From the NCBI RefSeq assembly GCF_027460065.1, contig NZ_JAPYZZ010000001.1, forward strand, positions 826,501 through 890,500: 64,000 bases of DNA, read 5' to 3'. The position numbers were made by a program, and so were the translations under genes. The notes below the pieces were generated by a model. It saw nothing but the letters and a program-made list of their open reading frames with translations, made no database searches and was not told the DNA's origin. The stretch comes from Martinezella rhizogenes. Its GTDB lineage: Bacteria > Pseudomonadota > Alphaproteobacteria > Rhizobiales > Rhizobiaceae. Shown piece by piece: positions 1 to 64,000 of the stretch; positions within the stretch are counted from its first letter, which is position 1, and the number at the start of each line of letters is the position of its first letter.

Positions 1-641
1 AAGACGAGATACCAGGCGGCAGCAAGCGGTCCGGTTATTCTGGCGTCCTCGCCAGTGGCCGGGTCGAGGCCGAACAGCGGTTTGATACCGGCAATCGTCA
101 GCCCCGTCTGAGGGTTGGCGGCGAGAAGCGTCACCACCGCAATCAGCACCACCATGCCACCGAGATAACCGAGCCCCCAGGCGAGATTGGAGATGCGTCC
201 GACGTTTTGCGGATTGGTCAGCCGCGGCATCATGGAATCGTTGAAGACAATCGAAAATTCCGCCGCGATGGAAGCGAGGATCATGCAGATGATCGGCAGG
301 ATGATCGGCGAGCCGGGCGCCGCAAACCAGAGGAAAAACAGGCTGACGATCTTGATGACGGCAAAAAAGGCGATCCACGGTTTGCGGGCGCCGGATTGAT
401 CGGCGATGGAGCCGAGGATGGGGGAGAAGAGGGCGATGATGATCGAGGAGACCGTCGCCATGTTGCTCCATGTCGCCTGCGCCGAAATCGGATCCTCGGT
501 GAGGCGGGCGACGAAATAGGGGCCAAAAATGAAGGTGGTGACAACAGTGAAGAAGGGCTGCGCCGCCCAGTCGAACATGACCCAACCCCAGATGCCGCGT
601 TTGGCAACCACTGTTTCCGCGTTCTGGGAGGGGACAGTCAT
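1..641 (-). CDS. MFS transporter, UMF1/Atg22-like (partial, 5' part only)
   Basis: The reading frame is open from an ATG at 641 down to the window edge, so only the first 213 or so residues are seen. The translation begins MTVPSQNAETVVAKRG and contains a FDWAAQPFFT stretch followed by several hydrophobic helices, which is the look of the UMF1/Atg22-type branch of the major facilitator superfamily, inner-membrane permeases of mostly unknown substrate. A loop with GSIADQSGARKPW fits the motif between helices 2 and 3 of MFS proteins. An AGGA ribosome-binding site lies 6 bases before the ATG. It lies 109 bp downstream of the NAD-glutamate dehydrogenase gene on the same strand and could be co-transcribed, although a hairpin separates them. 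Substrate not predictable. Confidence 0.8.
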   Translation of the reverse strand, partial: MTVPSQNAETVVAKRGIWGWVMFDWAAQPFFTVVTTFIFGPYFVARLTEDPISAQATWSNMATVSSIIIALFSPILGSIADQSGARKPWIAFFAVIKIVSLFFLWFAAPGSPIILPIICMILASIAAEFSIVFNDSMMPRLTNPQNVGRISNLAWGLGYLGGMVVLIAVVTLLAANPQTGLTIAGIKPLFGLDPATGEDARITGPLAAAWYLV

Positions 642-707
642 TCATCGTCCTATCGGATTATCGGGAAGGATAGAGTGCGGGATGCCGGCCATCCGCTTCG
701 TTTGTCG

Positions 708-732
708 CCACCCGGGCCGGTGACCCGGATGG
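708..732 (-). terminator. Hairpin after NAD-glutamate dehydrogenase
   Basis: Nine-base arms CCATCCGGG and CCCGGGTGG (minus strand, one G-U pair) with a 7-base loop, just after the stop codon of the glutamate dehydrogenase. There is no T-run, so it is a weak terminator or a 3'-end stabilising hairpin. Confidence 0.35.
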
Positions 733-750
733 CATTTTTCGGATGGTCGC

Positions 751-3700
751 TCAGCGTGCCTGAACGATATCGGAAAGCAGCCCGGCTGCCACGGTCAGGC
801 GGGCGAGGTTGGTGTCGCCGCTTTCGCTGAGAGCGCCCAGTTCGGAGACGATACGGTTGACGCGCACGCGGTCGGCCGCATACCAGGCCTGAACCGGGTC
901 TTTTTCCTTCGCATAGTCGGTCAGCGCCGAGATGACGATGCGGCGTCTCGATGAGGAAATCTGGTCCTGACTGCGCAGTAGAGCCAGACTCTCATAGTGA
1001 TCCGCCGGCGTGATGCGCTGGCTGGCATCCAGCAGACGCGCAACACGGAAGGTCGAGGACACGGTGGCGTAACTTTCCGCGGCGCGGGCAAGCGTTGTGC
1101 CGGCACTTTCTGCAATGCGCATGATTTCAGGCACGTAGACCAGCAAGGAAAGCGTATCCAGCTCTTCCAGAAGGCCGGAGGGAACGCCATCGATTTCGGT
1201 CACGCCGAGCTCGCGGCTATATTTCGCCGCTGCCGGCGATAGCGTCTTGATCGCGGTCTTCAGACGCTCGATCTCGGTCGCCATGTCGCCTGCCGACGCA
1301 CCTGCGCTGCCGGTTTGCAGGTAAAGCCTGCTCGCATCGGAAAAGATGCGGGTGATGGTGGCATAAAGTCCATTCTGGACCTCACCACCGATCTTGCCGT
1401 CAAGCGCATCGATCTCGCTCCACAGACGTTTGAGGCCGAAACCATCTTCAACGATCACCGCCGCCTTGACGACATCGGCGGCAAGCAGACCACTTGCATC
1501 GCCAAGTTTCTGCACGAAGCCGGGACCGCCGCGATTGACCACCGCATTGGCAAGCGCGGTCGCGACGATTTCGCGGTGCAGGCGATGCGCCTTGATATCG
1601 TCAGCATAGTTCTTCTGCATCTTGGCCGGGAAATAGTCGAGCAGCAGATGCTGGAGATAGGGTTCATCCGGAAGCGGGCTCGCCACCAGCGCATCGAACA
1701 GGGTGAGCTTGGCATAGGAGAGAAGCACACCGATTTCCGGCCGGGTTAAAGGCTTACCAGAGGCGTATCTTTCACTGAACTCGGCATTGTTTGGCAGGGT
1801 TTCCACCTTGCGATTCAACTGTCCTGTTGCCTCCAGCGCCCCCATCAGGCGGCCGAGCTCCTCGCGGTTCGCAAGCCCCAGCCGCTCCGTCAGCGAGATC
1901 GCCAGCGATTGCAGGTAGTTGTTGCGCAGCACCAGCTGCGCCACATCAGGCGTCATGGAAGCGAGAAGCTGATTGCGTTTCGGCATCGTCAGGCGGCCGC
2001 TGTTGACGGCGGAAGCAAGCGCGATCTTGATATTGACCTCGACGTCGGAGGAGTTGACGCCTGCCGAATTGTCGATGGCGTCGGAGTTGCAACGCCCGCC
2101 CGCAAGCGCATAGGCGATGCGGCCCTTCTGGGTGATGCCGAGATTGGCGCCTTCGCCAATTACCTTGGCGCATAGCTCCGTGGCATTGACGCGGATCGGG
2201 TCGTTTGCCCTGTCACCCACCTCGGCATTGGTTTCCACCGCCGCCTTGATGTAGGTGCCGATGCCGCCGAACCAGAGGAGATCGGTCGGCGCCTTTAGAA
2301 TGGCGGTCATGATCTCGAAGGGTGTGGCGACAGACTTGTCGAGGCCGATGGCAGCCACGGCTTCCGGCGTCAGCGTCACCGATTTTTCGGAACGCGATAT
2401 GATCATCGCGCCGGCCGAAAGGGTCGAGCGGTCATAGTCCTGCCAGCTGGAGCGCGGCAGTTCGAAAAGCCGCTTGCGCTCAGTAAAGGATCTGTCGGTA
2501 TCCGGGTCCGGATCGATGAAGATATCGCGGTGATCGAAGGCCGCGATCAGCCTGATCTTTTCCGACAGCAGCATGCCGTTGCCGAAAACGTCACCGGACA
2601 TGTCGCCCACGCCGGCCACGGTGAATGGCGTGGTCTGGATATCGGTATCCATTTCACGGAAATGGCGTTTTACCGTTTCCCATGCGCCGCGGGCGGTGAT
2701 GCCCATCTTCTTGTGGTCATAACCGGCGGAACCACCCGATGCGAAGGCATCGTCCAGCCAGAAACCGGCTTCATGGGCAAGACCGTTCGCCGTATCGGAG
2801 AAGGTGGCCGTTCCCTTGTCGGCGGCAACGACGAAATAGGGGTCGTCGCCATCCAGCCGCAACGTATCGGCCGGCGGCACTATGGCGTCGTCGACGATAT
2901 TGTCTGTGATCGAGAGCAGGGTGCGGATATAGGTCTTGTAGGCTTCCCGGCCCGCATTAAAGACCTCGTCGCGGGAGCCACCGACGGGCAGGCTCTTCGG
3001 GAAGAAACCGCCCTTGGCACCGACAGGCACGATGACCGCGTTCTTGACCTGCTGCGCCTTGACAAGGCCGAGCACTTCGGTGCGGTAATCCTGGCCGCGA
3101 TCCGACCAGCGCAGACCGCCGCGCGCCACCTTACCGAAGCGCAGATGCACGCCTTCGACCTCGGTGCCGTAAACGAAGATTTCGCGGAAGGGGCGGGGGT
3201 CGGGCAGGCCATCCAAGTGTTTCGGATCGAACTTGAATGCCAGGAGATCACGCGGGGTGCCGTCGGCATTCTTCTGGAAGTAGTTGGTGCGAAGCGTCGC
3301 ATCGATGGCGTTGACATAACGTCGGAGCGTCCGGTCCTCATCGAGATTGGGAACGCCGCTCAGCGCCGCTTCGATCGCCTTGTGAATCTCCGCGAGTTTC
3401 TTCACCCGCTTCTTTTCTTCGACGGACGGATCGAAACCAGCCTTGAACAGTGCGAAAATATTCCTGGAAATATCAGGATATTTATAGAGCGTTTCGGAAA
3501 TATGCTCCTGCGAATAGACAATGCCGGTCTGGCGCAGATAACGGGCATAGGCACGCAGCACGGAGACTTCGCGCACATTCAGGCCGCAGGCGAGGATCAG
3601 GCGGTTGAAGTTGTCATTGTCCACCTTGCCGGAGAAGGCGGCAAGGAAGGCCTCCTCGAGTTTCGGTCCGTAATGCGGCAGATCGAGCGTCGTGCCGGCT

Positions 3701-5511
3701 GCGACTGAGAGTTCCATGTCATGCAGCACGATGTCGCGCTTTTCGCCTTCCGAAACGACACCGATATCGAAGGTCCGTTCGCTGATGACGTTGAAGCCCA
3801 GATTTTCGAGCAGAGGCACACGGCGTGAAAGCGGCAGGTGGCCGTCGCGGTGGAAAATCTTCAGCGACAGCGTGTCGGCCGACTGGCCTTCCTGCTGATA
3901 AAACTCAATGCGGACCGGATCACCATTGGCGGCCGCCAGAATGTCCGGCATGTCGCCGATCGCTTCTTCGGGTGTAAAGGCTTCCTGATAGGCCTGATCG
4001 ACGTCCAGCACGGGTGCACCGGGCTCCGACAGGGTGACGAAGTGGTCTATCCAGCGCGCCGCAATATCACTGACAGCATCTTCAAGCTTGTCCTGGGCGA
4101 TGCGCGGCGTCTTGCCTTCCGTGCGGCCGACGATGAAGTGCACGCGGGCGACCGCCCCTTCGGGGAAGGCGGGATAATAAGCGGAAATATGCCCGTCATA
4201 GACCCGGCTCAGATAATCGCCGATCTTCTCACGCACATAGGAGTTATATTCCTCGCGCGGCACGAAGATGATGGCGGAGACGAAGCGGTCGAAACGGTCG
4301 ATACGCGCGAGCACCCGCACGCGCGGACGGTCGCTCAGTTCCATGATCTGTTCGATGAAGCGGATCAGAAGGTCGGTCTCGATCTGGAAGAGATCGTCAC
4401 GCGGATAGGCTTCCAGCGTGTTTTGCAGGATGCGGCCGGAATGGCTGTTGGGATCGAAGCCGAAATGGCGCTCGACATCCGCGACCTTGGCGCGCAGCAG
4501 CGGTATCTGCTTGACCGAGTGCGTATAGGCAGTGGCGGTGAAAAGGCCGACGATGCGCAATTCGCCGACGACGTTGCCGTCCTCGTCAAAACGCTTGATG
4601 CCGATATAGTCCATATAGGCGCGGCGGTGCACGATGGATTTCACATTCGCCTTGGTGACGATGAGGAAATCCGGGCCGTCGAGGAAGGCAAGGATTTCTG
4701 GCGTCGTCGTCACCGCATTCTTGCCGAGACGCAGCACGCGCACATCCGGATCGCTGAGGCTGCCGAGGCCAACGCCGTCGCCGCGTTCGATCTTGGCGTT
4801 CTTTCCCTTGCCGGAATAGGTGTAGTCACGCATGCCGAGGAAGGTGAAATTGTCGTTGCGAAGCCAGTTGAGGAATTCGACGGCTTCCGTGCGTTCGGTC
4901 TTGCGCCGCGACGAGCCGCGCTTCGACAATTCATCCAGCGCTTCATCGAGCTTTGTCAGCATCGGCCGCCAGTCGCGATAGGCGGATTGCACCTGCGTCA
5001 GCACGAAGCGCAGCCGTTCTTCCAGCACTGAGGCTGCCTGCTGTGTCAGCGGCGCGATATGCAACTGGATAAGGCTGATATTTTCGGCTGGATCGTCCTC
5101 CGGCTCAGCAAGGCGGTAACCGGCCTGCGCATCGTCATCGCGAACGAGGATGGGGTGCACGGCGAGGTAAAGGCCGCGATAGCTGCTGGTGACTTCGCCC
5201 ATCACGGAATCGTAAAGGAAGGGCATGTTGCGGCCGATAATCGTCAGAACCGTGACCGGAATATCCCGCGGCGAAACGCCTTCCACTGTGGTGATGCTGA
5301 TGTGGGGTGTCTCTCCGGTCCAGTGCGAAAGGGCCTCGAAGCTGTGCGCTGCGCTGGCTGCCAGCATCTCTGCGGAATAATATTCTATATCGTCGGCACT
5401 TGCCCTTCCATAAAGAATACCGGGATCAAGAAATTGGACATTTTCGGCAATTGCCTGCTGACGCGCTTTTTCGATCTGTTTTTCGCGTTTTGGATTGTTT
5501 CTGTAGCCCAT
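751..5511 (-). CDS. gdhB: NAD-specific glutamate dehydrogenase, large (GDH-180) type
   Basis: At 1586 residues this is the size of the 180-kDa class of NAD-dependent glutamate dehydrogenases, which deaminate L-glutamate to 2-oxoglutarate and ammonia and serve catabolism of glutamate and related amino acids. The long N-terminal part (about 1-730) is the regulatory region with ACT-like segments; the catalytic core follows. Visible landmarks are KVARGGLRWSDRGQDYRTEV near residue 785, the substrate lysine region VPVGAKGGFFPK near 820, and the dinucleotide-binding turn VAGVGDMSGDVFGNG near 965, then FGGIGTYIKA. A GGAGGAA ribosome-binding site stands about 10 bases before the ATG at 5511. The gene is alone at its 5' side, divergent from carD. 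Family identity is clear; the symbol follows Pseudomonas usage. Confidence 0.95.
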   Translation of the reverse strand: MGYRNNPKREKQIEKARQQAIAENVQFLDPGILYGRASADDIEYYSAEMLAASAAHSFEALSHWTGETPHISITTVEGVSPRDIPVTVLTIIGRNMPFLYDSVMGEVTSSYRGLYLAVHPILVRDDDAQAGYRLAEPEDDPAENISLIQLHIAPLTQQAASVLEERLRFVLTQVQSAYRDWRPMLTKLDEALDELSKRGSSRRKTERTEAVEFLNWLRNDNFTFLGMRDYTYSGKGKNAKIERGDGVGLGSLSDPDVRVLRLGKNAVTTTPEILAFLDGPDFLIVTKANVKSIVHRRAYMDYIGIKRFDEDGNVVGELRIVGLFTATAYTHSVKQIPLLRAKVADVERHFGFDPNSHSGRILQNTLEAYPRDDLFQIETDLLIRFIEQIMELSDRPRVRVLARIDRFDRFVSAIIFVPREEYNSYVREKIGDYLSRVYDGHISAYYPAFPEGAVARVHFIVGRTEGKTPRIAQDKLEDAVSDIAARWIDHFVTLSEPGAPVLDVDQAYQEAFTPEEAIGDMPDILAAANGDPVRIEFYQQEGQSADTLSLKIFHRDGHLPLSRRVPLLENLGFNVISERTFDIGVVSEGEKRDIVLHDMELSVAAGTTLDLPHYGPKLEEAFLAAFSGKVDNDNFNRLILACGLNVREVSVLRAYARYLRQTGIVYSQEHISETLYKYPDISRNIFALFKAGFDPSVEEKKRVKKLAEIHKAIEAALSGVPNLDEDRTLRRYVNAIDATLRTNYFQKNADGTPRDLLAFKFDPKHLDGLPDPRPFREIFVYGTEVEGVHLRFGKVARGGLRWSDRGQDYRTEVLGLVKAQQVKNAVIVPVGAKGGFFPKSLPVGGSRDEVFNAGREAYKTYIRTLLSITDNIVDDAIVPPADTLRLDGDDPYFVVAADKGTATFSDTANGLAHEAGFWLDDAFASGGSAGYDHKKMGITARGAWETVKRHFREMDTDIQTTPFTVAGVGDMSGDVFGNGMLLSEKIRLIAAFDHRDIFIDPDPDTDRSFTERKRLFELPRSSWQDYDRSTLSAGAMIISRSEKSVTLTPEAVAAIGLDKSVATPFEIMTAILKAPTDLLWFGGIGTYIKAAVETNAEVGDRANDPIRVNATELCAKVIGEGANLGITQKGRIAYALAGGRCNSDAIDNSAGVNSSDVEVNIKIALASAVNSGRLTMPKRNQLLASMTPDVAQLVLRNNYLQSLAISLTERLGLANREELGRLMGALEATGQLNRKVETLPNNAEFSERYASGKPLTRPEIGVLLSYAKLTLFDALVASPLPDEPYLQHLLLDYFPAKMQKNYADDIKAHRLHREIVATALANAVVNRGGPGFVQKLGDASGLLAADVVKAAVIVEDGFGLKRLWSEIDALDGKIGGEVQNGLYATITRIFSDASRLYLQTGSAGASAGDMATEIERLKTAIKTLSPAAAKYSRELGVTEIDGVPSGLLEELDTLSLLVYVPEIMRIAESAGTTLARAAESYATVSSTFRVARLLDASQRITPADHYESLALLRSQDQISSSRRRIVISALTDYAKEKDPVQAWYAADRVRVNRIVSELGALSESGDTNLARLTVAAGLLSDIVQAR

Positions 5512-6052
5512 TTGACGTGGATTCCTCCAAAAATCACACTTTAATATAAAAAAGCACCGCCAATTTACGGATTTTGCCTTTTCAGTCGAATCGGATATTG
5601 GCGTGGAATTACGAAGAGTTTAAGAGGCTTTCGTGTTTCTTCAGTCGGTAAGTGAAATTTTTTTGCTTCTTTTGCCATGAGGGTCTGTCGCGAAGCATTT
5701 GACAGTATTTTAGCGGCTAAATTTTAGGCGGTTCTAGAGCTGCCATGTGATGTTGCGGCCACGGTCGAAGCAAATTATTGATTTGCGCCTATTTTTGTGG
5801 TACACCAACGACACTGATCCACAGCGTGGCATTTGTGTGCCCAAAAACACCACGAAAGCAACACCTCTTTTGCACGCGGTTTCCGTGACATATCGAGCGT
5901 TTACGTTATCGAACCCCGTAAGACGGGTAGGTGTGTTTTTGCGTGCACGGCTGGACCAGTGCGGAGTCACCTGACGGTTCCCCCGTCTCATCAGGGCCTG
6001 ACCGACCCAACCCCGGCATCCCCGGGTATGTAACAGGGAGTTTTTAGAACGA
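5512..6052. other. 541-bp divergent intergenic region with GC-rich hairpins before carD
   Basis: This gap separates the divergent glutamate dehydrogenase and carD genes and must hold both promoters. The carD-proximal end carries three short GC-rich hairpins in a row: CCCGT-AAG-ACGGG (5915-5927), GACGG-TTCCC-CCGTC (5973-5987) and CCCGG-CATCC-CCGGG (6012-6026). No T-run follows them, so they look like a structured leader rather than a terminator. An inverted repeat CGCCAAT/ATTGGCG with a long spacer lies near 5560-5600 by the dehydrogenase gene. I see no convincing ORF here: short open frames lack ribosome-binding sites. Confidence 0.5.
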
Positions 6053-6622
6053 ATGACGACCCAGCAGAAGAAATCTCCAGCACATCACGGCTTTAAAACC
6101 GGTGAAGCGATTGTGTATCCCGCTCATGGTGTCGGTACCATTTCTGCCATCGAGGAACAAGAAGTCGCCGGCATGAAGCTTGAGCTTTTTGTCATTGATT
6201 TCGAAAAAGACAAGATGCGTCTTAAAGTTCCCGTCGCCAAAGCCGTCAGCATCGGCATGCGCAAGCTTTCCGAAGGCGATTTTGTCGAGCGGGCGCTGAA
6301 AGTGGTGCAGGGCAAGGCGCGTGTGAAGCGGACCATGTGGTCGCGCCGCGCGCAGGAATATGATGCGAAGATCAATTCCGGCGATCTCATCGCGATTGCG
6401 GAAGTCGTACGCGATCTCTATCGTGCGGAAAACCAGCCGGAGCAGTCCTATTCCGAGCGTCAGCTTTACGAAGCTGCTCTCGACCGCATGGCGCGCGAAA
6501 TCGCCGCCGTCAACAAGATGTCCGAAACCGAGGCTGTCCGCCTGGTGGAAGTCAACCTTGCCAAGGGCCCCAAGCGTGGCAAGACTGTTGAAGAGGACGA
6601 TTCTCAGGACGAAGCCGCTTAA
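6053..6622 (+). CDS. carD: CarD/CdnL family RNA polymerase-binding regulator
   Basis: CarD/CdnL proteins bind the RNA polymerase beta subunit and stabilise open complexes at rRNA and other growth-related promoters. The 189-residue product has the Tudor-like RNA-polymerase-interaction domain at about 12-75 (FKTGEAIVYPAHGVGTI then IDFEKDKMRLKVPV) and the helical C-terminal domain with the conserved WSRRAQEYDAKINSGD stretch at about 95-115, ending in an acidic tail. It is a stand-alone gene with its own terminator and an unusual hairpin-rich upstream region. An AGGGAG sequence lies upstream of the ATG at a rather long distance. Family assignment is secure from these motifs. Confidence 0.95.
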   Translation: MTTQQKKSPAHHGFKTGEAIVYPAHGVGTISAIEEQEVAGMKLELFVIDFEKDKMRLKVPVAKAVSIGMRKLSEGDFVERALKVVQGKARVKRTMWSRRAQEYDAKINSGDLIAIAEVVRDLYRAENQPEQSYSERQLYEAALDRMAREIAAVNKMSETEAVRLVEVNLAKGPKRGKTVEEDDSQDEAA

Positions 6623-6641
6623 TCACGGCTTTTTCCTTCTA

Positions 6642-6670
6642 AAAAAACCCGCCTTGATGGCGGGTTTTTT
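6642..6670 (+). terminator. Rho-independent terminator of carD
   Basis: Arms AAAAAACCCGCC and GGCGGGTTTTTT around the loop TTGAT, 20 bases after the carD stop. It also sits just past the stop of the convergent L,D-transpeptidase gene and, being flanked by A's and T's, can work in both directions. Confidence 0.9.
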
Positions 6671-6694
6671 GTTGTTTGCCTGGCTGTATGTCCA

Positions 6695-7243
6695 TCACAG
6701 GATACGGATTTTCGTACCCTTGCGCATATGGGGCAGGATGCGCCTGATGTCGCGAGGGTGGAGGGCAACGCAGCCTGCGGTCGGCTCGTATCCCGGCCGG
6801 ATCATGTGCATGAAGATCGCCGAGCCGCGGTTGCGGCTTCTTGAGGTGATGTTCCAGTTCAGCACGAGACAGACATCGTAGAGGCTGTCCTTACGCATCA
6901 TTTCTTCATGGCTTGGTGTGAAGGGTGCTTTGACCAGCCTGTTGTAATTGGGATTGCGAGGCTCGTCGCACCACAGCATGGACTTTAACGTCCGTTGCAT
7001 TGGCAACGCCGTTGCTGTCGCGGAAATGCGATCACCGCGATAAAATCCATGCAGCAGGCGGGTAACGGAAATCGGTGATTTTCCGTCTCCCTCCCGTTTC
7101 AGCACGGTGCGACCGTTACGCCCGATGGCGGCGGGAAAGGTGAGATGCCCAAGTTGCACGATCGCCCGGCTGATTTTCATGGGAGCCGGCCGAACCATGA
7201 GCGTCGATACGCGTTTACGTTGTTCTGGGGGACGTTTGCTCAT
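6695..7243 (-). CDS. L,D-transpeptidase (YkuD) family protein
   Basis: The product carries the YkuD catalytic signature near its C-terminus: SAIFMHMIRPGYEPTAGCVA followed by LHPRDIRRIL, with the cysteine nucleophile in TAGC and the upstream histidine. Such enzymes make 3-3 crosslinks in peptidoglycan, attach outer-membrane proteins to it, or have related carbonyl-transfer roles; Rhizobiaceae carry many copies. There is no obvious signal peptide, which is common in this short subfamily (start GHLTFPAAIGRNG). A GTG at 7252 and ATGs at 7243 and further inside are all possible starts; none has a strong ribosome-binding site. It converges on carD and is monocistronic. Confidence 0.85.
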   Translation of the reverse strand: MSKRPPEQRKRVSTLMVRPAPMKISRAIVQLGHLTFPAAIGRNGRTVLKREGDGKSPISVTRLLHGFYRGDRISATATALPMQRTLKSMLWCDEPRNPNYNRLVKAPFTPSHEEMMRKDSLYDVCLVLNWNITSRSRNRGSAIFMHMIRPGYEPTAGCVALHPRDIRRILPHMRKGTKIRIL

Positions 7244-7381
7244 GTTTTTCACGAGATTTTGCTTTGCAGGTTATTTAACGTGAAGTCATAGCACTTCATC
7301 ATATGATGGCAATGGGTTGACCTTTTACCGGCAAATCGCTGAATTGGCTGACGATTAAAGTAAGAAAGGCTGAGAATCCGA

Positions 7382-8065
7382 ATGACGGCTCGCACTATCC
7401 TTCTGGTGGACGATGACGACGATCTTCGGGAGACGCTGACCGAGCAATTGTCTCCTTATGAGGAATTCTCGCTGTTGAGCGGCGCAAACGCCGCGCAGGC
7501 GATGCAGACTGCCAAAACCGCCCAGGTCGATCTTCTGATCATGGATGTAGGCCTTCCTGATATGGACGGCCGCGAAGCGGTGAAGCTGTTGCGCAAGGGC
7601 GGCTTCAAGGCACCGATCATCATGCTCACCGGGCACGACACCGATTCCGATACGATCCTCGGGCTGGAGGCCGGCGCAAACGACTACGTGACGAAGCCGT
7701 TCCGCTTTGCCGTGCTTCTTGCGCGCATCCGGGCGCAACTGCGCCAGTATGAACAGAGCGAGGACGCGGTTTTCACCGTCGGTCCCTACCAGTTTAAGCC
7801 CAGCCAGAAGCTGCTGACCACCGAAGACGGCAAGAAAATCCGTCTGACGGAAAAGGAAGCGGCGATCATCCGTTATCTCTACCGCGCAGGCAGCGCGGTG
7901 GTGACGCGCGATGTTCTGCTGGAAGAGGTCTGGGGTTACAATTCCGGCGTCACCACGCACACGCTCGAAACGCATGTCTATCGTCTGCGCCAGAAGATCG
8001 AACGGGATCCCTCCAACGCCGAAATCCTGGTGACCGAGAACGGTGGTTACAAGATCGTTCCCTGA
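7382..8065 (+). CDS. OmpR-family two-component response regulator (CenR-like)
   Basis: A 227-residue response regulator. The receiver domain has the acidic pocket VDDDDDL at 9-15, the phosphoacceptor Asp55 in LLIMDVGLPD, and the conserved lysine in YVTKPF. The C-terminal winged helix spans about 130-227 (RLTEKEAAIIRYLY, TRDVLLEEVWGYN, THTLETHVYRLRQKIE). It has no sensor kinase next door. The N-terminal sequence resembles what I remember of the alphaproteobacterial cell-envelope regulator CenR, but I cannot confirm this without alignment, so no symbol is given. ATG at 7382 with an AAGAAAGG-like ribosome-binding site upstream. Confidence 0.9.
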   Translation: MTARTILLVDDDDDLRETLTEQLSPYEEFSLLSGANAAQAMQTAKTAQVDLLIMDVGLPDMDGREAVKLLRKGGFKAPIIMLTGHDTDSDTILGLEAGANDYVTKPFRFAVLLARIRAQLRQYEQSEDAVFTVGPYQFKPSQKLLTTEDGKKIRLTEKEAAIIRYLYRAGSAVVTRDVLLEEVWGYNSGVTTHTLETHVYRLRQKIERDPSNAEILVTENGGYKIVP

Positions 8066-8099
8066 GCCACGTTTTTGATTATGTCATATTTGATAGCTC

Positions 8100-8129
8100 A
8101 CGCCGCGCGTCGACAAAGATGCGCGGCGT
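8100..8129 (+). terminator. Hairpin after response regulator gene
   Basis: Perfect 9-bp arms ACGCCGCGC and GCGCGGCGT with a 12-base loop, 35 bases past the stop. The following TCTAAC is a poor U-tract, so termination efficiency is uncertain. Confidence 0.5.
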
Positions 8130-8208
8130 TCTAACATCTTGTATTTTGAGGGCCGATATTGGAAAACCGCTATAGTGATGCAGGCGGCTTTCCGGAGTAG
8201 TGATCGAC

Positions 8209-8664
8209 ATGGCCTTGACGGACGATATTATTCTGCTGGGGCAAGTGCCGTTATTTGCGGGATTCAGCGACGATCAGTTGCGGCTTATCGCCTTCGGTGC
8301 GGAACGCCGCCGTGTATCGGCCGGGCAGACATTGTTCCGGGAACATTCGCCGGCTGAATGCGCCTTTGCCGTGACATCGGGGCATTTCGAACTGTTCACC
8401 GCCGGGCGGGATGGAAAACCCCTGTTGCAGGCGACGCCCGGCAAGGGTGCGCTGCTTTCGGAGCTCGCGCTTTTTACCCTCTGCGAAAGGAAGTTCACCG
8501 CCATTGCAGTGGAAGATTCCGAAGTCATCCGGATCACGCGCATCCTCTTTCACCGGCTGGTGGAGGAGTTTCCGGAGGTTGCCGATATCGTGTCGGCGCG
8601 TATTCGCGACAATATTGCGGCGCTGGCGGCGGGTGCGGCCCGTTTGCAGAATCGCTTCGTCTGA
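8209..8664 (+). CDS. Single-domain cyclic-nucleotide-binding (Crp-like) protein
   Basis: About 151 residues matching only the cNMP-binding beta-barrel of Crp/Fnr regulators: LLGQVPLFAGFSDDQLRLIA at the N-terminus, FREHSPAECAFAVTSGHFEL in the middle, and a GKGALLSELALFT phosphate-binding-cassette-like stretch. There is no helix-turn-helix domain; after the barrel the protein ends with one long helix. It might act as a cyclic-nucleotide or redox sensor through protein contacts. A GTG at 8200 is in frame, but the TCCGGAG ribosome-binding site fits the ATG at 8209 better. It converges on xthA with only 15 bp between them. Function unknown. Confidence 0.8.
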   Translation: MALTDDIILLGQVPLFAGFSDDQLRLIAFGAERRRVSAGQTLFREHSPAECAFAVTSGHFELFTAGRDGKPLLQATPGKGALLSELALFTLCERKFTAIAVEDSEVIRITRILFHRLVEEFPEVADIVSARIRDNIAALAAGAARLQNRFV

Positions 8665-8679
8665 CGTCAGTTCCGTTAT

Positions 8680-9483
8680 TCAGAAGCGGAAATGAGCCGT
8701 GACGGGGACGTGGTCCGATGGCCGGTTCCAGCCGCGGGCTTCACGCAATATCTCGATCTTTTCAAGCGAGGAACCGAGATCCTGTGAGGACCAGATATGG
8801 TCAAGACGGCGGCCGCGATTAGCCGCTTCCCAATCTTTGGCGCGATAGCTCCACCACGTATAGATCTTTTCCGTCTCCGGCACGTTCAGGCGCATCAGAT
8901 CGAGCCAGTTGCCCTTCTTCATAATATCAAGCATGCCTTCGGTTTCGACGGGCGTATGGCTGACGATCTTCAAAAGCTGCTTGTGCGACCAGACGTCATT
9001 TTCGAGCGGTGCGATGTTGAGATCGCCAACGAGAATGGATGAGGTGCCGGGCATGCCATCGGCGCGTAGTGCCTTCATTTCCTCGATGAAATCGAGCTTA
9101 TGGCCGAATTTCGGATTGATCGACCGATCCGGCTCGTCGCCGCCGGCTGGAACATAGAAATTATGCAGCCGCACGCGGCGCGATCCGACCTGGAAAATCG
9201 CGGAAATATGCCGCGCATCGCCGATGCCGCAATAATCCTGCCTGTGGTCTTCGGTCAGCGGGATTTTCGAAGCGATCGCCACACCATGATAGCCTTTCTG
9301 GCCATGGATGATGACGTGCTCGTAACCGAGCGCTTTTAGCGGTTTCATCGGAAACTCGCCATTCGGGCATTTCGTTTCCTGCAGGCAGAGAATGTCGGGT
9401 TTGTAACGCACCAGAAACTGCTCGACGATCGGCATTCTGAGCCTGACCGAGTTGATGTTCCAGGTGGTTATCGAAAACGACAT
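8680..9483 (-). CDS. xthA: Exodeoxyribonuclease III
   Basis: A 267-residue member of the AP endonuclease/exonuclease III family. It cleaves DNA at abasic sites and trims 3' ends in base-excision repair. Motifs are in family order: TWNINSVRLR at the N-terminus, the metal-binding glutamate in LCLQETK (about 33-39), YVPAGGDEP, the GDLNIAP loop (Asp/Asn) near 155, and the C-terminal catalytic SDHVPV. Length is typical. It is followed by no T-rich hairpin and converges with the cyclic-nucleotide-binding protein gene. The ATG at 9483 is preceded by a short, weak ribosome-binding site. Confidence 0.95.
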   Translation of the reverse strand: MSFSITTWNINSVRLRMPIVEQFLVRYKPDILCLQETKCPNGEFPMKPLKALGYEHVIIHGQKGYHGVAIASKIPLTEDHRQDYCGIGDARHISAIFQVGSRRVRLHNFYVPAGGDEPDRSINPKFGHKLDFIEEMKALRADGMPGTSSILVGDLNIAPLENDVWSHKQLLKIVSHTPVETEGMLDIMKKGNWLDLMRLNVPETEKIYTWWSYRAKDWEAANRGRRLDHIWSSQDLGSSLEKIEILREARGWNRPSDHVPVTAHFRF

Positions 9484-9584
9484 GCATGGGCTCCGCTTCT
9501 ATCGCCTCGAAGCAGAGCTGCGAGGTATGGTTCCGGGGCGCAGGCTTATAACATCGCGACGAAAACGGGAATGTATTTTAGCGG

Positions 9585-9617
9585 CAAAATAAAAAAGGCG
9601 ACCTGAGGGCCGCCTTT
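9585..9617 (-). terminator. Rho-independent terminator of lolA
   Basis: On the minus strand AAAGGCGGCC pairs with GGTCGCCTTT around loop CTCA (one mismatch), followed by TTTATTTT, about 27 bases after the lolA stop codon. Confidence 0.8.
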
Positions 9618-9643
9618 CGAAGAGCTTGTATTGGCAAACAGCG

Positions 9644-10318
9644 TCAGCCGCGCTTGCGCACTTCCTCATAATTGATGTTAAAGACCCGCTCATCGAGGTT
9701 CACGCCGGTCTGGACGTTGAAGATCATGACTGTCGTGTCCTTGTTCTGGGCGTCGGTCGTCGTCCATTGCCTCAGATCGAAGGTTTTCGGATCGAACATC
9801 AGGGTGATGGTCGAATCGCCGAACACGCTCTTGTCGCCCAGCACAATTGTGGTCAGGTCGGATTCTTCCTTCACATCCCGGACCTTCTGGTTGCCGAGAT
9901 CGATCTTGTCAGAGAGAAGCAGGCTGAGCGGGGTTTTCGACAGCGGATAAAGATCCCATGTCTTCAGCTTCATGTTGCCGATGACGACATTCTTGCCATC
10001 GGAGATGACGCGCATGGGCGAGGGGTCTTCATAATTGAAGCGAAGCTTGCCGGGCCGTTCGATGTAGAACTTGCCGCCGGTCTGTTCGCCGCGCGGGCCG
10101 AACTGCACGAATTCGCCCATCATGGTTTTGACCGAAGAGAAGTGATTGGCGATTTTCTGCGCCGTCCCGCTATTGCCGGCTGCCTGGGCAAATGCGTTGA
10201 ACGGCGACAGGCCGGCGATGGCTGCAGCCATGGAAAATGCCGTCAGCACCCCACGCCGCGTCACGCCATTTTGCGCGGTACTTGCATTGGCCGTTTCGCC
10301 GGTGGTAAGGTCGTTCAT
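9644..10318 (-). CDS. lolA: Outer-membrane lipoprotein carrier protein LolA
   Basis: The mature part matches periplasmic LolA/LppC-fold carriers that shuttle lipoproteins from LolCDE to the outer membrane: IANHFSSVKTMMGEFVQFG, then GGKFYIERPGKLRFNYEDP, the typical opening of the incomplete beta-barrel, and a C-terminal FDLRQWTTTDAQNKDTTVMI strand pair. The start at 10318 (MNDLTTGETAN) has an AGGAGAACAGA ribosome-binding site; an upstream in-frame start at 10369 lacks one. The N-terminus contains TRRGVLTAFSMAAAIAG followed by a probable cleavage after FNAFA, so the signal peptide looks twin-arginine (Tat) type, unlike the Sec signal of enterobacterial LolA. It lies downstream of ftsK on the same strand. 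Confidence 0.9.
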   Translation of the reverse strand: MNDLTTGETANASTAQNGVTRRGVLTAFSMAAAIAGLSPFNAFAQAAGNSGTAQKIANHFSSVKTMMGEFVQFGPRGEQTGGKFYIERPGKLRFNYEDPSPMRVISDGKNVVIGNMKLKTWDLYPLSKTPLSLLLSDKIDLGNQKVRDVKEESDLTTIVLGDKSVFGDSTITLMFDPKTFDLRQWTTTDAQNKDTTVMIFNVQTGVNLDERVFNINYEEVRKRG

Positions 10319-10417
10319 TCTGTTCTCCTTCATCGCAGCGATTGTCCGCATAAAACGCGGCGGCTTCATGACGTGAAAGCGTGTAATAACGCTTCGTGGC
10401 CCCGCTTGGTTGCGGAT

Positions 10418-13093
10418 TTATCGCTCGATGATGTCTGCTTCCGTCGGTACGAGGATTTCGCGTTTTCCGGCGTGGTTTGCGGGGCCGATAATGCCTTCCT
10501 GCTCCATGCGTTCGATCAGCGAGGCGGCACGGTTGTAACCGATGCCGAGACGGCGCTGCACATAGGAAGTGGAGGCTTTTCCATCCCGAAGAACGACGGC
10601 GACAGCCTGGTCATAGGGGTCTTCGGAATCGGAGAAGCTGCCGCCACCAGCCGGGCTCGCGCCGGCGCCGTCTTCATCTTCTTCTTCGGTGATCGCTTCC
10701 AGGTACTCCGGCGACCCTTGCGTCTTCAGATAGGCGACGATTTCTTCGACTTCATTGTCGGAGACGAAGGGACCGTGTACGCGCTGGATGCGTCCACCGC
10801 CTGCCATATAGAGCATATCGCCCATGCCGAGCAGCTGTTCGGCGCCCTGCTCGCCAAGGATCGTGCGGCTGTCGATCTTCGAGGTGACCTGGAATGAGAT
10901 ACGGGTCGGGAAGTTGGCCTTGATCGTGCCGGTGATGACGTCGACGGACGGGCGCTGGGTGGCCATGATGACGTGGATGCCGGCGGCACGCGCCATCTGC
11001 GCCAGGCGCTGCACCGCGCCCTCGATGTCCTTGCCGGCCACCATCATCAGGTCGGCCATTTCGTCGATGATCACGACGATATAGGGCAGGGGCTTCAGAT
11101 CGAATTCTTCCGTCTCGTACATCGCCTCGCCGGTCTGGCGGTCGAAGCCGGTCTGCACCGTGCGGGTGAGGATTTCACCCTTGTCGAGTGCCTGTTGCAC
11201 GCGGCTGTTAAAGCCGTCAATGTTGCGCACGCCGATCTTTGACATCTTCTTGTAGCGCTCTTCCATCTCCCGCACCGTCCATTTCAGGGCCACAACGGCC
11301 TTTTTCGGATCGGTGACAACGGGGGAAAGCAGATGCGGAATACCGTCATAGATCGACAGTTCCAGCATTTTCGGGTCAATCATGATCAGACGGCACTGTT
11401 CCGGCGACATGCGGTAAATAAGCGACAGGATCATGGTGTTGATGGCGACGGACTTGCCCGAACCGGTGGTACCGGCAACGAGAAGATGCGGCATCTTGGC
11501 GAGATCGGCGATAACGGGTTCGCCGCCGATCGTCTTGCCGAGCGCCATGGCGAGCTTGGCCTTGCTGTTTTCGAAATCACGGCTGCCGACCAGCTCTCGC
11601 AGGAACACGGTCTCACGCGTCTGGTTCGGCAGTTCGATGCCGATGGCATTGCGGCCGGGAACGACGGCGACGCGGGCGGCGATCGCGCTCATGGAGCGGG
11701 CGATGTCATCCGCAAGGCCGATGACGCGTGAAGATTTGATGCCGGGCGCTGGCTCCAGTTCGTAAAGTGTCACCACCGGGCCGGGGCGGACATGAATGAT
11801 TTCGCCCTTGACGCCGAAATCCTCGAGAACGCCTTCCAGAAGGCGGGCATTCTGCTCAAGTACTTCCTCGCTCAGCATGGCGTCGCGCACGACATTCTTC
11901 GGTTCGGCCAGAAGATGGACGGAGGGCAGCTGGAAACCGTCGGCGGCGATGAAAGACGACTGCGCCTCTCTTGCCACACGCTCGCTTGGCTTGGGACGTG
12001 CGGAAGGTGCGGTTATTCTGGGCTGCCCACGTCCCGGCGCTTGTCGGGCAGTGAATTTCCCGTCGGATTCGTCATCGGAAAGAATGCCGTTCGGCAGGCG
12101 TCGTCCGTCCGCGTCGAAAGGCGGCTCGTCATCCATGTCGTCGTCATGATCGAGCGCGATGGAGGGAGGCGACATTTGCCGGCGCGATGCGGCACGTTCT
12201 TCGAAAGACGGTTCTGCGCGCTGGTCGATGCGATTGATCGCGGTCTTCAGGCGAGAGGGTTCGTTCAGCGTACCGAATTCATATTCGTTGAAATCGTAGG
12301 GATGTTCGAATTCGGCGTGCAGGGATTTCGACTTCAGGCCGAACAGGCGGCGGAAACGCGCCTGGGTGATGTACCAGTAATGCGCAATAGCGCCAAAGGC
12401 GAGCATGTTGGCGAAGAAGCCTTCGCCGTCGTCCTCATCATCCTCTTCGGCTTCACGGGCAGCGCGGGCCTTGCTGGTGGCGACCGGGACAGCTTCCTCC
12501 CGCTCCAGCTCATCGTCCAGACCGCCGACGATACCGGCGGCAAACAGCATCAGCCAGGCGGCGGGCGCTGCGAATATGACGCCGAGCACCGTGGCGATGG
12601 TGCCGGTCGGGTAAGCGCCGATGAAAAGCGCGGGGAAGCGCAGGATCATGTCACCAATGACGCCGCCAATGCCGTTCGGCAGGGGCCACGTGACGGGTGC
12701 CGGAAAACAGCCGAGCGAGGCGGCGCAGACGATGGCGCCCGCAACCCATGCGACGAGGCGAGCGGGTATGCGATTGAACTTGCGGCCGGCGATGAGCGTG
12801 ATCGCCCAGGCGATGATGGGCAGGAATGCAATGATTGCGGAAAGCCCGAGGAACTGCATCACGATATCGGCAAAGATCGCGCCGCTGTAACCCAGAAGAT
12901 TGGTGGGCTGGTTTCCCGTGGCATAGGAGAGGCTCGGATCAGCCACATTCCATGTGGCGAGTGCGGCAATGCCGAGCGCAATCGTCGCCAAAAGAGCAAA
13001 ACCGGCGAGAGCCATGATCTGACGCACGAAAAACGCCGTCAACACGAAGCGCGTGTGACGACCATCGAATGTCGGAGAATGCATTCTGCCCAT
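10418..13093 (-). CDS. ftsK: DNA translocase FtsK
   Basis: A septal DNA pump that clears the chromosome terminus and activates XerCD recombination. The N-terminal quarter has four to five membrane helices ([20 protein letters not shown] and following, to about residue 215). A charged linker follows, then the RecA-like motor with Walker [16 protein letters not shown] near 540 and Walker [15 protein letters not shown] near 672, and the C-terminal gamma winged helix ([20 protein letters not shown] to PTEADIIER) that reads KOPS sequences. In-frame starts exist at 13126 (TTG), 13093 and 13084 (ATG); 13093 gives the [10 protein letters not shown]-terminus expected from relatives. lolA follows on the same strand. 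A CtrA-type box lies 90 bp upstream. Confidence 0.95.
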
Positions 13094-13181
13094 GTCCCTG
13101 AACCCGTTGTTTTGTGGTTTCGGCAAGATCCGGCAGGGTGACCTGATCCCGGATTGACAGGGAAAACTAACCGCTCGCTGG

Positions 13182-13197
13182 TTAATGTCGTGTTAAC
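13182..13197. promoter_or_regulatory. CtrA-type binding site upstream of ftsK
   Basis: TTAA-TGTCGTG-TTAAC is an exact match to the full CtrA consensus TTAA-N7-TTAAC. It sits about 90 bp upstream of the ftsK start and beyond the amtB terminator, so ftsK is the only plausible target. Binding itself is inference. Confidence 0.6.
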
Positions 13198-13239
13198 CAT
13201 GCGGCTTTTTGAGGCCGAGCGCGGATTTGCGGCAAAGAA

Positions 13240-13261
13240 AAGGCCCGCCGGAGCGGGCCTT
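13240..13261 (-). terminator. Rho-independent terminator of glnK-amtB
   Basis: On the minus strand AAGGCCCGC and GCGGGCCTT pair around a 4-base loop, followed by TTCTTTGCC, about 40 bases after the amtB stop. Confidence 0.85.
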
Positions 13262-13300
13262 CTTGTGGGAGAGGGGATGGAGAACCCCTTTTCCCTGATA

Positions 13301-14650
13301 TCAGGAGTGGTAAGCGGCTTCGCCGTGGGTCGCGAGGTCGAGACCTTCGCGTTCGGCTTCAACCGGAACCCGAAGACCAACGATCACGTCAACGATCTTG
13401 TAGAGGATAACCGAGACGACGGCGCACCAGACGATGGTGATGGCAACGGCAACGAACTGGGTCCAGACCTGCGAGGCGATGGAGAAATCGGCCTTGCCGG
13501 TGCCGCCAAGCAGCGGCGAAGTGAAGATGCCGGTGCCGAGCGCGCCGATGATGCCACCGATGCCGTGGACGCCGAAGACGTCGGCAGTGTCGTCATAACC
13601 GAACTTGTTCTTCACCACGGAGACGAAGAAGTAGCAGATCGGCGAAACGATGAGGCCGAGAACAATCGCACCCATCGGGCCGACGGAGCCGGCAGCAGGC
13701 GTGACGGCAACGAGGCCGGCGATCATGCCCGAAGCGGCACCCAGCATGGAGGCCTTGCCGCGGGTGAAGCTTTCAACCAGCGACCAGGAAACGATGGCAG
13801 CAGCAGTGGCGAGGAAGGTGTTCATGGTTGCGAGAACCGCACCGCCCGATGCTTCGAGGTTGGAACCGGCGTTGAAGCCGAACCAGCCGAACCACAGCAT
13901 GGCTGCGCCAACCAGCGTCAGCGTCATGGAGTGGGGAGCCATCATGTCCTTGCCGAAGCCGGTGCGCTTGCCAACCATGATCGCGCCGATCAGGCCAGCG
14001 ATACCGGCATTGATGTGAACGACGGTGCCGCCGGCGAAGTCGAGAGCGCCCATGCCGAAGATCAGGCCGTTCGCATCCCAGACCATGTGCGCGATCGGGA
14101 AGTAGACGAAGGTGGCCCAGAGGATGGTGAACAGGATGACAGCGGAGAACTTCACGCGTTCCGCAAAAGCACCGATAATCAGCGCCGGTGTGATGGCCGC
14201 AAAGGTCATCTGGAAGGCGATGAAGGTATATTCGTAGATCACGACACCCTGCGAGAAGGTGGCAGAGGTGCTGTCAAGCGAAACGCCCGACAGGAACAGC
14301 TTGCCGAAACCGCCGAAATAAGGGCCGGTGCCGCCGCCGAAGGCGAAGGAGTAACCGTAGATGACCCAGACCAGCATCATGACTGCGCCGATGACTGTGC
14401 ACTGCATGAGAACGGAGAGCATGTTCTTGGTACGGACCAGGCCGCCGTAAAACAGCGCCAGACCGGGAATGATCATGAACAGCACGAGGATCGTTGCGAC
14501 ATACATGAAGGCGGTATCGGCTTTTTCCGGAACAGGAGCCGCTGCCGCTACTGCCGGCGCTGCATCCTGGGCAAAGGCAATGGCCGGGGCCATCAGGGCC
14601 GTCGCTGCGGCGCCCAGCGTGCCGAGCGTCAAAAACTTGTTGAGTTGCAT
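13301..14650 (-). CDS. amtB: Ammonium transporter AmtB
   Basis: A 449-residue Amt/Rh channel for ammonium uptake. The N-terminus is a cleavable signal sequence (ATALMAPAIAFAQDAAPA) as in other Amt proteins, followed by eleven membrane helices. Family motifs are visible: PGLALFYGGLVRTKN near residue 65, AHMVWDANG, DFAGGTVVHINAGIAGLIGA with the first pore histidine, and DVFGVHGIGGIIGALGTG with the second. It lies 29 bp downstream of glnK in the usual glnK-amtB order, where GlnK plugs the channel when nitrogen is plentiful. Expression is probably nitrogen-controlled through the sigma-54-like promoter upstream of glnK. Confidence 0.97.
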   Translation of the reverse strand: MQLNKFLTLGTLGAAATALMAPAIAFAQDAAPAVAAAAPVPEKADTAFMYVATILVLFMIIPGLALFYGGLVRTKNMLSVLMQCTVIGAVMMLVWVIYGYSFAFGGGTGPYFGGFGKLFLSGVSLDSTSATFSQGVVIYEYTFIAFQMTFAAITPALIIGAFAERVKFSAVILFTILWATFVYFPIAHMVWDANGLIFGMGALDFAGGTVVHINAGIAGLIGAIMVGKRTGFGKDMMAPHSMTLTLVGAAMLWFGWFGFNAGSNLEASGGAVLATMNTFLATAAAIVSWSLVESFTRGKASMLGAASGMIAGLVAVTPAAGSVGPMGAIVLGLIVSPICYFFVSVVKNKFGYDDTADVFGVHGIGGIIGALGTGIFTSPLLGGTGKADFSIASQVWTQFVAVAITIVWCAVVSVILYKIVDVIVGLRVPVEAEREGLDLATHGEAAYHS

Positions 14651-14679
14651 AGTTGGAAAACTCCCCTGTCAGCCGTGCT

Positions 14680-15078
<399 letters not shown>

Positions 15079-15104
15079 TCAGTAACAGCGACTGCGGACA
15101 TACA

Positions 15105-15120
15105 TTCAAAGGGCGTGCCA
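15105..15120 (-). promoter_or_regulatory. Sigma-54-type (-24/-12) promoter of glnK-amtB
   Basis: Read on the minus strand, TGGCACGCCCTTTGAA matches the consensus TGGCACGNNNNTTGCW except for an A in place of the -12 C. It lies about 90 bp upstream of the glnK start, where an NtrC-dependent promoter is expected. I found no clean NtrC box (TGC-N11-GCA) beyond it. Confidence 0.65.
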
Positions 15121-15217
15121 GTTTTGATACAGGGGCGTAATTTATTGAAATATAAAGATTATATGACGGACGTCTGAAAAAGGGGCATTTGTCGCCCAAA
15201 AAAGCGTCTATAAAATG

Positions 15218-15239
15218 TGCGATTTTTTAAAAAAGCGCA
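15218..15239. repeat. A/T-centred palindrome between tesB and glnK
   Basis: TGCG-A-TTTTTT-AAAAAA-G-CGCA is a 22-bp near-perfect palindrome 5 bases past the tesB stop and about 100 bp upstream of the glnK promoter. It could be a weak tesB terminator or a protein-binding site near the nitrogen promoter; the sequence does not decide. Confidence 0.45.
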
Positions 15240-15243
15240 TTAT

Positions 15244-16128
15244 TTAATCATTTGCCCTTTTGCGGATCAAACCCTCCTGCGCGACGGAGGCGACGAGTTC
15301 ACCCTGCCTGGTGAAAATATTGCCACGGGTCAGCCCCCGAGCACCGGACGCGCTGGGGCTGTCCTGAGTGTAGAGCAGCCAGTCATCCAGCCGGCAGGGA
15401 CGGTGGAACCACATGGCATGGTCGAGACTCGCCACCTGAATGGACGGATCGAAGATGGTTGTTCCATGGGCGTAGAGCGAGGTGTCGAGCAGCGTCATGT
15501 CCGAGAGATAGGCGAGAATGGCCGATTGCAGGCGCGGATCAGCGGGCACGTCGCCGACGGCGCGGACCCAGATATCCTGCTGCGGCTCCAGCTTTTCCTT
15601 CGAGATATAATGGGTCAGCGAAACCGGCCTTATCTCGATCGGCCGCTTATTGCTCCAGTATTTGCGGATCGAGGCGGGCGCGTTGGCAAGGAAGGCCGCC
15701 TGCATCTGCTCTTCGCTCATCAGTTTTTCAGGCGGCATCACATCAGGCATCTTGATCTGATGGTCGAAGCCGTCCTCGAAGATCTGAAACGATGCCGACA
15801 TGGAAAAAATTGCCTTTCCGTGCTGGATGGCGACCACGCGGCGGGTGCAGAAGCTTGCGCCGTCACGGATGCGCTCCACCTGGTAGACGATAGGCACCAG
15901 CGGGTCGCCGGGACGCATGAAATAGGCATGCAGCGAATGCACGAGGCGGTCGTCATCCACGGTTCTTTGCGCGGCGATCAGGGCCTGCGCGATGACCTGG
16001 CCGCCAAAAACCCGCTGCCAGCCGATCTGCGGGCTTTCGCCCCGATAAAGGTTCTCTTCCAGCTTCTCGAGATCGAGCGTGGCGATGAGATTGACCATCG
16101 GGTCTGACGTTTGCGAGGGATGCGACAT
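15244..16128 (-). CDS. tesB: Acyl-CoA thioesterase II
   Basis: A TesB-type double-hotdog thioesterase that hydrolyses medium- and long-chain acyl-CoA to free fatty acid and CoA. Motifs: LDLEKLEENLYRGESPQ with GWQRVFGGQVIAQAL near the N-terminus, LHAYFMRPGDP with YQVERIRDGASFCTRRVVAI in the first hotdog, and in the second LLDTSLYAHGT (catalytic Asp), SLDHAMWFHRPCRLDDWLLY and ARGLTRGNIFTRQGELVAS. About 294 residues from the ATG at 16128; an in-frame ATG at 16194 would overlap the divergent hydroxylase start region and adds a non-conserved leader. Stand-alone gene. Confidence 0.92.
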   Translation of the reverse strand: MSHPSQTSDPMVNLIATLDLEKLEENLYRGESPQIGWQRVFGGQVIAQALIAAQRTVDDDRLVHSLHAYFMRPGDPLVPIVYQVERIRDGASFCTRRVVAIQHGKAIFSMSASFQIFEDGFDHQIKMPDVMPPEKLMSEEQMQAAFLANAPASIRKYWSNKRPIEIRPVSLTHYISKEKLEPQQDIWVRAVGDVPADPRLQSAILAYLSDMTLLDTSLYAHGTTIFDPSIQVASLDHAMWFHRPCRLDDWLLYTQDSPSASGARGLTRGNIFTRQGELVASVAQEGLIRKRAND

Positions 16129-16214
16129 TTTTTCGGCCTGCTCCGGCTGTAGGAAGACGTCACATGGTCTATAGTGCGCCGATGATGCGTGCACAAGATT
16201 TGAGGAGAAGCGCG

Positions 16215-17429
16215 ATGCTGGACGTGGTAGTTGCAGGTGGCGGATATGTCGGTCTTTCCGCTGCTGTCGCCATCAAGCAGGCTGCACCGCACCTCGATGT
16301 ACAGGTGATTGAAGCCGCCCCTGATGATGTCTGGAAGAAGGATGTCCGCGCCTCCGCCGTCATTTCGGCGGCCACGCGCATGCTCGATGTTTTCGGCATA
16401 TGGAACGAGATCGAGCCTGAGGCGCAGCCGATCCACAGGATGATCGTCACCGATTCGAAGACCGCCGATCCCGTCCGCCCGGTCTTTCTGACCTTTGACG
16501 GCGCCGTGGAGGAGGGCAGGCCTTTTGCCCATATGGTTCCGAATGTCGCCATGGTGGGAGCGCTGCGTGGCCTTTGCGAGCGTCTAGGCATTGAAATCCG
16601 CCACGGTTTCAGTGTTTCCGGTTTTACTGCGGGACCGCAATCGACAGCCATCACCCTTTCCGACGGTTCATCGCTGGAAGCGCGATTGCTCATTGCCTGC
16701 GACGGTGTTCGCTCGGCTTTGCGGGATATGGCCGGCATCAAGACAGTGCATTGGGCCTATGACCAGTCTGGTATCGTCACGACCGTAGAGCACGAACGGC
16801 CGCATGAGGGCTGCGCGGAGGAGCATTTCCTGCCTTCCGGCCCCTTTGCCGTCCTGCCGTTGAAAGGAAACCGTTCCTCGCTTGTCTGGACCGAGCGCAC
16901 GGCCGATGCCGACAGGCTGGTCGCCTCTGACGATCTTGTCTTCGAGGAAGAGCTGGAGCGCCGGTTCGGCCACAAACTCGGGCCCGTCCGTCCAGTCGGT
17001 CCACGACGTGCCTTTCCGCTGGGCCTCACACTGGCGCGCTCCTTCGTCGCGTCACGGTTTGCTCTTGCGGGTGACGCGGCGCACGGCATTCACCCGATTT
17101 CCGGACAGGGCCTCAATCTAGGTTTCAAGGATGTGGCAGCCCTTGCCGAAACCGTGGTAGAGGCCGATCGCCTCGGTCTTGATATCGGCTCTCTCAACGT
17201 TCTCGAGCGGTATCAATCCTGGCGGCGTTTCGACACGTTGCGCATGGGTGTGACGACGGATGTGCTGAACCGGCTTTTCTCCAACGATGTCGGTCCCATC
17301 CGCATCATGCGCGATTTCGGTCTGGGTGTTGTCGATCGTTTGCCGGGTCTCAAGTCCTATTTCATCGGTCAGGCCGCCGGTACGACGGATGCGAATGCGC
17401 CGCGCCTTCTTGCCGGCGAGGCGCTTTGA
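16215..17429 (+). CDS. UbiH/UbiF/COQ6-type FAD-dependent hydroxylase
   Basis: A 404-residue flavoprotein monooxygenase of the ubiquinone-biosynthesis hydroxylase family. The N-terminal dinucleotide fold reads VVVAGGGYVGLSAAVAIKQ, the second FAD motif is FALAGDAAHGIHPISGQGLN (the GD motif) near residue 285-300, and the family-typical GFKDVAALAETV follows. Such enzymes hydroxylate the quinone ring at C5, C6 or C1; which position cannot be read from sequence. The ATG at 16215 has a strong GAGGAGAAGCG ribosome-binding site; an upstream in-frame start at 16164 does not. It is divergent from tesB. Confidence 0.9.
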   Translation: MLDVVVAGGGYVGLSAAVAIKQAAPHLDVQVIEAAPDDVWKKDVRASAVISAATRMLDVFGIWNEIEPEAQPIHRMIVTDSKTADPVRPVFLTFDGAVEEGRPFAHMVPNVAMVGALRGLCERLGIEIRHGFSVSGFTAGPQSTAITLSDGSSLEARLLIACDGVRSALRDMAGIKTVHWAYDQSGIVTTVEHERPHEGCAEEHFLPSGPFAVLPLKGNRSSLVWTERTADADRLVASDDLVFEEELERRFGHKLGPVRPVGPRRAFPLGLTLARSFVASRFALAGDAAHGIHPISGQGLNLGFKDVAALAETVVEADRLGLDIGSLNVLERYQSWRRFDTLRMGVTTDVLNRLFSNDVGPIRIMRDFGLGVVDRLPGLKSYFIGQAAGTTDANAPRLLAGEAL

Positions 17430-17863
17430 TCGGGACCCTTCGCCAAGGGGTTAACAGCGCTCTCCGCAATTGTCGCTTGACAGGCCATTACGGTATTTTC
17501 CGGGAATGGAAAGCTGAATCCGGGCAAGGACTTACCCGGATTCACAATCTGGTATGGGGCAGGAATTTTCCAACCAGATATTGCGGAGAACAAAAACGGA
17601 ATCAGGGCGAGTCAGCGATTCGTATTCGATTCGTTCGCAGACTGTTCCGCAGCCGAATCGATTCCATTTTCGCCGGATTCTTTTTGAACCATCAAGCCGC
17701 TGAATCTGAATGGAAAATTTACCTGATAGGCCCTCCTCCGCCACTTTACGGATGAGGGCTATTGCCTTTGTCGGCGCGCATTGCCATGTGTGGTGCGTGC
17801 GGCCTGCATCCGGTGATAGCGGGCGGCACGGCAAGCAGATGAAGTCGATTCGCGGATACTACG
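17430..17863. other. 434-bp intergenic stretch with several hairpins
   Basis: No supported ORF. Several stem-loops follow in the plus direction: a perfect 10-bp stem TGAATCCGGG/CCCGGATTCA (17515-17544), TCTGGT/ACCAGA (17548-17578) nested next to it, TCGATTCG/CGAATCGA (17626-17661), and a bulged GCCCTC/GAGGGC stem near 17729-17758 just before the helicase leader. The first could end the upstream hydroxylase transcript, but no T-run follows. The composition is less GC-rich than the genes on each side. A small RNA or a structured helicase leader is possible. Confidence 0.45.
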
Positions 17864-20800
17864 TTGAATTTTCGCCCCATGATCCTGAGCGGCCGCGGTG
17901 TCACGGCCGTTCTCGGCCCCACCAATACCGGCAAGACCCATTACGCGATCGAGCGTATGGTCGCGCATGGCAGCGGTGTCATTGGCCTGCCGCTGCGCCT
18001 TCTGGCGCGGGAGGTCTATACCCGTCTGGTTGAAAAGGTGGGGGCGCCGAATGTGGCGCTGATAACCGGCGAAGAAAAAATAGCGCCACCAAAAGCCAAA
18101 TATTCCGTCTGCACCGTGGAAGCCATGCCGCGCGAGACGACCGCCGCCTTCGTCGCCGTCGACGAGGTGCAGCTGGCTGGCGATCTTGAACGTGGCCATA
18201 TCTTCACCGACAGGGTGCTGCATCTGCGCGGGCGGGAAGAGACGCTGCTTCTGGGTGCCGGCACGATGCGCCCGATCCTTGAAAAGCTGCTGCCGGGAAT
18301 AACCGTGGTCGAGCGGCCGCGCCTGTCGCAGCTTTTTTATGCCGGCCAGAAGAAGATCACCCGCCTGCCGCAGCGCACCGCGATCGTCGCCTTTTCGGCG
18401 GAAGAGGTCTACGCCATTGCCGAGCTGGTGCGTCGCCAGCGCGGTGGCGCTGCCGTGGTGATGGGCGCGCTTTCGCCGCGCACCCGCAATGCGCAGGTGG
18501 GGCTCTACCAGTCGGGCGATGTGGAATATCTTGTCGCGACGGATGCGATCGGCATGGGTCTCAACCTCGACGTCGATCACGTCGCCTTCGCGCAGGACCG
18601 CAAATTCGACGGTTACCAGTTCCGCAACCTCAATCCGGGTGAAATCGGCCAGATTGCCGGCCGCGCCGGCCGTCATCTTCGCGACGGCACATTCGGTGTG
18701 ACGGGGCGTGTCGATCCATTCGACGACGAGCTGGTGAAGCGGATCGAGACCCATCAGTTCGATGCGGTGAAGGTGCTGCAATGGCGGACGAAAAATTTCG
18801 ATTTTTCCTCCATTGCCAATCTGCGCACGAGCCTTGATGCCGCGCCGGCGATCCAGGGGCTTTCGCGTGCTCTGCCGGCCATCGACCAACAGGCGCTGGA
18901 ATATCTGTCGCGTTATCCTGAGATTATCGACGTGACCACGACGGATGCGCGGGTGGAAAAACTCTGGGAGGCCTGCGCGCTGCCCGATTATCGCCGTATC
19001 GCCCCTGCACAGCATGCCGACCTGATCTCCACGCTCTATTTCGACCTGGTCAAGCGCGGCGCGGTGAATGAGGATTTCATGGCCGAGCAGGTGCGCCGTG
19101 CCGACCGGACGGATGGAGAGATCGATACATTGTCTGCGAGGATTGCGCAGATCAGAACATGGACTTATGTATCGAACCGCCCAGGATGGCTTGCCGATCC
19201 GACACACTGGCAAGAAAAGACGCGGGAAATCGAGGATCGATTGTCCGATGCGCTACATGAAAGGTTGACGAAACGCTTTGTTGATCGCAGGACATCTGTG
19301 CTCATGAGGCGCCTGAGAGAGAATGCGATGCTTGAAGCTGAAATCAGTGTAAATGGTGATGTCTTCGTAGAAGGACATCACGTCGGCCAATTGGCCGGAT
19401 TCCGGTTCACGCCGGTGTCGGGAATGGAAGGGCCGGATCAGAAGGCCGTGCAGGCTGCGTCGCAGAAGGCGCTGGCGCTCGAGTATGAGGCGCGCGCTGC
19501 GCGTCTGCATGCCAGCGGCAACGGCGATCTCGCTTTGAGTTCCGATGGTCTGGTTCGCTGGCTTGGCGAGCCGGTTGCCCGCCTCGCGGCAGGCGATAAC
19601 ATCATGAAGCCGCGGGTGATCCTGCTGGCCGACGAGCAGTTGAGCGGCAATGCTCGCGATCATGCGCTGGCGCGCGTCGAACGTTTCGTCAATCATCAGA
19701 TTGCGACCGTGTTGAAGCCGCTGGACGATATTTCGCGCGCCGAGGATCTTCAGGGTCTGGCTAAGGGTCTGGCATTCCAGCTGGTCGAAAATCTGGGCGT
19801 TTTGTTCCGCCGCGACGTCACCGAAGACGTGAAGTCGCTGGATCAGGATGCGCGCGCCTCCATGCGCCGCTACGGCGTGCGTTTTGGCGCTTATCACGTC
19901 TTCCTGCCCGCGCTTCTGAAGCCGGCCCCGGCCGAGCTTGTCACGCTGCTCTGGGCGCTTAAGAATGATGGCCTCGGCAAGCCGGGTTATGGCGATCTCA
20001 TTCCGGTGCTGGCCGCCGGCCGCACCTCGGTCGTGACAGATGCGAGCTTCGAGCGGATGTTCTACAAGCTCGCCGGTTTCCGTTTCCTCGGAAAGCGCGC
20101 CGTGCGTATCGACATTCTCGAGCGCCTGGCCGATCTCATCCGTCCGCTGCTGCAGTGGAAACCCGGCCAGCACCCGCGCCCGGAAGGCGCTTATGACGGC
20201 CGCCGTTTTACAACGACGACCGCCATGCTTTCCATTCTCGGCGCAACGCTCGATGACATGGAAGAAATCCTCAAGGGCCTCGGTTACCGTGCCGATCAGG
20301 TTACGGCAGAAGAGGCGCAGGCCTTCCTCGCCAGCCATGTTGGCGCCGCCGTTCCTGTTGCCGCAGAAACGGTGACGGGCGTAGAGGAAAGCGCTGAGAT
20401 CGAGCAGGACGAGCCGGCCTCCGAAGAACAGGAAACCGAAACGGCGGCTGTTGCTGAAGGCGACGCTTCCGAGGCGCCGGTCGCGGAAGCCGTCGGTGAA
20501 GAGGTTGCCGCAGTTGAGGCGGTGTCTGTCGAAGGTGCGGAGCCTTCCGAGCCGAAGCCCGTTCTTCTGTGGCGTCCGGGTGGTCGCAATGAAAATCAGC
20601 GCGGCGAAAACCGTCGTCCCGGCCATCGCGGTCAGGGTCGTGACGGCGCACGTGAGCAGGGTGAGCGTCGCGGCGAAGGCCGTCGCGACAATCGTGACAA
20701 TCCAAATCGCGACGGCGCAAATCGCGAAGCAGCCAATCGCAATGGAGATGGCGAGCGCAAGCGTGACGGCGGTCGCCCCGATCGCGGCAACAACCGCAAT

Positions 20801-20965
20801 AATGATCGCGGGGAGCGCAAGGACCGGCCGGAGCGCAACGACCGTGGCGGAAAGCCACAGGGTCAGCAGCGCTTCGAAGCCAAGCCACCACGCAAGGAGA
20901 AGCCGATGGATCCGGATTCGCCCTTTGCAAAGCTCGCTGCGCTCAAGGAGCAGCTGAAGAAGTAA
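17864..20965 (+). CDS. SUV3-like DEAD/DEAH-box helicase with a charged C-terminal tail
   Basis: A 1033-residue helicase related to mitochondrial SUV3 RNA helicase, an alphaproteobacterial family. Motif I is GPTNTGKTHYAIERM at about residues 18-32, motif II is VDEVQLAGDLERG near 102, motif III VLLGAGTMRP-like near 128, and motif VI AGRAGRHLRDGTFGVTG near 268. A conserved middle region follows (to about 830), then an acidic Glu/Ala stretch (about 845-900) and a strongly basic, low-complexity Arg/Asn/Gly/Asp tail (about 905-1005) likely to bind RNA, ending in SPFAKLAALKEQLKK. The RNA helicase role is inferred from the family. It is 4 bp ahead of the S4-domain gene. About 95 codons around 19113-19404 have unlike codon usage. 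Confidence 0.9.
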   Translation: MNFRPMILSGRGVTAVLGPTNTGKTHYAIERMVAHGSGVIGLPLRLLAREVYTRLVEKVGAPNVALITGEEKIAPPKAKYSVCTVEAMPRETTAAFVAVDEVQLAGDLERGHIFTDRVLHLRGREETLLLGAGTMRPILEKLLPGITVVERPRLSQLFYAGQKKITRLPQRTAIVAFSAEEVYAIAELVRRQRGGAAVVMGALSPRTRNAQVGLYQSGDVEYLVATDAIGMGLNLDVDHVAFAQDRKFDGYQFRNLNPGEIGQIAGRAGRHLRDGTFGVTGRVDPFDDELVKRIETHQFDAVKVLQWRTKNFDFSSIANLRTSLDAAPAIQGLSRALPAIDQQALEYLSRYPEIIDVTTTDARVEKLWEACALPDYRRIAPAQHADLISTLYFDLVKRGAVNEDFMAEQVRRADRTDGEIDTLSARIAQIRTWTYVSNRPGWLADPTHWQEKTREIEDRLSDALHERLTKRFVDRRTSVLMRRLRENAMLEAEISVNGDVFVEGHHVGQLAGFRFTPVSGMEGPDQKAVQAASQKALALEYEARAARLHASGNGDLALSSDGLVRWLGEPVARLAAGDNIMKPRVILLADEQLSGNARDHALARVERFVNHQIATVLKPLDDISRAEDLQGLAKGLAFQLVENLGVLFRRDVTEDVKSLDQDARASMRRYGVRFGAYHVFLPALLKPAPAELVTLLWALKNDGLGKPGYGDLIPVLAAGRTSVVTDASFERMFYKLAGFRFLGKRAVRIDILERLADLIRPLLQWKPGQHPRPEGAYDGRRFTTTTAMLSILGATLDDMEEILKGLGYRADQVTAEEAQAFLASHVGAAVPVAAETVTGVEESAEIEQDEPASEEQETETAAVAEGDASEAPVAEAVGEEVAAVEAVSVEGAEPSEPKPVLLWRPGGRNENQRGENRRPGHRGQGRDGAREQGERRGEGRRDNRDNPNRDGANREAANRNGDGERKRDGGRPDRGNNRNNDRGERKDRPERNDRGGKPQGQQRFEAKPPRKEKPMDPDSPFAKLAALKEQLKK

Positions 20966-20969
20966 GCCT

Positions 20970-21386
20970 ATGGGAAACAACGAACAGCCACTGGAAAGCA
21001 CGCGTCAGCGTCTGGACAAGTGGCTGTTCTTTGCTCGCATGGCCAAGTCCCGATCGCTGGCCCAGAGTTACATCCAGTCGGGCCATGTAAAGGTCAACGG
21101 CGCTGCCGTCCGCCAGCCCAGCCACATGATGAAGGTGGGGGACAGGCTGGAAATCGGCTTTGAGCGAATGGACAAGGTGCTCATCGTCAAATCCGGCGGG
21201 GTGCGACGCGGGCCTTATGAGGAAGCCAGGCTTCTTTACGACGACCAGACGCCGCCGCGGGAGCCGTCCGACAGGCTGACCCCTCTGGAGCAGGCGATGC
21301 GTGAGCCCGGCAGCGGGCGTCCGACGAAAAAAGAGCGCAGGGCGCTCGACAGGTTTCTGTCTGACAGTGACGGAAGCAAAGATTAG
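20970..21386 (+). CDS. hslR: S4-domain RNA-binding protein, Hsp15 (HslR) family
   Basis: A 138-residue protein with the S4 RNA-binding fold at the N-terminus: QRLDKWLFFARMAKSRSLAQ then SGHVKVNGAAVRQPSHMMKVGD, as in Hsp15/HslR, which binds free 50S subunits with nascent chains during stress. The C-terminal half (residues 75-138) is charged and probably disordered, as in rhizobial homologues. The start lies 4 bp after the helicase stop, so the two RNA-linked genes are almost certainly one transcript, probably continuing toward fdxA. Confidence 0.88.
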   Translation: MGNNEQPLESTRQRLDKWLFFARMAKSRSLAQSYIQSGHVKVNGAAVRQPSHMMKVGDRLEIGFERMDKVLIVKSGGVRRGPYEEARLLYDDQTPPREPSDRLTPLEQAMREPGSGRPTKKERRALDRFLSDSDGSKD

Positions 21387-21543
21387 AATAAACCTCCAGG
21401 TCGGCCCCGTTTTTCAGAATTGTTATCCTTGCTATCTGCAGGCAAAGGCATTACGTCACTTGCGAAATTGCCCTGTCTGAATTCCGGGCGACGGCTTGTG
21501 TTCCGAAGCCCAAAGACCCGGCCTGCATATTCTGGAGTTCATC

Positions 21544-21882
21544 ATGACATATGTCGTGACCGACAATTGCATCCGCTGCAAATATACCGATTGCGTTGAG
21601 GTCTGCCCCGTCGACTGCTTTTACGAGGGCGAAAATTTCCTCGCCATCAATCCCGATGAGTGCATCGATTGCGGTGTGTGCGAACCGGAATGTCCCGCTG
21701 AGGCCATCAAGCCCGATACGGAGCCGGGTCTCGACAAGTGGTTGAAGCTCAATACGGAATATGCGGCGATCTGGCCGAACATCACGATCAAGCGTGATCC
21801 GATGCCGGAAGCCAAGGAAATGGACGGGGTCGAAGGCAAGCTGGAGCTTTATTTCTCCGCTGAGCCCGGCAAGGGCGACTGA
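21544..21882 (+). CDS. fdxA: Seven-iron ferredoxin (FdxA)
   Basis: A 112-residue ferredoxin starting [17 protein letters not shown]. The cysteine pattern [14 protein letters not shown] near 9-22 and [12 protein letters not shown] near 39-50 fits a [3Fe-4S] plus [4Fe-4S] cluster pair of the FdxA/ferredoxin II family, with the extended C-terminal region ([18 protein letters not shown]) usual for this group. It is an electron carrier whose partner cannot be read from context. A GGAG ribosome-binding site precedes the ATG at 21544; an upstream in-frame start at 21496 is unlikely. It is followed by a bidirectional terminator shared with holA. Confidence 0.95.
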
Positions 21883-21909
21883 ACCAGACGTTTCTGGATC
21901 AACATTTGA

Positions 21910-21940
21910 AAAGCCCTCGTTGCACCAGCATGAGGGCTTT
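21910..21940. terminator. Bidirectional terminator between fdxA and holA
   Basis: AAAGCCCTC and GAGGGCTTT pair around a 13-base loop between the convergent stops, with TTGTTT after it on the plus strand and TTTTCAAAT on the minus strand. Confidence 0.85.
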
Positions 21941-21943
21941 TGT

Positions 21944-22981
21944 TTATCCACCGCGGCCGGACTGAAGCGTTGTCGACAGCAATGTCAGAAGAGCCACGCT
22001 TTCCTCCAGGCTTTGCCGCTGGCGGCTTTGCAGGATGGCTGTCTGCAAACGGTTCATCTCGCGGGCAATCGCCGCTGGTTGCCATGTCCGCAGCGCTCTT
22101 TCGATGATCGGTTTCCGTCGAAAATGAATATGGCGTCCGAGCGTCTGCATGACCTGGCCGGCCTGCTGCTTTTTCTCATCCATTTCGGCCCGCATTTGGT
22201 CGAGCAGCTGGAATTGCTTGAGGCATCCCTGGAGGACGAGGAAGATCGGGGTTTTCGATGAAATGATCTTCTGGGTGGCGTGGAAAAAGGCGTTCCTGTC
22301 GCCTTTCAGGATGGCGTCGACGGTATCGTCGGCGGACACCGTACTGGCATCGCCGATGATGGCCAGAATGTCATCTTCCTCGATCACGTCGGAGCCGAGG
22401 CAATAGAGTGCGAGCTTGCGGATTTCGTTACGCGAGGCGATACGGTCGCCGCCGAGCTGCTCGATCAGCCTTTGCCGTGCAGCCGGTGCAATGCGCAGAT
22501 TATTCGCGGAGAGCTCCTGATCGATCAACGCATTCAGGGAGCGCGCATCGTCCGCATAACAGGGGATTGCGGCGATGGAGCGCGCTGGCTCCGCGATTTT
22601 GCGCAGCCCCGTGCCCTTTTTGACATCGCCCGCTTCGATGATCAGGAAGCTTGCTTCCGGTGGTGCGTCCGCCAGAATCTGAAGCGCATCCACCAACGGC
22701 TTTTCAGCGGCGGCGCCTTTGACCCAGACGAGTTTTTCGCCGCCGAAAAGGCCGATGGCGTTGACTTCATCAAGCAGGCGGCCAGGGTCGCCCTGTAGGT
22801 CGGATGCGGTCAGTTTCAGCGATGCGAAAGCGTCATCGGGGTCGATGCCGGTCTTCTTCGCGATGACGCCTGCCCGCTCCGATACCAGACCACGATCCGG
22901 TCCATAGAGCACAAAAATGCGAAAACGCTCCGCCGGATTTTCGGCGAAGCGCTCGAACTCATGGGACTTTATCTCCGTCAC
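21944..22981 (-). CDS. holA: DNA polymerase III delta subunit
   Basis: HolA opens the beta sliding clamp within the clamp loader. The 345-residue product matches the delta family: N-terminal RIFVLYGPDRGLVSERAG, the middle YADDARSLNALIDQELSANN and RLIEQLGGDRIASRNEIRKL with LALYCLGSDVIEEDDI, the conserved centre of the subunit, and a helical collar domain at the C-terminus. It starts with GTG at 22981, 11 bp after the lptE stop, as the third gene of a leuS-lptE-holA operon, an order common in alphaproteobacteria. Confidence 0.93.
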   Translation of the reverse strand: MTEIKSHEFERFAENPAERFRIFVLYGPDRGLVSERAGVIAKKTGIDPDDAFASLKLTASDLQGDPGRLLDEVNAIGLFGGEKLVWVKGAAAEKPLVDALQILADAPPEASFLIIEAGDVKKGTGLRKIAEPARSIAAIPCYADDARSLNALIDQELSANNLRIAPAARQRLIEQLGGDRIASRNEIRKLALYCLGSDVIEEDDILAIIGDASTVSADDTVDAILKGDRNAFFHATQKIISSKTPIFLVLQGCLKQFQLLDQMRAEMDEKKQQAGQVMQTLGRHIHFRRKPIIERALRTWQPAAIAREMNRLQTAILQSRQRQSLEESVALLTLLSTTLQSGRGG

Positions 22982-22992
22982 GGCCGCCGCTC

Positions 22993-23541
22993 TCAGCGGC
23001 CGAGGGTGGCGGCGATATCGGTGCGAATGATTTCAGCCAGCTCGCGGGCCGCACGGTTCTCGGCGTCGCGGGTCGCCCGGATCTTGGCGAATTCCTGCTG
23101 CGGCAGATCCACCTGCGCCGTCACGCTGCGGCGTGCGGAGCGCAGGATCTGACCGTCGGAAACGCGCGTCAGGACATATTGACCGCTCATCACGACACGG
23201 CCGGGATAGGGGCCGTCGTAATTATTGTTCGCGCGGGTCGTCAGATCGTAGTTCTGCACCTCTGTGGTCGTGGCGCTCGAGCTTACGGCAATCTTGACGT
23301 TATATTGCGCCGTAGCCGGTTCGCCGGCACCGCCGGAAAGGAGGAAGATCAGCTGGTTGCGCACTTCCAGCCCAGCTCTGCCGCCGATCTGGGAGACGCT
23401 GACGGCCGCCAGCCTTTCCTTGGTTCCGGAAGCTTCGCCATAAAGCGGGCGCACCTGGCAGCCCGCCAGAAGACCAGCCACCATCACGACGGAAATTGCT
23501 GCCGCAACGCGGCTCCATCTCGAAAAAACGTCAGACAACAA
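22993..23541 (-). CDS. lptE: LPS-assembly lipoprotein LptE
   Basis: A 182-residue lipoprotein. The N-terminus is a lipoprotein signal with lipobox LLAGC, so it is lipidated and sent to the outer membrane, then [11 protein letters not shown] and the [15 protein letters not shown] and [16 protein letters not shown] segments typical of the short alphaproteobacterial LptE. LptE plugs the LptD barrel that inserts lipopolysaccharide. The start appears to be TTG at 23541, overlapping the 3' end of leuS by 11 bases, with GAGGA about 9 bases upstream. The overlap implies translational coupling with leuS. Confidence 0.88.
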
Positions 23542-26161
23542 TGTTCACAATCCTCTGCGGAACCACGATGACTTTTTTGGGCTCGCCACCGGCAAGAATC
23601 GATTTGACGGCATCCAGCGCAAGGGCAGCCGTGCGGACCGCATCTTGATCCGCATCGCGCGCGATTGTCAATTCACCGCGCTTCTTGCCATTCACCTGTA
23701 CTGGCATGACCACATCGTTTTCTTCGACCAGCGAAGCCACGAAGGTCGGCCATGGCGTCTCAGCCACCAAGCCTTCATTGCCCAGCGCCGACCAGCATTC
23801 TTCCGCGAGATGCGGTGTCATGGGTGCGATGATGCGGATCAGGATTTCGACGGCATCACGCGCGGCCGCCTTGACGTCATCAGGCTTGCCGCCTGCAGCG
23901 ACATCCGCAAGCGGACCGGCGAGGGCATTGACCAGTTCATAGATGCGGGCGATGGCCTTGTTGAAGGCGAGCTTGTCCAGATCTTCCTGAACAGCCTTCA
24001 GTGTCTTGTGGGCCGCCTTGGAGGCTGCCAGCCCTTCGCCTTCGGTCGCCGGCTTCGGTTTCACGCCCTTCAACTGTTCGGCGGCTTCACCGATGATGCG
24101 CCAGACACGCTGGACGAATCGGTTTGCACCTTCCACCCCGGCTTCGGACCAGATGACGTCGCGATCGGGTGGAGAATCCGAAAGGACGAAGAAGCGTGCG
24201 GTATCGGCGCCATAGGATGCGATGATATCGTCAGGGTCGACCACGTTCTTTTTCGACTTCGACATTTTTTCGATGGAGCCGATCTTAACCTCTTCGCCGG
24301 AAGAGAGCAGGAACGCCCGGCGCGCGCCGTCGTTTTCCTCGATCCTCAGTTCCGCAGGCGGCACCCATTCGCGCGTCAGGCCTTCACCGCGGCTATAGGT
24401 CTCGTGAACCACCATGCCCTGTGTGAACAGGCCCTTGAAGGGTTCCTTGACACCCACATGGCCGGTCTCGCGCATCGCGCGGGTGAAGAAGCGCGAATAG
24501 AGCAGGTGCAGGATGGCATGCTCGATGCCGCCGATATATTGATCCACCGGCAGCCAGTGATTGGCGACCTTCGGGTCGGTCGGTGCGTCTTCCCACGGCG
24601 CGGTGAAGCGCGTGTAATACCAGCTGGAATCGACGAAGGTGTCCATCGTGTCGGTTTCGCGCCGCGCGTCATGGCCGCATTGCGGGCAGGAAACATGGCG
24701 CCATGTGGGGTGGCGATCCAACGGATTACCGGGCACGTCGAAAGTCACGTCGTCGGGCAGCTTGACCGGCAGGTCCTTTTTCGGAACCGGTACAACGCCG
24801 CACACTTCGCAGTGAATGACCGGGATCGGGCAGCCCCAGTAGCGTTGACGGGAAATGCCCCAGTCGCGCAGGCGGAAATTGACCTTGCGTTCGGCCTGCG
24901 GTGCGTTGCCCAGCATCTCGGCGGACAGCTTCTGCACAACGGCTTCGAAGGCGTCAGCCGTCTTCATGCCGTTCAGGAAGCCGGAATTGATCATCACGCC
25001 ATCATCGGTGAAGGCGGTGTCTTCAACGGTGAAGCTTGCGGCGTCGGGACCTTCGGGTGCGACGACGGCCACGACCGGCAGGCCGTATTTGCGGGCGAAA
25101 TCCAGATCGCGCTGGTCACCTGACGGGCAGCCGAAGATTGCGCCGGTGCCGTAGTCCATCAAGACGAAATTGGCGACATAGACGGGCAGTTCCCAGCTGG
25201 GGTCCAGCGGGTGCACGACCTTGACGCCGGTATCGATGCCCTTCTTTTCGGCAGTTTCCAGCGCTGCCAGGGAGGTGCCATGGCGGCGGCATTCGTCGCA
25301 GAATTCGGCAATATCAGGGTTGGTCGCCGACAGTTCCTTTGCCAGCGGATGATCGGCGGCGATTGCCAGGAAGGAGGCACCGAACAGCGTGTCGGGACGC
25401 GTCGTATAGACGGTGATGTCGGAGAAACCTTGCGGCGCCGTGTCAGCAACGGTCTGCCAGCGCAGCGACAGGCCTTCGGAGCGGCCGATCCAGTTCTTCT
25501 GCATCAGGCGCACTTTTTCCGGCCACTGATCCAGTTCATCCAGTTCGTCCAGCAGGTCCTGGCTGAAATCGGTGATGCGGAAGAACCATTGCGTCAGTTC
25601 ACGCTGTTCCACCAGCGCGCCGGAGCGCCAGCCGCGGCCGTCGATCACCTGTTCATTGGCCAGAACCGTGTGGTCGACCGGATCCCAGTTGACCTTGGAC
25701 TGCTTGCGGTAGACCAGACCCTTTTCCATGAAGTCGACGAACAGCGCCTGCTGACGATGGTAATATTCCACATCGCAGGTAGCGAATTCGCGGGTCCAGT
25801 CCAGCGACAGGCCCATGGATTTCAGCTGGCCGCGCATGGTGGCGATGTTCTGGTAGGTCCAGTCCTTGGGGTGAACCTTGTTCTGCATGGCTGCGTTTTC
25901 CGCAGGCATGCCGAAGGCATCCCAGCCCATCGGGTGCAGAACGTTGAAGCCACGCGCGCGCTTGTAACGCGCAACCACATCACCCATCGCGTAGTTGCGG
26001 ACATGGCCCATATGGATGCGTCCCGAGGGATAGGGAAACATCTCCAGAACGTAATATTTCTCGCGCGGATCGCTGTTGTCGGTGACGAAAACCTTGTCTT
26101 CGTTCCATTTCTGCTGCCAGCGCGGCTCGGCGTCGCGAGGATTGTAACGTTCGATGGCCAT
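23531..26161 (-). CDS. leuS: Leucyl-tRNA synthetase
   Basis: A class I synthetase of 876 residues charging tRNA-Leu. The HIGH motif appears as HMGH in [20 protein letters not shown] near residue 50, the KMSKS loop as [16 protein letters not shown] near 630. The editing (CP1) domain lies about 225-430 ([31 protein letters not shown]), and a zinc-type CxxC...CxxC pair is visible (HCEVCGVV and CPQCGHDA) near 460-500. ATG at 26161. First gene of the operon with lptE and holA. Confidence 0.98.
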
Positions 26162-26353
26162 TGTCTAAAATTCCGGGTATCGAGGGGAAAAATTTGCGCT
26201 GACCTTCACCATGAAACGACCGGGGCGTCAAGTTTGGCGGGGCATTCGGGCGTTCAATCTTGGCCAGCGTGCCTCAAATGGTGCTAAACCCGCTTGGCAT
26301 CAAGGCAATCGGCGTCTAGTTAGCGGTTCGAACGGTTTAAAAAAGGTCTTGTG

Positions 26354-27013
26354 ATGGAAATCGAAGCACGTCTTGAAGATGTCAGGCAGCGCATTGCGGA
26401 TGTTGCGGAAAAATCCGGCCGCAAGGCAGGCGAGGTCACGCTCGTCGCCGTTTCGAAGACATTCGACGCCGAAGCGATCCAGCCGGTCATCGACAGTGGT
26501 CAGCGCGTGTTCGGCGAGAACCGCGTTCAGGAGGCGCAGGGCAAGTGGCCCGCTCTTAAAGAAAAGACACCTGATATCGAACTGCATCTGATCGGCCCGC
26601 TGCAATCCAACAAGGCGGCGGATGCCGTCGCGCTGTTTGACGTCGTGCAGAGTATCGATCGGGAAAAGATCGCCCGCGCGCTTTCCGAGGAATGCGGCAA
26701 GCAGGGTCGCAGCCTCCGTTTTTATGTGCAGGTCAATACTGGGCTCGAGCCGCAGAAGGCCGGCATCGATCCGCGCGAGACGGTCGCCTTCGTGGCTTTG
26801 TGCCGGGATGAGCTTAAGCTGCCGGTCGAGGGACTGATGTGCATTCCGCCGGCGGAGGAAAATCCCGGACCGCATTTCGCTCTTCTAGCGAAGCTTGCCA
26901 AGGAATGCGGCCTCGAGAAGCTTTCCATGGGCATGTCCGGCGATTTCGAAACCGCAGTCGAATTCGGTGCCACCAGCGTGCGGGTCGGTTCGGCGATCTT
27001 CGGCGCGCGATAA
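26354..27013 (+). CDS. YggS-family PLP homeostasis protein
   Basis: A 219-residue member of the YggS/PLPBP family, single-domain TIM barrels that bind pyridoxal phosphate and keep its pool balanced. The PLP lysine is in TLVAVSK (Lys35), followed by FGENRVQEAQGKWPAL, HLIGPLQSNKAADAV, VQVNTGLEPQKAGI and LSMGMSGDFETAVEFG with the phosphate-binding GATSVRVGSAIFG at the end. A GTG at 26351 is in frame but the ATG at 26354 is better spaced from AAGGT. It is divergent from leuS and has its own terminator. Confidence 0.95.
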   Translation: MEIEARLEDVRQRIADVAEKSGRKAGEVTLVAVSKTFDAEAIQPVIDSGQRVFGENRVQEAQGKWPALKEKTPDIELHLIGPLQSNKAADAVALFDVVQSIDREKIARALSEECGKQGRSLRFYVQVNTGLEPQKAGIDPRETVAFVALCRDELKLPVEGLMCIPPAEENPGPHFALLAKLAKECGLEKLSMGMSGDFETAVEFGATSVRVGSAIFGAR

Positions 27014-27025
27014 ATCATCCAACAA

Positions 27026-27051
27026 AAAACCCGGCACTGCGGCCGGGTTTT
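27026..27051. terminator. Bidirectional terminator between yggS-type gene and trcR
   Basis: AAAACCCGGC and GCCGGGTTTT pair around a 6-base loop between convergent stops. Confidence 0.85.
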
Positions 27052-27072
27052 CAAACGATGTAAGACTTTCGA

Positions 27073-27774
27073 TCAGTATTGATCGTCCTCGTCTTCGTCC
27101 TTCGGTGCAGACTTCAGCGAGGAGAGCTTCTTGAACACGGCATCGGCGTCGATCTGCTCTTCTTCCTCGCGCTGGAAGTTGTAATCCAGACCTTCCGTCA
27201 CCGTTGCCGGCTGCAGCGTGTTGCCAAGCTCTTCAGCTGTTGGCAGCGGGCGGCCGCGCGAAGCGCGTTCGACTTCAAGGTCAAGATCGATCTGGCTGCA
27301 GAGGCCAAGCGTTACCGGGTCCATCGGCGTCAGATTGGCCGAGTTCCAATGGGTGCGGTCGCGAATCTGCTCGATGGTGGATTTGGTGGTGCCGACGAGG
27401 CGCGAAATCTGCGCGTCCTTCAGTTCCGGATGGTTGCGCACCAGCCAGAGAATGGCGTTCGGGCGGTCCTGGCGCTTGGAAACCGGCGTATAACGCGGGC
27501 CGCGGCGCTTGGATTCCGGCACGCGCACCTTCGGCTCGGAAAGCTTGAGCTTGTGGTTGGGATTGCCTTCGGCACGGGCGATCTCGTCGCGGGAAAGCTG
27601 TCCAGTCGCGATCGGGTCGAGGCCCTTGATGCCCTGCGCGGCTTCGCCGTCGGCAATCGCCTTGACTTCCAGCGGATGCAATTTGCAGAACGTGGCTATC
27701 TGGTCGAACGACAGCGCGGTGTTGTCAACCAGCCATACAGCAGTTGCCTTTGGCATGAGCAATTGTTGAGCCAT
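27073..27774 (-). CDS. trcR: DUF1013 family protein (cell-cycle regulator TrcR family)
   Basis: A 233-residue protein of DUF1013, a family restricted to alphaproteobacteria and annotated as the cell-cycle transcriptional regulator TrcR. Seen in the sequence: LLMPKATAVWLVDNTALSFDQIA, which resembles a small helix-turn-helix, AIADGEAAQGIKGLDPI, a basic linker, a second helix-turn-helix-like region NAILWLVRNHPELKDAQISRLVGTTKSTIEQI near 110-145, and a Glu/Asp-rich C-terminus. The ATG at 27774 has AAGGA 12 bases upstream; an in-frame start at 27870 lacks support. It is divergent from acsA. Confidence 0.85.
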   Translation of the reverse strand: MAQQLLMPKATAVWLVDNTALSFDQIATFCKLHPLEVKAIADGEAAQGIKGLDPIATGQLSRDEIARAEGNPNHKLKLSEPKVRVPESKRRGPRYTPVSKRQDRPNAILWLVRNHPELKDAQISRLVGTTKSTIEQIRDRTHWNSANLTPMDPVTLGLCSQIDLDLEVERASRGRPLPTAEELGNTLQPATVTEGLDYNFQREEEEQIDADAVFKKLSSLKSAPKDEDEDDQY

Positions 27775-28002
27775 AGATACAGTCCTTCTGTCCGTCCGCG
27801 CCGGGGTCGCGGGCGTGGTATCAACCACTGATTTCCGGGATATTGGCGCTCTATAACCGGATTGCATCATAATTGCAATTCTTTGCGAAACAAATGCCTT
27901 TGTCTAATTGCCGTCAGTCATTGACCTGCTATGAATTCACCACATGCCTGAGGTGGGAGTCTCAAGGCGAGCAACAAGACATATTTGGTTCAGGAGGAGT
28001 TC

Positions 28003-29958
28003 ATGTCTGCCAAAATCTACCCGGTGCTCAAATCGGCGAAAGCCCGCACGCTCATCGACAATGAGCGTTACCAGAAATGGTATCAGGAGAGCGTCGAGGA
28101 TCCGGAAAAATTCTGGGACAAGCACGGCCGGCGGATCGACTGGTTCAAGCCCTATACCAAGGTCAAGAACACCTCATTCAAGGGGCGTGTGCCGATCAAG
28201 TGGTTCGAGGATGGCCTGACGAACGTCTCCTACAACTGTATCGACAGGCATCTGAAGACGCATGGCGAGCGCACGGCGATCATCTGGGAAGGCGATAATC
28301 CCTATATCGACAAGAAGATCACCTATAACCAGCTCTATGACTATGTCTGCCGCCTGGCGAATGTGCTGAAGAAGCACGGCGTCAAGAAGGGCGACCGCGT
28401 CACCATCTACATGCCGATGATCCCCGAGGCGGCTTATGCGATGCTCGCCTGCGCCCGCATCGGCGCCGTGCATTCCGTCGTCTTTGGCGGCTTCTCGCCC
28501 GAAGCGCTGGCCGGCCGTATCGTCGACTGCGAATCGACCTTTGTCATCACCTGCGATGAAGGCGTGCGCGGCGGCAAGCCGATCCCGCTTAAAGAAAACA
28601 CCGACAAGGCGATCGATATTGCCGCCAAGCAATATGTCATCGTCAACAAGGTTCTGGTCGTGCGCCGCACCGGCGGCAAGACCGGCTGGGCGCCCGGCCG
28701 CGACATCTGGTATCATCAGGAAATCGCCACGGTGAAACCGGATTGCCCGCCGGCGAAGATGCGGGCGGAAGATCCGCTGTTTATCCTCTATACGTCAGGT
28801 TCCACCGGCAAGCCGAAGGGCGTGCTGCACACGACGGGCGGTTACCTCGTCTATACGTCGATGACGCATGAATATGTGTTCGACTACAAGGATGGCGAGG
28901 TCTTCTGGTGTACGGCCGATGTCGGCTGGGTTACCGGCCATTCCTACATCGTCTACGGGCCGCTTGCGAATTGCGCGACGACGCTGATGTTCGAAGGCGT
29001 TCCCAACTTCCCGGATCAGGGCCGTTTCTGGGAAGTCATCGACAAGCACAAGGTCAATATCTTCTATACCGCACCGACGGCGCTCCGGTCGCTGATGGGG
29101 GCGGGCGACCAGTTCGTCACACGGTCGTCGCGCGACAGCCTGCGGCTGCTTGGAACGGTCGGCGAGCCCATCAATCCGGAGGCATGGGAGTGGTATTACC
29201 ATGTGGTCGGTGAGGACAAGAGCCCGATCGTCGACACCTGGTGGCAGACGGAAACAGGCGGCATTCTGATATCCCCGTTGCCGGGCGCGACCGATCTGAA
29301 ACCGGGTTCGGCGACGCGGCCATTCTTCGGCGTGCAGCCGCAGCTTGTCGATGCTGAAGGCAATGTGCTGGAAGGGCCGGCCGACGGCAATCTCTGCATC
29401 ACCGACAGCTGGCCGGGCCAGTCACGCTCGGTCTATGGCGATCACCAGCGTTTCGTCGATACATACTTCTCCACCTATAAGGGCAAGTATTTCACCGGTG
29501 ACGGCTGCCGGCGTGACGAGGACGGTTATTACTGGATCACCGGTCGTGTCGATGACGTGCTGAACGTCTCTGGTCACCGTCTCGGAACGGCCGAAGTCGA
29601 ATCTGCGCTGGTGTCGCATCATCTCGTTTCGGAAGCGGCCGTGGTCGGTTATCCGCACCCCATCAAGGGACAGGGCATTTATTGCTATGTCACGCTGATG
29701 GCGGGGCAGAATGGCGATTATGCGCTGCGCGAGGAGCTGGTAAAGCATGTGCGCAACGAGATCGGGCCGGTTGCAACGCCGGACAAGATCCAGTTCGCGC
29801 CGGGCCTGCCCAAGACCCGCTCCGGCAAGATCATGCGTCGTATTCTGCGCAAGATCGCCGAGGACGATTTTGGTGCGCTCGGGGATACATCGACGCTTGC
29901 CGATCCGGCGGTGGTGGAAGACCTCATCGCCAACCGCCAGAACCGCACGGCGTCCTGA
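28003..29958 (+). CDS. acsA: Acetyl-CoA synthetase
   Basis: A 651-residue AMP-forming acetate:CoA ligase that activates acetate for the TCA and glyoxylate cycles. The ATP-binding P-loop-like motif [18 protein letters not shown] is near residue 262, the adenylation core [12 protein letters not shown] near 410, the hinge [22 protein letters not shown] near 515, and the C-terminal [16 protein letters not shown] carries the catalytic lysine (about 609), which is the usual acetylation site. The ATG at 28003 follows a GGAGGAG ribosome-binding site; an in-frame upstream start at 27985 does not. Two hairpin terminators follow. Confidence 0.97.
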
Positions 29959-29966
29959 CTTTCTGG

Positions 29967-29990
29967 AAAGGCTGCTTCGGCAGCCTTTTT
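29967..29990 (+). terminator. Rho-independent terminator of acsA
   Basis: AAAGGCTGC-TTCG-GCAGCCTTT with a stable UUCG tetraloop and a following TT-C-TTT run, 9 bases after the acsA stop. Confidence 0.9.
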
Positions 29991-30003
29991 CTTTCCGCAA
30001 ACG

Positions 30004-30040
30004 AAAACACCCGGAAGCGAACTTCCGGGTGTTTTTTATT
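30004..30040. terminator. Bidirectional terminator between acsA and dctP
   Basis: Fourteen-base arms AAAACACCCGGAAG and CTTCCGGGTGTTTT with loop CGAA, T-rich on both sides. It closes the TRAP transporter operon on the minus strand and backs up the acsA terminator on the plus strand. Confidence 0.9.
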
Positions 30041-30054
30041 CAATACAGACAGGC

Positions 30055-31062
30055 TTACTGGCCGCGGATCTTCTTCAGGTCGGCCAGAACGGCGTCAACG
30101 ACATCAGCGCCGATTTCAGCCTTGTGCTTTTCGTAAACGACCATCGATTTTTCGCGGATACGGGTCTGCTCTTCCGGAGACAGCGTGTTCACTTCGAGGC
30201 CGGCAGCCTTGATCTTTTCCAGCGACTTCTGGTTCAGTTCGCGGATGACCTTGCGCTCTTCGTCGCGGCCGACGACTGCGCATTCACGCAGGGCCGTCTG
30301 TTCTTCGGGCGTGTAGCTGTCGAAGATCGGCTTGGAGAAGAGGAAGAGGAACGGCGTGTAGGCGTGGTTCGTCTCGGTGATGTACTTCTGCACCTCGTAG
30401 AACTTGGAGGTGTCGATCGTCACATAGGGGTTTTCCTGCGCGTCGATCGCGTTGGTTTCAAGCGCCGAGAAGACTTCGCCGAAAGCCATCGGCGTCGCGT
30501 TGGCGCCGAGGTTCTGGAAGGTGTCGAGGAAGATGTTGTTCTGCATCACGCGGACCTTGAGGCCCGAGAAATCTTCCCACTTGTTCACGGCATGCTTGGA
30601 GTTCGACAGGTTGCGGAAGCCGTTTTCCCAGTAGGCCAGGTTTACGAGGCCCTGTTCTTCCAGCTTCTTGTTCATCATGTCGCCGAAAGCGCCGTCCATG
30701 ACCGCGTCAGCTTCCTTGTCGTTCGCAAAGAGGAACGGCAGGTCAAAGACGCCGAGTGACGGGATGAGGCCGACGAGCGGCGACGAGGAGGTCACGACGG
30801 CTTCCTGAACGCCGGAGCGCAGGGCCTGCGTTGCCTGAAGGTCACCGCCGAGAGCGCCGCCCCAGAATGCCGTCAGCTTAAGCTTGCCGCCCGACTTGTC
30901 GTCGAGGCAGGCCTGCATGGCCTTGATGCCGTTGCCGACCGGGTGATCCTGGTTGATGCCGTTCGAAACGCGGATATTGCGGCTGTTGAATTCGGCCATT
31001 GCGGGTGCAGCGGCGCCAACGGCGAAAGCGATGGCCGTGGTGGTCAGAAGAAGCTTTCTCAT
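30055..31062 (-). CDS. dctP: TRAP transporter solute-binding protein (DctP family)
   Basis: A 335-residue periplasmic receptor of a tripartite ATP-independent transporter. Residues 1-23 form a Sec signal (RKLLLTTTAIAFAVGAAAPAMA). The DctP signature is clear: GNGIKAMQACLDDKSGGKLKL, the ligand-coordinating arginine in WEDFSGLKVRVMQNN, then ATPMAFGEVFSALETNAIDAQENP. The arginine binds a carboxylate, so the substrate is an organic acid. The ATG at 31062 has GGGAGGATATT. It is the last gene of the FAH-dctQ-dctM-dctP run, which points to a sugar acid rather than a C4-dicarboxylate. Confidence 0.93.
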   Translation of the reverse strand: MRKLLLTTTAIAFAVGAAAPAMAEFNSRNIRVSNGINQDHPVGNGIKAMQACLDDKSGGKLKLTAFWGGALGGDLQATQALRSGVQEAVVTSSSPLVGLIPSLGVFDLPFLFANDKEADAVMDGAFGDMMNKKLEEQGLVNLAYWENGFRNLSNSKHAVNKWEDFSGLKVRVMQNNIFLDTFQNLGANATPMAFGEVFSALETNAIDAQENPYVTIDTSKFYEVQKYITETNHAYTPFLFLFSKPIFDSYTPEEQTALRECAVVGRDEERKVIRELNQKSLEKIKAAGLEVNTLSPEEQTRIREKSMVVYEKHKAEIGADVVDAVLADLKKIRGQ

Positions 31063-31103
31063 AATATCCTCCCTTGGATTGTGTTTGAGAAACAGGTTGC
31101 GGA

Positions 31104-32381
31104 TTAACGGAGATACTGCAGCGGTACGAGGACGATGTCCGGGAAAATCACCAGCAGTGCCAGAACGATGGTTTCGGCAACGAGGAACGGCCAGACACCG
31201 ATCGTGACCTTGCCGAGCGGAATGCGTCCGACACCGCTGACGACGTTCAGCACGACGCCAACCGGAGGCGTAATCAGGCCGATGGCGTTGTTGATGATGA
31301 AGAGAACGCCGAAATAGACCGGGTCGATGCCCGCCTGCTTGATGATCGGCATCAGGACAGGCGTCAGGATCAGGATGGTCGGCGTCAGGTCGAGCGCGGT
31401 GCCGACGATGAAGACCAGCACCATGATGACGGCCATCAAGAGCATCGGACGGTCGATCAGCGGCTCGATATAACCGGCGACTTCGTTCGGAATGTTTGCA
31501 GCCGTTATGAGCCATGCGGAGACGAGCGCGGCGCAGACCAGGAACATGATGATCGAGGTGCTCTTGGCAGCGCGCAGAAGGACGTGGAACAGGTCCGCCG
31601 GCTTCAGTTCGCGGTAGATCACCATGCCGACGAAAAGCGCGTAGGCGGCGGCGACGACGGCAGCTTCCGTCGGCGTCATGATGCCGGCCTTGATGCCGCC
31701 CAGGATGATGACCGGCATGCCGAGCGCCCAGCCGGCGCGGGCAGTCGCCGTCAGGCGTTCCCTGGCCGTGGTTCTCGGCAGCGGCTTGACGTTGTCCTTG
31801 CGCACCACGATCAGCCAGGCGACGATCAGCGAAATGCCCATCAGGATGCCGGGTACGATGCCGGCAAGGAAAAGCTGCGTGATCGAGACGTTGGCCGCGA
31901 CACCGAAGACGATGAAAGCCATGGACGGCGGAATAACGGGGGCGATGATGCCGCCTGCGGCGATGAGGCCGCCGGAGCGGGGAATATTGTAACCGGCCTT
32001 CGCCATCATCGGGATGAGGATTGCGGCAAGGGCCGCGGTGTCGGCTGCAGCCGAACCGGAGATGCTGGCCATGATGATGGCCGCGACGATGGCCACGATG
32101 CCGAGGCCGCCGCGGATGTGGCCGACGAGAGCGATCGCAAAGTCGATGATGCGGCGGGACAGGCCACCGGAATTCATCAGTTCGCCGGCCAGAATGAAGA
32201 AGGGAATGGCGAGCAGCGTGAAGGTGTCCGCGCCCGAAATCATGTTCTGGGCAATGATGGCGGTGTTGAACATGCCCATGTACCACATGAGCACTACGCC
32301 GCAGAACATCAGCGAGAAAGCGACGGGAACGCCAATCGCCATGGCTCCCAAGAGAGAGCCGACAAAAACGAGAAGTGTCAT
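31104..32381 (-). CDS. dctM: TRAP transporter large permease (DctM family)
   Basis: A 425-residue integral membrane protein, the sodium-driven translocation subunit of the TRAP system. It opens with VFVGSLLGAMAIGVPVAFSL and shows the family's ISGSAAADTAALAAILIPMM segment and GGIIAPVIPPSMAFIVFGV, plus PTEAAVVAAAYALFVG and a repeat-like second half with NAIGLITPPVGVVLNV. It follows dctQ after 4 bp and precedes dctP by 41 bp, so all three are translated from one message. Confidence 0.95.
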   Translation of the reverse strand: MTLLVFVGSLLGAMAIGVPVAFSLMFCGVVLMWYMGMFNTAIIAQNMISGADTFTLLAIPFFILAGELMNSGGLSRRIIDFAIALVGHIRGGLGIVAIVAAIIMASISGSAAADTAALAAILIPMMAKAGYNIPRSGGLIAAGGIIAPVIPPSMAFIVFGVAANVSITQLFLAGIVPGILMGISLIVAWLIVVRKDNVKPLPRTTARERLTATARAGWALGMPVIILGGIKAGIMTPTEAAVVAAAYALFVGMVIYRELKPADLFHVLLRAAKSTSIIMFLVCAALVSAWLITAANIPNEVAGYIEPLIDRPMLLMAVIMVLVFIVGTALDLTPTILILTPVLMPIIKQAGIDPVYFGVLFIINNAIGLITPPVGVVLNVVSGVGRIPLGKVTIGVWPFLVAETIVLALLVIFPDIVLVPLQYLR

Positions 32382-32385
32382 GGTA

Positions 32386-32916
32386 TCAGCGCTCCGAAAG
32401 CTGTTCGATCGTCAGGTTCTCGCCCGCGAACTGGGCGATTTCATCTTCCGTGACGCGGCCCGTCAAAAGACGGTACAGGCGTTCCAGCGCGATGACGAAC
32501 ATCAGTCCGCCGGTGAACATGCCGATGCCGTAGACCCAGATCATCGACAGCTTGGTGACGGGCGCATGCATGCTGGCATTGATGCCGGACTGCTTCCAGG
32601 TTCCCCAGAAGAAGATGGCGGAACAGGCCAGGATGATGATGTTCGACGCGATCATGCAAAAGACGCGGGCGCGCCGCGATAGGAACATCACGAGCGTTTC
32701 AATGCCCATGTGGCTGTTTTCGCGAAAGGTCAGCACGGCGCCGAGGAAGGTCAGCCATACGAAGAAATAACGCGACAGTTCTTCCGAGACGTTGATGCCG
32801 GAATTCATCGTATAACGCATGACGACGTTGACGAAGACCATGATCGACATGCCGGCGAGCAGCGCGACGAGGATGATTTCGAGAATCCGGTAAAAGAGAT
32901 TGATGGTCTTTTGCAT
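32386..32916 (-). CDS. dctQ: TRAP transporter small permease (DctQ family)
   Basis: A 176-residue four-helix membrane protein: ILEIILVALLAGMSIMVFVNVVM as helix 1, SRYFFVWLTFLGAVLTFREN as the second segment with the family's WLTFLGA, then two further helices. DctQ is the small membrane subunit that pairs with DctM. It begins 21 bp after the FAH-family gene stop and is directly followed by dctM. Confidence 0.92.
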   Translation of the reverse strand: MQKTINLFYRILEIILVALLAGMSIMVFVNVVMRYTMNSGINVSEELSRYFFVWLTFLGAVLTFRENSHMGIETLVMFLSRRARVFCMIASNIIILACSAIFFWGTWKQSGINASMHAPVTKLSMIWVYGIGMFTGGLMFVIALERLYRLLTGRVTEDEIAQFAGENLTIEQLSER

Positions 32917-32937
32917 TTTCCCCTCCCGAAGAAATGT

Positions 32938-34098
32938 TTAGAGCAATCCTCGTTTCGCGAGGTTGCGCATCAGGGCCACGGTGCCGAATGTCCATTCAGG
33001 GCATTCATCCGTCGTCGTGACCCAGTTGATCAACTTGCCGAGCTTGGGCGTGGAGATTTCGACGCGGTCGCCCTTGGCGTGGGTGAAGCCGAGACCCGGG
33101 CCATGGCGGTCCTTGACCGGCGCGAACATCGTCCCAAGGAAAAAGACGGCGCCATCTGGATATTGATGGTTACGGTTCAAGAGCTGGGACGCGAGGTTTT
33201 CCGGCGTGCGGCTGATTGCCTGCATCGCACTGACGCCCGTCATGGTGAAACCGTCCTCGCCTTCGACCAGAAGCGAGATCTGCGACTGCTTCACGTCTTC
33301 AATTGTGAAGTTGCCGTCGAACAGGCGGATGAAAGGCCCAATCGCGCAGGAAGCGTTGTTGTCCTTCGCCTTGCTGAGGAGCAGGGCGGAGCGGCCTTCG
33401 AAATCGCGCAGGTTGACGTCGTTGCCGAGGGTTGCGCCGACAATGCGGCCGTCGGAGGCGATGGCGAGCACCACTTCCGGCTCAGGGTTGTTCCATTGCG
33501 ATTTCGGGTGAACACCGATCAGCGCGCCGCAGCCGACCGAGGCCATGGCCTGCGCCTTGGAGAATATTTCCGCATCCGGGCCGATGCCCACTTCCAGATA
33601 TTGCGACCAGAGGCCCATTTCCTGGAGCAGTTTCTTGACTTCCGCGGCCTTTTCGGAGCCGGCCTCAAGTCCCCGCAGATTGTCGCCGAGAACCGGCGCC
33701 AGCCGTCCGCGGATTTCCTGCGCGCGAAGCGGATCACCCTTGGCCTGCTCTTCGATCACGCGTTCCAGCATGCTGTCGGCGAAGGTGACGCCGGCGGCCT
33801 TGACGGCCTGAATGTCGTTGGGCGCAAGAAGTTCGCCAGCGGAGCCGTCCAGAAAGGCTTCGAACGCGCCGAGCGCCACGAACGTCCGGGTGTCGGCAAG
33901 CCGCTCCACCAGATCGGTCTTTTCCAGAAGTTCCGACATGGTAGGGGAGATAGAGGTTAGGTCATAAAGTACGCCACCCTTGAGTAGCACGGGGCAGGGA
34001 CCGCCTTCACTTTTCGACCAGACGCGGCCGACGAGCAGCGCGTTTTCGAAGTCTTCAGGCAAAATTGCGGTAGCGTCGATGGACCTCTTGCCGGTCAT
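32938..34098 (-). CDS. Fumarylacetoacetate hydrolase (FAH) family protein, possible keto-deoxy sugar-acid dehydratase
   Basis: A 386-residue FAH-superfamily protein. The C-terminal catalytic part has the metal-site pattern: VGIGPDAEIFSKAQ, then NNPEPEVVLAIASDGRIVGA (Glu-x-Glu pair) and TLGNDVNLRDFEGRSALLLS (Asp), with GPFIRLFD later. Length and the long N-terminal domain resemble Caulobacter XylX-type 2-keto-3-deoxy-pentonate dehydratases rather than the 220-residue hydrolases; this is from memory, not alignment. Working with the IlvD/Edd dehydratase of this island it could turn a 2-keto-3-deoxy sugar acid into a semialdehyde. The ATG at 34098 has GGAGGAC; it leads the dctQMP run and has a GntR-type operator upstream. 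Confidence 0.85.
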   Translation of the reverse strand: MTGKRSIDATAILPEDFENALLVGRVWSKSEGGPCPVLLKGGVLYDLTSISPTMSELLEKTDLVERLADTRTFVALGAFEAFLDGSAGELLAPNDIQAVKAAGVTFADSMLERVIEEQAKGDPLRAQEIRGRLAPVLGDNLRGLEAGSEKAAEVKKLLQEMGLWSQYLEVGIGPDAEIFSKAQAMASVGCGALIGVHPKSQWNNPEPEVVLAIASDGRIVGATLGNDVNLRDFEGRSALLLSKAKDNNASCAIGPFIRLFDGNFTIEDVKQSQISLLVEGEDGFTMTGVSAMQAISRTPENLASQLLNRNHQYPDGAVFFLGTMFAPVKDRHGPGLGFTHAKGDRVEISTPKLGKLINWVTTTDECPEWTFGTVALMRNLAKRGLL

Positions 34099-34150
34099 GT
34101 AGTCCTCCCCTTCAACACCCGACAGGCCGCCTCCTGCGGTCTTATTGTCT

Positions 34151-34165
34151 GGATGTCTGACAACC
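34151..34165. promoter_or_regulatory. FadR/GntR-type operator before the FAH-dctQMP operon
   Basis: GGATGTC-T-GACAACC is a 15-bp near-perfect palindrome (one mismatched pair) of the TTGTCnGACAA type used by FadR-subfamily GntR regulators. It lies about 55 bp upstream of the FAH gene start and 137 bp past the gntR stop. The same core recurs at 36672. Confidence 0.7.
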
Positions 34166-34301
34166 AAATCTCACTCTTCTTAGTATGACTTTTGCGGCGA
34201 GTCTAGCGGTGCATCCGACAAAAATTCGCCATATTCGCCATCGCCATCCAACAAATGCGGTGAAGCTGTCTTATAGCTTCAATACCAACGGCGTCCAAAG
34301 A

Positions 34302-35018
34302 TCAGAAGATGTCGAGATCGATGTTCAGTCGTCGGGCAGCGCCTAAAATGTGCTGGCGCATGGCATCTCGCGCCAGCGCAACATTTCGCGATGCAATTGC
34401 TTCCCGCAGCACGACATGCTCGTTTATGGTGATTTCCAGGATTTCGCCGTAAACGGCCCGCGAAAAAGCGGTATTGATTGCCGAGCTGATGCGTTGGGCA
34501 ATGAAGCCAAGAAAAATCAGGAAATATTCATTACCGGTGGCTTGCGCCATGGTGCGATGGAAATCGAGATCAGCTTCGACCCCGTCCTTGGACCATTCGA
34601 TAGCATTGCGCATGCCGTAAATGGCCTTGTCGAACTTTTCCAGATGTTCGGGTTTGTGATGCAATGCCGCAAGGCCTGCGGCATCGATCTCCAGCGACAT
34701 CCGAAGTTGCATCAGGTCTCGGAAGTTTTCGGGATCGTTCAGGGTGGATTGCTCGATCCGGATCGACAATCGTTGCCGCGGATCTGTTACAAAAGCGCCT
34801 ACCCCTTGCCGGGTTTCAACGAAACCTTCGTTGCGCAATTGCGCGATCGCCTCGCGAATGACCGAACGGCTGACGCCGAAGGTTTTTGCAAGCACATGTT
34901 CCGTCGGCAGCCTGTCACCCGGCCCGAGCTGCGAATCATTGATCTCGCGAGCGATCTCCGTGGCGATACGGCCGGGCAGATGATCGTTGCGATGTATCTG
35001 ATTGAACTCCAGCGTCAT
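34302..35018 (-). CDS. GntR-family regulator, FadR subfamily
   Basis: A 238-residue regulator. Residues 10-80 are the GntR winged helix: IATEIAREINDSQLGPGDRLP, EHVLAKTFGVSRSVIREAIAQL, NEGFVETRQGVGAFV. The rest is the all-helical FCD effector domain with DLMQLRMSLEIDAAGLAA, LDFHRTMAQATGNEYFL (Asp/His metal-site residues) and a final INEHVVLREAIASRN, binding an organic-acid ligand. It sits between the two arms of the sugar-acid island, and palindromes typical of its subfamily stand before both, so it is the probable local repressor. An ATG at 35018 follows a GGGAGC-like ribosome-binding site. Confidence 0.93.
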   Translation of the reverse strand: MTLEFNQIHRNDHLPGRIATEIAREINDSQLGPGDRLPTEHVLAKTFGVSRSVIREAIAQLRNEGFVETRQGVGAFVTDPRQRLSIRIEQSTLNDPENFRDLMQLRMSLEIDAAGLAALHHKPEHLEKFDKAIYGMRNAIEWSKDGVEADLDFHRTMAQATGNEYFLIFLGFIAQRISSAINTAFSRAVYGEILEITINEHVVLREAIASRNVALARDAMRQHILGAARRLNIDLDIF

Positions 35019-35133
35019 GATTGCTCCCGTTCCACAGAAACGATTGGTTCGTTTTCCCCATGGCAGCGACTTCCTCCTTCGCCGTCAGCGGGGTTTTCAG
35101 AGGCGGCGTGTTCGGCCGCCCTCTGCTTCTCGA

Positions 35134-36612
35134 TTAGCTATCCGGTTGCAGGGTTATCTGGCAACCGGGATTCATCCGCAAATCGGGATCGAAGGCATTT
35201 TTCAAACCCGTGATCATCCGACGCTGCACATCCGATAGCCGGCTTTCGAAATCGGAGCGTTTCAGTCGGCCAATGCCGTGTTCGGCACTGATGCTGCCGA
35301 CGTAACGGTCGAGGACTTCGTTCACGAGTGTCTTGGACTTGTAGATAAAGGCCTCTCGCTCTTCCGGCGTTGCGCCGTTGGGCGGCAGCACGTTGAGGTG
35401 GACGTTGCCGTCTCCCACATGGCCGTAGGAAACCGCAAGGCATTCCGGCAGTTTTTCCGCCAGTTCCGCTTCCGCCTCGGCTACGAAAGCCGCGAGTTTG
35501 GAGAGTGGCACCGAGATATCGGTGCGCATATGACTGCCGCGCAGAGCCTGACCTTCGTTCATGCCCTCGCGGAACAGCCAGAGCGACTGCGCCTGTGCGC
35601 GGGAGGAGGCGATGACGCCGTCCAGCACCAGGCCATCTTCCATCACGCCCTCGAGGAAACGCCCCATCAGATCGGCTGTATCCACCAGGCCCGATCCGGA
35701 AATCTCCATCAGCACATAGGCCGGGTAGTCGCCGGCGATCGGCATCTTCAGATCGGGGATAGCCTCGATCGCGAGCGTGAAGGCGACGGGCGGCATGAAT
35801 TCGAATGCGGACATCAGATCACAGCATTCGCGGCGAGCGCGGCGGTAAAGCTTGATGGCGTCGTCAAGTGAATTGAGGCCGAGCAGCGCCGTCTCGACAT
35901 GTTCGGGGTTGGGGTAAAGTTTGACGGCAACGGCGGTGATGATGCCGAGTGTTCCTTCCGCGCCGATGAAAAGCTGCTTCAGGTCGATGCCGCGATTGTC
36001 CTTGCGCAGGGTCGACAGGCCGTTCCAGATGGTGCCATCCGGCAATACCACTTCAAGACCCAAAACCAGTTCGCGGGTCATGCCATAACGCAGGACATTG
36101 ATGCCGCCGGCATTGGTGGAGACGTTGCCGCCGATGCGGCAGCTGCCCTGCGCGCCGAGCGACAGCGGGAAGAACATGCTCTTGTCCTGCACCGCATCCT
36201 TGAATTCCGAGAGGATGCAGCCGGCTTCGACCACGGCCGAAAAATCGTCGCTGTCTATGGTGCGAATGGCGTTCATGCGCTCTAGGCTCATCACCACCTG
36301 ATGTTTGGGTGCATCGGGAATGCCGCCGAGCACCAGTCCGGTATTGCCGCCCTGGGGGATGATGGCGAGGCCGAGTTCGGCGCAGGCGAGCACGGTATCG
36401 GACACTTCCTTGGTCGAGCGAGGGCGGATGACGGCCACGGCCGAACTGGTGACGTCGCCGTGCCAGTCACGGCAATAACGCAGCATGTCTTCCTGAGACG
36501 TCAGCAGCAGGGCCTCCCCCAGCCTGTTCTTCAGCGAGAAACGCAATTCCTCGATATTGTGTTCGCTCAATTCCACCCTCTCCGTCCAATCCGCCCTAAA
36601 ATATCCGGGCAA
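35134..36612 (-). CDS. FAD-linked 2-hydroxyacid dehydrogenase (GlcD / D2HGDH family)
   Basis: A vanillyl-alcohol-oxidase-fold flavoenzyme of up to 492 residues. The FAD-binding PP-loop reads IIPQGGNTGLVLGG near 95, followed by AGCILSEFKDAV, LGAQGSCRIGGNVSTNAGGINVLRYG (the conserved GG-NxxTNAGG motif) and FIGAEGTLGIIT. The C-terminal cap has SYGHVGDGNVHLNV, HxDGNxH-like metal residues, and SAEHGIGRLK. It oxidises a D-2-hydroxyacid to the 2-keto acid, passing electrons to the respiratory chain or a flavoprotein. The frame opens with TTG at 36612; GTG at 36576 or TTG at 36570, both near GAGAGGG, are alternatives. Located upstream of gntR on the same strand, divergent from the DenD-like gene. Confidence 0.88.
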   Translation of the reverse strand: MPGYFRADWTERVELSEHNIEELRFSLKNRLGEALLLTSQEDMLRYCRDWHGDVTSSAVAVIRPRSTKEVSDTVLACAELGLAIIPQGGNTGLVLGGIPDAPKHQVVMSLERMNAIRTIDSDDFSAVVEAGCILSEFKDAVQDKSMFFPLSLGAQGSCRIGGNVSTNAGGINVLRYGMTRELVLGLEVVLPDGTIWNGLSTLRKDNRGIDLKQLFIGAEGTLGIITAVAVKLYPNPEHVETALLGLNSLDDAIKLYRRARRECCDLMSAFEFMPPVAFTLAIEAIPDLKMPIAGDYPAYVLMEISGSGLVDTADLMGRFLEGVMEDGLVLDGVIASSRAQAQSLWLFREGMNEGQALRGSHMRTDISVPLSKLAAFVAEAEAELAEKLPECLAVSYGHVGDGNVHLNVLPPNGATPEEREAFIYKSKTLVNEVLDRYVGSISAEHGIGRLKRSDFESRLSDVQRRMITGLKNAFDPDLRMNPGCQITLQPDS

Positions 36613-36665
36613 GAGTCTTTCGCCCTTGCTTTTACCGGTTTGTGAAAAATACTATTTTCAATCGG

Positions 36666-36695
36666 ATCATATAAGGTTATCAGACAACCTTACAA
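36666..36695 (-). promoter_or_regulatory. Predicted promoter of the GlcD-type gene, overlapped by the operator
   Basis: On the minus strand TTGTAA, an 18-base spacer and TATGAT make a good sigma-70-type promoter. The spacer is filled by the 21-bp palindrome listed separately, so a bound regulator would block RNA polymerase. Confidence 0.6.
36672..36692. promoter_or_regulatory. FadR/GntR-type operator between the divergent GlcD-type and DenD-like genes
   Basis: TAAGGTTATC-A-GACAACCTTA is a 21-bp palindrome with one mismatched pair. Its core GGTTrTCnGACAACC is shared with the site at 34151. Placed to control both divergent genes. Confidence 0.75.
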
Positions 36696-36769
36696 GTTAA
36701 TTTATCGGTCGCCAGGCCGATGGTGATTTTCGGTCCCGGGAGAATGGCCGGGACATAGAGGAGGAAGAC

Positions 36770-37756
36770 ATGCATATCGCAATCATCGGCGCCGCAGGCA
36801 TGGTTGGCCGCAAGCTGACGCAGCGTCTCGTCAAGGATGGATCGCTCGGCGGCAAGCCGGTCGAGAAGTTCACGCTCATCGACGTGTTCCAGCCTGAAGC
36901 TCCCGCCGGTTTTTCCGGCGCGGTCGATGCGCGCGCGGCCGATCTCTCGGCGCCCGGCGAAGCCGAAAAGCTGGTCGAAGCCCGTCCCGATGTCATCTTC
37001 CACCTTGCCGCCATCGTTTCCGGCGAAGCTGAGCTGGATTTCGACAAGGGTTACCGCATCAATCTTGATGGCACGCGTTATCTCTTCGACGCCATCCGCC
37101 TTGCCAATGGCAAGGATGGCTACAAGCCGCGCGTGGTGTTCACCTCGTCGATCGCCGTTTTCGGTGCGCCGCTTCCCTATCCGATCCCGGATGAATTCCA
37201 CACCACGCCGCTGACCAGCTACGGCACGCAGAAGGCGATCTGCGAGTTGCTGCTCTCCGATTACAGCCGCCGCGGGTTCTTCGACGGTATCGGCATCCGC
37301 CTTCCCACCATCTGCATTCGTCCCGGCAAGCCGAACGCGGCTGCTTCCGGCTTCTTCTCCAATATCCTGCGTGAGCCGCTGGTTGGCCAGGAAGCGGTTC
37401 TGCCGGTGCCGGAAAGCATTCGCCACTGGCACGCCTCGCCGCGTTCCGCCGTCGGTTTTCTTCTCCATGGTGCAACGATCGACGTGGAAAAGGTCGGCCC
37501 GCGCCGCAACCTGTCGATGCCCGGCCTCAGCGCCACCGTTGGCGAACAGATCGAGGCGCTGCGCAAGGTGGCCGGTGAAAAGGCCGTTGCCCTCATCCGC
37601 TGCGAGCCGAACGAGATGATCATGCGCATGTGCGAAGGCTGGGCGCCCGGTTTCGAAGCCAAGCGCGCCCGGGAACTGGGCTTTACGGCCGAGAGTTCGT
37701 TTGAAGAAATCATTCAGGTTCATATCGAGGACGAGCTGGGAGGTTCACTGAAATGA
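36770..37756 (+). CDS. DenD-like NAD-dependent sugar-acid dehydrogenase (extended SDR)
   Basis: A 328-residue extended short-chain dehydrogenase/epimerase-like protein. The NAD motif is IAIIGAAGMVGRKLTQRLV at 3-21; the active-site triad is Ser in VVFTSSIAVFG (about 125) and the Tyr-x-x-x-Lys pair in TSYGTQKAICE (about 150). Strong resemblance in the opening and in RPGKPNAAASGFFSNILREP to D-erythronate dehydrogenase (DenD), recalled rather than aligned. DenD pathways also need a DUF1537 kinase, an isomerase and an aldolase, none of which is here, so the substrate may differ. It ends in a 4-bp ATGA overlap with the next gene. Confidence 0.85.
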   Translation: MHIAIIGAAGMVGRKLTQRLVKDGSLGGKPVEKFTLIDVFQPEAPAGFSGAVDARAADLSAPGEAEKLVEARPDVIFHLAAIVSGEAELDFDKGYRINLDGTRYLFDAIRLANGKDGYKPRVVFTSSIAVFGAPLPYPIPDEFHTTPLTSYGTQKAICELLLSDYSRRGFFDGIGIRLPTICIRPGKPNAAASGFFSNILREPLVGQEAVLPVPESIRHWHASPRSAVGFLLHGATIDVEKVGPRRNLSMPGLSATVGEQIEALRKVAGEKAVALIRCEPNEMIMRMCEGWAPGFEAKRARELGFTAESSFEEIIQVHIEDELGGSLK

Positions 37757-38655
37757 GTGTTGGCGGGGAGGAGAAGAAGCGGTCTGTCGCCTTTATCGGC
37801 ACGGGCCTGATGGGTGGGCCGATGGCCCGGCGTCTGCTGGGTGCCGGCTTTTCGGTAAAGGTCTGGAACCGCAGCGTCGATAAGGCGCAGGCGCTGGTTG
37901 CCGATGGTGCTGTTCTGGCGACCTCTCCGGTGGAAGCCGCCAAGGGTGCCGATATCGTCATCACCATGCTGAGCGACGGCAATGCCGTGGGCGAAGTGCT
38001 GTTTGAGGCGGGCGTGGCCGAAGCGCTGGCAAAGGGTGCTGTCGTGATCGACAGCAGCTCGATTGCACCGCCGATTGCGCGCGACCATTCCTCGCGGCTT
38101 GAAGCGCTCGGCATTCATCATGTTGATGCGCCGGTTTCCGGCGGTGTGCCCGGCGCAACGGCCGGCACGCTCGCCATCATGGCGGGTGGGGACGAGGCAC
38201 TGATTGCGGGTCTCGCAGATGTCTTCGCGCCGATGGGCAGGCTGACCTACGTTGGCCCTTCGGGCGCGGGCCAGCTCTGCAAGCTCGCCAACCAGCAGAT
38301 CGTCGCCATCACCATCGGTGCGGTTGCCGAGGCAATGATGCTGGTGGAAGCGGGCGGCGCCTCCCGTGAAGGGTTCCGCAATGCCATACGCGGCGGTTTT
38401 GCCGAAAGCCGGATCCTGGAACTGCATGGCGAGCGCATGGTGAAGCGCAATTTCGTGCCGGGCGGTCCGTCCAAGTTCCAGCTCAAGGATTTGAATGGTG
38501 TATTGGCGACGGCCAGGGATCTTGCTCTCACCCTGCCGCTCACCCAGCAGGTCACGCGGGAATTTGATGATTTCGTCGGTGATGGCGGGGCCGATATCGA
38601 TCATAGCGGCATCCTGCTTTACCTCGAAAAACTCAACAATCGTGAACAGGGCTGA
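37753..38655 (+). CDS. NAD(P)-dependent beta-hydroxyacid dehydrogenase (3-hydroxyisobutyrate dehydrogenase family)
   Basis: A 300-residue protein of the GarR/GlxR/3-HIBDH family. The Rossmann motif is VAFIGTGLMGGPMARRLLGAG at 12-32; substrate-binding DAPVSGGVPGATAGTLAIM is near 125-143 and the catalytic lysine is in GAGQLCKLANQQ (about 175). Family members reduce tartronate semialdehyde or oxidise L-threonate, 3-hydroxyisobutyrate and similar beta-hydroxyacids. It overlaps the DenD-like gene by 4 bp and is 9 bp ahead of the dehydratase gene, so it belongs to the same operon. Exact substrate not decided by sequence. Confidence 0.88.
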   Translation: MSVGGEEKKRSVAFIGTGLMGGPMARRLLGAGFSVKVWNRSVDKAQALVADGAVLATSPVEAAKGADIVITMLSDGNAVGEVLFEAGVAEALAKGAVVIDSSSIAPPIARDHSSRLEALGIHHVDAPVSGGVPGATAGTLAIMAGGDEALIAGLADVFAPMGRLTYVGPSGAGQLCKLANQQIVAITIGAVAEAMMLVEAGGASREGFRNAIRGGFAESRILELHGERMVKRNFVPGGPSKFQLKDLNGVLATARDLALTLPLTQQVTREFDDFVGDGGADIDHSGILLYLEKLNNREQG

Positions 38656-38664
38656 GGCGGGCCG

Positions 38665-40449
38665 ATGAGCGACGACAAGACACCCATGCGCCGCCTGCGA
38701 TCGCAGGACTGGTTCGATAACCCCGATCATCTCGACATGACGGCGCTCTATCTGGAGCGCTTCATGAATTACGGCGTGACGCCGGAAGAGCTGCGTTCCG
38801 GCAAGCCGGTGATCGGCATTGCGCAGAGCGGCAGCGATCTCACGCCCTGCAACCGGGTCCATGTGGAACTGGTCAAGCGGGTGCGGGACGGCATCCGCGA
38901 TGCGGGCGGCATACCGATCGAGTTTCCGACCCATCCTATGTTCGAAAACTGCAAGCGCCCGACTGCGGCGCTGGACCGTAATCTCGCTTATCTCAGCCTC
39001 GTGGAAGTGCTTTACGGCTATCCGCTCGATGGTGTCGTTCTGACAACCGGCTGCGACAAGACCACGCCTTCGGCGCTGATGGCGGCGAGTACGGTCGATA
39101 TTCCCGCTATCGTGCTTTCCGGCGGGCCAATGCTCGACGGGTATCATGACGGTGATCTGGTCGGTTCCGGCACCGTCATCTGGCGCATGCGCCGCAAATA
39201 TGGTGCAGGCGAAATCACCCGCGAGGAGTTTTTGCAGGCGGCGCTGGAATCGGCTCCGTCGGTCGGCCATTGCAACACCATGGGTACGGCCTCTACCATG
39301 AATGCCATGGCGGAAGCGCTCGGCATGTCGCTGACCGGTTGCGGAGCGATCCCCGCCGCCTATCGCGAGCGCGGCCAGATGGCCTATCGCACCGGCCGTC
39401 GTGCCGTCGAACTGGTTGTCGAGAATATCAAGCCTTCCGACATCATGACACGCGAGGCGTTTTTGAACGCGATCCGCGTCAACTCGGCGATTGGCGGTTC
39501 CACCAACGCGCAGCCGCATCTGGCGGCGATGGCGAAACATGCCGGTGTCGAGCTTCGCGAAGAGGATTGGCAGGTCCACGGCTATGACATTCCGCTGCTG
39601 GCCAATGTGCAGCCGGCGGGAAAATGGCTGGGCGAAAAATATCACCGCGCCGGCGGCACGCCTGCCATCATGTGGGAACTTCTGAAGGCCGGGAAACTCG
39701 ACGGAAGCTGTCCGACCGTGACCGGCAAGACCATGGCGGAAAATCTGGACGGGCGTGAATCGACCGACCGCGACGTGATCCTGCCCTATGACAGTCCGCT
39801 CAAGGAGCGGGCAGGTTTCCTTGTTCTCAAGGGTAATCTTTTCGATTTCGCCATCATGAAGACAAGCGTGATCTCTGCGGAGTTTCGCCAGCGTTATCTG
39901 AGCGAGTCGGGTCGCGAGGGGATATTTGAGGGCAAGTGCGTCGTATTCGATGGTTCGGAGGATTATCACGCCCGTATCAACGATCCCTTACTTGATATTG
40001 ACGAGCGCACCATCCTCGTCATTCGTGGCGCAGGGCCGCTTGGCTGGCCGGGTTCGGCAGAGGTCGTCAACATGCAGCCGCCGGATGCGCTTCTGAAAAA
40101 AGGCATTACCAGCCTGCCGACGATCGGCGACGGTCGGCAGTCGGGAACGGCGGATAGCCCGTCGATCCTCAATGCTTCCCCGGAAAGTGCGGCGGGTGGC
40201 GGGCTGGCATGGCTGCGCACCGGCGATGTGATCCGCATCGACTTCAACAATGGTGAGTGCAACGCGCTGGTGCCGCAAGCGGAGCTTGATGCCCGCAAGG
40301 CCGACGGCATTCCCGCCGTGCCCGCGGATGCAACGCCCTGGCAACGCATCTATCGTCAATCGGTGACCCAGCTTTCCGATGGCGCCGTGTTGGAAGGGGC
40401 TGCAGATTTCCGCCGGATTGCCGAAAAAATGCCCCGGCACAATCATTGA
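38665..40449 (+). CDS. IlvD/Edd-family sugar-acid dehydratase (pentonate dehydratase-like)
   Basis: A 594-residue Fe-S dehydratase. Candidate cluster cysteines are Cys62 ([10 protein letters not shown]), Cys130 (TTGCDKTTP, with the Lys132 that is carbamylated in the family) and Cys203 ([19 protein letters not shown]). The [19 protein letters not shown] opening and the overall pattern resemble D-xylonate and L-arabinonate dehydratases (Caulobacter XylD, rhizobial arabonate dehydratase) rather than IlvD itself. The enzyme would turn an aldonate into a 2-keto-3-deoxy acid. Last gene of the plus-strand arm, followed by a strong terminator. Calling it branched-chain dihydroxyacid dehydratase would be wrong given the context. 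Confidence 0.9.
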
Positions 40450-40460
40450 CCGAAGAGGAC

Positions 40461-40489
40461 AAAATCCCCGGCCAAGGCCGGGGATTTTT
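40461..40489 (+). terminator. Rho-independent terminator of the sugar-acid plus-strand operon
   Basis: AAAATCCCCGGCC and GGCCGGGGATTTT pair around AA, followed by TCTTTT, 12 bases after the dehydratase stop. Confidence 0.92.
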
Positions 40490-40574
40490 CTTTTGGAGGC
40501 AGTTTCGCATTTGATCACGACCTCCTAATGTAACGCAAGATTCCGCATTATATCCGCTTACCGGGGGGCAGGGC

Positions 40575-41549
40575 ATGACAGATATTTCGATGATCGAGGC
40601 GGCGCGTGTGCGCATCGGCAACCATGCGGTGCGAACACCGCTGCTCGCATCGCCTTTTCTGGACGAGATTGCCGGGCGAAAGCTGTTCGTGAAGGCGGAA
40701 TGCCTGCAAAGGACGGGATCCTTCAAGTTTCGTGGCGGCTGGTCGGCGGTATCCGGCCTGCCGGCGGATGTGCGTGCCAAGGGTGTGATCGCCTTTTCCT
40801 CCGGCAACCATGCACAGGGCGTGGCGCTCGCCGCCCGCCTGCACGGTATTCCCGCCGTCATCATCATGCCTTCGGATGCGCCGAAGATCAAAATCGACAA
40901 TACCCGCTCCTATGGCGCCGAGGTGGTGCTTTATGACCGGGCGAATGAAGACCGTGACGCCATTGGCAACCGGTTGTCGAGCGACCGCGGTCTGACCCTG
41001 ATCAGGCCTTACGATGAACCGCTGGTGATTGCGGGGCAGGGGACTGTCGGGCTGGAAATCGCTGAGCAGGGCGCCGAACTCGGTATCGGTACTGCCGAGG
41101 TTCTGGTGCCTTGCGGCGGTGGCGGGCTTACCTCCGGCATCTCTCTTGCACTCGATGCGAAGGCGCAAAATTATAGGGTCAGGACGTCAGAACCGGAGCG
41201 TTTCGATGATGTGGCGCGCTCCCTTGCGGCGGGCAAGATCGAGCGGAATGCGACGACATCGGGTTCGATCTGTGATGCAATCGTCACGCCGCAGCCTGGC
41301 AATATCACCTTTCCCATCATGGCAGGGCTTTGTGGGAAAGGTATCGCCGTCAGCGACGAGGAAGCGCTGCGGGCGATGGTTCTCGCCTTCAACAGGCTGA
41401 AGGTCGTTATCGAGCCGGGTGGTGCTGTTGCGCTTGCCGCAGCGCTGTTTCATGGCAAGGAACTGGAAAGCGAAACCGTGATTGCGGTTGCCTCCGGCGG
41501 CAATGTCGATCCCGGGATCATGGCCGACGCTCTGTCACGCTTCGGCTGA
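40575..41549 (+). CDS. Threonine/serine dehydratase-like PLP enzyme
   Basis: A 324-residue fold-type II PLP enzyme. The PLP lysine is in TGSFKFRGGWSAV (about Lys51), the SSGNHAQGVALAAR loop binds substrate carboxylate, and VPCGGGGLTSG is the phosphate-binding glycine loop; EPGGAVALAAAL near the end is typical of the threonine dehydratase/serine racemase/3-hydroxyaspartate ammonia-lyase group. There is no ACT regulatory domain, so it is catabolic-type rather than IlvA. Its own promoter lies after the strong terminator of the sugar-acid operon. It could make a keto acid from a hydroxy amino acid; the precise substrate is open. Confidence 0.88.
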   Translation: MTDISMIEAARVRIGNHAVRTPLLASPFLDEIAGRKLFVKAECLQRTGSFKFRGGWSAVSGLPADVRAKGVIAFSSGNHAQGVALAARLHGIPAVIIMPSDAPKIKIDNTRSYGAEVVLYDRANEDRDAIGNRLSSDRGLTLIRPYDEPLVIAGQGTVGLEIAEQGAELGIGTAEVLVPCGGGGLTSGISLALDAKAQNYRVRTSEPERFDDVARSLAAGKIERNATTSGSICDAIVTPQPGNITFPIMAGLCGKGIAVSDEEALRAMVLAFNRLKVVIEPGGAVALAAALFHGKELESETVIAVASGGNVDPGIMADALSRFG

Positions 41550-41551
41550 CA

Positions 41552-42655
41552 TCAGGCCTCTAACTGTGCGGCGATGTCGCCGGCAATCGCCAGCGAGGCG
41601 GTCAAACCGGGGCTTTCGATGCCGAACAGATTGACGAGGCCGGGAAGACCATGGGTTTCCGGTCCATCGATGCGAAAATCCATGGCCGGTTCGTCCGGTC
41701 CGGAAATCTTCGGGCGGATACCGGAATAGGCCGGGGTCAGCGCGTGTTCCGGCAGGCCCGGCCAATAACGCCTTATGGCGTCGCCGAAACCCTCCATGCG
41801 GCGGGGATCAACGGCATAGTCGATGGTATCAACCCATTCCACATCCGGCCCGAACCGGGCCTGACCGGCGAGATCCAGCGTCAGGTGCACACCGAGGCCG
41901 TGGGTGTGCGGTGCAGGATAGATCAACCGCGAAAAAGGCGATTTACCTGTCAGCGAGAAATAGCTGCCTTTGGCGAAACGCGCCTGCGGGATCGCCTCTG
42001 ACGGCAGTCCCTCTATCATGGCCGCCACCATCGGCGCGACGAGCCCGGCGGAATTGACGAGCAGCCGGCATGTAAGGCTGACAGGTTCTTTTCCGCCGAC
42101 ATGAACCCGGAAACCGTCGCCGATCGCTTCCGCCCGTTCGAACGGCGCGTTGAGGGCAAGTGCCGCGCCATGGTCTTGCGCTTCGCCAAGCAGCGACAGC
42201 ATGTATCCGTGGCTGTCGATAATGCCCGTCGAGGGTGAGAGCAGGGCTGAGCTGCAGGCAAGGGCAGGCTCGAGTGAAAGCGCGTATCGTTGGTCGATCA
42301 GCTCCAGATCGTCGCAGCCATTGGCTTCGCCCTTTGCGCTGAGGGCAGCGAGCAGGGGCGTTTCATCCTCGCTGGTGGCGACGATGAGTTTGCCGCAACG
42401 GCGGTGCGCAACGCCGTGGCTCTCGCAAAAGGCATAGAGCCGCTCCTTACCCTCGACACAGAGCCTCGCCTTGAGGCTGCCGGCTGGGTAATAGAGGCCC
42501 GCATGGATGACCTCGCTATTGCGGGACGAGGTGGCCGAACCGAATTCCTTCTCACTTTCCAGAATGATGACGGAGAAGCCGCGCATCGACAATTCGCGGG
42601 CTGTCGCAAGCCCGATCACGCCCGCTCCGATGATGATGGCGTCGATGTCAGTCAT
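41552..42655 (-). CDS. FAD-dependent oxidoreductase, L-2-hydroxyglutarate oxidase (LhgO)-like
   Basis: A 367-residue DAO-superfamily flavoenzyme. The FAD motif [20 protein letters not shown] is at 7-26, then [24 protein letters not shown], a stretch characteristic of L-2-hydroxyglutarate dehydrogenase/oxidase with the conserved HAGxYY, and [19 protein letters not shown]. The [21 protein letters not shown]-terminal segment completes the FAD site. It may oxidise L-2-hydroxyglutarate or a related 2-hydroxyacid to the keto acid. It converges on the dehydratase-like gene with a gap of two bases, so neither has a separate terminator. Confidence 0.86.
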
Positions 42656-42881
42656 ATCTTCCTGTCCACGGAAGAGCCGTTTGAACCAACTCCCTCCCGC
42701 CGCGTTAATCGTCCGCGATGGGTAGATTGATGCTTGTTGGGAGGCAAGTGGCGACCCCTATTTTTCCCAATTGGCACTTCTTATGGAATTTTATCTCTAC
42801 TGAAACAGTGGGGAATAAAGCTATTCTCTAGCCTAGATGAGCAATGCCCGTTTGAAGGGCCGAGCAGGAAGGGAGTGTACA

Positions 42882-43025
42882 ATGTCTTATTCCAAGGCAG
42901 GAAAAGTAAAAGACTTTGTTTCGCAGCCCCAGTCGCCGCGCAACTGGAGAGATTCGCTTCATGCGGCTCTTGTCGGCGTGTGCGTGGCTTTTGTCGCCGC
43001 CGTCATATTCGGTCTCGTTCCCTGA
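42882..43025 (+). CDS. Small single-helix membrane protein (47 aa), unknown function
   Basis: A 47-residue ORF starting MSYSKAGKVKDFVSQPQSP, with a single hydrophobic helix (LHAALVGVCVAFVAAVIFGLV) at the C-terminus. It has a GGGAGT ribosome-binding site, a possible promoter TTGGCA-N17-TCTCTA upstream, and a strong terminator right after the stop, which is a complete transcription unit for a very small gene. An in-frame start at 42837 would add 15 basic residues and is less well supported. I do not recognise the family. Basic cytoplasmic N-terminus plus one helix suggests a membrane-anchored small protein. Confidence 0.7.
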   Translation: MSYSKAGKVKDFVSQPQSPRNWRDSLHAALVGVCVAFVAAVIFGLVP

Positions 43026-43055
43026 TCCTCCCGAATTTTCAGGTAACTTGAGAAT

Positions 43056-43086
43056 AAAGGCCGGTCGCTCCTCCGACCGGCCTTTT
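43056..43086. terminator. Bidirectional terminator after the 47-aa gene
   Basis: AAAGGCCGGTCG and CGACCGGCCTTT pair around CTCCTC; it separates the small gene from the convergent M20 hydrolase gene. Confidence 0.88.
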
Positions 43087-43091
43087 CATAT

Positions 43092-44273
43092 TTATCGCGC
43101 CTTCAGATAATCCTCTGCCAGATCCACCCAGAAGGTGGTTCCGATCGGCAGAATCTCGTCGTTGAAATCGAATTTCGGATGGTGCAGCGGCGGATCGTTA
43201 TCGGTGCGCGCAGTACCGAGGAAGAAATAGCAACCCGGCCGCTTCTCCAGCATATAGGCGAAGTCTTCCGCGCCCATCGACGGGCGCTGCATCTCGGCCA
43301 CCTTTTCCGGCCCGGCAAAACGGCGGGCGAGATCGGTGACATAATCCGTTTCCGCCTTGTGATTGACGGTTGCGTTATAACCGCGCTCATAATCGATGGT
43401 GACGCTCATGCCGTAGCTTGCGGCCTGGCCTTCGGCGATGGCCCGGATACGCTTTTCCAGCTCGTCGCGCACGCCCGGATCGAAGGAGCGGATGGTCAGC
43501 AGCATCTCGGCCGTTTCTGGAATGACGTTGCTGGCTACGCCGGCATGGAATGCACCCACGGTGACGACGGCTGACAGTTGCGGATGGATGTTGCGGGATA
43601 CCACCGTCTGCAACGCCATTATGATGCTCGCGCCGGCAACGATGGGATCGGCCGCATCCTGCGGTTCGGCGCCGTGGCCGCCATAACCCTTGACGGTGAT
43701 CCTGCATTCGTCGACGGCGGCAAGGATCGGCCCGTCGCGCAGCACGAATTGTCCGAAAGGCAGGCCGGGATCATTATGCAGGGCAAAGACCGCATCGCAG
43801 GGAAAACGCTCGAACAGGCCGTCCTCGATCATGATGCGGGCGCCGCCGAAATTTTCCTCGGCCGGCTGGAAGATCAGATGCAGGGTGCCGTCGAAATTCC
43901 TGCGCTCTGCGATGATCGTCGCCGCTCCCAACAACATGGCCGTGTGGCCATCATGACCACACGCGTGCATGACGCCCTGATGGGTGCTGGCATAGTCAGC
44001 CCCGGTTTCCTCGTGGATCGGCAGTGCGTCGATGTCGGCTCGAATGCCGAGCGTGCGTGTGCTGTCACCATTTCGGAGCGTTGCGACGATGCCGGTTCCG
44101 GCGAGCCCGCGCGTCACCTCGTAGCCCATTTTCACGAGCTGTTCGGCAATGAAATCCGACGTCTTGAATTCCGAAAGACCGATCTCGGGGTGACGGTGCA
44201 GATGGCGGCGGATCGCCACCACGTCAGGCATATGGTTGGCAAAGGAGGCAATGTTTGCGGTCTGTCTGGTCAT
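43092..44273 (-). CDS. M20-family amidohydrolase (hippurate hydrolase-like)
   Basis: A 393-residue zinc-dependent amidohydrolase of the M20D/HipO group. Metal and catalytic motifs are in order: GIRADIDALPIHEETGADYA near 75-95, MHACGHDGHTAMLLGAA near 105 (zinc histidines), QPAEENFGGARIMIEDG near 138 with the catalytic Glu, and the dimerisation domain with GGHGAEPQDAADPIV. Members remove acyl groups from N-acyl amino acids or hydrolyse indole-amino-acid conjugates. It starts at an ATG at 44273 and is monocistronic. The natural substrate cannot be told. Confidence 0.92.
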   Translation of the reverse strand: MTRQTANIASFANHMPDVVAIRRHLHRHPEIGLSEFKTSDFIAEQLVKMGYEVTRGLAGTGIVATLRNGDSTRTLGIRADIDALPIHEETGADYASTHQGVMHACGHDGHTAMLLGAATIIAERRNFDGTLHLIFQPAEENFGGARIMIEDGLFERFPCDAVFALHNDPGLPFGQFVLRDGPILAAVDECRITVKGYGGHGAEPQDAADPIVAGASIIMALQTVVSRNIHPQLSAVVTVGAFHAGVASNVIPETAEMLLTIRSFDPGVRDELEKRIRAIAEGQAASYGMSVTIDYERGYNATVNHKAETDYVTDLARRFAGPEKVAEMQRPSMGAEDFAYMLEKRPGCYFFLGTARTDNDPPLHHPKFDFNDEILPIGTTFWVDLAEDYLKAR

Positions 44274-44846
44274 TTTCGAAGTCCCTGGTTACGCCGCTTT
44301 TTTCCAGCGTCTTTTGCAAATGGCATAGCAGCATAAGGGCGTGCATGTAAGAGGTGTTGCCGGAGCCGGAAGCCCTTGAAATTCAGCGCTTGCATCGCAT
44401 CGCCACAGGTGGCATGGAACTATTGATGTCCTGGGGCATTAGCTCCTTTCGGATGTAGCGCAGGCTCTATCGGCCTCGCGTTGCCCTTCAGGTGTCAAAG
44501 GGGGACTATCGGACGTTGCGCCAACAATTTTCGCCGTGGGGGAAGGTGAGAAATCCGGTGGGAACGGCTTTGCCGGGCCGAAGGACAAAATTTTCCTGTC
44601 GTCGAAACCCCGTTGTTCGCACCAATCCCCGGCTTTGCAGGGATATGCGACGGACTGCGCCGCCAAATGCCATGCCGGAGGATATTCACCGTTTGACGAT
44701 CCGCTTCCTGCGGCGGCTCTGCCGGTTCACCGAAGGTTCAGGATAAGTCATAAATATAGCGTGGCCCGATTTCGTGCGCGTTCCCGCCGTGAACGAAATG
44801 CCGGTCAAGTCGAACAAGTTTCCATACAGTTCAGAATACGAGCCCG
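44274..44846. other. 573-bp upstream region of chvB
   Basis: This gap separates the divergent M20 hydrolase and chvB genes. Open frames in it are short, lack ribosome-binding sites and show no codon bias. It should hold the chvB promoter and leader; I see no strong hairpin with a T-run and no clear consensus promoter. The AT-rich patch near 44746-44760 (ATAAGTCATAAATATAGC) is the likeliest promoter area. Confidence 0.4.
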
Positions 44847-47800
44847 ATGTCATTTCATATCACCCCGACCGCCGCCGCCCGTGATTCCGAGACGAAGCAG
44901 ATCGATCACAACGATTCGATCCGTGCGTCCTATATGACGATCGAGGAACTGCATGATGCCGGTGCCGCGCTTTCCCGCGACGGTGCCGACAGTCTTCCCG
45001 GCTTCATGGAATTCGATTTCTTCGAGCGTCACCGCGAGAACGAAAAGGAAATCCTGCGGGTTTACCGCACGACGGCCGTCGACGCCGAAAACGGTGCAAC
45101 GATCACGCCGGCGGCGGAATGGCTGCTCGACAACCACTACGTCATCGAAGAGGCGATCCAGGAAGTGCGGCGCGATTTTCCGCGCAAATTCTATCGCCAG
45201 CTGCCAACGATGACGGTGGGCGGGGTGACCATTCCGCGCGTCATGGCGCTCGGCTGGCTTTATGTCGCCCATACCCACAGCACGGTTTCGCGCGAAAACA
45301 TGACGGCGCTGGTGGATGGCTACCAGACCTCGAAGACACTGCAGATCGGCGAATTGTGGGCGCTGCCGTCGATCATCCGTTTTGTCCTCATCGAAAATCT
45401 CCGCCGCATCTCCATTCGCGTCGAGCGTTCGCGCCGCATGCGCCAGAAGGCGAACGAGGTCGTTGACGAGATCATCCGGTTGAACGATGCCGAAGCGTCG
45501 GCGGCACTTCTGAAACAGGTCGATTCGCTAGTCGATGATCCGACCTTTGCGACGCAGTTCCTCTATCGTCTGCGCAATGGCTCGCAGACATCGGGTTTTG
45601 CCGTTGCCTGGCTCGAAGAGCGTCTGCATGCCGCGGGCACCGACGCCGAAAACGTCATGATGGCGGAACATAACCGCCTGGCATCCGGCAATGTGACGAT
45701 GGGCAACATCGTCAAGAGCCTGCGTGAAATTGACGATACCGAATGGTCGGTGTGGTTCGAGGAAGTCAGCCATATCGACAAGGTCCTGCGCGAGGAGACC
45801 GACTACGAGATTCTCGATTTCGGTTCGCGCAACACCTATCGCAATACGATCGAGCTTCTGGCGCGCCGCTCGCCCAAGACCGAAGTGGAGGTGGCGCGTG
45901 CCGCCGTCGAAATGGCGCGGTCCGATCTGCCTGCGGGCGCTGACGAAAACCATCGCGTCAATGTCGGCTCGGTGCTCGTCGGTCAGCGCCGCTTCGAGCT
46001 TGAAAAGATGCTTGGCTATCGGCCGCTCGTATCGCAGCATATCGTCCGCTCGATGCGCAAGTTCAACTGGCTCGCAATCGCGGCGCCGGTGCTCCTTATT
46101 ACGGCGGTCGCCATGCTCGCGGTCGGCTGGTTCCTGGCAAAAGCGGGCATGCCCTGGTATGTCGTGACCGCGTTCCTGCTGATGTTTGCATTGCCGGCCT
46201 CCGAGGGCGCGACCGGGCTTTTCAACACGCTCGTAACCTTCTTCGTGAAGCCGTTCCGGCTCGTCGGATACGAATTCAAGAACGGCATTCCTGAGGATGC
46301 CCGCACCCTGGTCGCCGTGCCCTGCATGCTGACCAGCCGCGACAGCGTCGATGAGATGATGCGCAATATCGAGGTGCATTATCTCGCTAACCCGCATGGC
46401 GAGATTTATTTCTCGCTGGTGAGCGACTGGCGTGATGCGCAATATGAGCAATCCGATGACGACATCGAGATTCTCGACTATGCCAAGCGCGAGCTTGCGG
46501 CGCTGAACAGCCGTTATGCGTTTGACGGCAAGACACGTTTCTACCTGCTGCATCGCCGCCGCATCTATAATTCGGCCGAAGGCTGCTGGATGGGCTGGGA
46601 GCGTAAGCGCGGCAAGCTGCATGAGTTGAACATGCTGCTGCGCGGCGACAAGGACACGACTTTCCTCGGCGGCGCGAATATCGTGCCGGCCGATGTCAAA
46701 TATGTCATGACGCTCGATGCCGATACACGCCTGATGCGCGACGCGGTGACCAAGCTTGTCGGCAAGATGCACCACCCGATCAACCGCCCCAAGATCGATC
46801 CGGTTTCCGGTCGTGTCGTGGAAGGTTACGGCCTGTTGCAGCCGCGTGTTACGCCTTCGCTGACGACCGGTAAGGACGCCTCCGTCTTCCAGCGCGTCTT
46901 CTCGATCAATCGCGGCATCGATCCTTATGTCTTCACCGTCTCCGATGTCTATCAAGACCTGACCTCCGAAGGCACCTTCACCGGCAAGGGGCTTTATGAC
47001 GTGGACGCCTTCGAAGCGGCGCTGAAGGGTCGGATCGAAGAAAACTCCATCCTCAGCCACGATCTGCTCGAAGGCTCCTTCGCGCGCTGCGCGCTGGTGA
47101 CCGATGTGGAACTGGTCGAGGATTTCCCGACCCGCTACGAGGTGGAAGTCTCGCGCCAGCACCGCTGGGCGCGTGGCGACTGGCAGCTGCTTCCCTTCAT
47201 CCTTGACCGTGCCCGTGGTGTTACCGCCATCGGCCGCTGGAAGATGGTCGACAATCTTCGTCGCTCGCTGACGCCTATCGCCTGGTTCTTCGCTTCGATC
47301 CTCGGCTGGTATTTCATGGATCCGCTCGGTGCGCTGATCTGGCAGATCCTGCTGATCTTCTCGCTGTTTGTCGCGCCTACGCTCTCGTTGCTCTCCGGTC
47401 TCGTGCCGCGCTCCACCGATATCGTGCCGCAGGCGCATTTCCACACCATTTGGTCGGAAATCCGTGCCACCAATGCGCAGGTTGCGCTGCGTATCGTCTT
47501 CATTGCCGATGCCGCCTGCATGATGACGGATGCGATCGTCCGTTCGCTTTACCGTCTGCTCGTCAGCCACAAGCTGATGCTGGAATGGCGCACCGCCGCC
47601 AGCATGCAGTCCAGCGCGCAGGGCAGCATCGTCGATTATTACCGCCAGATGTGGCATGCGCCCGTGGTGGCCATGCTCGGCCTGTTGTTTGCGGCGCTGC
47701 CGGGCGACAATGCCTTCCTGATCGGCATTCCCTTCACGCTGCTCTGGGTTCTGTCTCCCGCCGTTGCATGGTATGTCAGCCAGTCTGCGGAAACCGAAGA

Positions 47801-50800
47801 CCGGCTGTTCGTTTCCGAGCACGTCTCCTTCGAACTGCGCAAGATCGCGCGCCGCACCTGGCGTTATTACGAGGCTTTCGTGACGCCGCAGGAAAACCAC
47901 CTGCCGCCGGACAATTTCCAGGAGACGCCGGAGCCGATCGTTGCTTCGCGCACCTCGCCCACCAATATCGGCGTCTATCTGCTCTCCGTCATCTCGGCGC
48001 GCCAGTTCGGCTGGATCAGCTTTGCCGATACGCTGGAGAGGATCGAAAACACGATCCAGACCGTCGAGAAGATGGAAAAATATCGTGGCCATCTCTACAA
48101 CTGGTATCACACTGATACATTGCAGACGCTTGGACCGCGCTATGTTTCGGCCGTGGACAGCGGCAACCTCGCTGGTCACCTGATTGCGGTTTCGTCCGCC
48201 TGCCGCGACTGGGCGGAAGCCCCTTCCGCCCATCTTCAGGGCAATCTGGATGGTATTGGCGACGTTGCTGGCATCCTGCGCGAAACGCTGAAGGCGCTGC
48301 CCGACAACCGCAAGAACCTGCGTCCGCTGCACCGCCGTCTCGAAGAGCGTATCATCGGCTTCTCGAACGCGCTCGCCTCCGTCAAGCGCGAGCATGAATT
48401 TGCGTCGATCCGCGTCATCAATCTGGCGGTGCTCGCACGCGACATTCAGAAGCTCGCCACCAATGTTGATCACGAGGTGAAGTCCGCGCAGAGTGCGGAA
48501 GTGACCCGCTGGGCGCAATTGCTGGTGGAATCCTGTGAAGCGCATATTTCCGACAGCGCCATCGACCTCACCAATATGGAGCCGCTGCGCCAGCGTCTCG
48601 CATCATTGCGCGATCGCAGCCGCAACCTCGCCTTCTCGATGGATTTCACCTTCCTTTACCGCAAGGATCGTCGTCTTCTGTCGATCGGTTATCGTGTTGA
48701 AAGCAAGGAGCTGGACGAGGCCTGCTACGACCTTCTGGCCTCCGAATGCCGCCTGACCAGCCTGTTTGCCATCGCCAAGGGCGATCTGCCGACTGAACAC
48801 TGGTACCGTCTCGGCCGCCAGGTCGTGCCGATCGGTGCGCAGGGCGCGTTGGTGTCGTGGTCGGGCTCGATGTTCGAATATCTGATGCCGCCGCTTGTCA
48901 TGCAGGAGCGTCAGGGTGGCATCCTCAACCAGACCAACAATCTGATCGTCAAGGAACAGATGAACCATGGACGCCGTCTCGGCACGCCATGGGGCATTTC
49001 CGAAGCGGCTTTCAACGCCCGCGATCACAACATGAACTACCAGTACACCAACTTCGGTGTGCCGACGCTTGGCCTTAAGCGCGGCCTTGGCCAGAATGCG
49101 GTGATTGCGCCTTACGCATCGATCCTCGCCAGCCAGTATGATCCGGATGGTGCGCTTGAGAACCTCGACAAACTGCGAAAGCTTGGCGCACTTGGCCAGT
49201 ATGGTTTCCACGATGCGGTGGATTTCACGCCGACACGTGTGCCTGACGGTAAGGTCTGCGCGGTCGTCTACAACTATTATGCTCACCATCACGGCATGTC
49301 GATTGCGGCCGTCGCCAACGTCGCCTTCGATGGCGTGTTGCGCGAACTCTTCCATTCCGATCCGGTGATCGAAGCGGCCGAATTGCTGCTCCAGGAAAAG
49401 GCGCCGCGCGAAGTACCGGTCATGAGCGCCAAATACGAGCCAGAAACACCCGGCAAGGAACAGGCCGACCTGCTGCGTGCGGAAGTGCGCTCCATTGCCG
49501 ATCCGGCGGTGCGAGATCGCGAGGTGGTGTTCCTCTCGAATGGCCACTATTCCACCATGCTCACCTCGACGGGCGCGGGTTATTCGAAGTGGAACGGGCA
49601 GGCAATTTCCCGCTGGAAGGCCGATCCGACCGATGACCGCTGGGGCACCTTCATCTTCCTGCGTGACACCACCAATGGACAGTGGTGGAGTGCGACAGCG
49701 GAGCCGCGTGTCTTCGAGGGTGAAAAGACCAAGACGGTCTTCACCGATGACAAGGCCGAATTCCACAAGACAACAGGCGATCTGCAGAGCGTGGTCGAAT
49801 GCATCGTCGCCACCGAGCACGATGCCGAAGGCCGTCGCGTCACCCTGCTTAATGTCGGTTCTGAGGATCGCTATATCGAAGTGACCTCCTATATGGAGCC
49901 TGTCATCGCGTCTGAAGATGACGACAACGCCCATCCGCTGTTCTCGCGCATGTTCGTGCAGACGGAGATCGGCCGCCGCGGCGACGTCATCCGTGCGTGG
50001 CGCAACCGTCGCAGCCCGAACGAGCCGGGCACCGTCATTGCGCATCTGGCGGCCGACAATGCCGGCCCGTCGCGCCCGACGGAGTTCGAGACCGATCGCG
50101 CCAAGTTCATTGGTCGCGGACGGTCGCTGCGCGAAGCGGCGGCATTCGATGCCGGCGCGACGCTCTCCAGCACCGATGGTTTCACGCTGGATCCGATCCT
50201 GTCACTACGGCGTACCGTGCGCGTGCCGGCGGGCAAGAAGGTGAGTGTGATCTTCTGGACGATTGCTGCGCCAAGCCGTGAAGAAGTCGACAAGGCAATC
50301 GACCGTTATCGTCATCCGGATGCCTTCGCGCATGAACTTGTGCATGCCTGGACGCGTACGCAGGTACAGATGCGCCATGTGGGCGTTACCTCGCAGCAGG
50401 CGGCCGCCTTCCAGCATCTCGGTCGTTACCTGACCTACCCGGACATGCATCTGCGTGCGGATTCGGAAACGCTGAAAACGGGCCTCGCCTCGCAGCGCGC
50501 CTTGTGGCCGCTTGCCATTTCGGGCGATTTCCCGATTTTCAGCCTGCGCATCAATGACGACATGGACATGGATATCGCCCGCGAGGCGCTGAGCGCCCAC
50601 GAATATTTGCGTTCGCGCGGCGTGATCTTCGATCTTGTCATCGTCAACGAACGGGCTGCGTCCTATGCGCAGGACATGCAGCATGCGCTCGATCATATTT
50701 CCGAGACGCAGCGCCGCATCAATCCTGCCGATGGCGGTCGCCCGCACGTCTTCTCCGTTCGCCGCGACCTGATGGACGAAGAGACCTGGAGCGCGCTTCT

Positions 50801-53342
50801 CGCCGCTTCCCGTGTCGTGCTGCATGTGCGCAACGGCAAGATTGTCGATCAGATCAACCGCGCGGTCTCGCTGTTTGCGGCCAATCGTGGTCCTGACGGC
50901 ACCTCCGATGTTGCACAGGCCCGTCTGCCCGTGCCGGCCTTCCCGGTTGCGGAGGCGGTCGAGGATGCGGGCGATCTCGATTTCTGGAACGGTTTCGGCG
51001 GCTTTGCCAAGAACGGCCAGGAATATGTTGTGCGCCTGAATGGCGGGCAGTCCACGCCGCATCCATGGATCAACGTTATCTCGAACGAGAATTTCGGTTT
51101 CCATATTTCGGCCGAAGGCGCCGGTTTCAGCTGGAGCCGCAATTCGCGCGATTATCAGCTGACGCCCTGGACCAATGATCCCGTCATCAACCGGCCGGGT
51201 GAGGCCTTCTATGTCGCCGACGTGGAAACAGGAAAGCTCTATACGCCCTGTGCCGCGCTGTCGCGTGATCCAGAAGCCATGTTCGAAACCCGCCATGGTC
51301 TTGGTTACTCCATCCTGACCGGCGTGGCGGACACGCTCGAAGTCGAGCTGACGCAAACAGTTGACCGCGAAAAGCCGGTCAAGTTCTCGCAGGTCATCGT
51401 GCGCAACAAGGGTTCGAAAAGCCGTCGTCTCAAGGTCTATGCCTATGTGGAGTGGGTGCTTGGCAATAATGGCCAGAAATCCGCGCCGTTTATCCTGAGC
51501 AGGCATGATGCGGGCAACAACGCGATCTTCGCATCCAACCCCTACAGCATCGACTATAGCGCCCGCACCTCGTTCCTGACACTCGATAGTGAGGCCAGCG
51601 GCTTCACCACAAGCCGCCGGGAATTCATCGGCCGCTTCGGTTCGGCGCAGGCGCCGCAGGGCATCGTGTCCGGTGCCGCACTCAGCGGCAGCACCGAGGT
51701 TGACGGAGATCCCTGTGCCGCGCTGATGCAGGAAATCCACCTGAAGCCCGGCGAAGAACGCCACATGACCTTCATTCTCGGCGATGCCGACAATGCGGAA
51801 GAGGCCGAAGCGCTGGTGAAGGATGTTCGCCAGGCGGACTTCCTGTCTGTGTTGGAAGAAAGCAAGGCATTCTGGACGGGTTTTACCGGCCAGTTGCAGG
51901 TCTCCACGCCCGATGCCGGCTTCAACCATATGGTCAATAGCTGGCTGCCCTATCAGGCGCTGGCCTGCCGCATTCTGGCGCGTACCGCCTTTTACCAGTC
52001 GAGCGGCGCCTTCGGCTTCCGTGACCAGTTGCAGGATACGCTGGCCTTCCTGCTCTACCAGCCGGATCTCGCCCGCAAGCAAATCCTGCGCGCGGCAGGC
52101 CGCCAGTTCCCGGAAGGCGACGTACAGCATTGGTGGCTGCCGCTGACGGGCGCCGGTGTTCGCACGACCATCTCGGACGACGTCGTCTGGCTCGCTTATG
52201 CGATCAACCAGTATGTTTCGGCGACTGGCGACGCCGCCATCCTTGATGAGAGCATTCCTTTCCTGAAGGGACCGGCATTGATGCCCGGTCAGCACGATGC
52301 TTTCTTCCAGCCGGAAACGAGTGACAGATCCGCCACGCTTTACGAACATGCGGCGCTGGCGCTCGATCTTGCCATTCACCGCACGGGGGAGAACGGCCTG
52401 CCGCTGATCCTCGGCGGCGACTGGAACGACGGCATGAACCGTGTGGGTGTTGGCGGCAAGGGCACGAGCGTCTGGCTCGGCTGGTTCCTGGCCGGTGCGC
52501 TTCGCGATTTCATCGGTATCGCCGAGAAGCGCGGTGATACCGACCGGGTCGGGAAATGGGCCTCGCACCGTGAAAAACTGCGCCAGACGCTGGAAACGGC
52601 GGGCTGGGATGGCAGCTATTATCGTCGCGGCTATTTCGATGACGGCACGCCGCTCGGTTCGGCCAGCAGCGAGGAATGCCAGATCGATTCGCTCGGCCAG
52701 AGCTGGAGCGTTCTCTCCGGTGAGGGTGAGGAAGGCCGGTCACGCCAGGCGATGGACGCCGTCATGGAGCATCTGGTCGACGAAAAGACTGGTATCATCC
52801 GGCTGTTCACACCGCCCTTCTCGCGTGCCCCGCATGATCCGGGCTACATAAAGGGATATCCGCCGGGTGTGCGCGAAAACGGCGGACAATATACCCATGC
52901 GGTGACCTGGGTGGTTCTTGCGCTTGCCAAGCAGGGCCGCGCGCAGGAGGCCTGGAACTGCTTCAAGCTGCTTAACCCGGTCAACCACGCGCTGGATGCG
53001 GCGTCGTCGGAAACCTATCGGGTCGAACCCTATGTGGTGACCGCCGATGTTTATGGTGAAGGCGCCTATGCCGGCCGTGGCGGCTGGAGCTGGTACACCG
53101 GCTCCGCCGGCTGGCTCTACCGTGCCGCTGTCGAGGGTATTCTCGGTGTCACCCGCACCGACGGAAAGCTGCATATTTCGCCGTCGCTGCCGGAAGACTG
53201 GAGCGGTTTCTCGATCAAGATAACGCTCGACGGCAAGGTCAAGGACATCGTCGTTAGCCGCAAGGCCGGCGCGACGGACGTCTCCGTGTCCGTCGACGGT
53301 AAGGACCTGGCGGCCGGTGATGGGGTTATCCCCTTCGACTGA
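44847..53342 (+). CDS. chvB: Cyclic beta-1,2-glucan synthase
   Basis: At 2831 residues this is the NdvB/ChvB-type synthase, an inner-membrane enzyme that starts, elongates and cyclises beta-1,2-glucan from UDP-glucose. Order: N-terminal GT84 region with membrane helices near 404-470 (FNWLAIAAPVLLITAVAML); glycosyltransferase core about 560-790 with the metal-binding DAD in VMTLDADTRLM and QHRWARGDWQ near 770; more helices about 810-970; a glucoamylase-like domain near 1260-1520; and a C-terminal phosphorylase (GH94) domain about 2350-2790 that sets ring size (GGDWNDGMNRVG, WYTGSAGWLYRA). Cyclic glucans serve osmotic adaptation and plant attachment. The ribosome-binding site before 44847 is weak. 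Confidence 0.97.
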   Translation: MSFHITPTAAARDSETKQIDHNDSIRASYMTIEELHDAGAALSRDGADSLPGFMEFDFFERHRENEKEILRVYRTTAVDAENGATITPAAEWLLDNHYVIEEAIQEVRRDFPRKFYRQLPTMTVGGVTIPRVMALGWLYVAHTHSTVSRENMTALVDGYQTSKTLQIGELWALPSIIRFVLIENLRRISIRVERSRRMRQKANEVVDEIIRLNDAEASAALLKQVDSLVDDPTFATQFLYRLRNGSQTSGFAVAWLEERLHAAGTDAENVMMAEHNRLASGNVTMGNIVKSLREIDDTEWSVWFEEVSHIDKVLREETDYEILDFGSRNTYRNTIELLARRSPKTEVEVARAAVEMARSDLPAGADENHRVNVGSVLVGQRRFELEKMLGYRPLVSQHIVRSMRKFNWLAIAAPVLLITAVAMLAVGWFLAKAGMPWYVVTAFLLMFALPASEGATGLFNTLVTFFVKPFRLVGYEFKNGIPEDARTLVAVPCMLTSRDSVDEMMRNIEVHYLANPHGEIYFSLVSDWRDAQYEQSDDDIEILDYAKRELAALNSRYAFDGKTRFYLLHRRRIYNSAEGCWMGWERKRGKLHELNMLLRGDKDTTFLGGANIVPADVKYVMTLDADTRLMRDAVTKLVGKMHHPINRPKIDPVSGRVVEGYGLLQPRVTPSLTTGKDASVFQRVFSINRGIDPYVFTVSDVYQDLTSEGTFTGKGLYDVDAFEAALKGRIEENSILSHDLLEGSFARCALVTDVELVEDFPTRYEVEVSRQHRWARGDWQLLPFILDRARGVTAIGRWKMVDNLRRSLTPIAWFFASILGWYFMDPLGALIWQILLIFSLFVAPTLSLLSGLVPRSTDIVPQAHFHTIWSEIRATNAQVALRIVFIADAACMMTDAIVRSLYRLLVSHKLMLEWRTAASMQSSAQGSIVDYYRQMWHAPVVAMLGLLFAALPGDNAFLIGIPFTLLWVLSPAVAWYVSQSAETEDRLFVSEHVSFELRKIARRTWRYYEAFVTPQENHLPPDNFQETPEPIVASRTSPTNIGVYLLSVISARQFGWISFADTLERIENTIQTVEKMEKYRGHLYNWYHTDTLQTLGPRYVSAVDSGNLAGHLIAVSSACRDWAEAPSAHLQGNLDGIGDVAGILRETLKALPDNRKNLRPLHRRLEERIIGFSNALASVKREHEFASIRVINLAVLARDIQKLATNVDHEVKSAQSAEVTRWAQLLVESCEAHISDSAIDLTNMEPLRQRLASLRDRSRNLAFSMDFTFLYRKDRRLLSIGYRVESKELDEACYDLLASECRLTSLFAIAKGDLPTEHWYRLGRQVVPIGAQGALVSWSGSMFEYLMPPLVMQERQGGILNQTNNLIVKEQMNHGRRLGTPWGISEAAFNARDHNMNYQYTNFGVPTLGLKRGLGQNAVIAPYASILASQYDPDGALENLDKLRKLGALGQYGFHDAVDFTPTRVPDGKVCAVVYNYYAHHHGMSIAAVANVAFDGVLRELFHSDPVIEAAELLLQEKAPREVPVMSAKYEPETPGKEQADLLRAEVRSIADPAVRDREVVFLSNGHYSTMLTSTGAGYSKWNGQAISRWKADPTDDRWGTFIFLRDTTNGQWWSATAEPRVFEGEKTKTVFTDDKAEFHKTTGDLQSVVECIVATEHDAEGRRVTLLNVGSEDRYIEVTSYMEPVIASEDDDNAHPLFSRMFVQTEIGRRGDVIRAWRNRRSPNEPGTVIAHLAADNAGPSRPTEFETDRAKFIGRGRSLREAAAFDAGATLSSTDGFTLDPILSLRRTVRVPAGKKVSVIFWTIAAPSREEVDKAIDRYRHPDAFAHELVHAWTRTQVQMRHVGVTSQQAAAFQHLGRYLTYPDMHLRADSETLKTGLASQRALWPLAISGDFPIFSLRINDDMDMDIAREALSAHEYLRSRGVIFDLVIVNERAASYAQDMQHALDHISETQRRINPADGGRPHVFSVRRDLMDEETWSALLAASRVVLHVRNGKIVDQINRAVSLFAANRGPDGTSDVAQARLPVPAFPVAEAVEDAGDLDFWNGFGGFAKNGQEYVVRLNGGQSTPHPWINVISNENFGFHISAEGAGFSWSRNSRDYQLTPWTNDPVINRPGEAFYVADVETGKLYTPCAALSRDPEAMFETRHGLGYSILTGVADTLEVELTQTVDREKPVKFSQVIVRNKGSKSRRLKVYAYVEWVLGNNGQKSAPFILSRHDAGNNAIFASNPYSIDYSARTSFLTLDSEASGFTTSRREFIGRFGSAQAPQGIVSGAALSGSTEVDGDPCAALMQEIHLKPGEERHMTFILGDADNAEEAEALVKDVRQADFLSVLEESKAFWTGFTGQLQVSTPDAGFNHMVNSWLPYQALACRILARTAFYQSSGAFGFRDQLQDTLAFLLYQPDLARKQILRAAGRQFPEGDVQHWWLPLTGAGVRTTISDDVVWLAYAINQYVSATGDAAILDESIPFLKGPALMPGQHDAFFQPETSDRSATLYEHAALALDLAIHRTGENGLPLILGGDWNDGMNRVGVGGKGTSVWLGWFLAGALRDFIGIAEKRGDTDRVGKWASHREKLRQTLETAGWDGSYYRRGYFDDGTPLGSASSEECQIDSLGQSWSVLSGEGEEGRSRQAMDAVMEHLVDEKTGIIRLFTPPFSRAPHDPGYIKGYPPGVRENGGQYTHAVTWVVLALAKQGRAQEAWNCFKLLNPVNHALDAASSETYRVEPYVVTADVYGEGAYAGRGGWSWYTGSAGWLYRAAVEGILGVTRTDGKLHISPSLPEDWSGFSIKITLDGKVKDIVVSRKAGATDVSVSVDGKDLAAGDGVIPFD

Positions 53343-53699
53343 TATGACATGCTCCTGTGCGCCTTTAAACCCAGGCCCCTGCGGTGACGCAGGGGCCTGG
53401 GTTTTTGTGGGGCAAGCTTTCTCCTCTGGTTCGCTATGCTCAGCCCCCTTCGAAATCATCGACCGAAGATCGGCGGTAATCGAACAGGGTATCCACGAGA
53501 GCCACGATCAGCGGGGCCGGATTGTCAGGTCATGAAGGCCGCGATCCCTTCAGGCCGAGAAGGCAGTCGCGAGAGAGCCATTTCCCAAAGATGTTCCATG
53601 GCAGGGAATCGGCATGTATGGTCCGTTTCAGAAAACGACCGTAACGCAGGAGTCTTCGTCGATTTCTCTGTGAACTAGGCGGATCGGGAAGGAGGGGCT
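53343..53699. other. 357-bp stretch after chvB, no supported gene
   Basis: Past the chvB terminator there are overlapping short open frames, none with a ribosome-binding site or codon bias. The last 15 bases carry the GGAAGGAGGGG ribosome-binding site of the next small gene, so a promoter for that gene should lie here. Confidence 0.5.
53367..53406 (+). terminator. Rho-independent terminator of chvB
   Basis: Perfect 17-base arms from AAACCCAGGCCCC to GGGGCCTGGGTTT around the loop GTGA, then TTTGT, 24 bases after the stop. Confidence 0.95.
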
Positions 53700-53945
53700 T
53701 TGCAGTTCAGCGCATCTTCTACGGAAACCGCCCTGCTGGCATCGTTTACCATTCTTTCCCTGGCCTTGTCGTGCTGGTTGGCACGCTATCCTCGGAAAAC
53801 GAGCGTCGGAATCATGCTCGGCGTGTTTCTCGGAATTTTAGCATTCAACGTCGTCGCAGGTTTTGTTGCCTTCCTGGGGAATGTTCTGCCCTTCGGGCAG
53901 ATAGATTTTTGGCTGTCAAATTCTCTGGCCGGAATTTTCCGATAG
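53700..53945 (+). CDS. Small two-helix membrane protein (81 aa), unknown function
   Basis: The frame opens with TTG, 7 bases after a strong GGAAGGAGGGG ribosome-binding site, and runs 81 residues. Two hydrophobic helices are visible (ALLASFTILSLALSCWLA near 12-29 and VGIMLGVFLGILAFNVVAGF near 36-55), with a basic RYPRKTS loop between them, then a short amphipathic tail. I do not recognise a family. It lies between chvB and chvA, on the chvB strand but after the chvB terminator, and convergent with chvA. The ribosome-binding site is the main support; expression is unproven. Confidence 0.55.
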   Translation: MQFSASSTETALLASFTILSLALSCWLARYPRKTSVGIMLGVFLGILAFNVVAGFVAFLGNVLPFGQIDFWLSNSLAGIFR

Positions 53946-53989
53946 GCGATCCATGGTTCGCCCGGTCTCGGGAAAGCGGGCAAAGAAAA

Positions 53990-54015
53990 AGGGCGGACAA
54001 CGCTGTCCGCCCTTG
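53990..54015. terminator. Terminator of chvA
   Basis: AAGGGCGGACA and TGTCCGCCCTT pair around ACGC; on the minus strand it is followed by TTTCTTTGCC, right after the chvA stop, so it serves chvA and possibly the convergent small gene. Confidence 0.88.
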
Positions 54016-54038
54016 CTTTACTTGTCTCGGCCAAGGCC

Positions 54039-55805
54039 TCAGGAGGCTATGGCTTTCGGTCGCGGCTGCTGGCCTTCGTCTTCCGTCAGCAGGCCGCTGG
54101 TGCGCAGCAGCGAGGTGAAGCGACCGCCGCGCTGGGTCAGTTCATCGAAAGTGCCCTTCTCGATGATCCGGCCCTGATCGAGGAACAGGACGAGATCGGC
54201 ATCGCGAACCGTGGAAAGGCGGTGAGCGATGATAAAGGTCGTGCGGTTCTTTCGCAGCGCGTCCACGGCGGCCTTCACGCGGGCCTCGGTTTCCACGTCC
54301 AGCGCACTGGTCGCCTCGTCGAGAACCAGAATGGGTGCGTTCTTCAGGATCGCACGGGCAATGGCGATACGCTGGCGCTCGCCGCCGGAAAGTCGGTTGC
54401 CGCGCTCGCCCACCTGGGTCAGATAGCCATTGATGCGGCTGTCGATGAAATCCGTTGCCGCCGCCGCTGCTGCTGCTTCCACCACTTCCGCATCGGTGGC
54501 CGATTCACGGCCAAGGCGGATGTTTTCGCGGATGGAGCGGTTCAGCAGGCCGGCGTCCTGGAACACGGTCGCGATGGAATTGCGCAGCGAGTTTTTAGTG
54601 ACCGTTGAAATATCGGTACCGTCGATCAGGATCTGGCCGGAATCGGGGTCGTAGACACGCTGCAGAAGGTTGATCAGCGTGGTCTTGCCCGCACCGGTCG
54701 GCCCGACGATCGCGATGGTCTCGCCGGCCTTGGCTGTAAACGAGACGTCGTGAACGCCTTGCTTGGTGTTGGCGAAACCGAAATTGATATTGCGGAACTC
54801 CACGGTGCCAGAGACATTCGACAATTCGCGGGCATCGCCAGGCTCTTCCCGTTCCTTGACGGAATCCTCCAGCACGAAGAAATCCTCGAGCTTGGCGCGG
54901 GCTTCGAAAATCTGTGTCACGAACTGGCGCATCTGGTCCAGACGGCCGATCAGGAGATTGGCGAAACCGATAAAAGCGATGACGTCACCCACGCGCAATT
55001 CGCCGTTCTTGACGAGCACGGTGCCGATGACGAGGATGATCATCATAGAAACGGTGGAGGCGGTGCGGTTCAGGGCACTGGCGAAGGCCCACCAGTCGAG
55101 CACCGGATATTGGGCGCTCAGCAGTTTTTCGGTGAAGGATTTCAGCGCCTTGGTTTCAGCTTCGATGCGGTTGTAGCTGTGCAGCACCGACACGTTGCTG
55201 ATGGAATCGCTGACATGGGCAAAAACGCTGTGATAATGCTCCTCTACCGAAGCCTGGCCGTCCTTGGTGCGGCCCATCACCCATTTGCCGATGAACCAGT
55301 AGACGATGCCGAGACCGATCAGGACGAAACTCAGGCGCAGGTCCATGGCCATGGCGGTCGGGATGAGCAGCACCAGCGCCACGAAGGTAGCGAGATGCGT
55401 GCGCATGAATTCCAGCCAGAGGCCGAACAGCGTTTCACTGGCGCGCAGCAGCGTGTGCAGGGCATTGGATGTGCCGCGCAGATGATGCCAGGAGAGCGGC
55501 ATGGAAATGATGCGCCCGAAAGCTTCCGTCAGGAGCGTTGCGCGCCGGCCATGGGCCAGACGGTCGGCCTCGCGGGCGACCGCGACATAAGCGACGGTGT
55601 TGAAGACGCCGAAACCCGCCCACAGAATGAGAATGGGCGTGACATTGGTGCCGGATGAGATGGCGTCGATGATCCGGCCGAACAGCACGGGTTCGGCGAT
55701 GGTGATCGCTGCAAGAATGACGTTGGCGATGACGACCACCGTCACACGCCATTTATGAACGGTCAGATAGCGCAGAGCGCGTGTGTAAACCTGAAACAAG
55801 GTCAA
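54039..55805 (-). CDS. chvA: Cyclic beta-1,2-glucan ABC exporter
   Basis: A 588-residue half-transporter: six membrane helices in the first 320 residues, then an ATP-binding domain with Walker A IVGPTGAGKTTLINLLQRV near 365, ABC signature NRLSGGERQRIAIARAIL near 468 and Walker B ILVLDEATSALD near 490. As a homodimer it moves cyclic glucan from the cytoplasm to the periplasm. Neighbourhood with chvB and the match to the NdvA/ChvA family make the assignment firm. Convergent with chvB, starting at the ATG at 55805; a divergent LuxR-type gene lies beyond. Confidence 0.96.
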   Translation of the reverse strand: MTLFQVYTRALRYLTVHKWRVTVVVIANVILAAITIAEPVLFGRIIDAISSGTNVTPILILWAGFGVFNTVAYVAVAREADRLAHGRRATLLTEAFGRIISMPLSWHHLRGTSNALHTLLRASETLFGLWLEFMRTHLATFVALVLLIPTAMAMDLRLSFVLIGLGIVYWFIGKWVMGRTKDGQASVEEHYHSVFAHVSDSISNVSVLHSYNRIEAETKALKSFTEKLLSAQYPVLDWWAFASALNRTASTVSMMIILVIGTVLVKNGELRVGDVIAFIGFANLLIGRLDQMRQFVTQIFEARAKLEDFFVLEDSVKEREEPGDARELSNVSGTVEFRNINFGFANTKQGVHDVSFTAKAGETIAIVGPTGAGKTTLINLLQRVYDPDSGQILIDGTDISTVTKNSLRNSIATVFQDAGLLNRSIRENIRLGRESATDAEVVEAAAAAAATDFIDSRINGYLTQVGERGNRLSGGERQRIAIARAILKNAPILVLDEATSALDVETEARVKAAVDALRKNRTTFIIAHRLSTVRDADLVLFLDQGRIIEKGTFDELTQRGGRFTSLLRTSGLLTEDEGQQPRPKAIAS

Positions 55806-56141
55806 ATTTTCAATCCAGTCCGGGCGTCTTTTCGAGCGGTTGATTGTTCGGCCTCAACGCAATGCTACTTTAGCAAGGTTGCATGAGACGGCGAATTTTG
55901 TGTAATTATCGCTCTTCCTGTCTGAATGGCGGCTTAACAGATTGACCGCGCGTGCGAACCGAAAAAACCGAACCCGATGTTTCCCGGGGGCCTGCCACCA
56001 CAAGATTTCGCATCTTCGTTTCAGGGATTGCTAACGACGATATGTTCAATCTGAACCGACCGGCGCCCGAGTAACATGACGTCATTGCGGGACCTTGTCC
56101 TCGTGTCATCCCTTCAAGCCAAGCCCGGACCCCGTGTCTTT

Positions 56142-56879
56142 ATGCATGATATTCTTCACTTCATCTCTGCGTGTTCTCAGGCAGGAAGCGCCGACCGCGT
56201 TCGCTCCGAATTTGCCAAGCTCATTCGCGAATATGGCTTCGAATATTTTCTCGTCAGCAGACGGATGACAGGCGAACTCGCCTCTGCCGGCCAGATTCTC
56301 GCAGAGCATCTTCCCGACGGCTGGCTGGAAGTTTACAGGGCCAAAAAATACAATCTCGTTGATCCCGTGCGCAAGGTGATCGGCATGGTGCACAAGCCGT
56401 TTCAGTGGAAAGAAGCGCTTGAGGGCCTGCCGCGCGCGATGCATCGCAAAAGGGCAAGCGTGTTTTTTAACGATGCCGGCCGATATGGCCTGCAGGGCGG
56501 TTATGCCTTTCCCGTGCACGGCCGTGCGGGATTTATCGGTGCTGTCTTCATTGGTGGCCCGGACCGGCAATTGCCCTCCCTGCACGTCGAACTCCTCGAT
56601 GCAGCTACCCGCACCGTCTTCTGGCGGCTGCTCGATCTTTCCGGCCAGGCCCATGGCTTAAGCAATGCCCCCGAGGTTTCAGCTCTCGAGCTGACACGGC
56701 GCGAAATGGAGGTGCTGGCGCTGATGGCGGATGGCATGACTTCCACCGAAATCGGACGCCAGCTATCGATCTCCAACCACACGGTTGACTGGTACATCAA
56801 CGGAATTCAGCGCCGTTTCAGCGCCAAGAACCGGCAGCACACCGTAGCGCTTGCTTTTCGCCACGGTCTGTTAAGCTAG
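56142..56879 (+). CDS. LuxR-type quorum-sensing regulator (no synthase nearby)
   Basis: About 245 residues. The N-terminal domain keeps the residues that bind acyl-homoserine lactones in LuxR/TraR: Trp in PDGWLEVYRAKKYNLVDPV together with Tyr and Asp-Pro, a second Trp in PFQWKEAL, and Gly in FPVHGRAGFIG. The C-terminal helix-turn-helix is ELTRREMEVLALMADGMTSTEIGRQ then LSISNHTVDWYINGIQRRF, the LuxR_C pattern. No luxI-type gene lies in the window, so it is a LuxR solo here. Starts at 56142 (MHDILHF) or 56076 (in frame, 22 extra residues) are both possible; neither has a strong ribosome-binding site. It is divergent from chvA and lies just before pyc. Confidence 0.88.
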   Translation: MHDILHFISACSQAGSADRVRSEFAKLIREYGFEYFLVSRRMTGELASAGQILAEHLPDGWLEVYRAKKYNLVDPVRKVIGMVHKPFQWKEALEGLPRAMHRKRASVFFNDAGRYGLQGGYAFPVHGRAGFIGAVFIGGPDRQLPSLHVELLDAATRTVFWRLLDLSGQAHGLSNAPEVSALELTRREMEVLALMADGMTSTEIGRQLSISNHTVDWYINGIQRRFSAKNRQHTVALAFRHGLLS

Positions 56880-56984
56880 CGCAAACAGGACAGTTCTCGC
56901 CGGAATTGCCCTTTCCAAGACTTGGTTTTGCTGCTTTATTCCGCAGTGCAGCAGAATTCTGTTTTGGCGTGTGGGGAGACCGTC

Positions 56985-59900
56985 TTGAAGATATCGAAAA
57001 TACTTGTTGCCAACCGATCCGAAATTGCGATCCGCGTTTTCCGGGCAGCGAACGAGCTTGGGATCAAAACCGTTGCGATTTGGGCGGAAGAGGACAAGCT
57101 GTCTTTGCACCGCTTCAAGGCGGACGAATCCTATCAGGTCGGCAGGGGTCCGCATCTCGCCAAGGATATGGGGCCGATCGAGAGCTATCTTTCGATCGAG
57201 GAGGTTATCCGCGTGGCCAAGCTCTCCGGAGCGGATGCGATTCATCCCGGTTATGGTCTTCTGTCCGAAAGTCCAGAATTTGTGGAGGCCTGCAAAAAGG
57301 CAGGCATCACCTTCATCGGGCCGACGCCGGATACGATGCGCCAGCTCGGCAACAAGGTCGCTGCCCGCAATCTGGCGATTTCGGTTGATGTCCCCGTTGT
57401 TCCCGCTACCAATCCGCTGCCGGACGATATAGCGGAAGTGGAGCGCATGGCCGAGGAAATCGGCTATCCCGTTATGCTGAAGGCCTCCTGGGGCGGTGGT
57501 GGCCGCGGCATGCGCGCCATTCGCAAAAAGGAAGATCTTGCCCGTGAGGTGACGGAAGCCAAGCGCGAGGCGAAGGCCGCCTTCGGCAAGGATGAGGTCT
57601 ATCTGGAAAAGCTCGTCGAGCGCGCCCGCCATGTCGAGAGCCAGATTCTCGGTGATACGCATGGCAATGTCGTGCATCTGTTCGAGCGCGATTGTTCTAT
57701 CCAGCGGCGCAATCAAAAGGTCGTCGAGCGGGCGCCTGCTCCCTATTTGTCAGAAGCGCAGCGCCAGGAACTGGCCGCCTATTCCCTGAAGATCGCGGCT
57801 GCGACCAACTATATCGGTGCCGGCACTGTCGAATATCTGATGGATGCAGATACCGGAAAATTCTACTTCATCGAGGTCAATCCGCGCATCCAGGTGGAGC
57901 ATACCGTCACCGAAGTCGTGACCGGCATCGATATCGTCAAGGCGCAGATCCATATTCTCGAAGGCGCTGCCATAGGCACGGCGGAATCCGGCGTTCCGCG
58001 CCAGGAGGATATCCGCCTCAACGGTCACGCGCTTCAGTGCCGCATCACGACGGAAGACCCGGAACATAACTTCATTCCTGACTACGGCCGCATCACCGCC
58101 TATCGCTCCGCTTCTGGCTTCGGCATCCGTCTGGATGGCGGCACGTCCTATACCGGTGCTGTCATCACCCGTTATTACGATCCGCTGCTCGTCAAGGTCA
58201 CTGCCTGGGCACCGCAGCCGGATGAGGCGATCAACCGTATGGATCGCGCGCTGCGCGAATTCCGTATCCGCGGCGTTGCGACCAACCTCACTTTTCTTGA
58301 AGCCATCATTGGTCATGACAGCTTCCGCAACAACACCTACACGACGCGCTTCATCGATTCGACGCCGGAGCTGTTCGCGCAGGTCAAGCGTCAGGACCGC
58401 GCTACCAAGCTTCTGACCTATCTGGCAGATGTGACCGTCAATGGTCACCCCGAAACCAAGGGTCGTGCGAAGCCTGCGGACAAGGCGGCAAAGCCCATCG
58501 TGCCTTATATCGATGCGCCGACGCCCGAGGGCACCAAGCAATTGCTGGACAAGCTGGGCCCGAAGGGCTTTGCGGACTGGATGCGCAATGAAAAGCGCGT
58601 GCTGGTCACGGATACAACCATGCGCGACGGACACCAGTCGCTGCTGGCCACCCGCGTCCGTACCCATGATATCGCCCGTGTCGCCAGCGTTTACTCCAAG
58701 GCGCTGCCGCAGCTTCTGTCGCTGGAATGCTGGGGTGGTGCGACCTTCGACGTTTCCATGCGCTTCCTGACCGAAGATCCGTGGGAGCGCCTGTCGCTCA
58801 TCCGCGAAGGTGCGCCGAACCTGCTGTTGCAGATGCTTCTGCGTGGTGCCAACGGCGTCGGTTATAAGAACTATCCCGATAATGTCGTGAAGTATTTTGT
58901 CCGTCAGGCCGCAAGGGGCGGCGTCGATCTTTTCCGCGTGTTCGACTGCCTGAACTGGGTGGAGAACATGCGGGTGTCGATGGATGCGATTGCCGAGGAG
59001 AACAAGCTCTGCGAGGCAACCATCTGCTACACCGGCGATCTCTTGAATTCGGCACGTCCGAAATATGATCTCAAATATTATACCAACCTCGCCGTCGAGC
59101 TGGAAAAGGCCGGCGCCCATATCATCGCCGTCAAGGATATGGCGGGCCTGCTGAAACCGGCTGCCGCCAAGGTTCTGTTCAAGGCGCTGCGCGAGGCGAC
59201 CGGTCTGCCGATCCACTTCCACACCCATGATACATCGGGCATTTCCGCTGCGACCGTTCTTGCGGCTGTGGATGCGGGCGTCGATGCCGTCGATGCTGCA
59301 ATGGATGCCTTCTCCGGCAATACATCGCAGCCTTGCCTCGGCTCGATCGTGGAGGCACTCGCCGGATCGGAACGCGATACGGGTCTCGATACCGAATGGA
59401 TCCGCCGCATTTCCTTCTATTGGGAAGCCGTGCGCAATCAATATGCGGCGTTCGAGAGCGACCTCAAAGGGCCTGCCTCAGAAGTCTATCTGCATGAAAT
59501 GCCGGGCGGCCAGTTCACCAATCTCAAGGAACAGGCCCGTTCGCTGGGGCTCGAAAGCCGCTGGCACGAGGTGGCGCAGGCCTATGCCGATGCCAACAGG
59601 ATGTTCGGTGATATCGTCAAGGTGACGCCGTCCTCCAAGGTAGTCGGCGACATGGCGCTGATGATGGTCAGCCAGGACCTGACGGTGGCCGATGTCGAAA
59701 ACCCGGATAAGGAGGTTTCCTTCCCGGACTCTGTCGTCTCCATGCTGAAGGGCGATCTTGGCCAATCGCCGGGTGGCTGGCCGGAAGCGCTGCAGAAGAA
59801 GGCGCTGAAGGGTGAAAAGCCTTACACGGTTCGTCCGGGTTCGCTTCTGGAAGATGCCGATCTCGATGCCGAACGGAAGGTGATCGAGACCAAGCTGGAG

Positions 59901-60446
59901 CGCAAGGTCGATGACTTCGAGTTTGCCTCCTATCTGATGTATCCGAAGGTGTTCACCGATTTCGCGCTGACCGCCGAGACATACGGCCCGGTCTCCGTGT
60001 TGCCCACCCATGCCTATTTCTACGGCATGGAGGATGGCGAAGAACTGTTTGCCGATATCGAACGCGGCAAGACGCTCGTCATCGTCAATCAGGCTTCGTC
60101 CGGCATTGACGATAAGGGCATGGTGACGGTGTTCTTCGAGATCAACGGCCAGCCGCGCCGCATCAAGGTGCCGGATCGCGCCCATGGTGCCTCCGGCTCC
60201 GCGGTGCGTCGCAAGGCAGAACCCGGCAATGCATCCCATATCGGTGCGCCGATGCCGGGCGTTATCAGCCGCGTCTTCATCAACCAGGGTCAGGAGGTCA
60301 AGGCCGGCGACGTGCTGCTCTCGATCGAGGCCATGAAGATGGAAACCGCATTGCATGCCGAACGGGACGGTAAGATTGCTGAAGTTCTTGTAAAGCCCGG
60401 TGACCAGATCGATGCCAAGGATCTGTTGATCTCCTACGCTGAATAA
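56985..60446 (+). CDS. pyc: Pyruvate carboxylase
   Basis: About 1153 residues from a TTG at 56985, which has a GGGGAG ribosome-binding site 7 bases upstream. The biotin carboxylase domain comes first (KILVANRSEIAIRVFRA, ATP-grasp KASWGGGGRGMRAI near 170, FIEVNPRIQVEHTVTE near 300), then the carboxyltransferase domain (TTMRDGHQSLLATRVRTHD near 545, FHTHDTSGIS), the tetramerisation region, and the biotin carrier with IEAMKMETALHAERDGK near 1115 carrying the biotin lysine. It makes oxaloacetate from pyruvate and bicarbonate for gluconeogenesis and the TCA cycle. Upstream in-frame TTG at 56922 is less likely. Confidence 0.97.
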   Translation: MKISKILVANRSEIAIRVFRAANELGIKTVAIWAEEDKLSLHRFKADESYQVGRGPHLAKDMGPIESYLSIEEVIRVAKLSGADAIHPGYGLLSESPEFVEACKKAGITFIGPTPDTMRQLGNKVAARNLAISVDVPVVPATNPLPDDIAEVERMAEEIGYPVMLKASWGGGGRGMRAIRKKEDLAREVTEAKREAKAAFGKDEVYLEKLVERARHVESQILGDTHGNVVHLFERDCSIQRRNQKVVERAPAPYLSEAQRQELAAYSLKIAAATNYIGAGTVEYLMDADTGKFYFIEVNPRIQVEHTVTEVVTGIDIVKAQIHILEGAAIGTAESGVPRQEDIRLNGHALQCRITTEDPEHNFIPDYGRITAYRSASGFGIRLDGGTSYTGAVITRYYDPLLVKVTAWAPQPDEAINRMDRALREFRIRGVATNLTFLEAIIGHDSFRNNTYTTRFIDSTPELFAQVKRQDRATKLLTYLADVTVNGHPETKGRAKPADKAAKPIVPYIDAPTPEGTKQLLDKLGPKGFADWMRNEKRVLVTDTTMRDGHQSLLATRVRTHDIARVASVYSKALPQLLSLECWGGATFDVSMRFLTEDPWERLSLIREGAPNLLLQMLLRGANGVGYKNYPDNVVKYFVRQAARGGVDLFRVFDCLNWVENMRVSMDAIAEENKLCEATICYTGDLLNSARPKYDLKYYTNLAVELEKAGAHIIAVKDMAGLLKPAAAKVLFKALREATGLPIHFHTHDTSGISAATVLAAVDAGVDAVDAAMDAFSGNTSQPCLGSIVEALAGSERDTGLDTEWIRRISFYWEAVRNQYAAFESDLKGPASEVYLHEMPGGQFTNLKEQARSLGLESRWHEVAQAYADANRMFGDIVKVTPSSKVVGDMALMMVSQDLTVADVENPDKEVSFPDSVVSMLKGDLGQSPGGWPEALQKKALKGEKPYTVRPGSLLEDADLDAERKVIETKLERKVDDFEFASYLMYPKVFTDFALTAETYGPVSVLPTHAYFYGMEDGEELFADIERGKTLVIVNQASSGIDDKGMVTVFFEINGQPRRIKVPDRAHGASGSAVRRKAEPGNASHIGAPMPGVISRVFINQGQEVKAGDVLLSIEAMKMETALHAERDGKIAEVLVKPGDQIDAKDLLISYAE

Positions 60447-60476
60447 CGGCGTACCTCATCGGCAATAGAGTTAGAG

Positions 60477-60504
60477 ACGCCCGCCTTCCCGGCGGGCGTT
60501 TTTT
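60477..60504 (+). terminator. Rho-independent terminator of pyc
   Basis: ACGCCCGCC and GGCGGGCGT pair around TTCCC, followed by TTTTTATT, 31 bases after the pyc stop. Confidence 0.93.
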
Positions 60505-60523
60505 ATTGCGCTCCGGCAAAAAC

Positions 60524-60566
60524 TTGATTATGCATGTTCGTGCACGTTTATTCTTGTTTATGCATG
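60524..60566. promoter_or_regulatory. Direct repeat pair upstream of the DeoR gene, probable operator
   Basis: TTGATTATGCATG (60524-60536) and TTGTTTATGCATG (60554-60566) match at 12 of 13 bases and start exactly 30 bp apart, close to three helical turns. They end 7 bp before the DeoR start, with GTTCGTGCACG between them, so they are well placed for autoregulation by the DeoR protein. Confidence 0.6.
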
Positions 60567-60573
60567 AGTCCCG

Positions 60574-61374
60574 ATGAGTGATCATTTCGTCAGTGAGCGG
60601 CAGGCGCTCATCCTAGCGCAGTTGCGGCAGAGCGGCCGCGTGCTCGCGCAGGATCTGGCCCAGAATTTCGGCGTTTCCGAAGACACGGTGCGCCGCGACC
60701 TGCGCGAGATGGCGGCACGGGGGGAATGCCTGCGCGTCTATGGCGGGGCGCTGCTTTCCGACAGCACGACGGTGCCACTGAAAACCCGGATTGCAGAGGA
60801 TGCCGACCGCAAGGCCATGCTGGCCCGCGCCGTCGTTCCGCTTATTGAACCGGGCATGGTGGTTTTCATCGATGCCGGGTCGACCAATCTTGCCATTGCA
60901 AGAGCGATACCGGCCGGGCTCAATCTGACCGTGGTGACGAATACGCCCGCCATAGCTGCCGAGCTGACGGGGCGGGCCGATATCGATCTGGTGCTGATTG
61001 GCGGCAAGGTCGATCCGGCCGTTGGTGCGGCGATCGATGCCATGGCGCTCCGGCAGCTTGAGCTGATGCGGCCAGATCTATGCGTCCTCGGTGTTTGCGG
61101 CGTTGCTGCGGAGACGGGCCTTTCGGCGGACGTTTTCGAGGATGCGGTGTTCAAGCGGCTTGCCTGTAGTGCCAGCCAGCGGGTGATCGCCGCGATTACC
61201 ACGGAAAAGCTCGGCCATAAGGCTGCTTTCCACGTCCATGATTTTTCCCCACCGCTTTGCCTCGTGCTGGAACGGGATGCCGACCGAGCATTGGTCGAGT
61301 CGCTTTCGGCACAAGGCGTAGACGTTTATTGCGGCGAAGACGACGCTGCCCCGTTTTCTCATGGTCAAGTCTGA
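60574..61374 (+). CDS. DeoR-family transcriptional regulator
   Basis: A 266-residue repressor of the DeoR/GlpR type. The N-terminal helix-turn-helix reads LILAQLRQSGRVLAQDLAQ then FGVSEDTVRRDLREMAARG, the DeoR signature. The C-terminal sugar-phosphate-sensing domain shows VVFIDAGSTNLAIARAI and VLIGGKVDPAVGAA, and CVLGVCGVAAETGLSADVFED. It lies 12 bp ahead of the MFS gene and must be co-transcribed with it, suggesting regulation of that transporter by an unknown phosphorylated sugar. Confidence 0.92.
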   Translation: MSDHFVSERQALILAQLRQSGRVLAQDLAQNFGVSEDTVRRDLREMAARGECLRVYGGALLSDSTTVPLKTRIAEDADRKAMLARAVVPLIEPGMVVFIDAGSTNLAIARAIPAGLNLTVVTNTPAIAAELTGRADIDLVLIGGKVDPAVGAAIDAMALRQLELMRPDLCVLGVCGVAAETGLSADVFEDAVFKRLACSASQRVIAAITTEKLGHKAAFHVHDFSPPLCLVLERDADRALVESLSAQGVDVYCGEDDAAPFSHGQV

Positions 61375-61386
61375 AGGATATTGCCG

Positions 61387-62577
61387 ATGAATGGCCCCAC
61401 GACATTTTCGCCGACAGGCACACGCTCCTCCTATCTGACGCGGCACAGGCTTGGCGTTTCGCTGCTGTTTTTGATGAACGGCTTCATGATGGGGTCATGG
61501 GCGCCCAAGATTCCGGAATTTGCCGCACGCCTGTCCCTCAGCGAAAGTGCGCTCGGCCTGATCATTCTCGTTTTCGGTATCGGTTCACTGGTTTTCATGC
61601 CGATTGCCGGGTCGCAGATCGCCCGTTTCGGCTCGCGTACGGTGAGCCTCGTCACCGCCGCGATCTTTCTGCCGACATTGCTTTTCATTTCCTGGGCCGG
61701 CACCGTCTGGGCAGGGGTGATTGCGGTGTTCCTGTTTGGCGGGCTGACGGGGGCGATGGATGTCGCCATGAACGCCAATGCCGTGGCGGTGGAGCGCGAT
61801 ATGCGTCGGGCGATCATGTCGTCCTGTCATGCTTTCTGGAGCCTCGGCGGCCTCATCGGGGCCGGTCTCGGCGGTTACCTCATCACCGCCATCGGTGTGC
61901 AGGGCCACGCCATTGCACTTACCGTCATCGCGCTCGTGCTTCTGGTCATTGCGTGGCCGCGGGTTCTGGCGGACCGTCCGCACCCTGAGGAGGAGCGCCC
62001 GAAAGGTGGCCTGCCGCTGACGCCGCTACCGTGGATCATCGGCCTGATGGCGCTGTTCTCGATGATCCCGGAAGGGGCCATCCTCGATTGGGGTGCCCTT
62101 TATCTGCGCAATGAGCTCGGCGCTTCCGTATCGCAGTCCGGTTTTGCCTTCGCGGCCTTTTCCATGACCATGGCAGTGATGCGTTTTGCCGGCGACTTGG
62201 TGCGTGACCGCTTTGGCGCCGTGACGACCTTGCGCTTCTGCTCGGCCATGTCGATCATCGGTCTCGTCATTGCCGGTCTCGCGGGTAATTCCACCATCGC
62301 CATCATCGGCTTCGCGATTGCCGGCATCGGTATTTCCAACATGGTGCCCATCGCTTTTTCGGCCGCAGGCAATATGCCGGGGCTGGCGCCGGGAATTGGC
62401 CTTTCGGTCGTTACCACCATGGGTTACTCCGGTATTCTGGTGGCGCCCTCCGCCATTGGCTTCATTGCAGAACATACCGGCCTTGCCAGTGTCTTCATCG
62501 CGCTTCCCTTGCTGCATGTGGTGGTTTTTCTGCTTTCGCGGCTCGCCCGCCATGCGGATGGTGCGGGCAAGGAATAG
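61387..62577 (+). CDS. MFS transporter, sugar-efflux-like (FucP/YbjJ type)
   Basis: A 396-residue permease with twelve predicted helices, beginning LGVSLLFLMNGFMMGSWAPKIPEF. It shows a SQIARFGSRTVSLVT loop (the MFS motif between helices 2 and 3), GLTGAMDVAMNANAVAVER and CHAFWSLGGLIGAGLGGYL, features of the YbjJ-like MFS branch. Starts at the ATG at 61387 with AAGGA 8 bases upstream; the TTG at 61381 is in frame. Its DeoR partner suggests a sugar or polyol. Substrate unknown. Confidence 0.9.
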   Translation: MNGPTTFSPTGTRSSYLTRHRLGVSLLFLMNGFMMGSWAPKIPEFAARLSLSESALGLIILVFGIGSLVFMPIAGSQIARFGSRTVSLVTAAIFLPTLLFISWAGTVWAGVIAVFLFGGLTGAMDVAMNANAVAVERDMRRAIMSSCHAFWSLGGLIGAGLGGYLITAIGVQGHAIALTVIALVLLVIAWPRVLADRPHPEEERPKGGLPLTPLPWIIGLMALFSMIPEGAILDWGALYLRNELGASVSQSGFAFAAFSMTMAVMRFAGDLVRDRFGAVTTLRFCSAMSIIGLVIAGLAGNSTIAIIGFAIAGIGISNMVPIAFSAAGNMPGLAPGIGLSVVTTMGYSGILVAPSAIGFIAEHTGLASVFIALPLLHVVVFLLSRLARHADGAGKE

Positions 62578-62697
62578 GCGTCTCGAATTTTGCCATGATT
62601 GCGGTAAAGTAGAAGCTCCAGCGCGTTGGGTGTTGACAAGCAGGCTTGCCTGTTTCACCTCAATTGCTAGACCTTGCCGCAAGCTCCAGAGACCGCC

Positions 62698-63948
62698 ATG
62701 ACGTCACATGCCGATTACGACCCGAAGCCCCGCCGTGCATCCGTCGCCGTAGACGTAGGCGGTGTGATCGTGGGGGGCGGTGCGCCCGTCGTCGTGCAGT
62801 CGATGACCAATACCGATACCGCCGACATCGATGCCACCGTACAACAGGTGGCGGCGCTCTTTCGGGCCGGTTCGGAAATGGTGCGTATTACCGTCGATCG
62901 CGATGAGAGTGCGGCCGCTGTGCCGAAAATCCGCGAGCGGCTGCTCCGTCTCGGCATGGATGTGCCGCTGATCGGCGATTTCCATTATATCGGCCACAAG
63001 CTTCTGGCCGATCACCCGGCCTGTGCCGAGGCATTGGCGAAATACCGCATCAATCCCGGCAATGTCGGTTTCAAGGACAAGAAGGACAAGCAGTTCGGCG
63101 AAATCGTCGAAATGGCGATCCGTTACGACAAGCCCGTCCGCATCGGTGTCAACTGGGGCTCGCTCGATCAGGAATTGCTGACGACGCTGATGGACAGGAA
63201 CAAGGAACAGGGTTTTCCGCTCTCCGCCCGTCAGGTCACGCGTGAGGCCATCGTACAATCGGCACTGATTTCCGCCGAGCTTGCCGAAGAGATCGGCTTG
63301 CCGCGCAACCGCATCATCCTGTCTGCCAAAGTCAGCCAGGTGCAGGATCTGATCGCCGTTTATTCGATGCTTTCGGAACGATCCAACCACGCCCTGCATC
63401 TGGGTTTGACGGAGGCGGGCATGGGTTCGAAGGGCATCGTCGCTTCGTCCGCTGCCATGGGTTACGTGCTTCAGCATGGCATTGGCGATACGATCCGCGT
63501 TTCACTGACGCCGGAGCCGAATGGTGACCGCACCCGCGAGGTGCAGGTAGCGCAGGAACTGCTGCAGGTCATGGGCTTTCGGCAATTCATTCCTGTTGTG
63601 GCGGCATGTCCCGGCTGCGGGCGGACCACGTCCACCGTGTTTCAGGAACTGGCGCAGAACATCCAGAACGATATTCGCAAGAACATGCCGATCTGGCGTG
63701 AGAAATATCCCGGTGTCGAGGCGCTCAACGTCGCCGTCATGGGCTGCATCGTCAACGGTCCCGGCGAAAGCAAACATGCCGATATTGGCATTTCGCTGCC
63801 CGGAACCGGCGAAAGCCCGGCTGCACCGGTTTTCATCGATGGCGAAAAGGCACTCACCCTGCGTGGTCCCAACATCGCCGCCGATTTCGAAGCGCTTGTG
63901 ATCGATTACATCGAAAAGCGTTTTGGCCAGAAAGATGCGGCGGAGTAA
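62698..63948 (+). CDS. ispG: 4-hydroxy-3-methylbut-2-en-1-yl diphosphate synthase (GcpE)
   Basis: A 416-residue enzyme of the MEP isoprenoid pathway, turning MEcPP into HMBPP. The N-terminal TIM-barrel has [19 protein letters not shown] and [15 protein letters not shown], then [16 protein letters not shown] and [16 protein letters not shown]. The C-terminal Fe-S domain carries the cluster cysteines in ACPGCGRTT and [18 protein letters not shown]. The ATG at 62698 is chosen over an in-frame TTG at 62674. The last 52 bases after it hold nothing I can identify. Confidence 0.97.
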
Positions 63949-64000
63949 AAACGACCGTGAAAAGGCCGGAATTCCACTGTCCTACCTCCTGAACCTCTCG

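Follow-up and report, generated by a model that had tools for sequence, protein, structure and literature searches.

A TRAP importer island of Martinezella rhizogenes in which a constant oxidative core carries an optional dehydratase module, with a predicted role in aldonate use

The window, a stretch of 64,000 nucleotides of Martinezella rhizogenes (contig NZ_JAPYZZ010000001.1), holds an island of nine genes with two operator-like sites (Table 1). Domain and family models recovered every family that a preliminary description of this DNA had named there (TRAP, FAH, GntR, GlcD/D2HGDH, DenD, 3-HIBDH and IlvD/Edd). The TRAP genes and FAH form a close run with intergenic gaps of 41, 4 and 21 bp, and on the other strand DenD overlaps HIB (the 3-HIBDH-family gene) by 4 bp, with a gap of 9 bp between HIB and IlvD. 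The strong terminator-like hairpin after IlvD confirms the right edge of the island, as had been proposed. Translation of FAH likely starts at the ATG at 34098 rather than at the TTG at 34167. A sigma-70 promoter scan was uninformative (2 matches versus 3.6 expected).

Table 1. Genes and sequence features of the island, in window coordinates
Feature	Position	Strand	Evidence or remark
DctP, TRAP solute-binding protein, 335 aa	30055..31062	-	PF03480, TIGR00787; best PDB match 7bbr, 292.8 bits
DctM, TRAP large permease	31104..32381	-	PF06808, TIGR00786, over cut-off
DctQ, TRAP small permease	32386..32916	-	PF04290
FAH-family protein, XylX/COG3970 type, predicted 2-keto-3-deoxy-D-pentonate dehydratase	32938..34098	-	PDB 9kkt, 407 bits; 2q18 family, 65 bits
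Second operator-like site GATGTCTGACAAC, one mismatch	34152..34164		53 bp upstream of FAH ATG
GntR regulator, FadR-type	34302..35018	-	PF00392 + PF07729
GlcD/D2HGDH-type flavoenzyme, start codon uncertain	35134..36612	-	PF01565 + PF02913; 3pm9, 344 bits; 6lpn, 300 bits
Perfect operator-like palindrome GTTATCAGACAAC	36676..36688		Divergent GlcD|DenD promoter region
DenD-like NAD-dependent dehydrogenase	36770..37756	+	NF043036, 365.8 bits (cut-off 325); PDB 2hrz, 724 bits, nearly identical
3-HIBDH-family reductase (HIB), GarR-like	37753..38655	+	TIGR01505 versus NF043037 scores (see text)
IlvD/Edd aldonate dehydratase	38665..40449	+	Closest: Caulobacter D-xylonate dehydratase 5OYN, 1036 bits, residues 4-594
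Terminator-like hairpin, 3' of the DenD-HIB-IlvD operon	40461..40488	+	12-pair stem with T tail

We compared the island with 80 related loci, the best 80 of 197 picked by GlcD similarity, so that the constancy of GlcD among them is by construction. In these 80 loci, GntR, the GlcD-like gene and the DenD-like gene were each found 80 times, TRAP genes 77 times, FAH 67 times, HIB 66 times and IlvD/Edd 48 times, the counts being reduced by contig ends (as in L152). FAH and HIB were strongly paired (both in 64 loci, neither in 11, discordant in 5; Fisher 2.5e-9, uncorrected for relatedness), and all 48 IlvD-bearing loci had HIB. All three of FAH, HIB and IlvD were absent from 11 of the loci. Ten loci kept the TRAP genes together with GlcD and DenD, while FAH, HIB and IlvD were all gone. 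Outside the 80, two loci (L110 and L111) kept FAH, IlvD, DenD and GlcD without HIB. The residue alignments used below omit loci whose reading frame was missed by the ORF caller and so hold 66 of 67 loci for FAH, 47 of 48 for IlvD, 64 of 66 for HIB, 77 of 80 for DenD and, for GlcD, 79 of 80 plus the query; the FAH query, here and in the locus counts, had one extra codon ahead of the ATG. Across the loci, TRAP, GntR, GlcD and DenD behave as a constant core with an optional FAH-HIB-IlvD module. The preliminary description had suggested a mixed or new route, or one completed elsewhere in the genome; the combination of parts stands, but a single linear mixture does not. The cluster is widespread in the Rhizobiaceae (Agrobacterium, Sinorhizobium, Neorhizobium, Rhizobium and others), with the same gene order in many genera, and is also found on the pSymA megaplasmid of Sinorhizobium meliloti 1021 (L225).

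One perfect GTTRTCNGAYAAC lies between GlcD and DenD in every one of these best 80 of 197 loci. Among the same loci, a one-mismatch copy precedes FAH in 61 of the 67 that bear it, six having no second site at one mismatch, and a one-mismatch copy precedes DctQ in nine of the 10 that have TRAP genes and no FAH. In the window, three matches with at most one mismatch were found versus 0.20 expected, a number reached in 0 of 100 shuffles, and the GlcD-DenD site is the single perfect copy in the genome. Genome-wide, a scan allowing up to one mismatch returned 25 places versus 23 in the reversed control, and therefore revealed no operator targets past the local sites. Presumably, the palindrome is bound by the cluster's own GntR protein. 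From this arrangement, the FadR-type regulator is likely the controller, and the nine genes and two palindrome copies likely constitute a single GntR-controlled sugar-acid unit; the common sites also point to co-regulation of the two enzyme arms discussed below, as had been suggested earlier. An enolase-superfamily dehydratase gene lies near the cluster in 45 of the best 80 loci. It was considered as a further regulon member and rejected, and we treat it as a separate cassette, because among the loci compared only one copy had an operator match upstream. In L067 and L069, this gene is located inside the operon.

By sequence, the TRAP system is predicted to be a broad aldonate importer, the closest structural match of DctP being what we take to be the sugar-acid binder CxaP. 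Import of the finished acid would render an aldose dehydrogenase and a lactonase unneeded in the cytoplasm. IlvD retains its Fe-S cysteines (C62, C130 and C203) and catalytic S493 in 47 of 47 rows. In FAH, for which no NCBIfam family matched, the five catalytic positions are conserved in 65 to 66 of 66 rows, and the metal ligands and Glu/Lys dyad align with those of the Sulfolobus 2-keto-3-deoxy-D-pentonate dehydratase, the activity that we predict for it. IlvD and FAH would together make up an arm of the Weimberg type, with ketoglutarate semialdehyde (KGSA) as its product. This family and residue evidence bears out the earlier proposal that a pentonate core of IlvD and a long FAH protein stands beside a tetronate-type DenD.

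A KGSA dehydrogenase had been listed as absent from the window. None lies in the island here, but four near relatives (L154, L155, L156 and L189) have an aldehyde dehydrogenase gene inside the same operon, a candidate whose best model is KGSA dehydrogenase (555 bits, under the cut-off of 770). No close copy of it was found in the M. rhizogenes genome (best, 39% identity). Fifteen aldehyde dehydrogenases were found there, and three of the nine scanned scored over the SSADH model TIGR01780; by these scores, they could stand in for it. We looked for the relatives' enzyme at ≥80% identity in 12 of the 13 FAH-less genomes (L152, cut by its contig end, was omitted) and 38 of the 67 FAH-plus ones, 50 in all; 37 had it, and the five nearest Agrobacterium genomes among the 50 did not. 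All 12 FAH-less genomes also have it, and a tie between this enzyme and FAH is therefore ruled out.

The GlcD-like flavoenzyme retains the catalytic residues R348, H398, H405, E444 and H445 (Zn site, His/Arg) in 80 of 80 rows. In its C5-carboxylate pocket, formed in human D2HGDH by Thr390, Lys401, Tyr432 and Asn443, the Tyr and Asn are kept in all 80 rows, whereas N352 and R363 occupy the Thr390 and Lys401 positions in all 80. Two closer paralogues in the same genome (L251 and L252) retain the Lys; Arg at this position recurs in one (L254) of the six paralogues aligned, out of seven in the genome (L253 being left out). The enzyme is predicted from these residues to be an (R)-2-hydroxy sugar-acid dehydrogenase. 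One alternative is an ordinary Weimberg D-xylonate pathway in which DenD, the GlcD-like enzyme and the GarR-like reductase merely clear side products, such as D-2-hydroxyglutarate and stray sugar acids. In its favour, IlvD and FAH are close to characterised Weimberg enzymes, the flavoenzyme belongs to the D2HGDH type, and the Weimberg route ends in 2-ketoglutarate. However, the distal pocket is altered, invariantly in the rows compared, while the closer paralogues keep the Lys, and GlcD and DenD outlast the module in the 10 TRAP loci described above; we regard this alternative as unlikely.

All 77 rows of the DenD alignment have the Ser-Tyr-Lys triad, and the window protein is the only DenD in its genome at E 1e-60. 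In a tree in which L145 (99%) represents the window copy, the cluster clade adjoins the DenDs of tetronate clusters, and the window protein shares 67.6% identity with the DenD that Sinorhizobium carries in a complete otn cluster. A literature search on 2HRZ gave only tuberculosis papers among the matches listed. A D-erythronate pathway finished elsewhere by OtnI, OtnK and OtnC would fit that identity and the score of DenD over the D-erythronate dehydrogenase model; moreover, genes for an OtnK-like kinase (43%) and an OtnC-like aldolase (56%) lie side by side on another contig (C23; L060). The kinase, isomerase and aldolase had all been described as absent from the window; to that description the kinase-like and aldolase-like genes elsewhere in the genome are to be added. 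The OtnI isomerase was not found in the genome (best match, 36% over 92 of 258 residues), and a complete tetronate route elsewhere was rejected for this reason. At E ≤1e-30, OtnI was likewise not found in 4 of 12 FAH-less and 17 of 38 FAH-plus genomes, and such a pathway gives no role to IlvD or FAH; we consider it very improbable. Since 8 of 12 FAH-less versus 21 of 38 FAH-plus genomes keep OtnI at that threshold, its presence is not linked to the absence of FAH; at ≥55% identity, the counts were 1 of 12 and 8 of 38.

HIB scored 139.8 bits with the LtnD model NF043037 (cut-off 350) and was nearest to tartronate-semialdehyde reductase (TIGR01505, 264.3 bits, below the cut-off of 340.75). On these scores it is GarR-like, and an identity as LtnD (L-threonate dehydrogenase) is ruled out; the family assigned earlier was right, but not the LtnD-type label. 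The presence of HIB in all IlvD-bearing loci of the best 80 of 197 would suit one linear new route, in which DenD, the GlcD-like enzyme and the GarR-like reductase epimerise sugar acids for the dehydratase by C2 oxidation and re-reduction. So would the position of IlvD, which adjoins DenD in L230 and L051 and is about 1.3 kb away in L048, and the GarR-like gene of L230, which there accompanies a different FAH. Yet L110 and L111 do without HIB, and (R)-2-hydroxy acids are the expected substrates of the GlcD-type enzyme as well as of DenD, so that alone they would bring about no epimerisation. This route seems to us quite unlikely.

The explanation towards which we lean, with modest confidence, is that the TRAP system imports aldonates for two alternative enzyme arms within one GntR-controlled unit; we infer the substrates, redox directions and products of both. 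In the first arm, the optional module, whose chemistry is taken from close homologues, IlvD/Edd would remove water from a (2R,3S) aldonate (D-xylonate, for instance), giving 2-keto-3-deoxy-D-pentonate, FAH would dehydrate this to 2-ketoglutarate semialdehyde, and an aldehyde dehydrogenase would yield 2-ketoglutarate. For this last step the near relatives have their candidate operon gene, and M. rhizogenes would need another enzyme. The GarR-like reductase would be an accessory of this arm. The second arm, the constant core, would handle (2R) acids that the stereospecific dehydratase is unable to take because of their configuration at C3, such as D-erythronate and D-ribonate (2R,3R); the DenD-like enzyme, with NAD, and the GlcD-like flavoenzyme would oxidise these acids at C2. 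The two arms likely divide their substrates by C3 configuration. It is also possible, and we suggest it tentatively, that the GlcD-DenD pair, importer and operator form an undescribed C2-oxidising route, its flavoenzyme having a new specificity, and that the Weimberg genes are a plug-in gained and lost by lineages. If true, the plug-in widens the diet of one importer.

Among open-licence papers, we found no published function for the cluster and no single characterised pathway that the set matches, in agreement with the preliminary description. SMa0241, within an S. meliloti tag range that we take to be the cluster, is called "epimerase" in a table of one paper. A sugar-acid importer, it appears, can retain one oxidative core through gains and losses of a dehydratase arm. 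The analysis yields sharp predictions of gene functions and a candidate operator, and it points to a subfamily of flavoenzymes in which two pocket positions are invariantly changed; for annotation, it also cautions that "D-erythronate dehydrogenase" and "glycolate oxidase" may be misnomers for genes of this cluster.

Compared by the DctP sequence, the importer resembles the CxaPQM sugar-acid TRAP transporter of Advenella through 7bbr. The flavoenzyme shares family, metal site and catalytic residues with D-2-hydroxyglutarate dehydrogenase (human D2HGDH, 3pm9-type) but differs in the Asn for Thr390 and Arg for Lys401. With the DenD/LtnD-OtnI-OtnK-OtnC tetronate pathway, the island shares a DenD family member from a neighbouring clade; unlike that pathway, it has no LtnD, no OtnI was found in the genome, and the kinase and aldolase genes are on another contig. 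In Herbaspirillum huttiense, Route III (KDP 4-dehydrogenase and 5-hydroxy-2,4-dioxopentanonate hydrolase) likewise uses pentonates nonphosphorylatively with an FAH-superfamily enzyme, whereas the FAH protein of the island is a dehydratase-type member and the cluster contains neither an SDR dehydrogenase nor a short hydrolase. In Nitratireductor (L230), Route III-type genes have DenD, IlvD and a GarR-like gene as neighbours, and the FAH there scores 433 bits with the 2,4-didehydro-3-deoxy-L-rhamnonate hydrolase model, under the cut-off of 500. As in the Weimberg pathway (Route II) of Caulobacter crescentus (XylD, XylX and KGSA dehydrogenase), an IlvD/Edd enzyme and a long FAH dehydratase occur together with their catalytic residues conserved. 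Unlike that pathway, the island has no KGSA dehydrogenase, adds TRAP, DenD, GlcD-like and GarR-like genes, and has a common operator-like palindrome beside a FadR-type regulator.

All nine genes that the preliminary description claimed for the cluster were present, with the families it had assigned: a TRAP importer (DctP, DctM and DctQ), a long FAH-family protein (FAH), a 3-HIBDH-family reductase (HIB), a GlcD/D2HGDH-type flavoenzyme (GlcD), a FadR-type regulator (GntR), a DenD-like dehydrogenase (DenD) and an IlvD/Edd dehydratase (IlvD). HIB is GarR-like, and DenD belongs to the NAD-dependent enzymes. Spacing and orientation imply three transcription units (see the table). A terminator-like hairpin lies immediately 3′ of IlvD, and the threonine-dehydratase-like gene at 40575, past this hairpin, is likely outside the unit. 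The genome is of Agrobacterium type, the nearest named relative (L145) having a GlcD-like protein 99% identical to that of the window.

Positions and gene content of the cluster and of the loci compared with it
Feature	Positions	Gene order or content	Direction	Remarks
Window, cluster	30055..40449	nine genes		
Window, unit 1		FAH-DctQ-DctM-DctP	leftwards	spacing, orientation
Window, unit 2		GlcD-GntR	leftwards	spacing, orientation
Window, unit 3		DenD-HIB-IlvD	rightwards	spacing, orientation
Window, past hairpin	40575-42655	PLP enzyme (closest model threo-3-hydroxyaspartate ammonia-lyase, below cut-off); FAD protein resembling L-2-hydroxyglutarate oxidase (below cut-off)	convergent, 2 bp between	both also adjoin the cluster in close Agrobacterium relatives
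L156		HIB-IlvD-ALDH		
L154, L155, L189		HIB-ALDH		
L226 (Agrobacterium pusense plasmid)	11192-16045	GntR-FAH-DctQ-DctM-DctP		no GlcD or DenD nearby; nitrite reductase and nitric oxide reductase genes in the vicinity
L044 (short contig)	513-6633	related TRAP genes (53-68%) beside 61% DenD and SDR		LacI-type regulator (by eye) in place of GntR; no GlcD; another importer-DenD pairing
L230 (Nitratireductor plasmid pNK_1)	5147-11579	IlvD-DenD-GntR-SDR-short FAH-GarR-like		
L060 (own genome, contig C23)	8470-11069	DUF1537 kinase locus		no DenD match
L061 (own genome, contig C2)	9504-13387	DUF1537 kinase locus		no DenD match

Among the best 80 of 197 loci by GlcD similarity, GntR, GlcD and DenD were found in all 80 and the TRAP genes in 77, with FAH in 67, HIB in 66 and IlvD in 48. 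FAH and HIB occurred together in 64 loci, were both missing from 11 and were discordant in 5; FAH, HIB and IlvD were jointly missing in 11/80, and IlvD was found only alongside HIB. Outside the 80, L110 and L111 carry IlvD and FAH without HIB. In two other loci, L067 and L069, an enolase-superfamily dehydratase occupies the usual place of IlvD in the operon. Extra genes in the best 80 included an enolase-superfamily dehydratase (45 loci) and genes for a ketoglutarate semialdehyde (KGSA)-dehydrogenase-like protein (5), DgoK (7) and KDPGal aldolase (8). HIB in L157, and DctP and DctM in L224, are each split into two ORFs in those contigs, which could reflect sequencing errors or decay.

The GlcD-DenD spacer of the window contains GTTATCAGACAAC, and the palindrome GTTRTCNGAYAAC is perfect in this spacer, once per locus, in 80/80 related loci, its letters being the same as in the window in 79 and variant in one. 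A one-mismatch copy lies upstream of FAH in 61 of the 67 FAH-bearing loci (none was found there in L153, L156, L176, L189, L200 or L202) and upstream of DctQ in 9 of the 10 loci with TRAP genes but no FAH, the one without it being L179. The remaining 13 one-mismatch sites lie upstream of GntR (5), upstream of the enolase-family gene (1) and within HIB (1) or are unassigned (6). At up to one mismatch, the window holds 3 matches versus 0.20 expected, one of them within the 3′ end of GlcD. The whole genome has a single perfect copy and, at up to one mismatch, 25 places versus 23 with a reversed control, which is background. The GntR protein is the putative local regulator of the three operons.

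D-Erythronate and D-ribonate are (2R,3R), and D-xylonate is (2R,3S). Because of these configurations, the simplest split would send (2R,3S) acids to the dehydratase arm (FAH, HIB and IlvD) and (2R,3R) acids to the DenD/GlcD arm, while a single broad importer would supply both. Two such arms would explain how lineages can be without FAH, HIB and IlvD jointly and yet have the TRAP genes, DenD and GlcD. We infer this division of substrates by arm and regard it as the least secure point of our analysis.

In the dehydratase arm, the Fe-S cysteines and catalytic serine of IlvD are kept in 47/47 rows, and the FAH catalytic positions in 65-66/66; position 164 is Asp in the aligned sequence, although the paper prints Glu. 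The two structurally solved dehydratases are strict for C2 and C3 configuration (PMC9795676), and COG3970 FAH proteins are among the characterized Herbaspirillum pentonate enzymes (PMC6336799). A candidate next enzyme, an aldehyde dehydrogenase (ALDH), lies within the operon in four close relatives; the model that it matches best is the one for KGSA dehydrogenase, with a score under the cut-off. The own genome has no close copy (best match, 39%). Of the 50 related genomes compared, 37 carry a copy with at least 80% identity. No such copy occurs in the five Agrobacterium genomes of this set of 50 that are nearest; one of the five has a 59% copy. When nine of the genome's own aldehyde dehydrogenases were scanned, three passed the SSADH model TIGR01780 and, judged by that match, could stand in for the missing ALDH.

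The best PDB match of DctP is 7bbr (293 bits), which we take to be CxaP of Advenella. In L185, L190, L198, L209 and L210, the cluster is adjoined beyond DctP by a set that looks like a D-galactonate cassette and may share the cluster's importer. It comprises an EamA-type exporter-like gene, a DgoK-like kinase and a KDPGal-aldolase-like gene (these three named by eye), together with an enolase-superfamily sugar-acid dehydratase and a second GntR.

The window DenD passes the D-erythronate dehydrogenase model. Of 36 DenD-family loci read for neighbors, 10 belong to this cluster (DenD identity, 78-91%); the other 26 (39-71%) have no GlcD neighbor, two of them being on short contigs (L034 and L044). 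IlvD adjoins DenD in L051 and lies ~1.3 kb away in L048. In a quick tree, with long branches among the noncluster DenDs, the 91 distinct cluster DenDs form a single clade (SH-aLRT 99) beside those of tetronate clusters. OtnI, the isomerase of the DenD-type tetronate pathway, was not found in the own genome. Of two DUF1537 kinase loci there, L060 has an aldolase like OtnC of that pathway and an Asp/Glu racemase-like gene (the latter by eye); in L061, the neighboring genes were named by eye as PdxA-like and as an iron-type alcohol dehydrogenase.

An Arg, two His, a Glu and a His are common to D2HGDH and its paralogues, for (R)-2-hydroxyacids (PMC7801405), and the GlcD-like protein retains all of them. 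Unlike D2HGDH, it has Asn for Thr390 and Arg for Lys401 in the distal pocket, as do 79/79 aligned relatives. Among six own-genome paralogues aligned, the Lys401 equivalent is Lys in L251, L252 and L255, Arg in L254, Asp in L256 and Cys in L257, and none has Asn at the Thr390 equivalent; thus, it is the residue pair, not Arg alone, that distinguishes the cluster enzyme. The D2HGDH-like L252 (contig C19) keeps the Lys401 and Tyr432 equivalents and has Tyr at the expected catalytic His476.

Each of the enzyme families is already known. In the open-licence literature searched we found no description of their combination, regulation or modular history. In the Nitratireductor locus L230, DenD lies beside a pentonate-type dehydratase and also passes the D-erythronate dehydrogenase model, and the short FAH is closest to a hydrolase model. 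This locus shares its DenD, GarR-like and IlvD partners with the window cluster, whereas its lower half is of Route III type.
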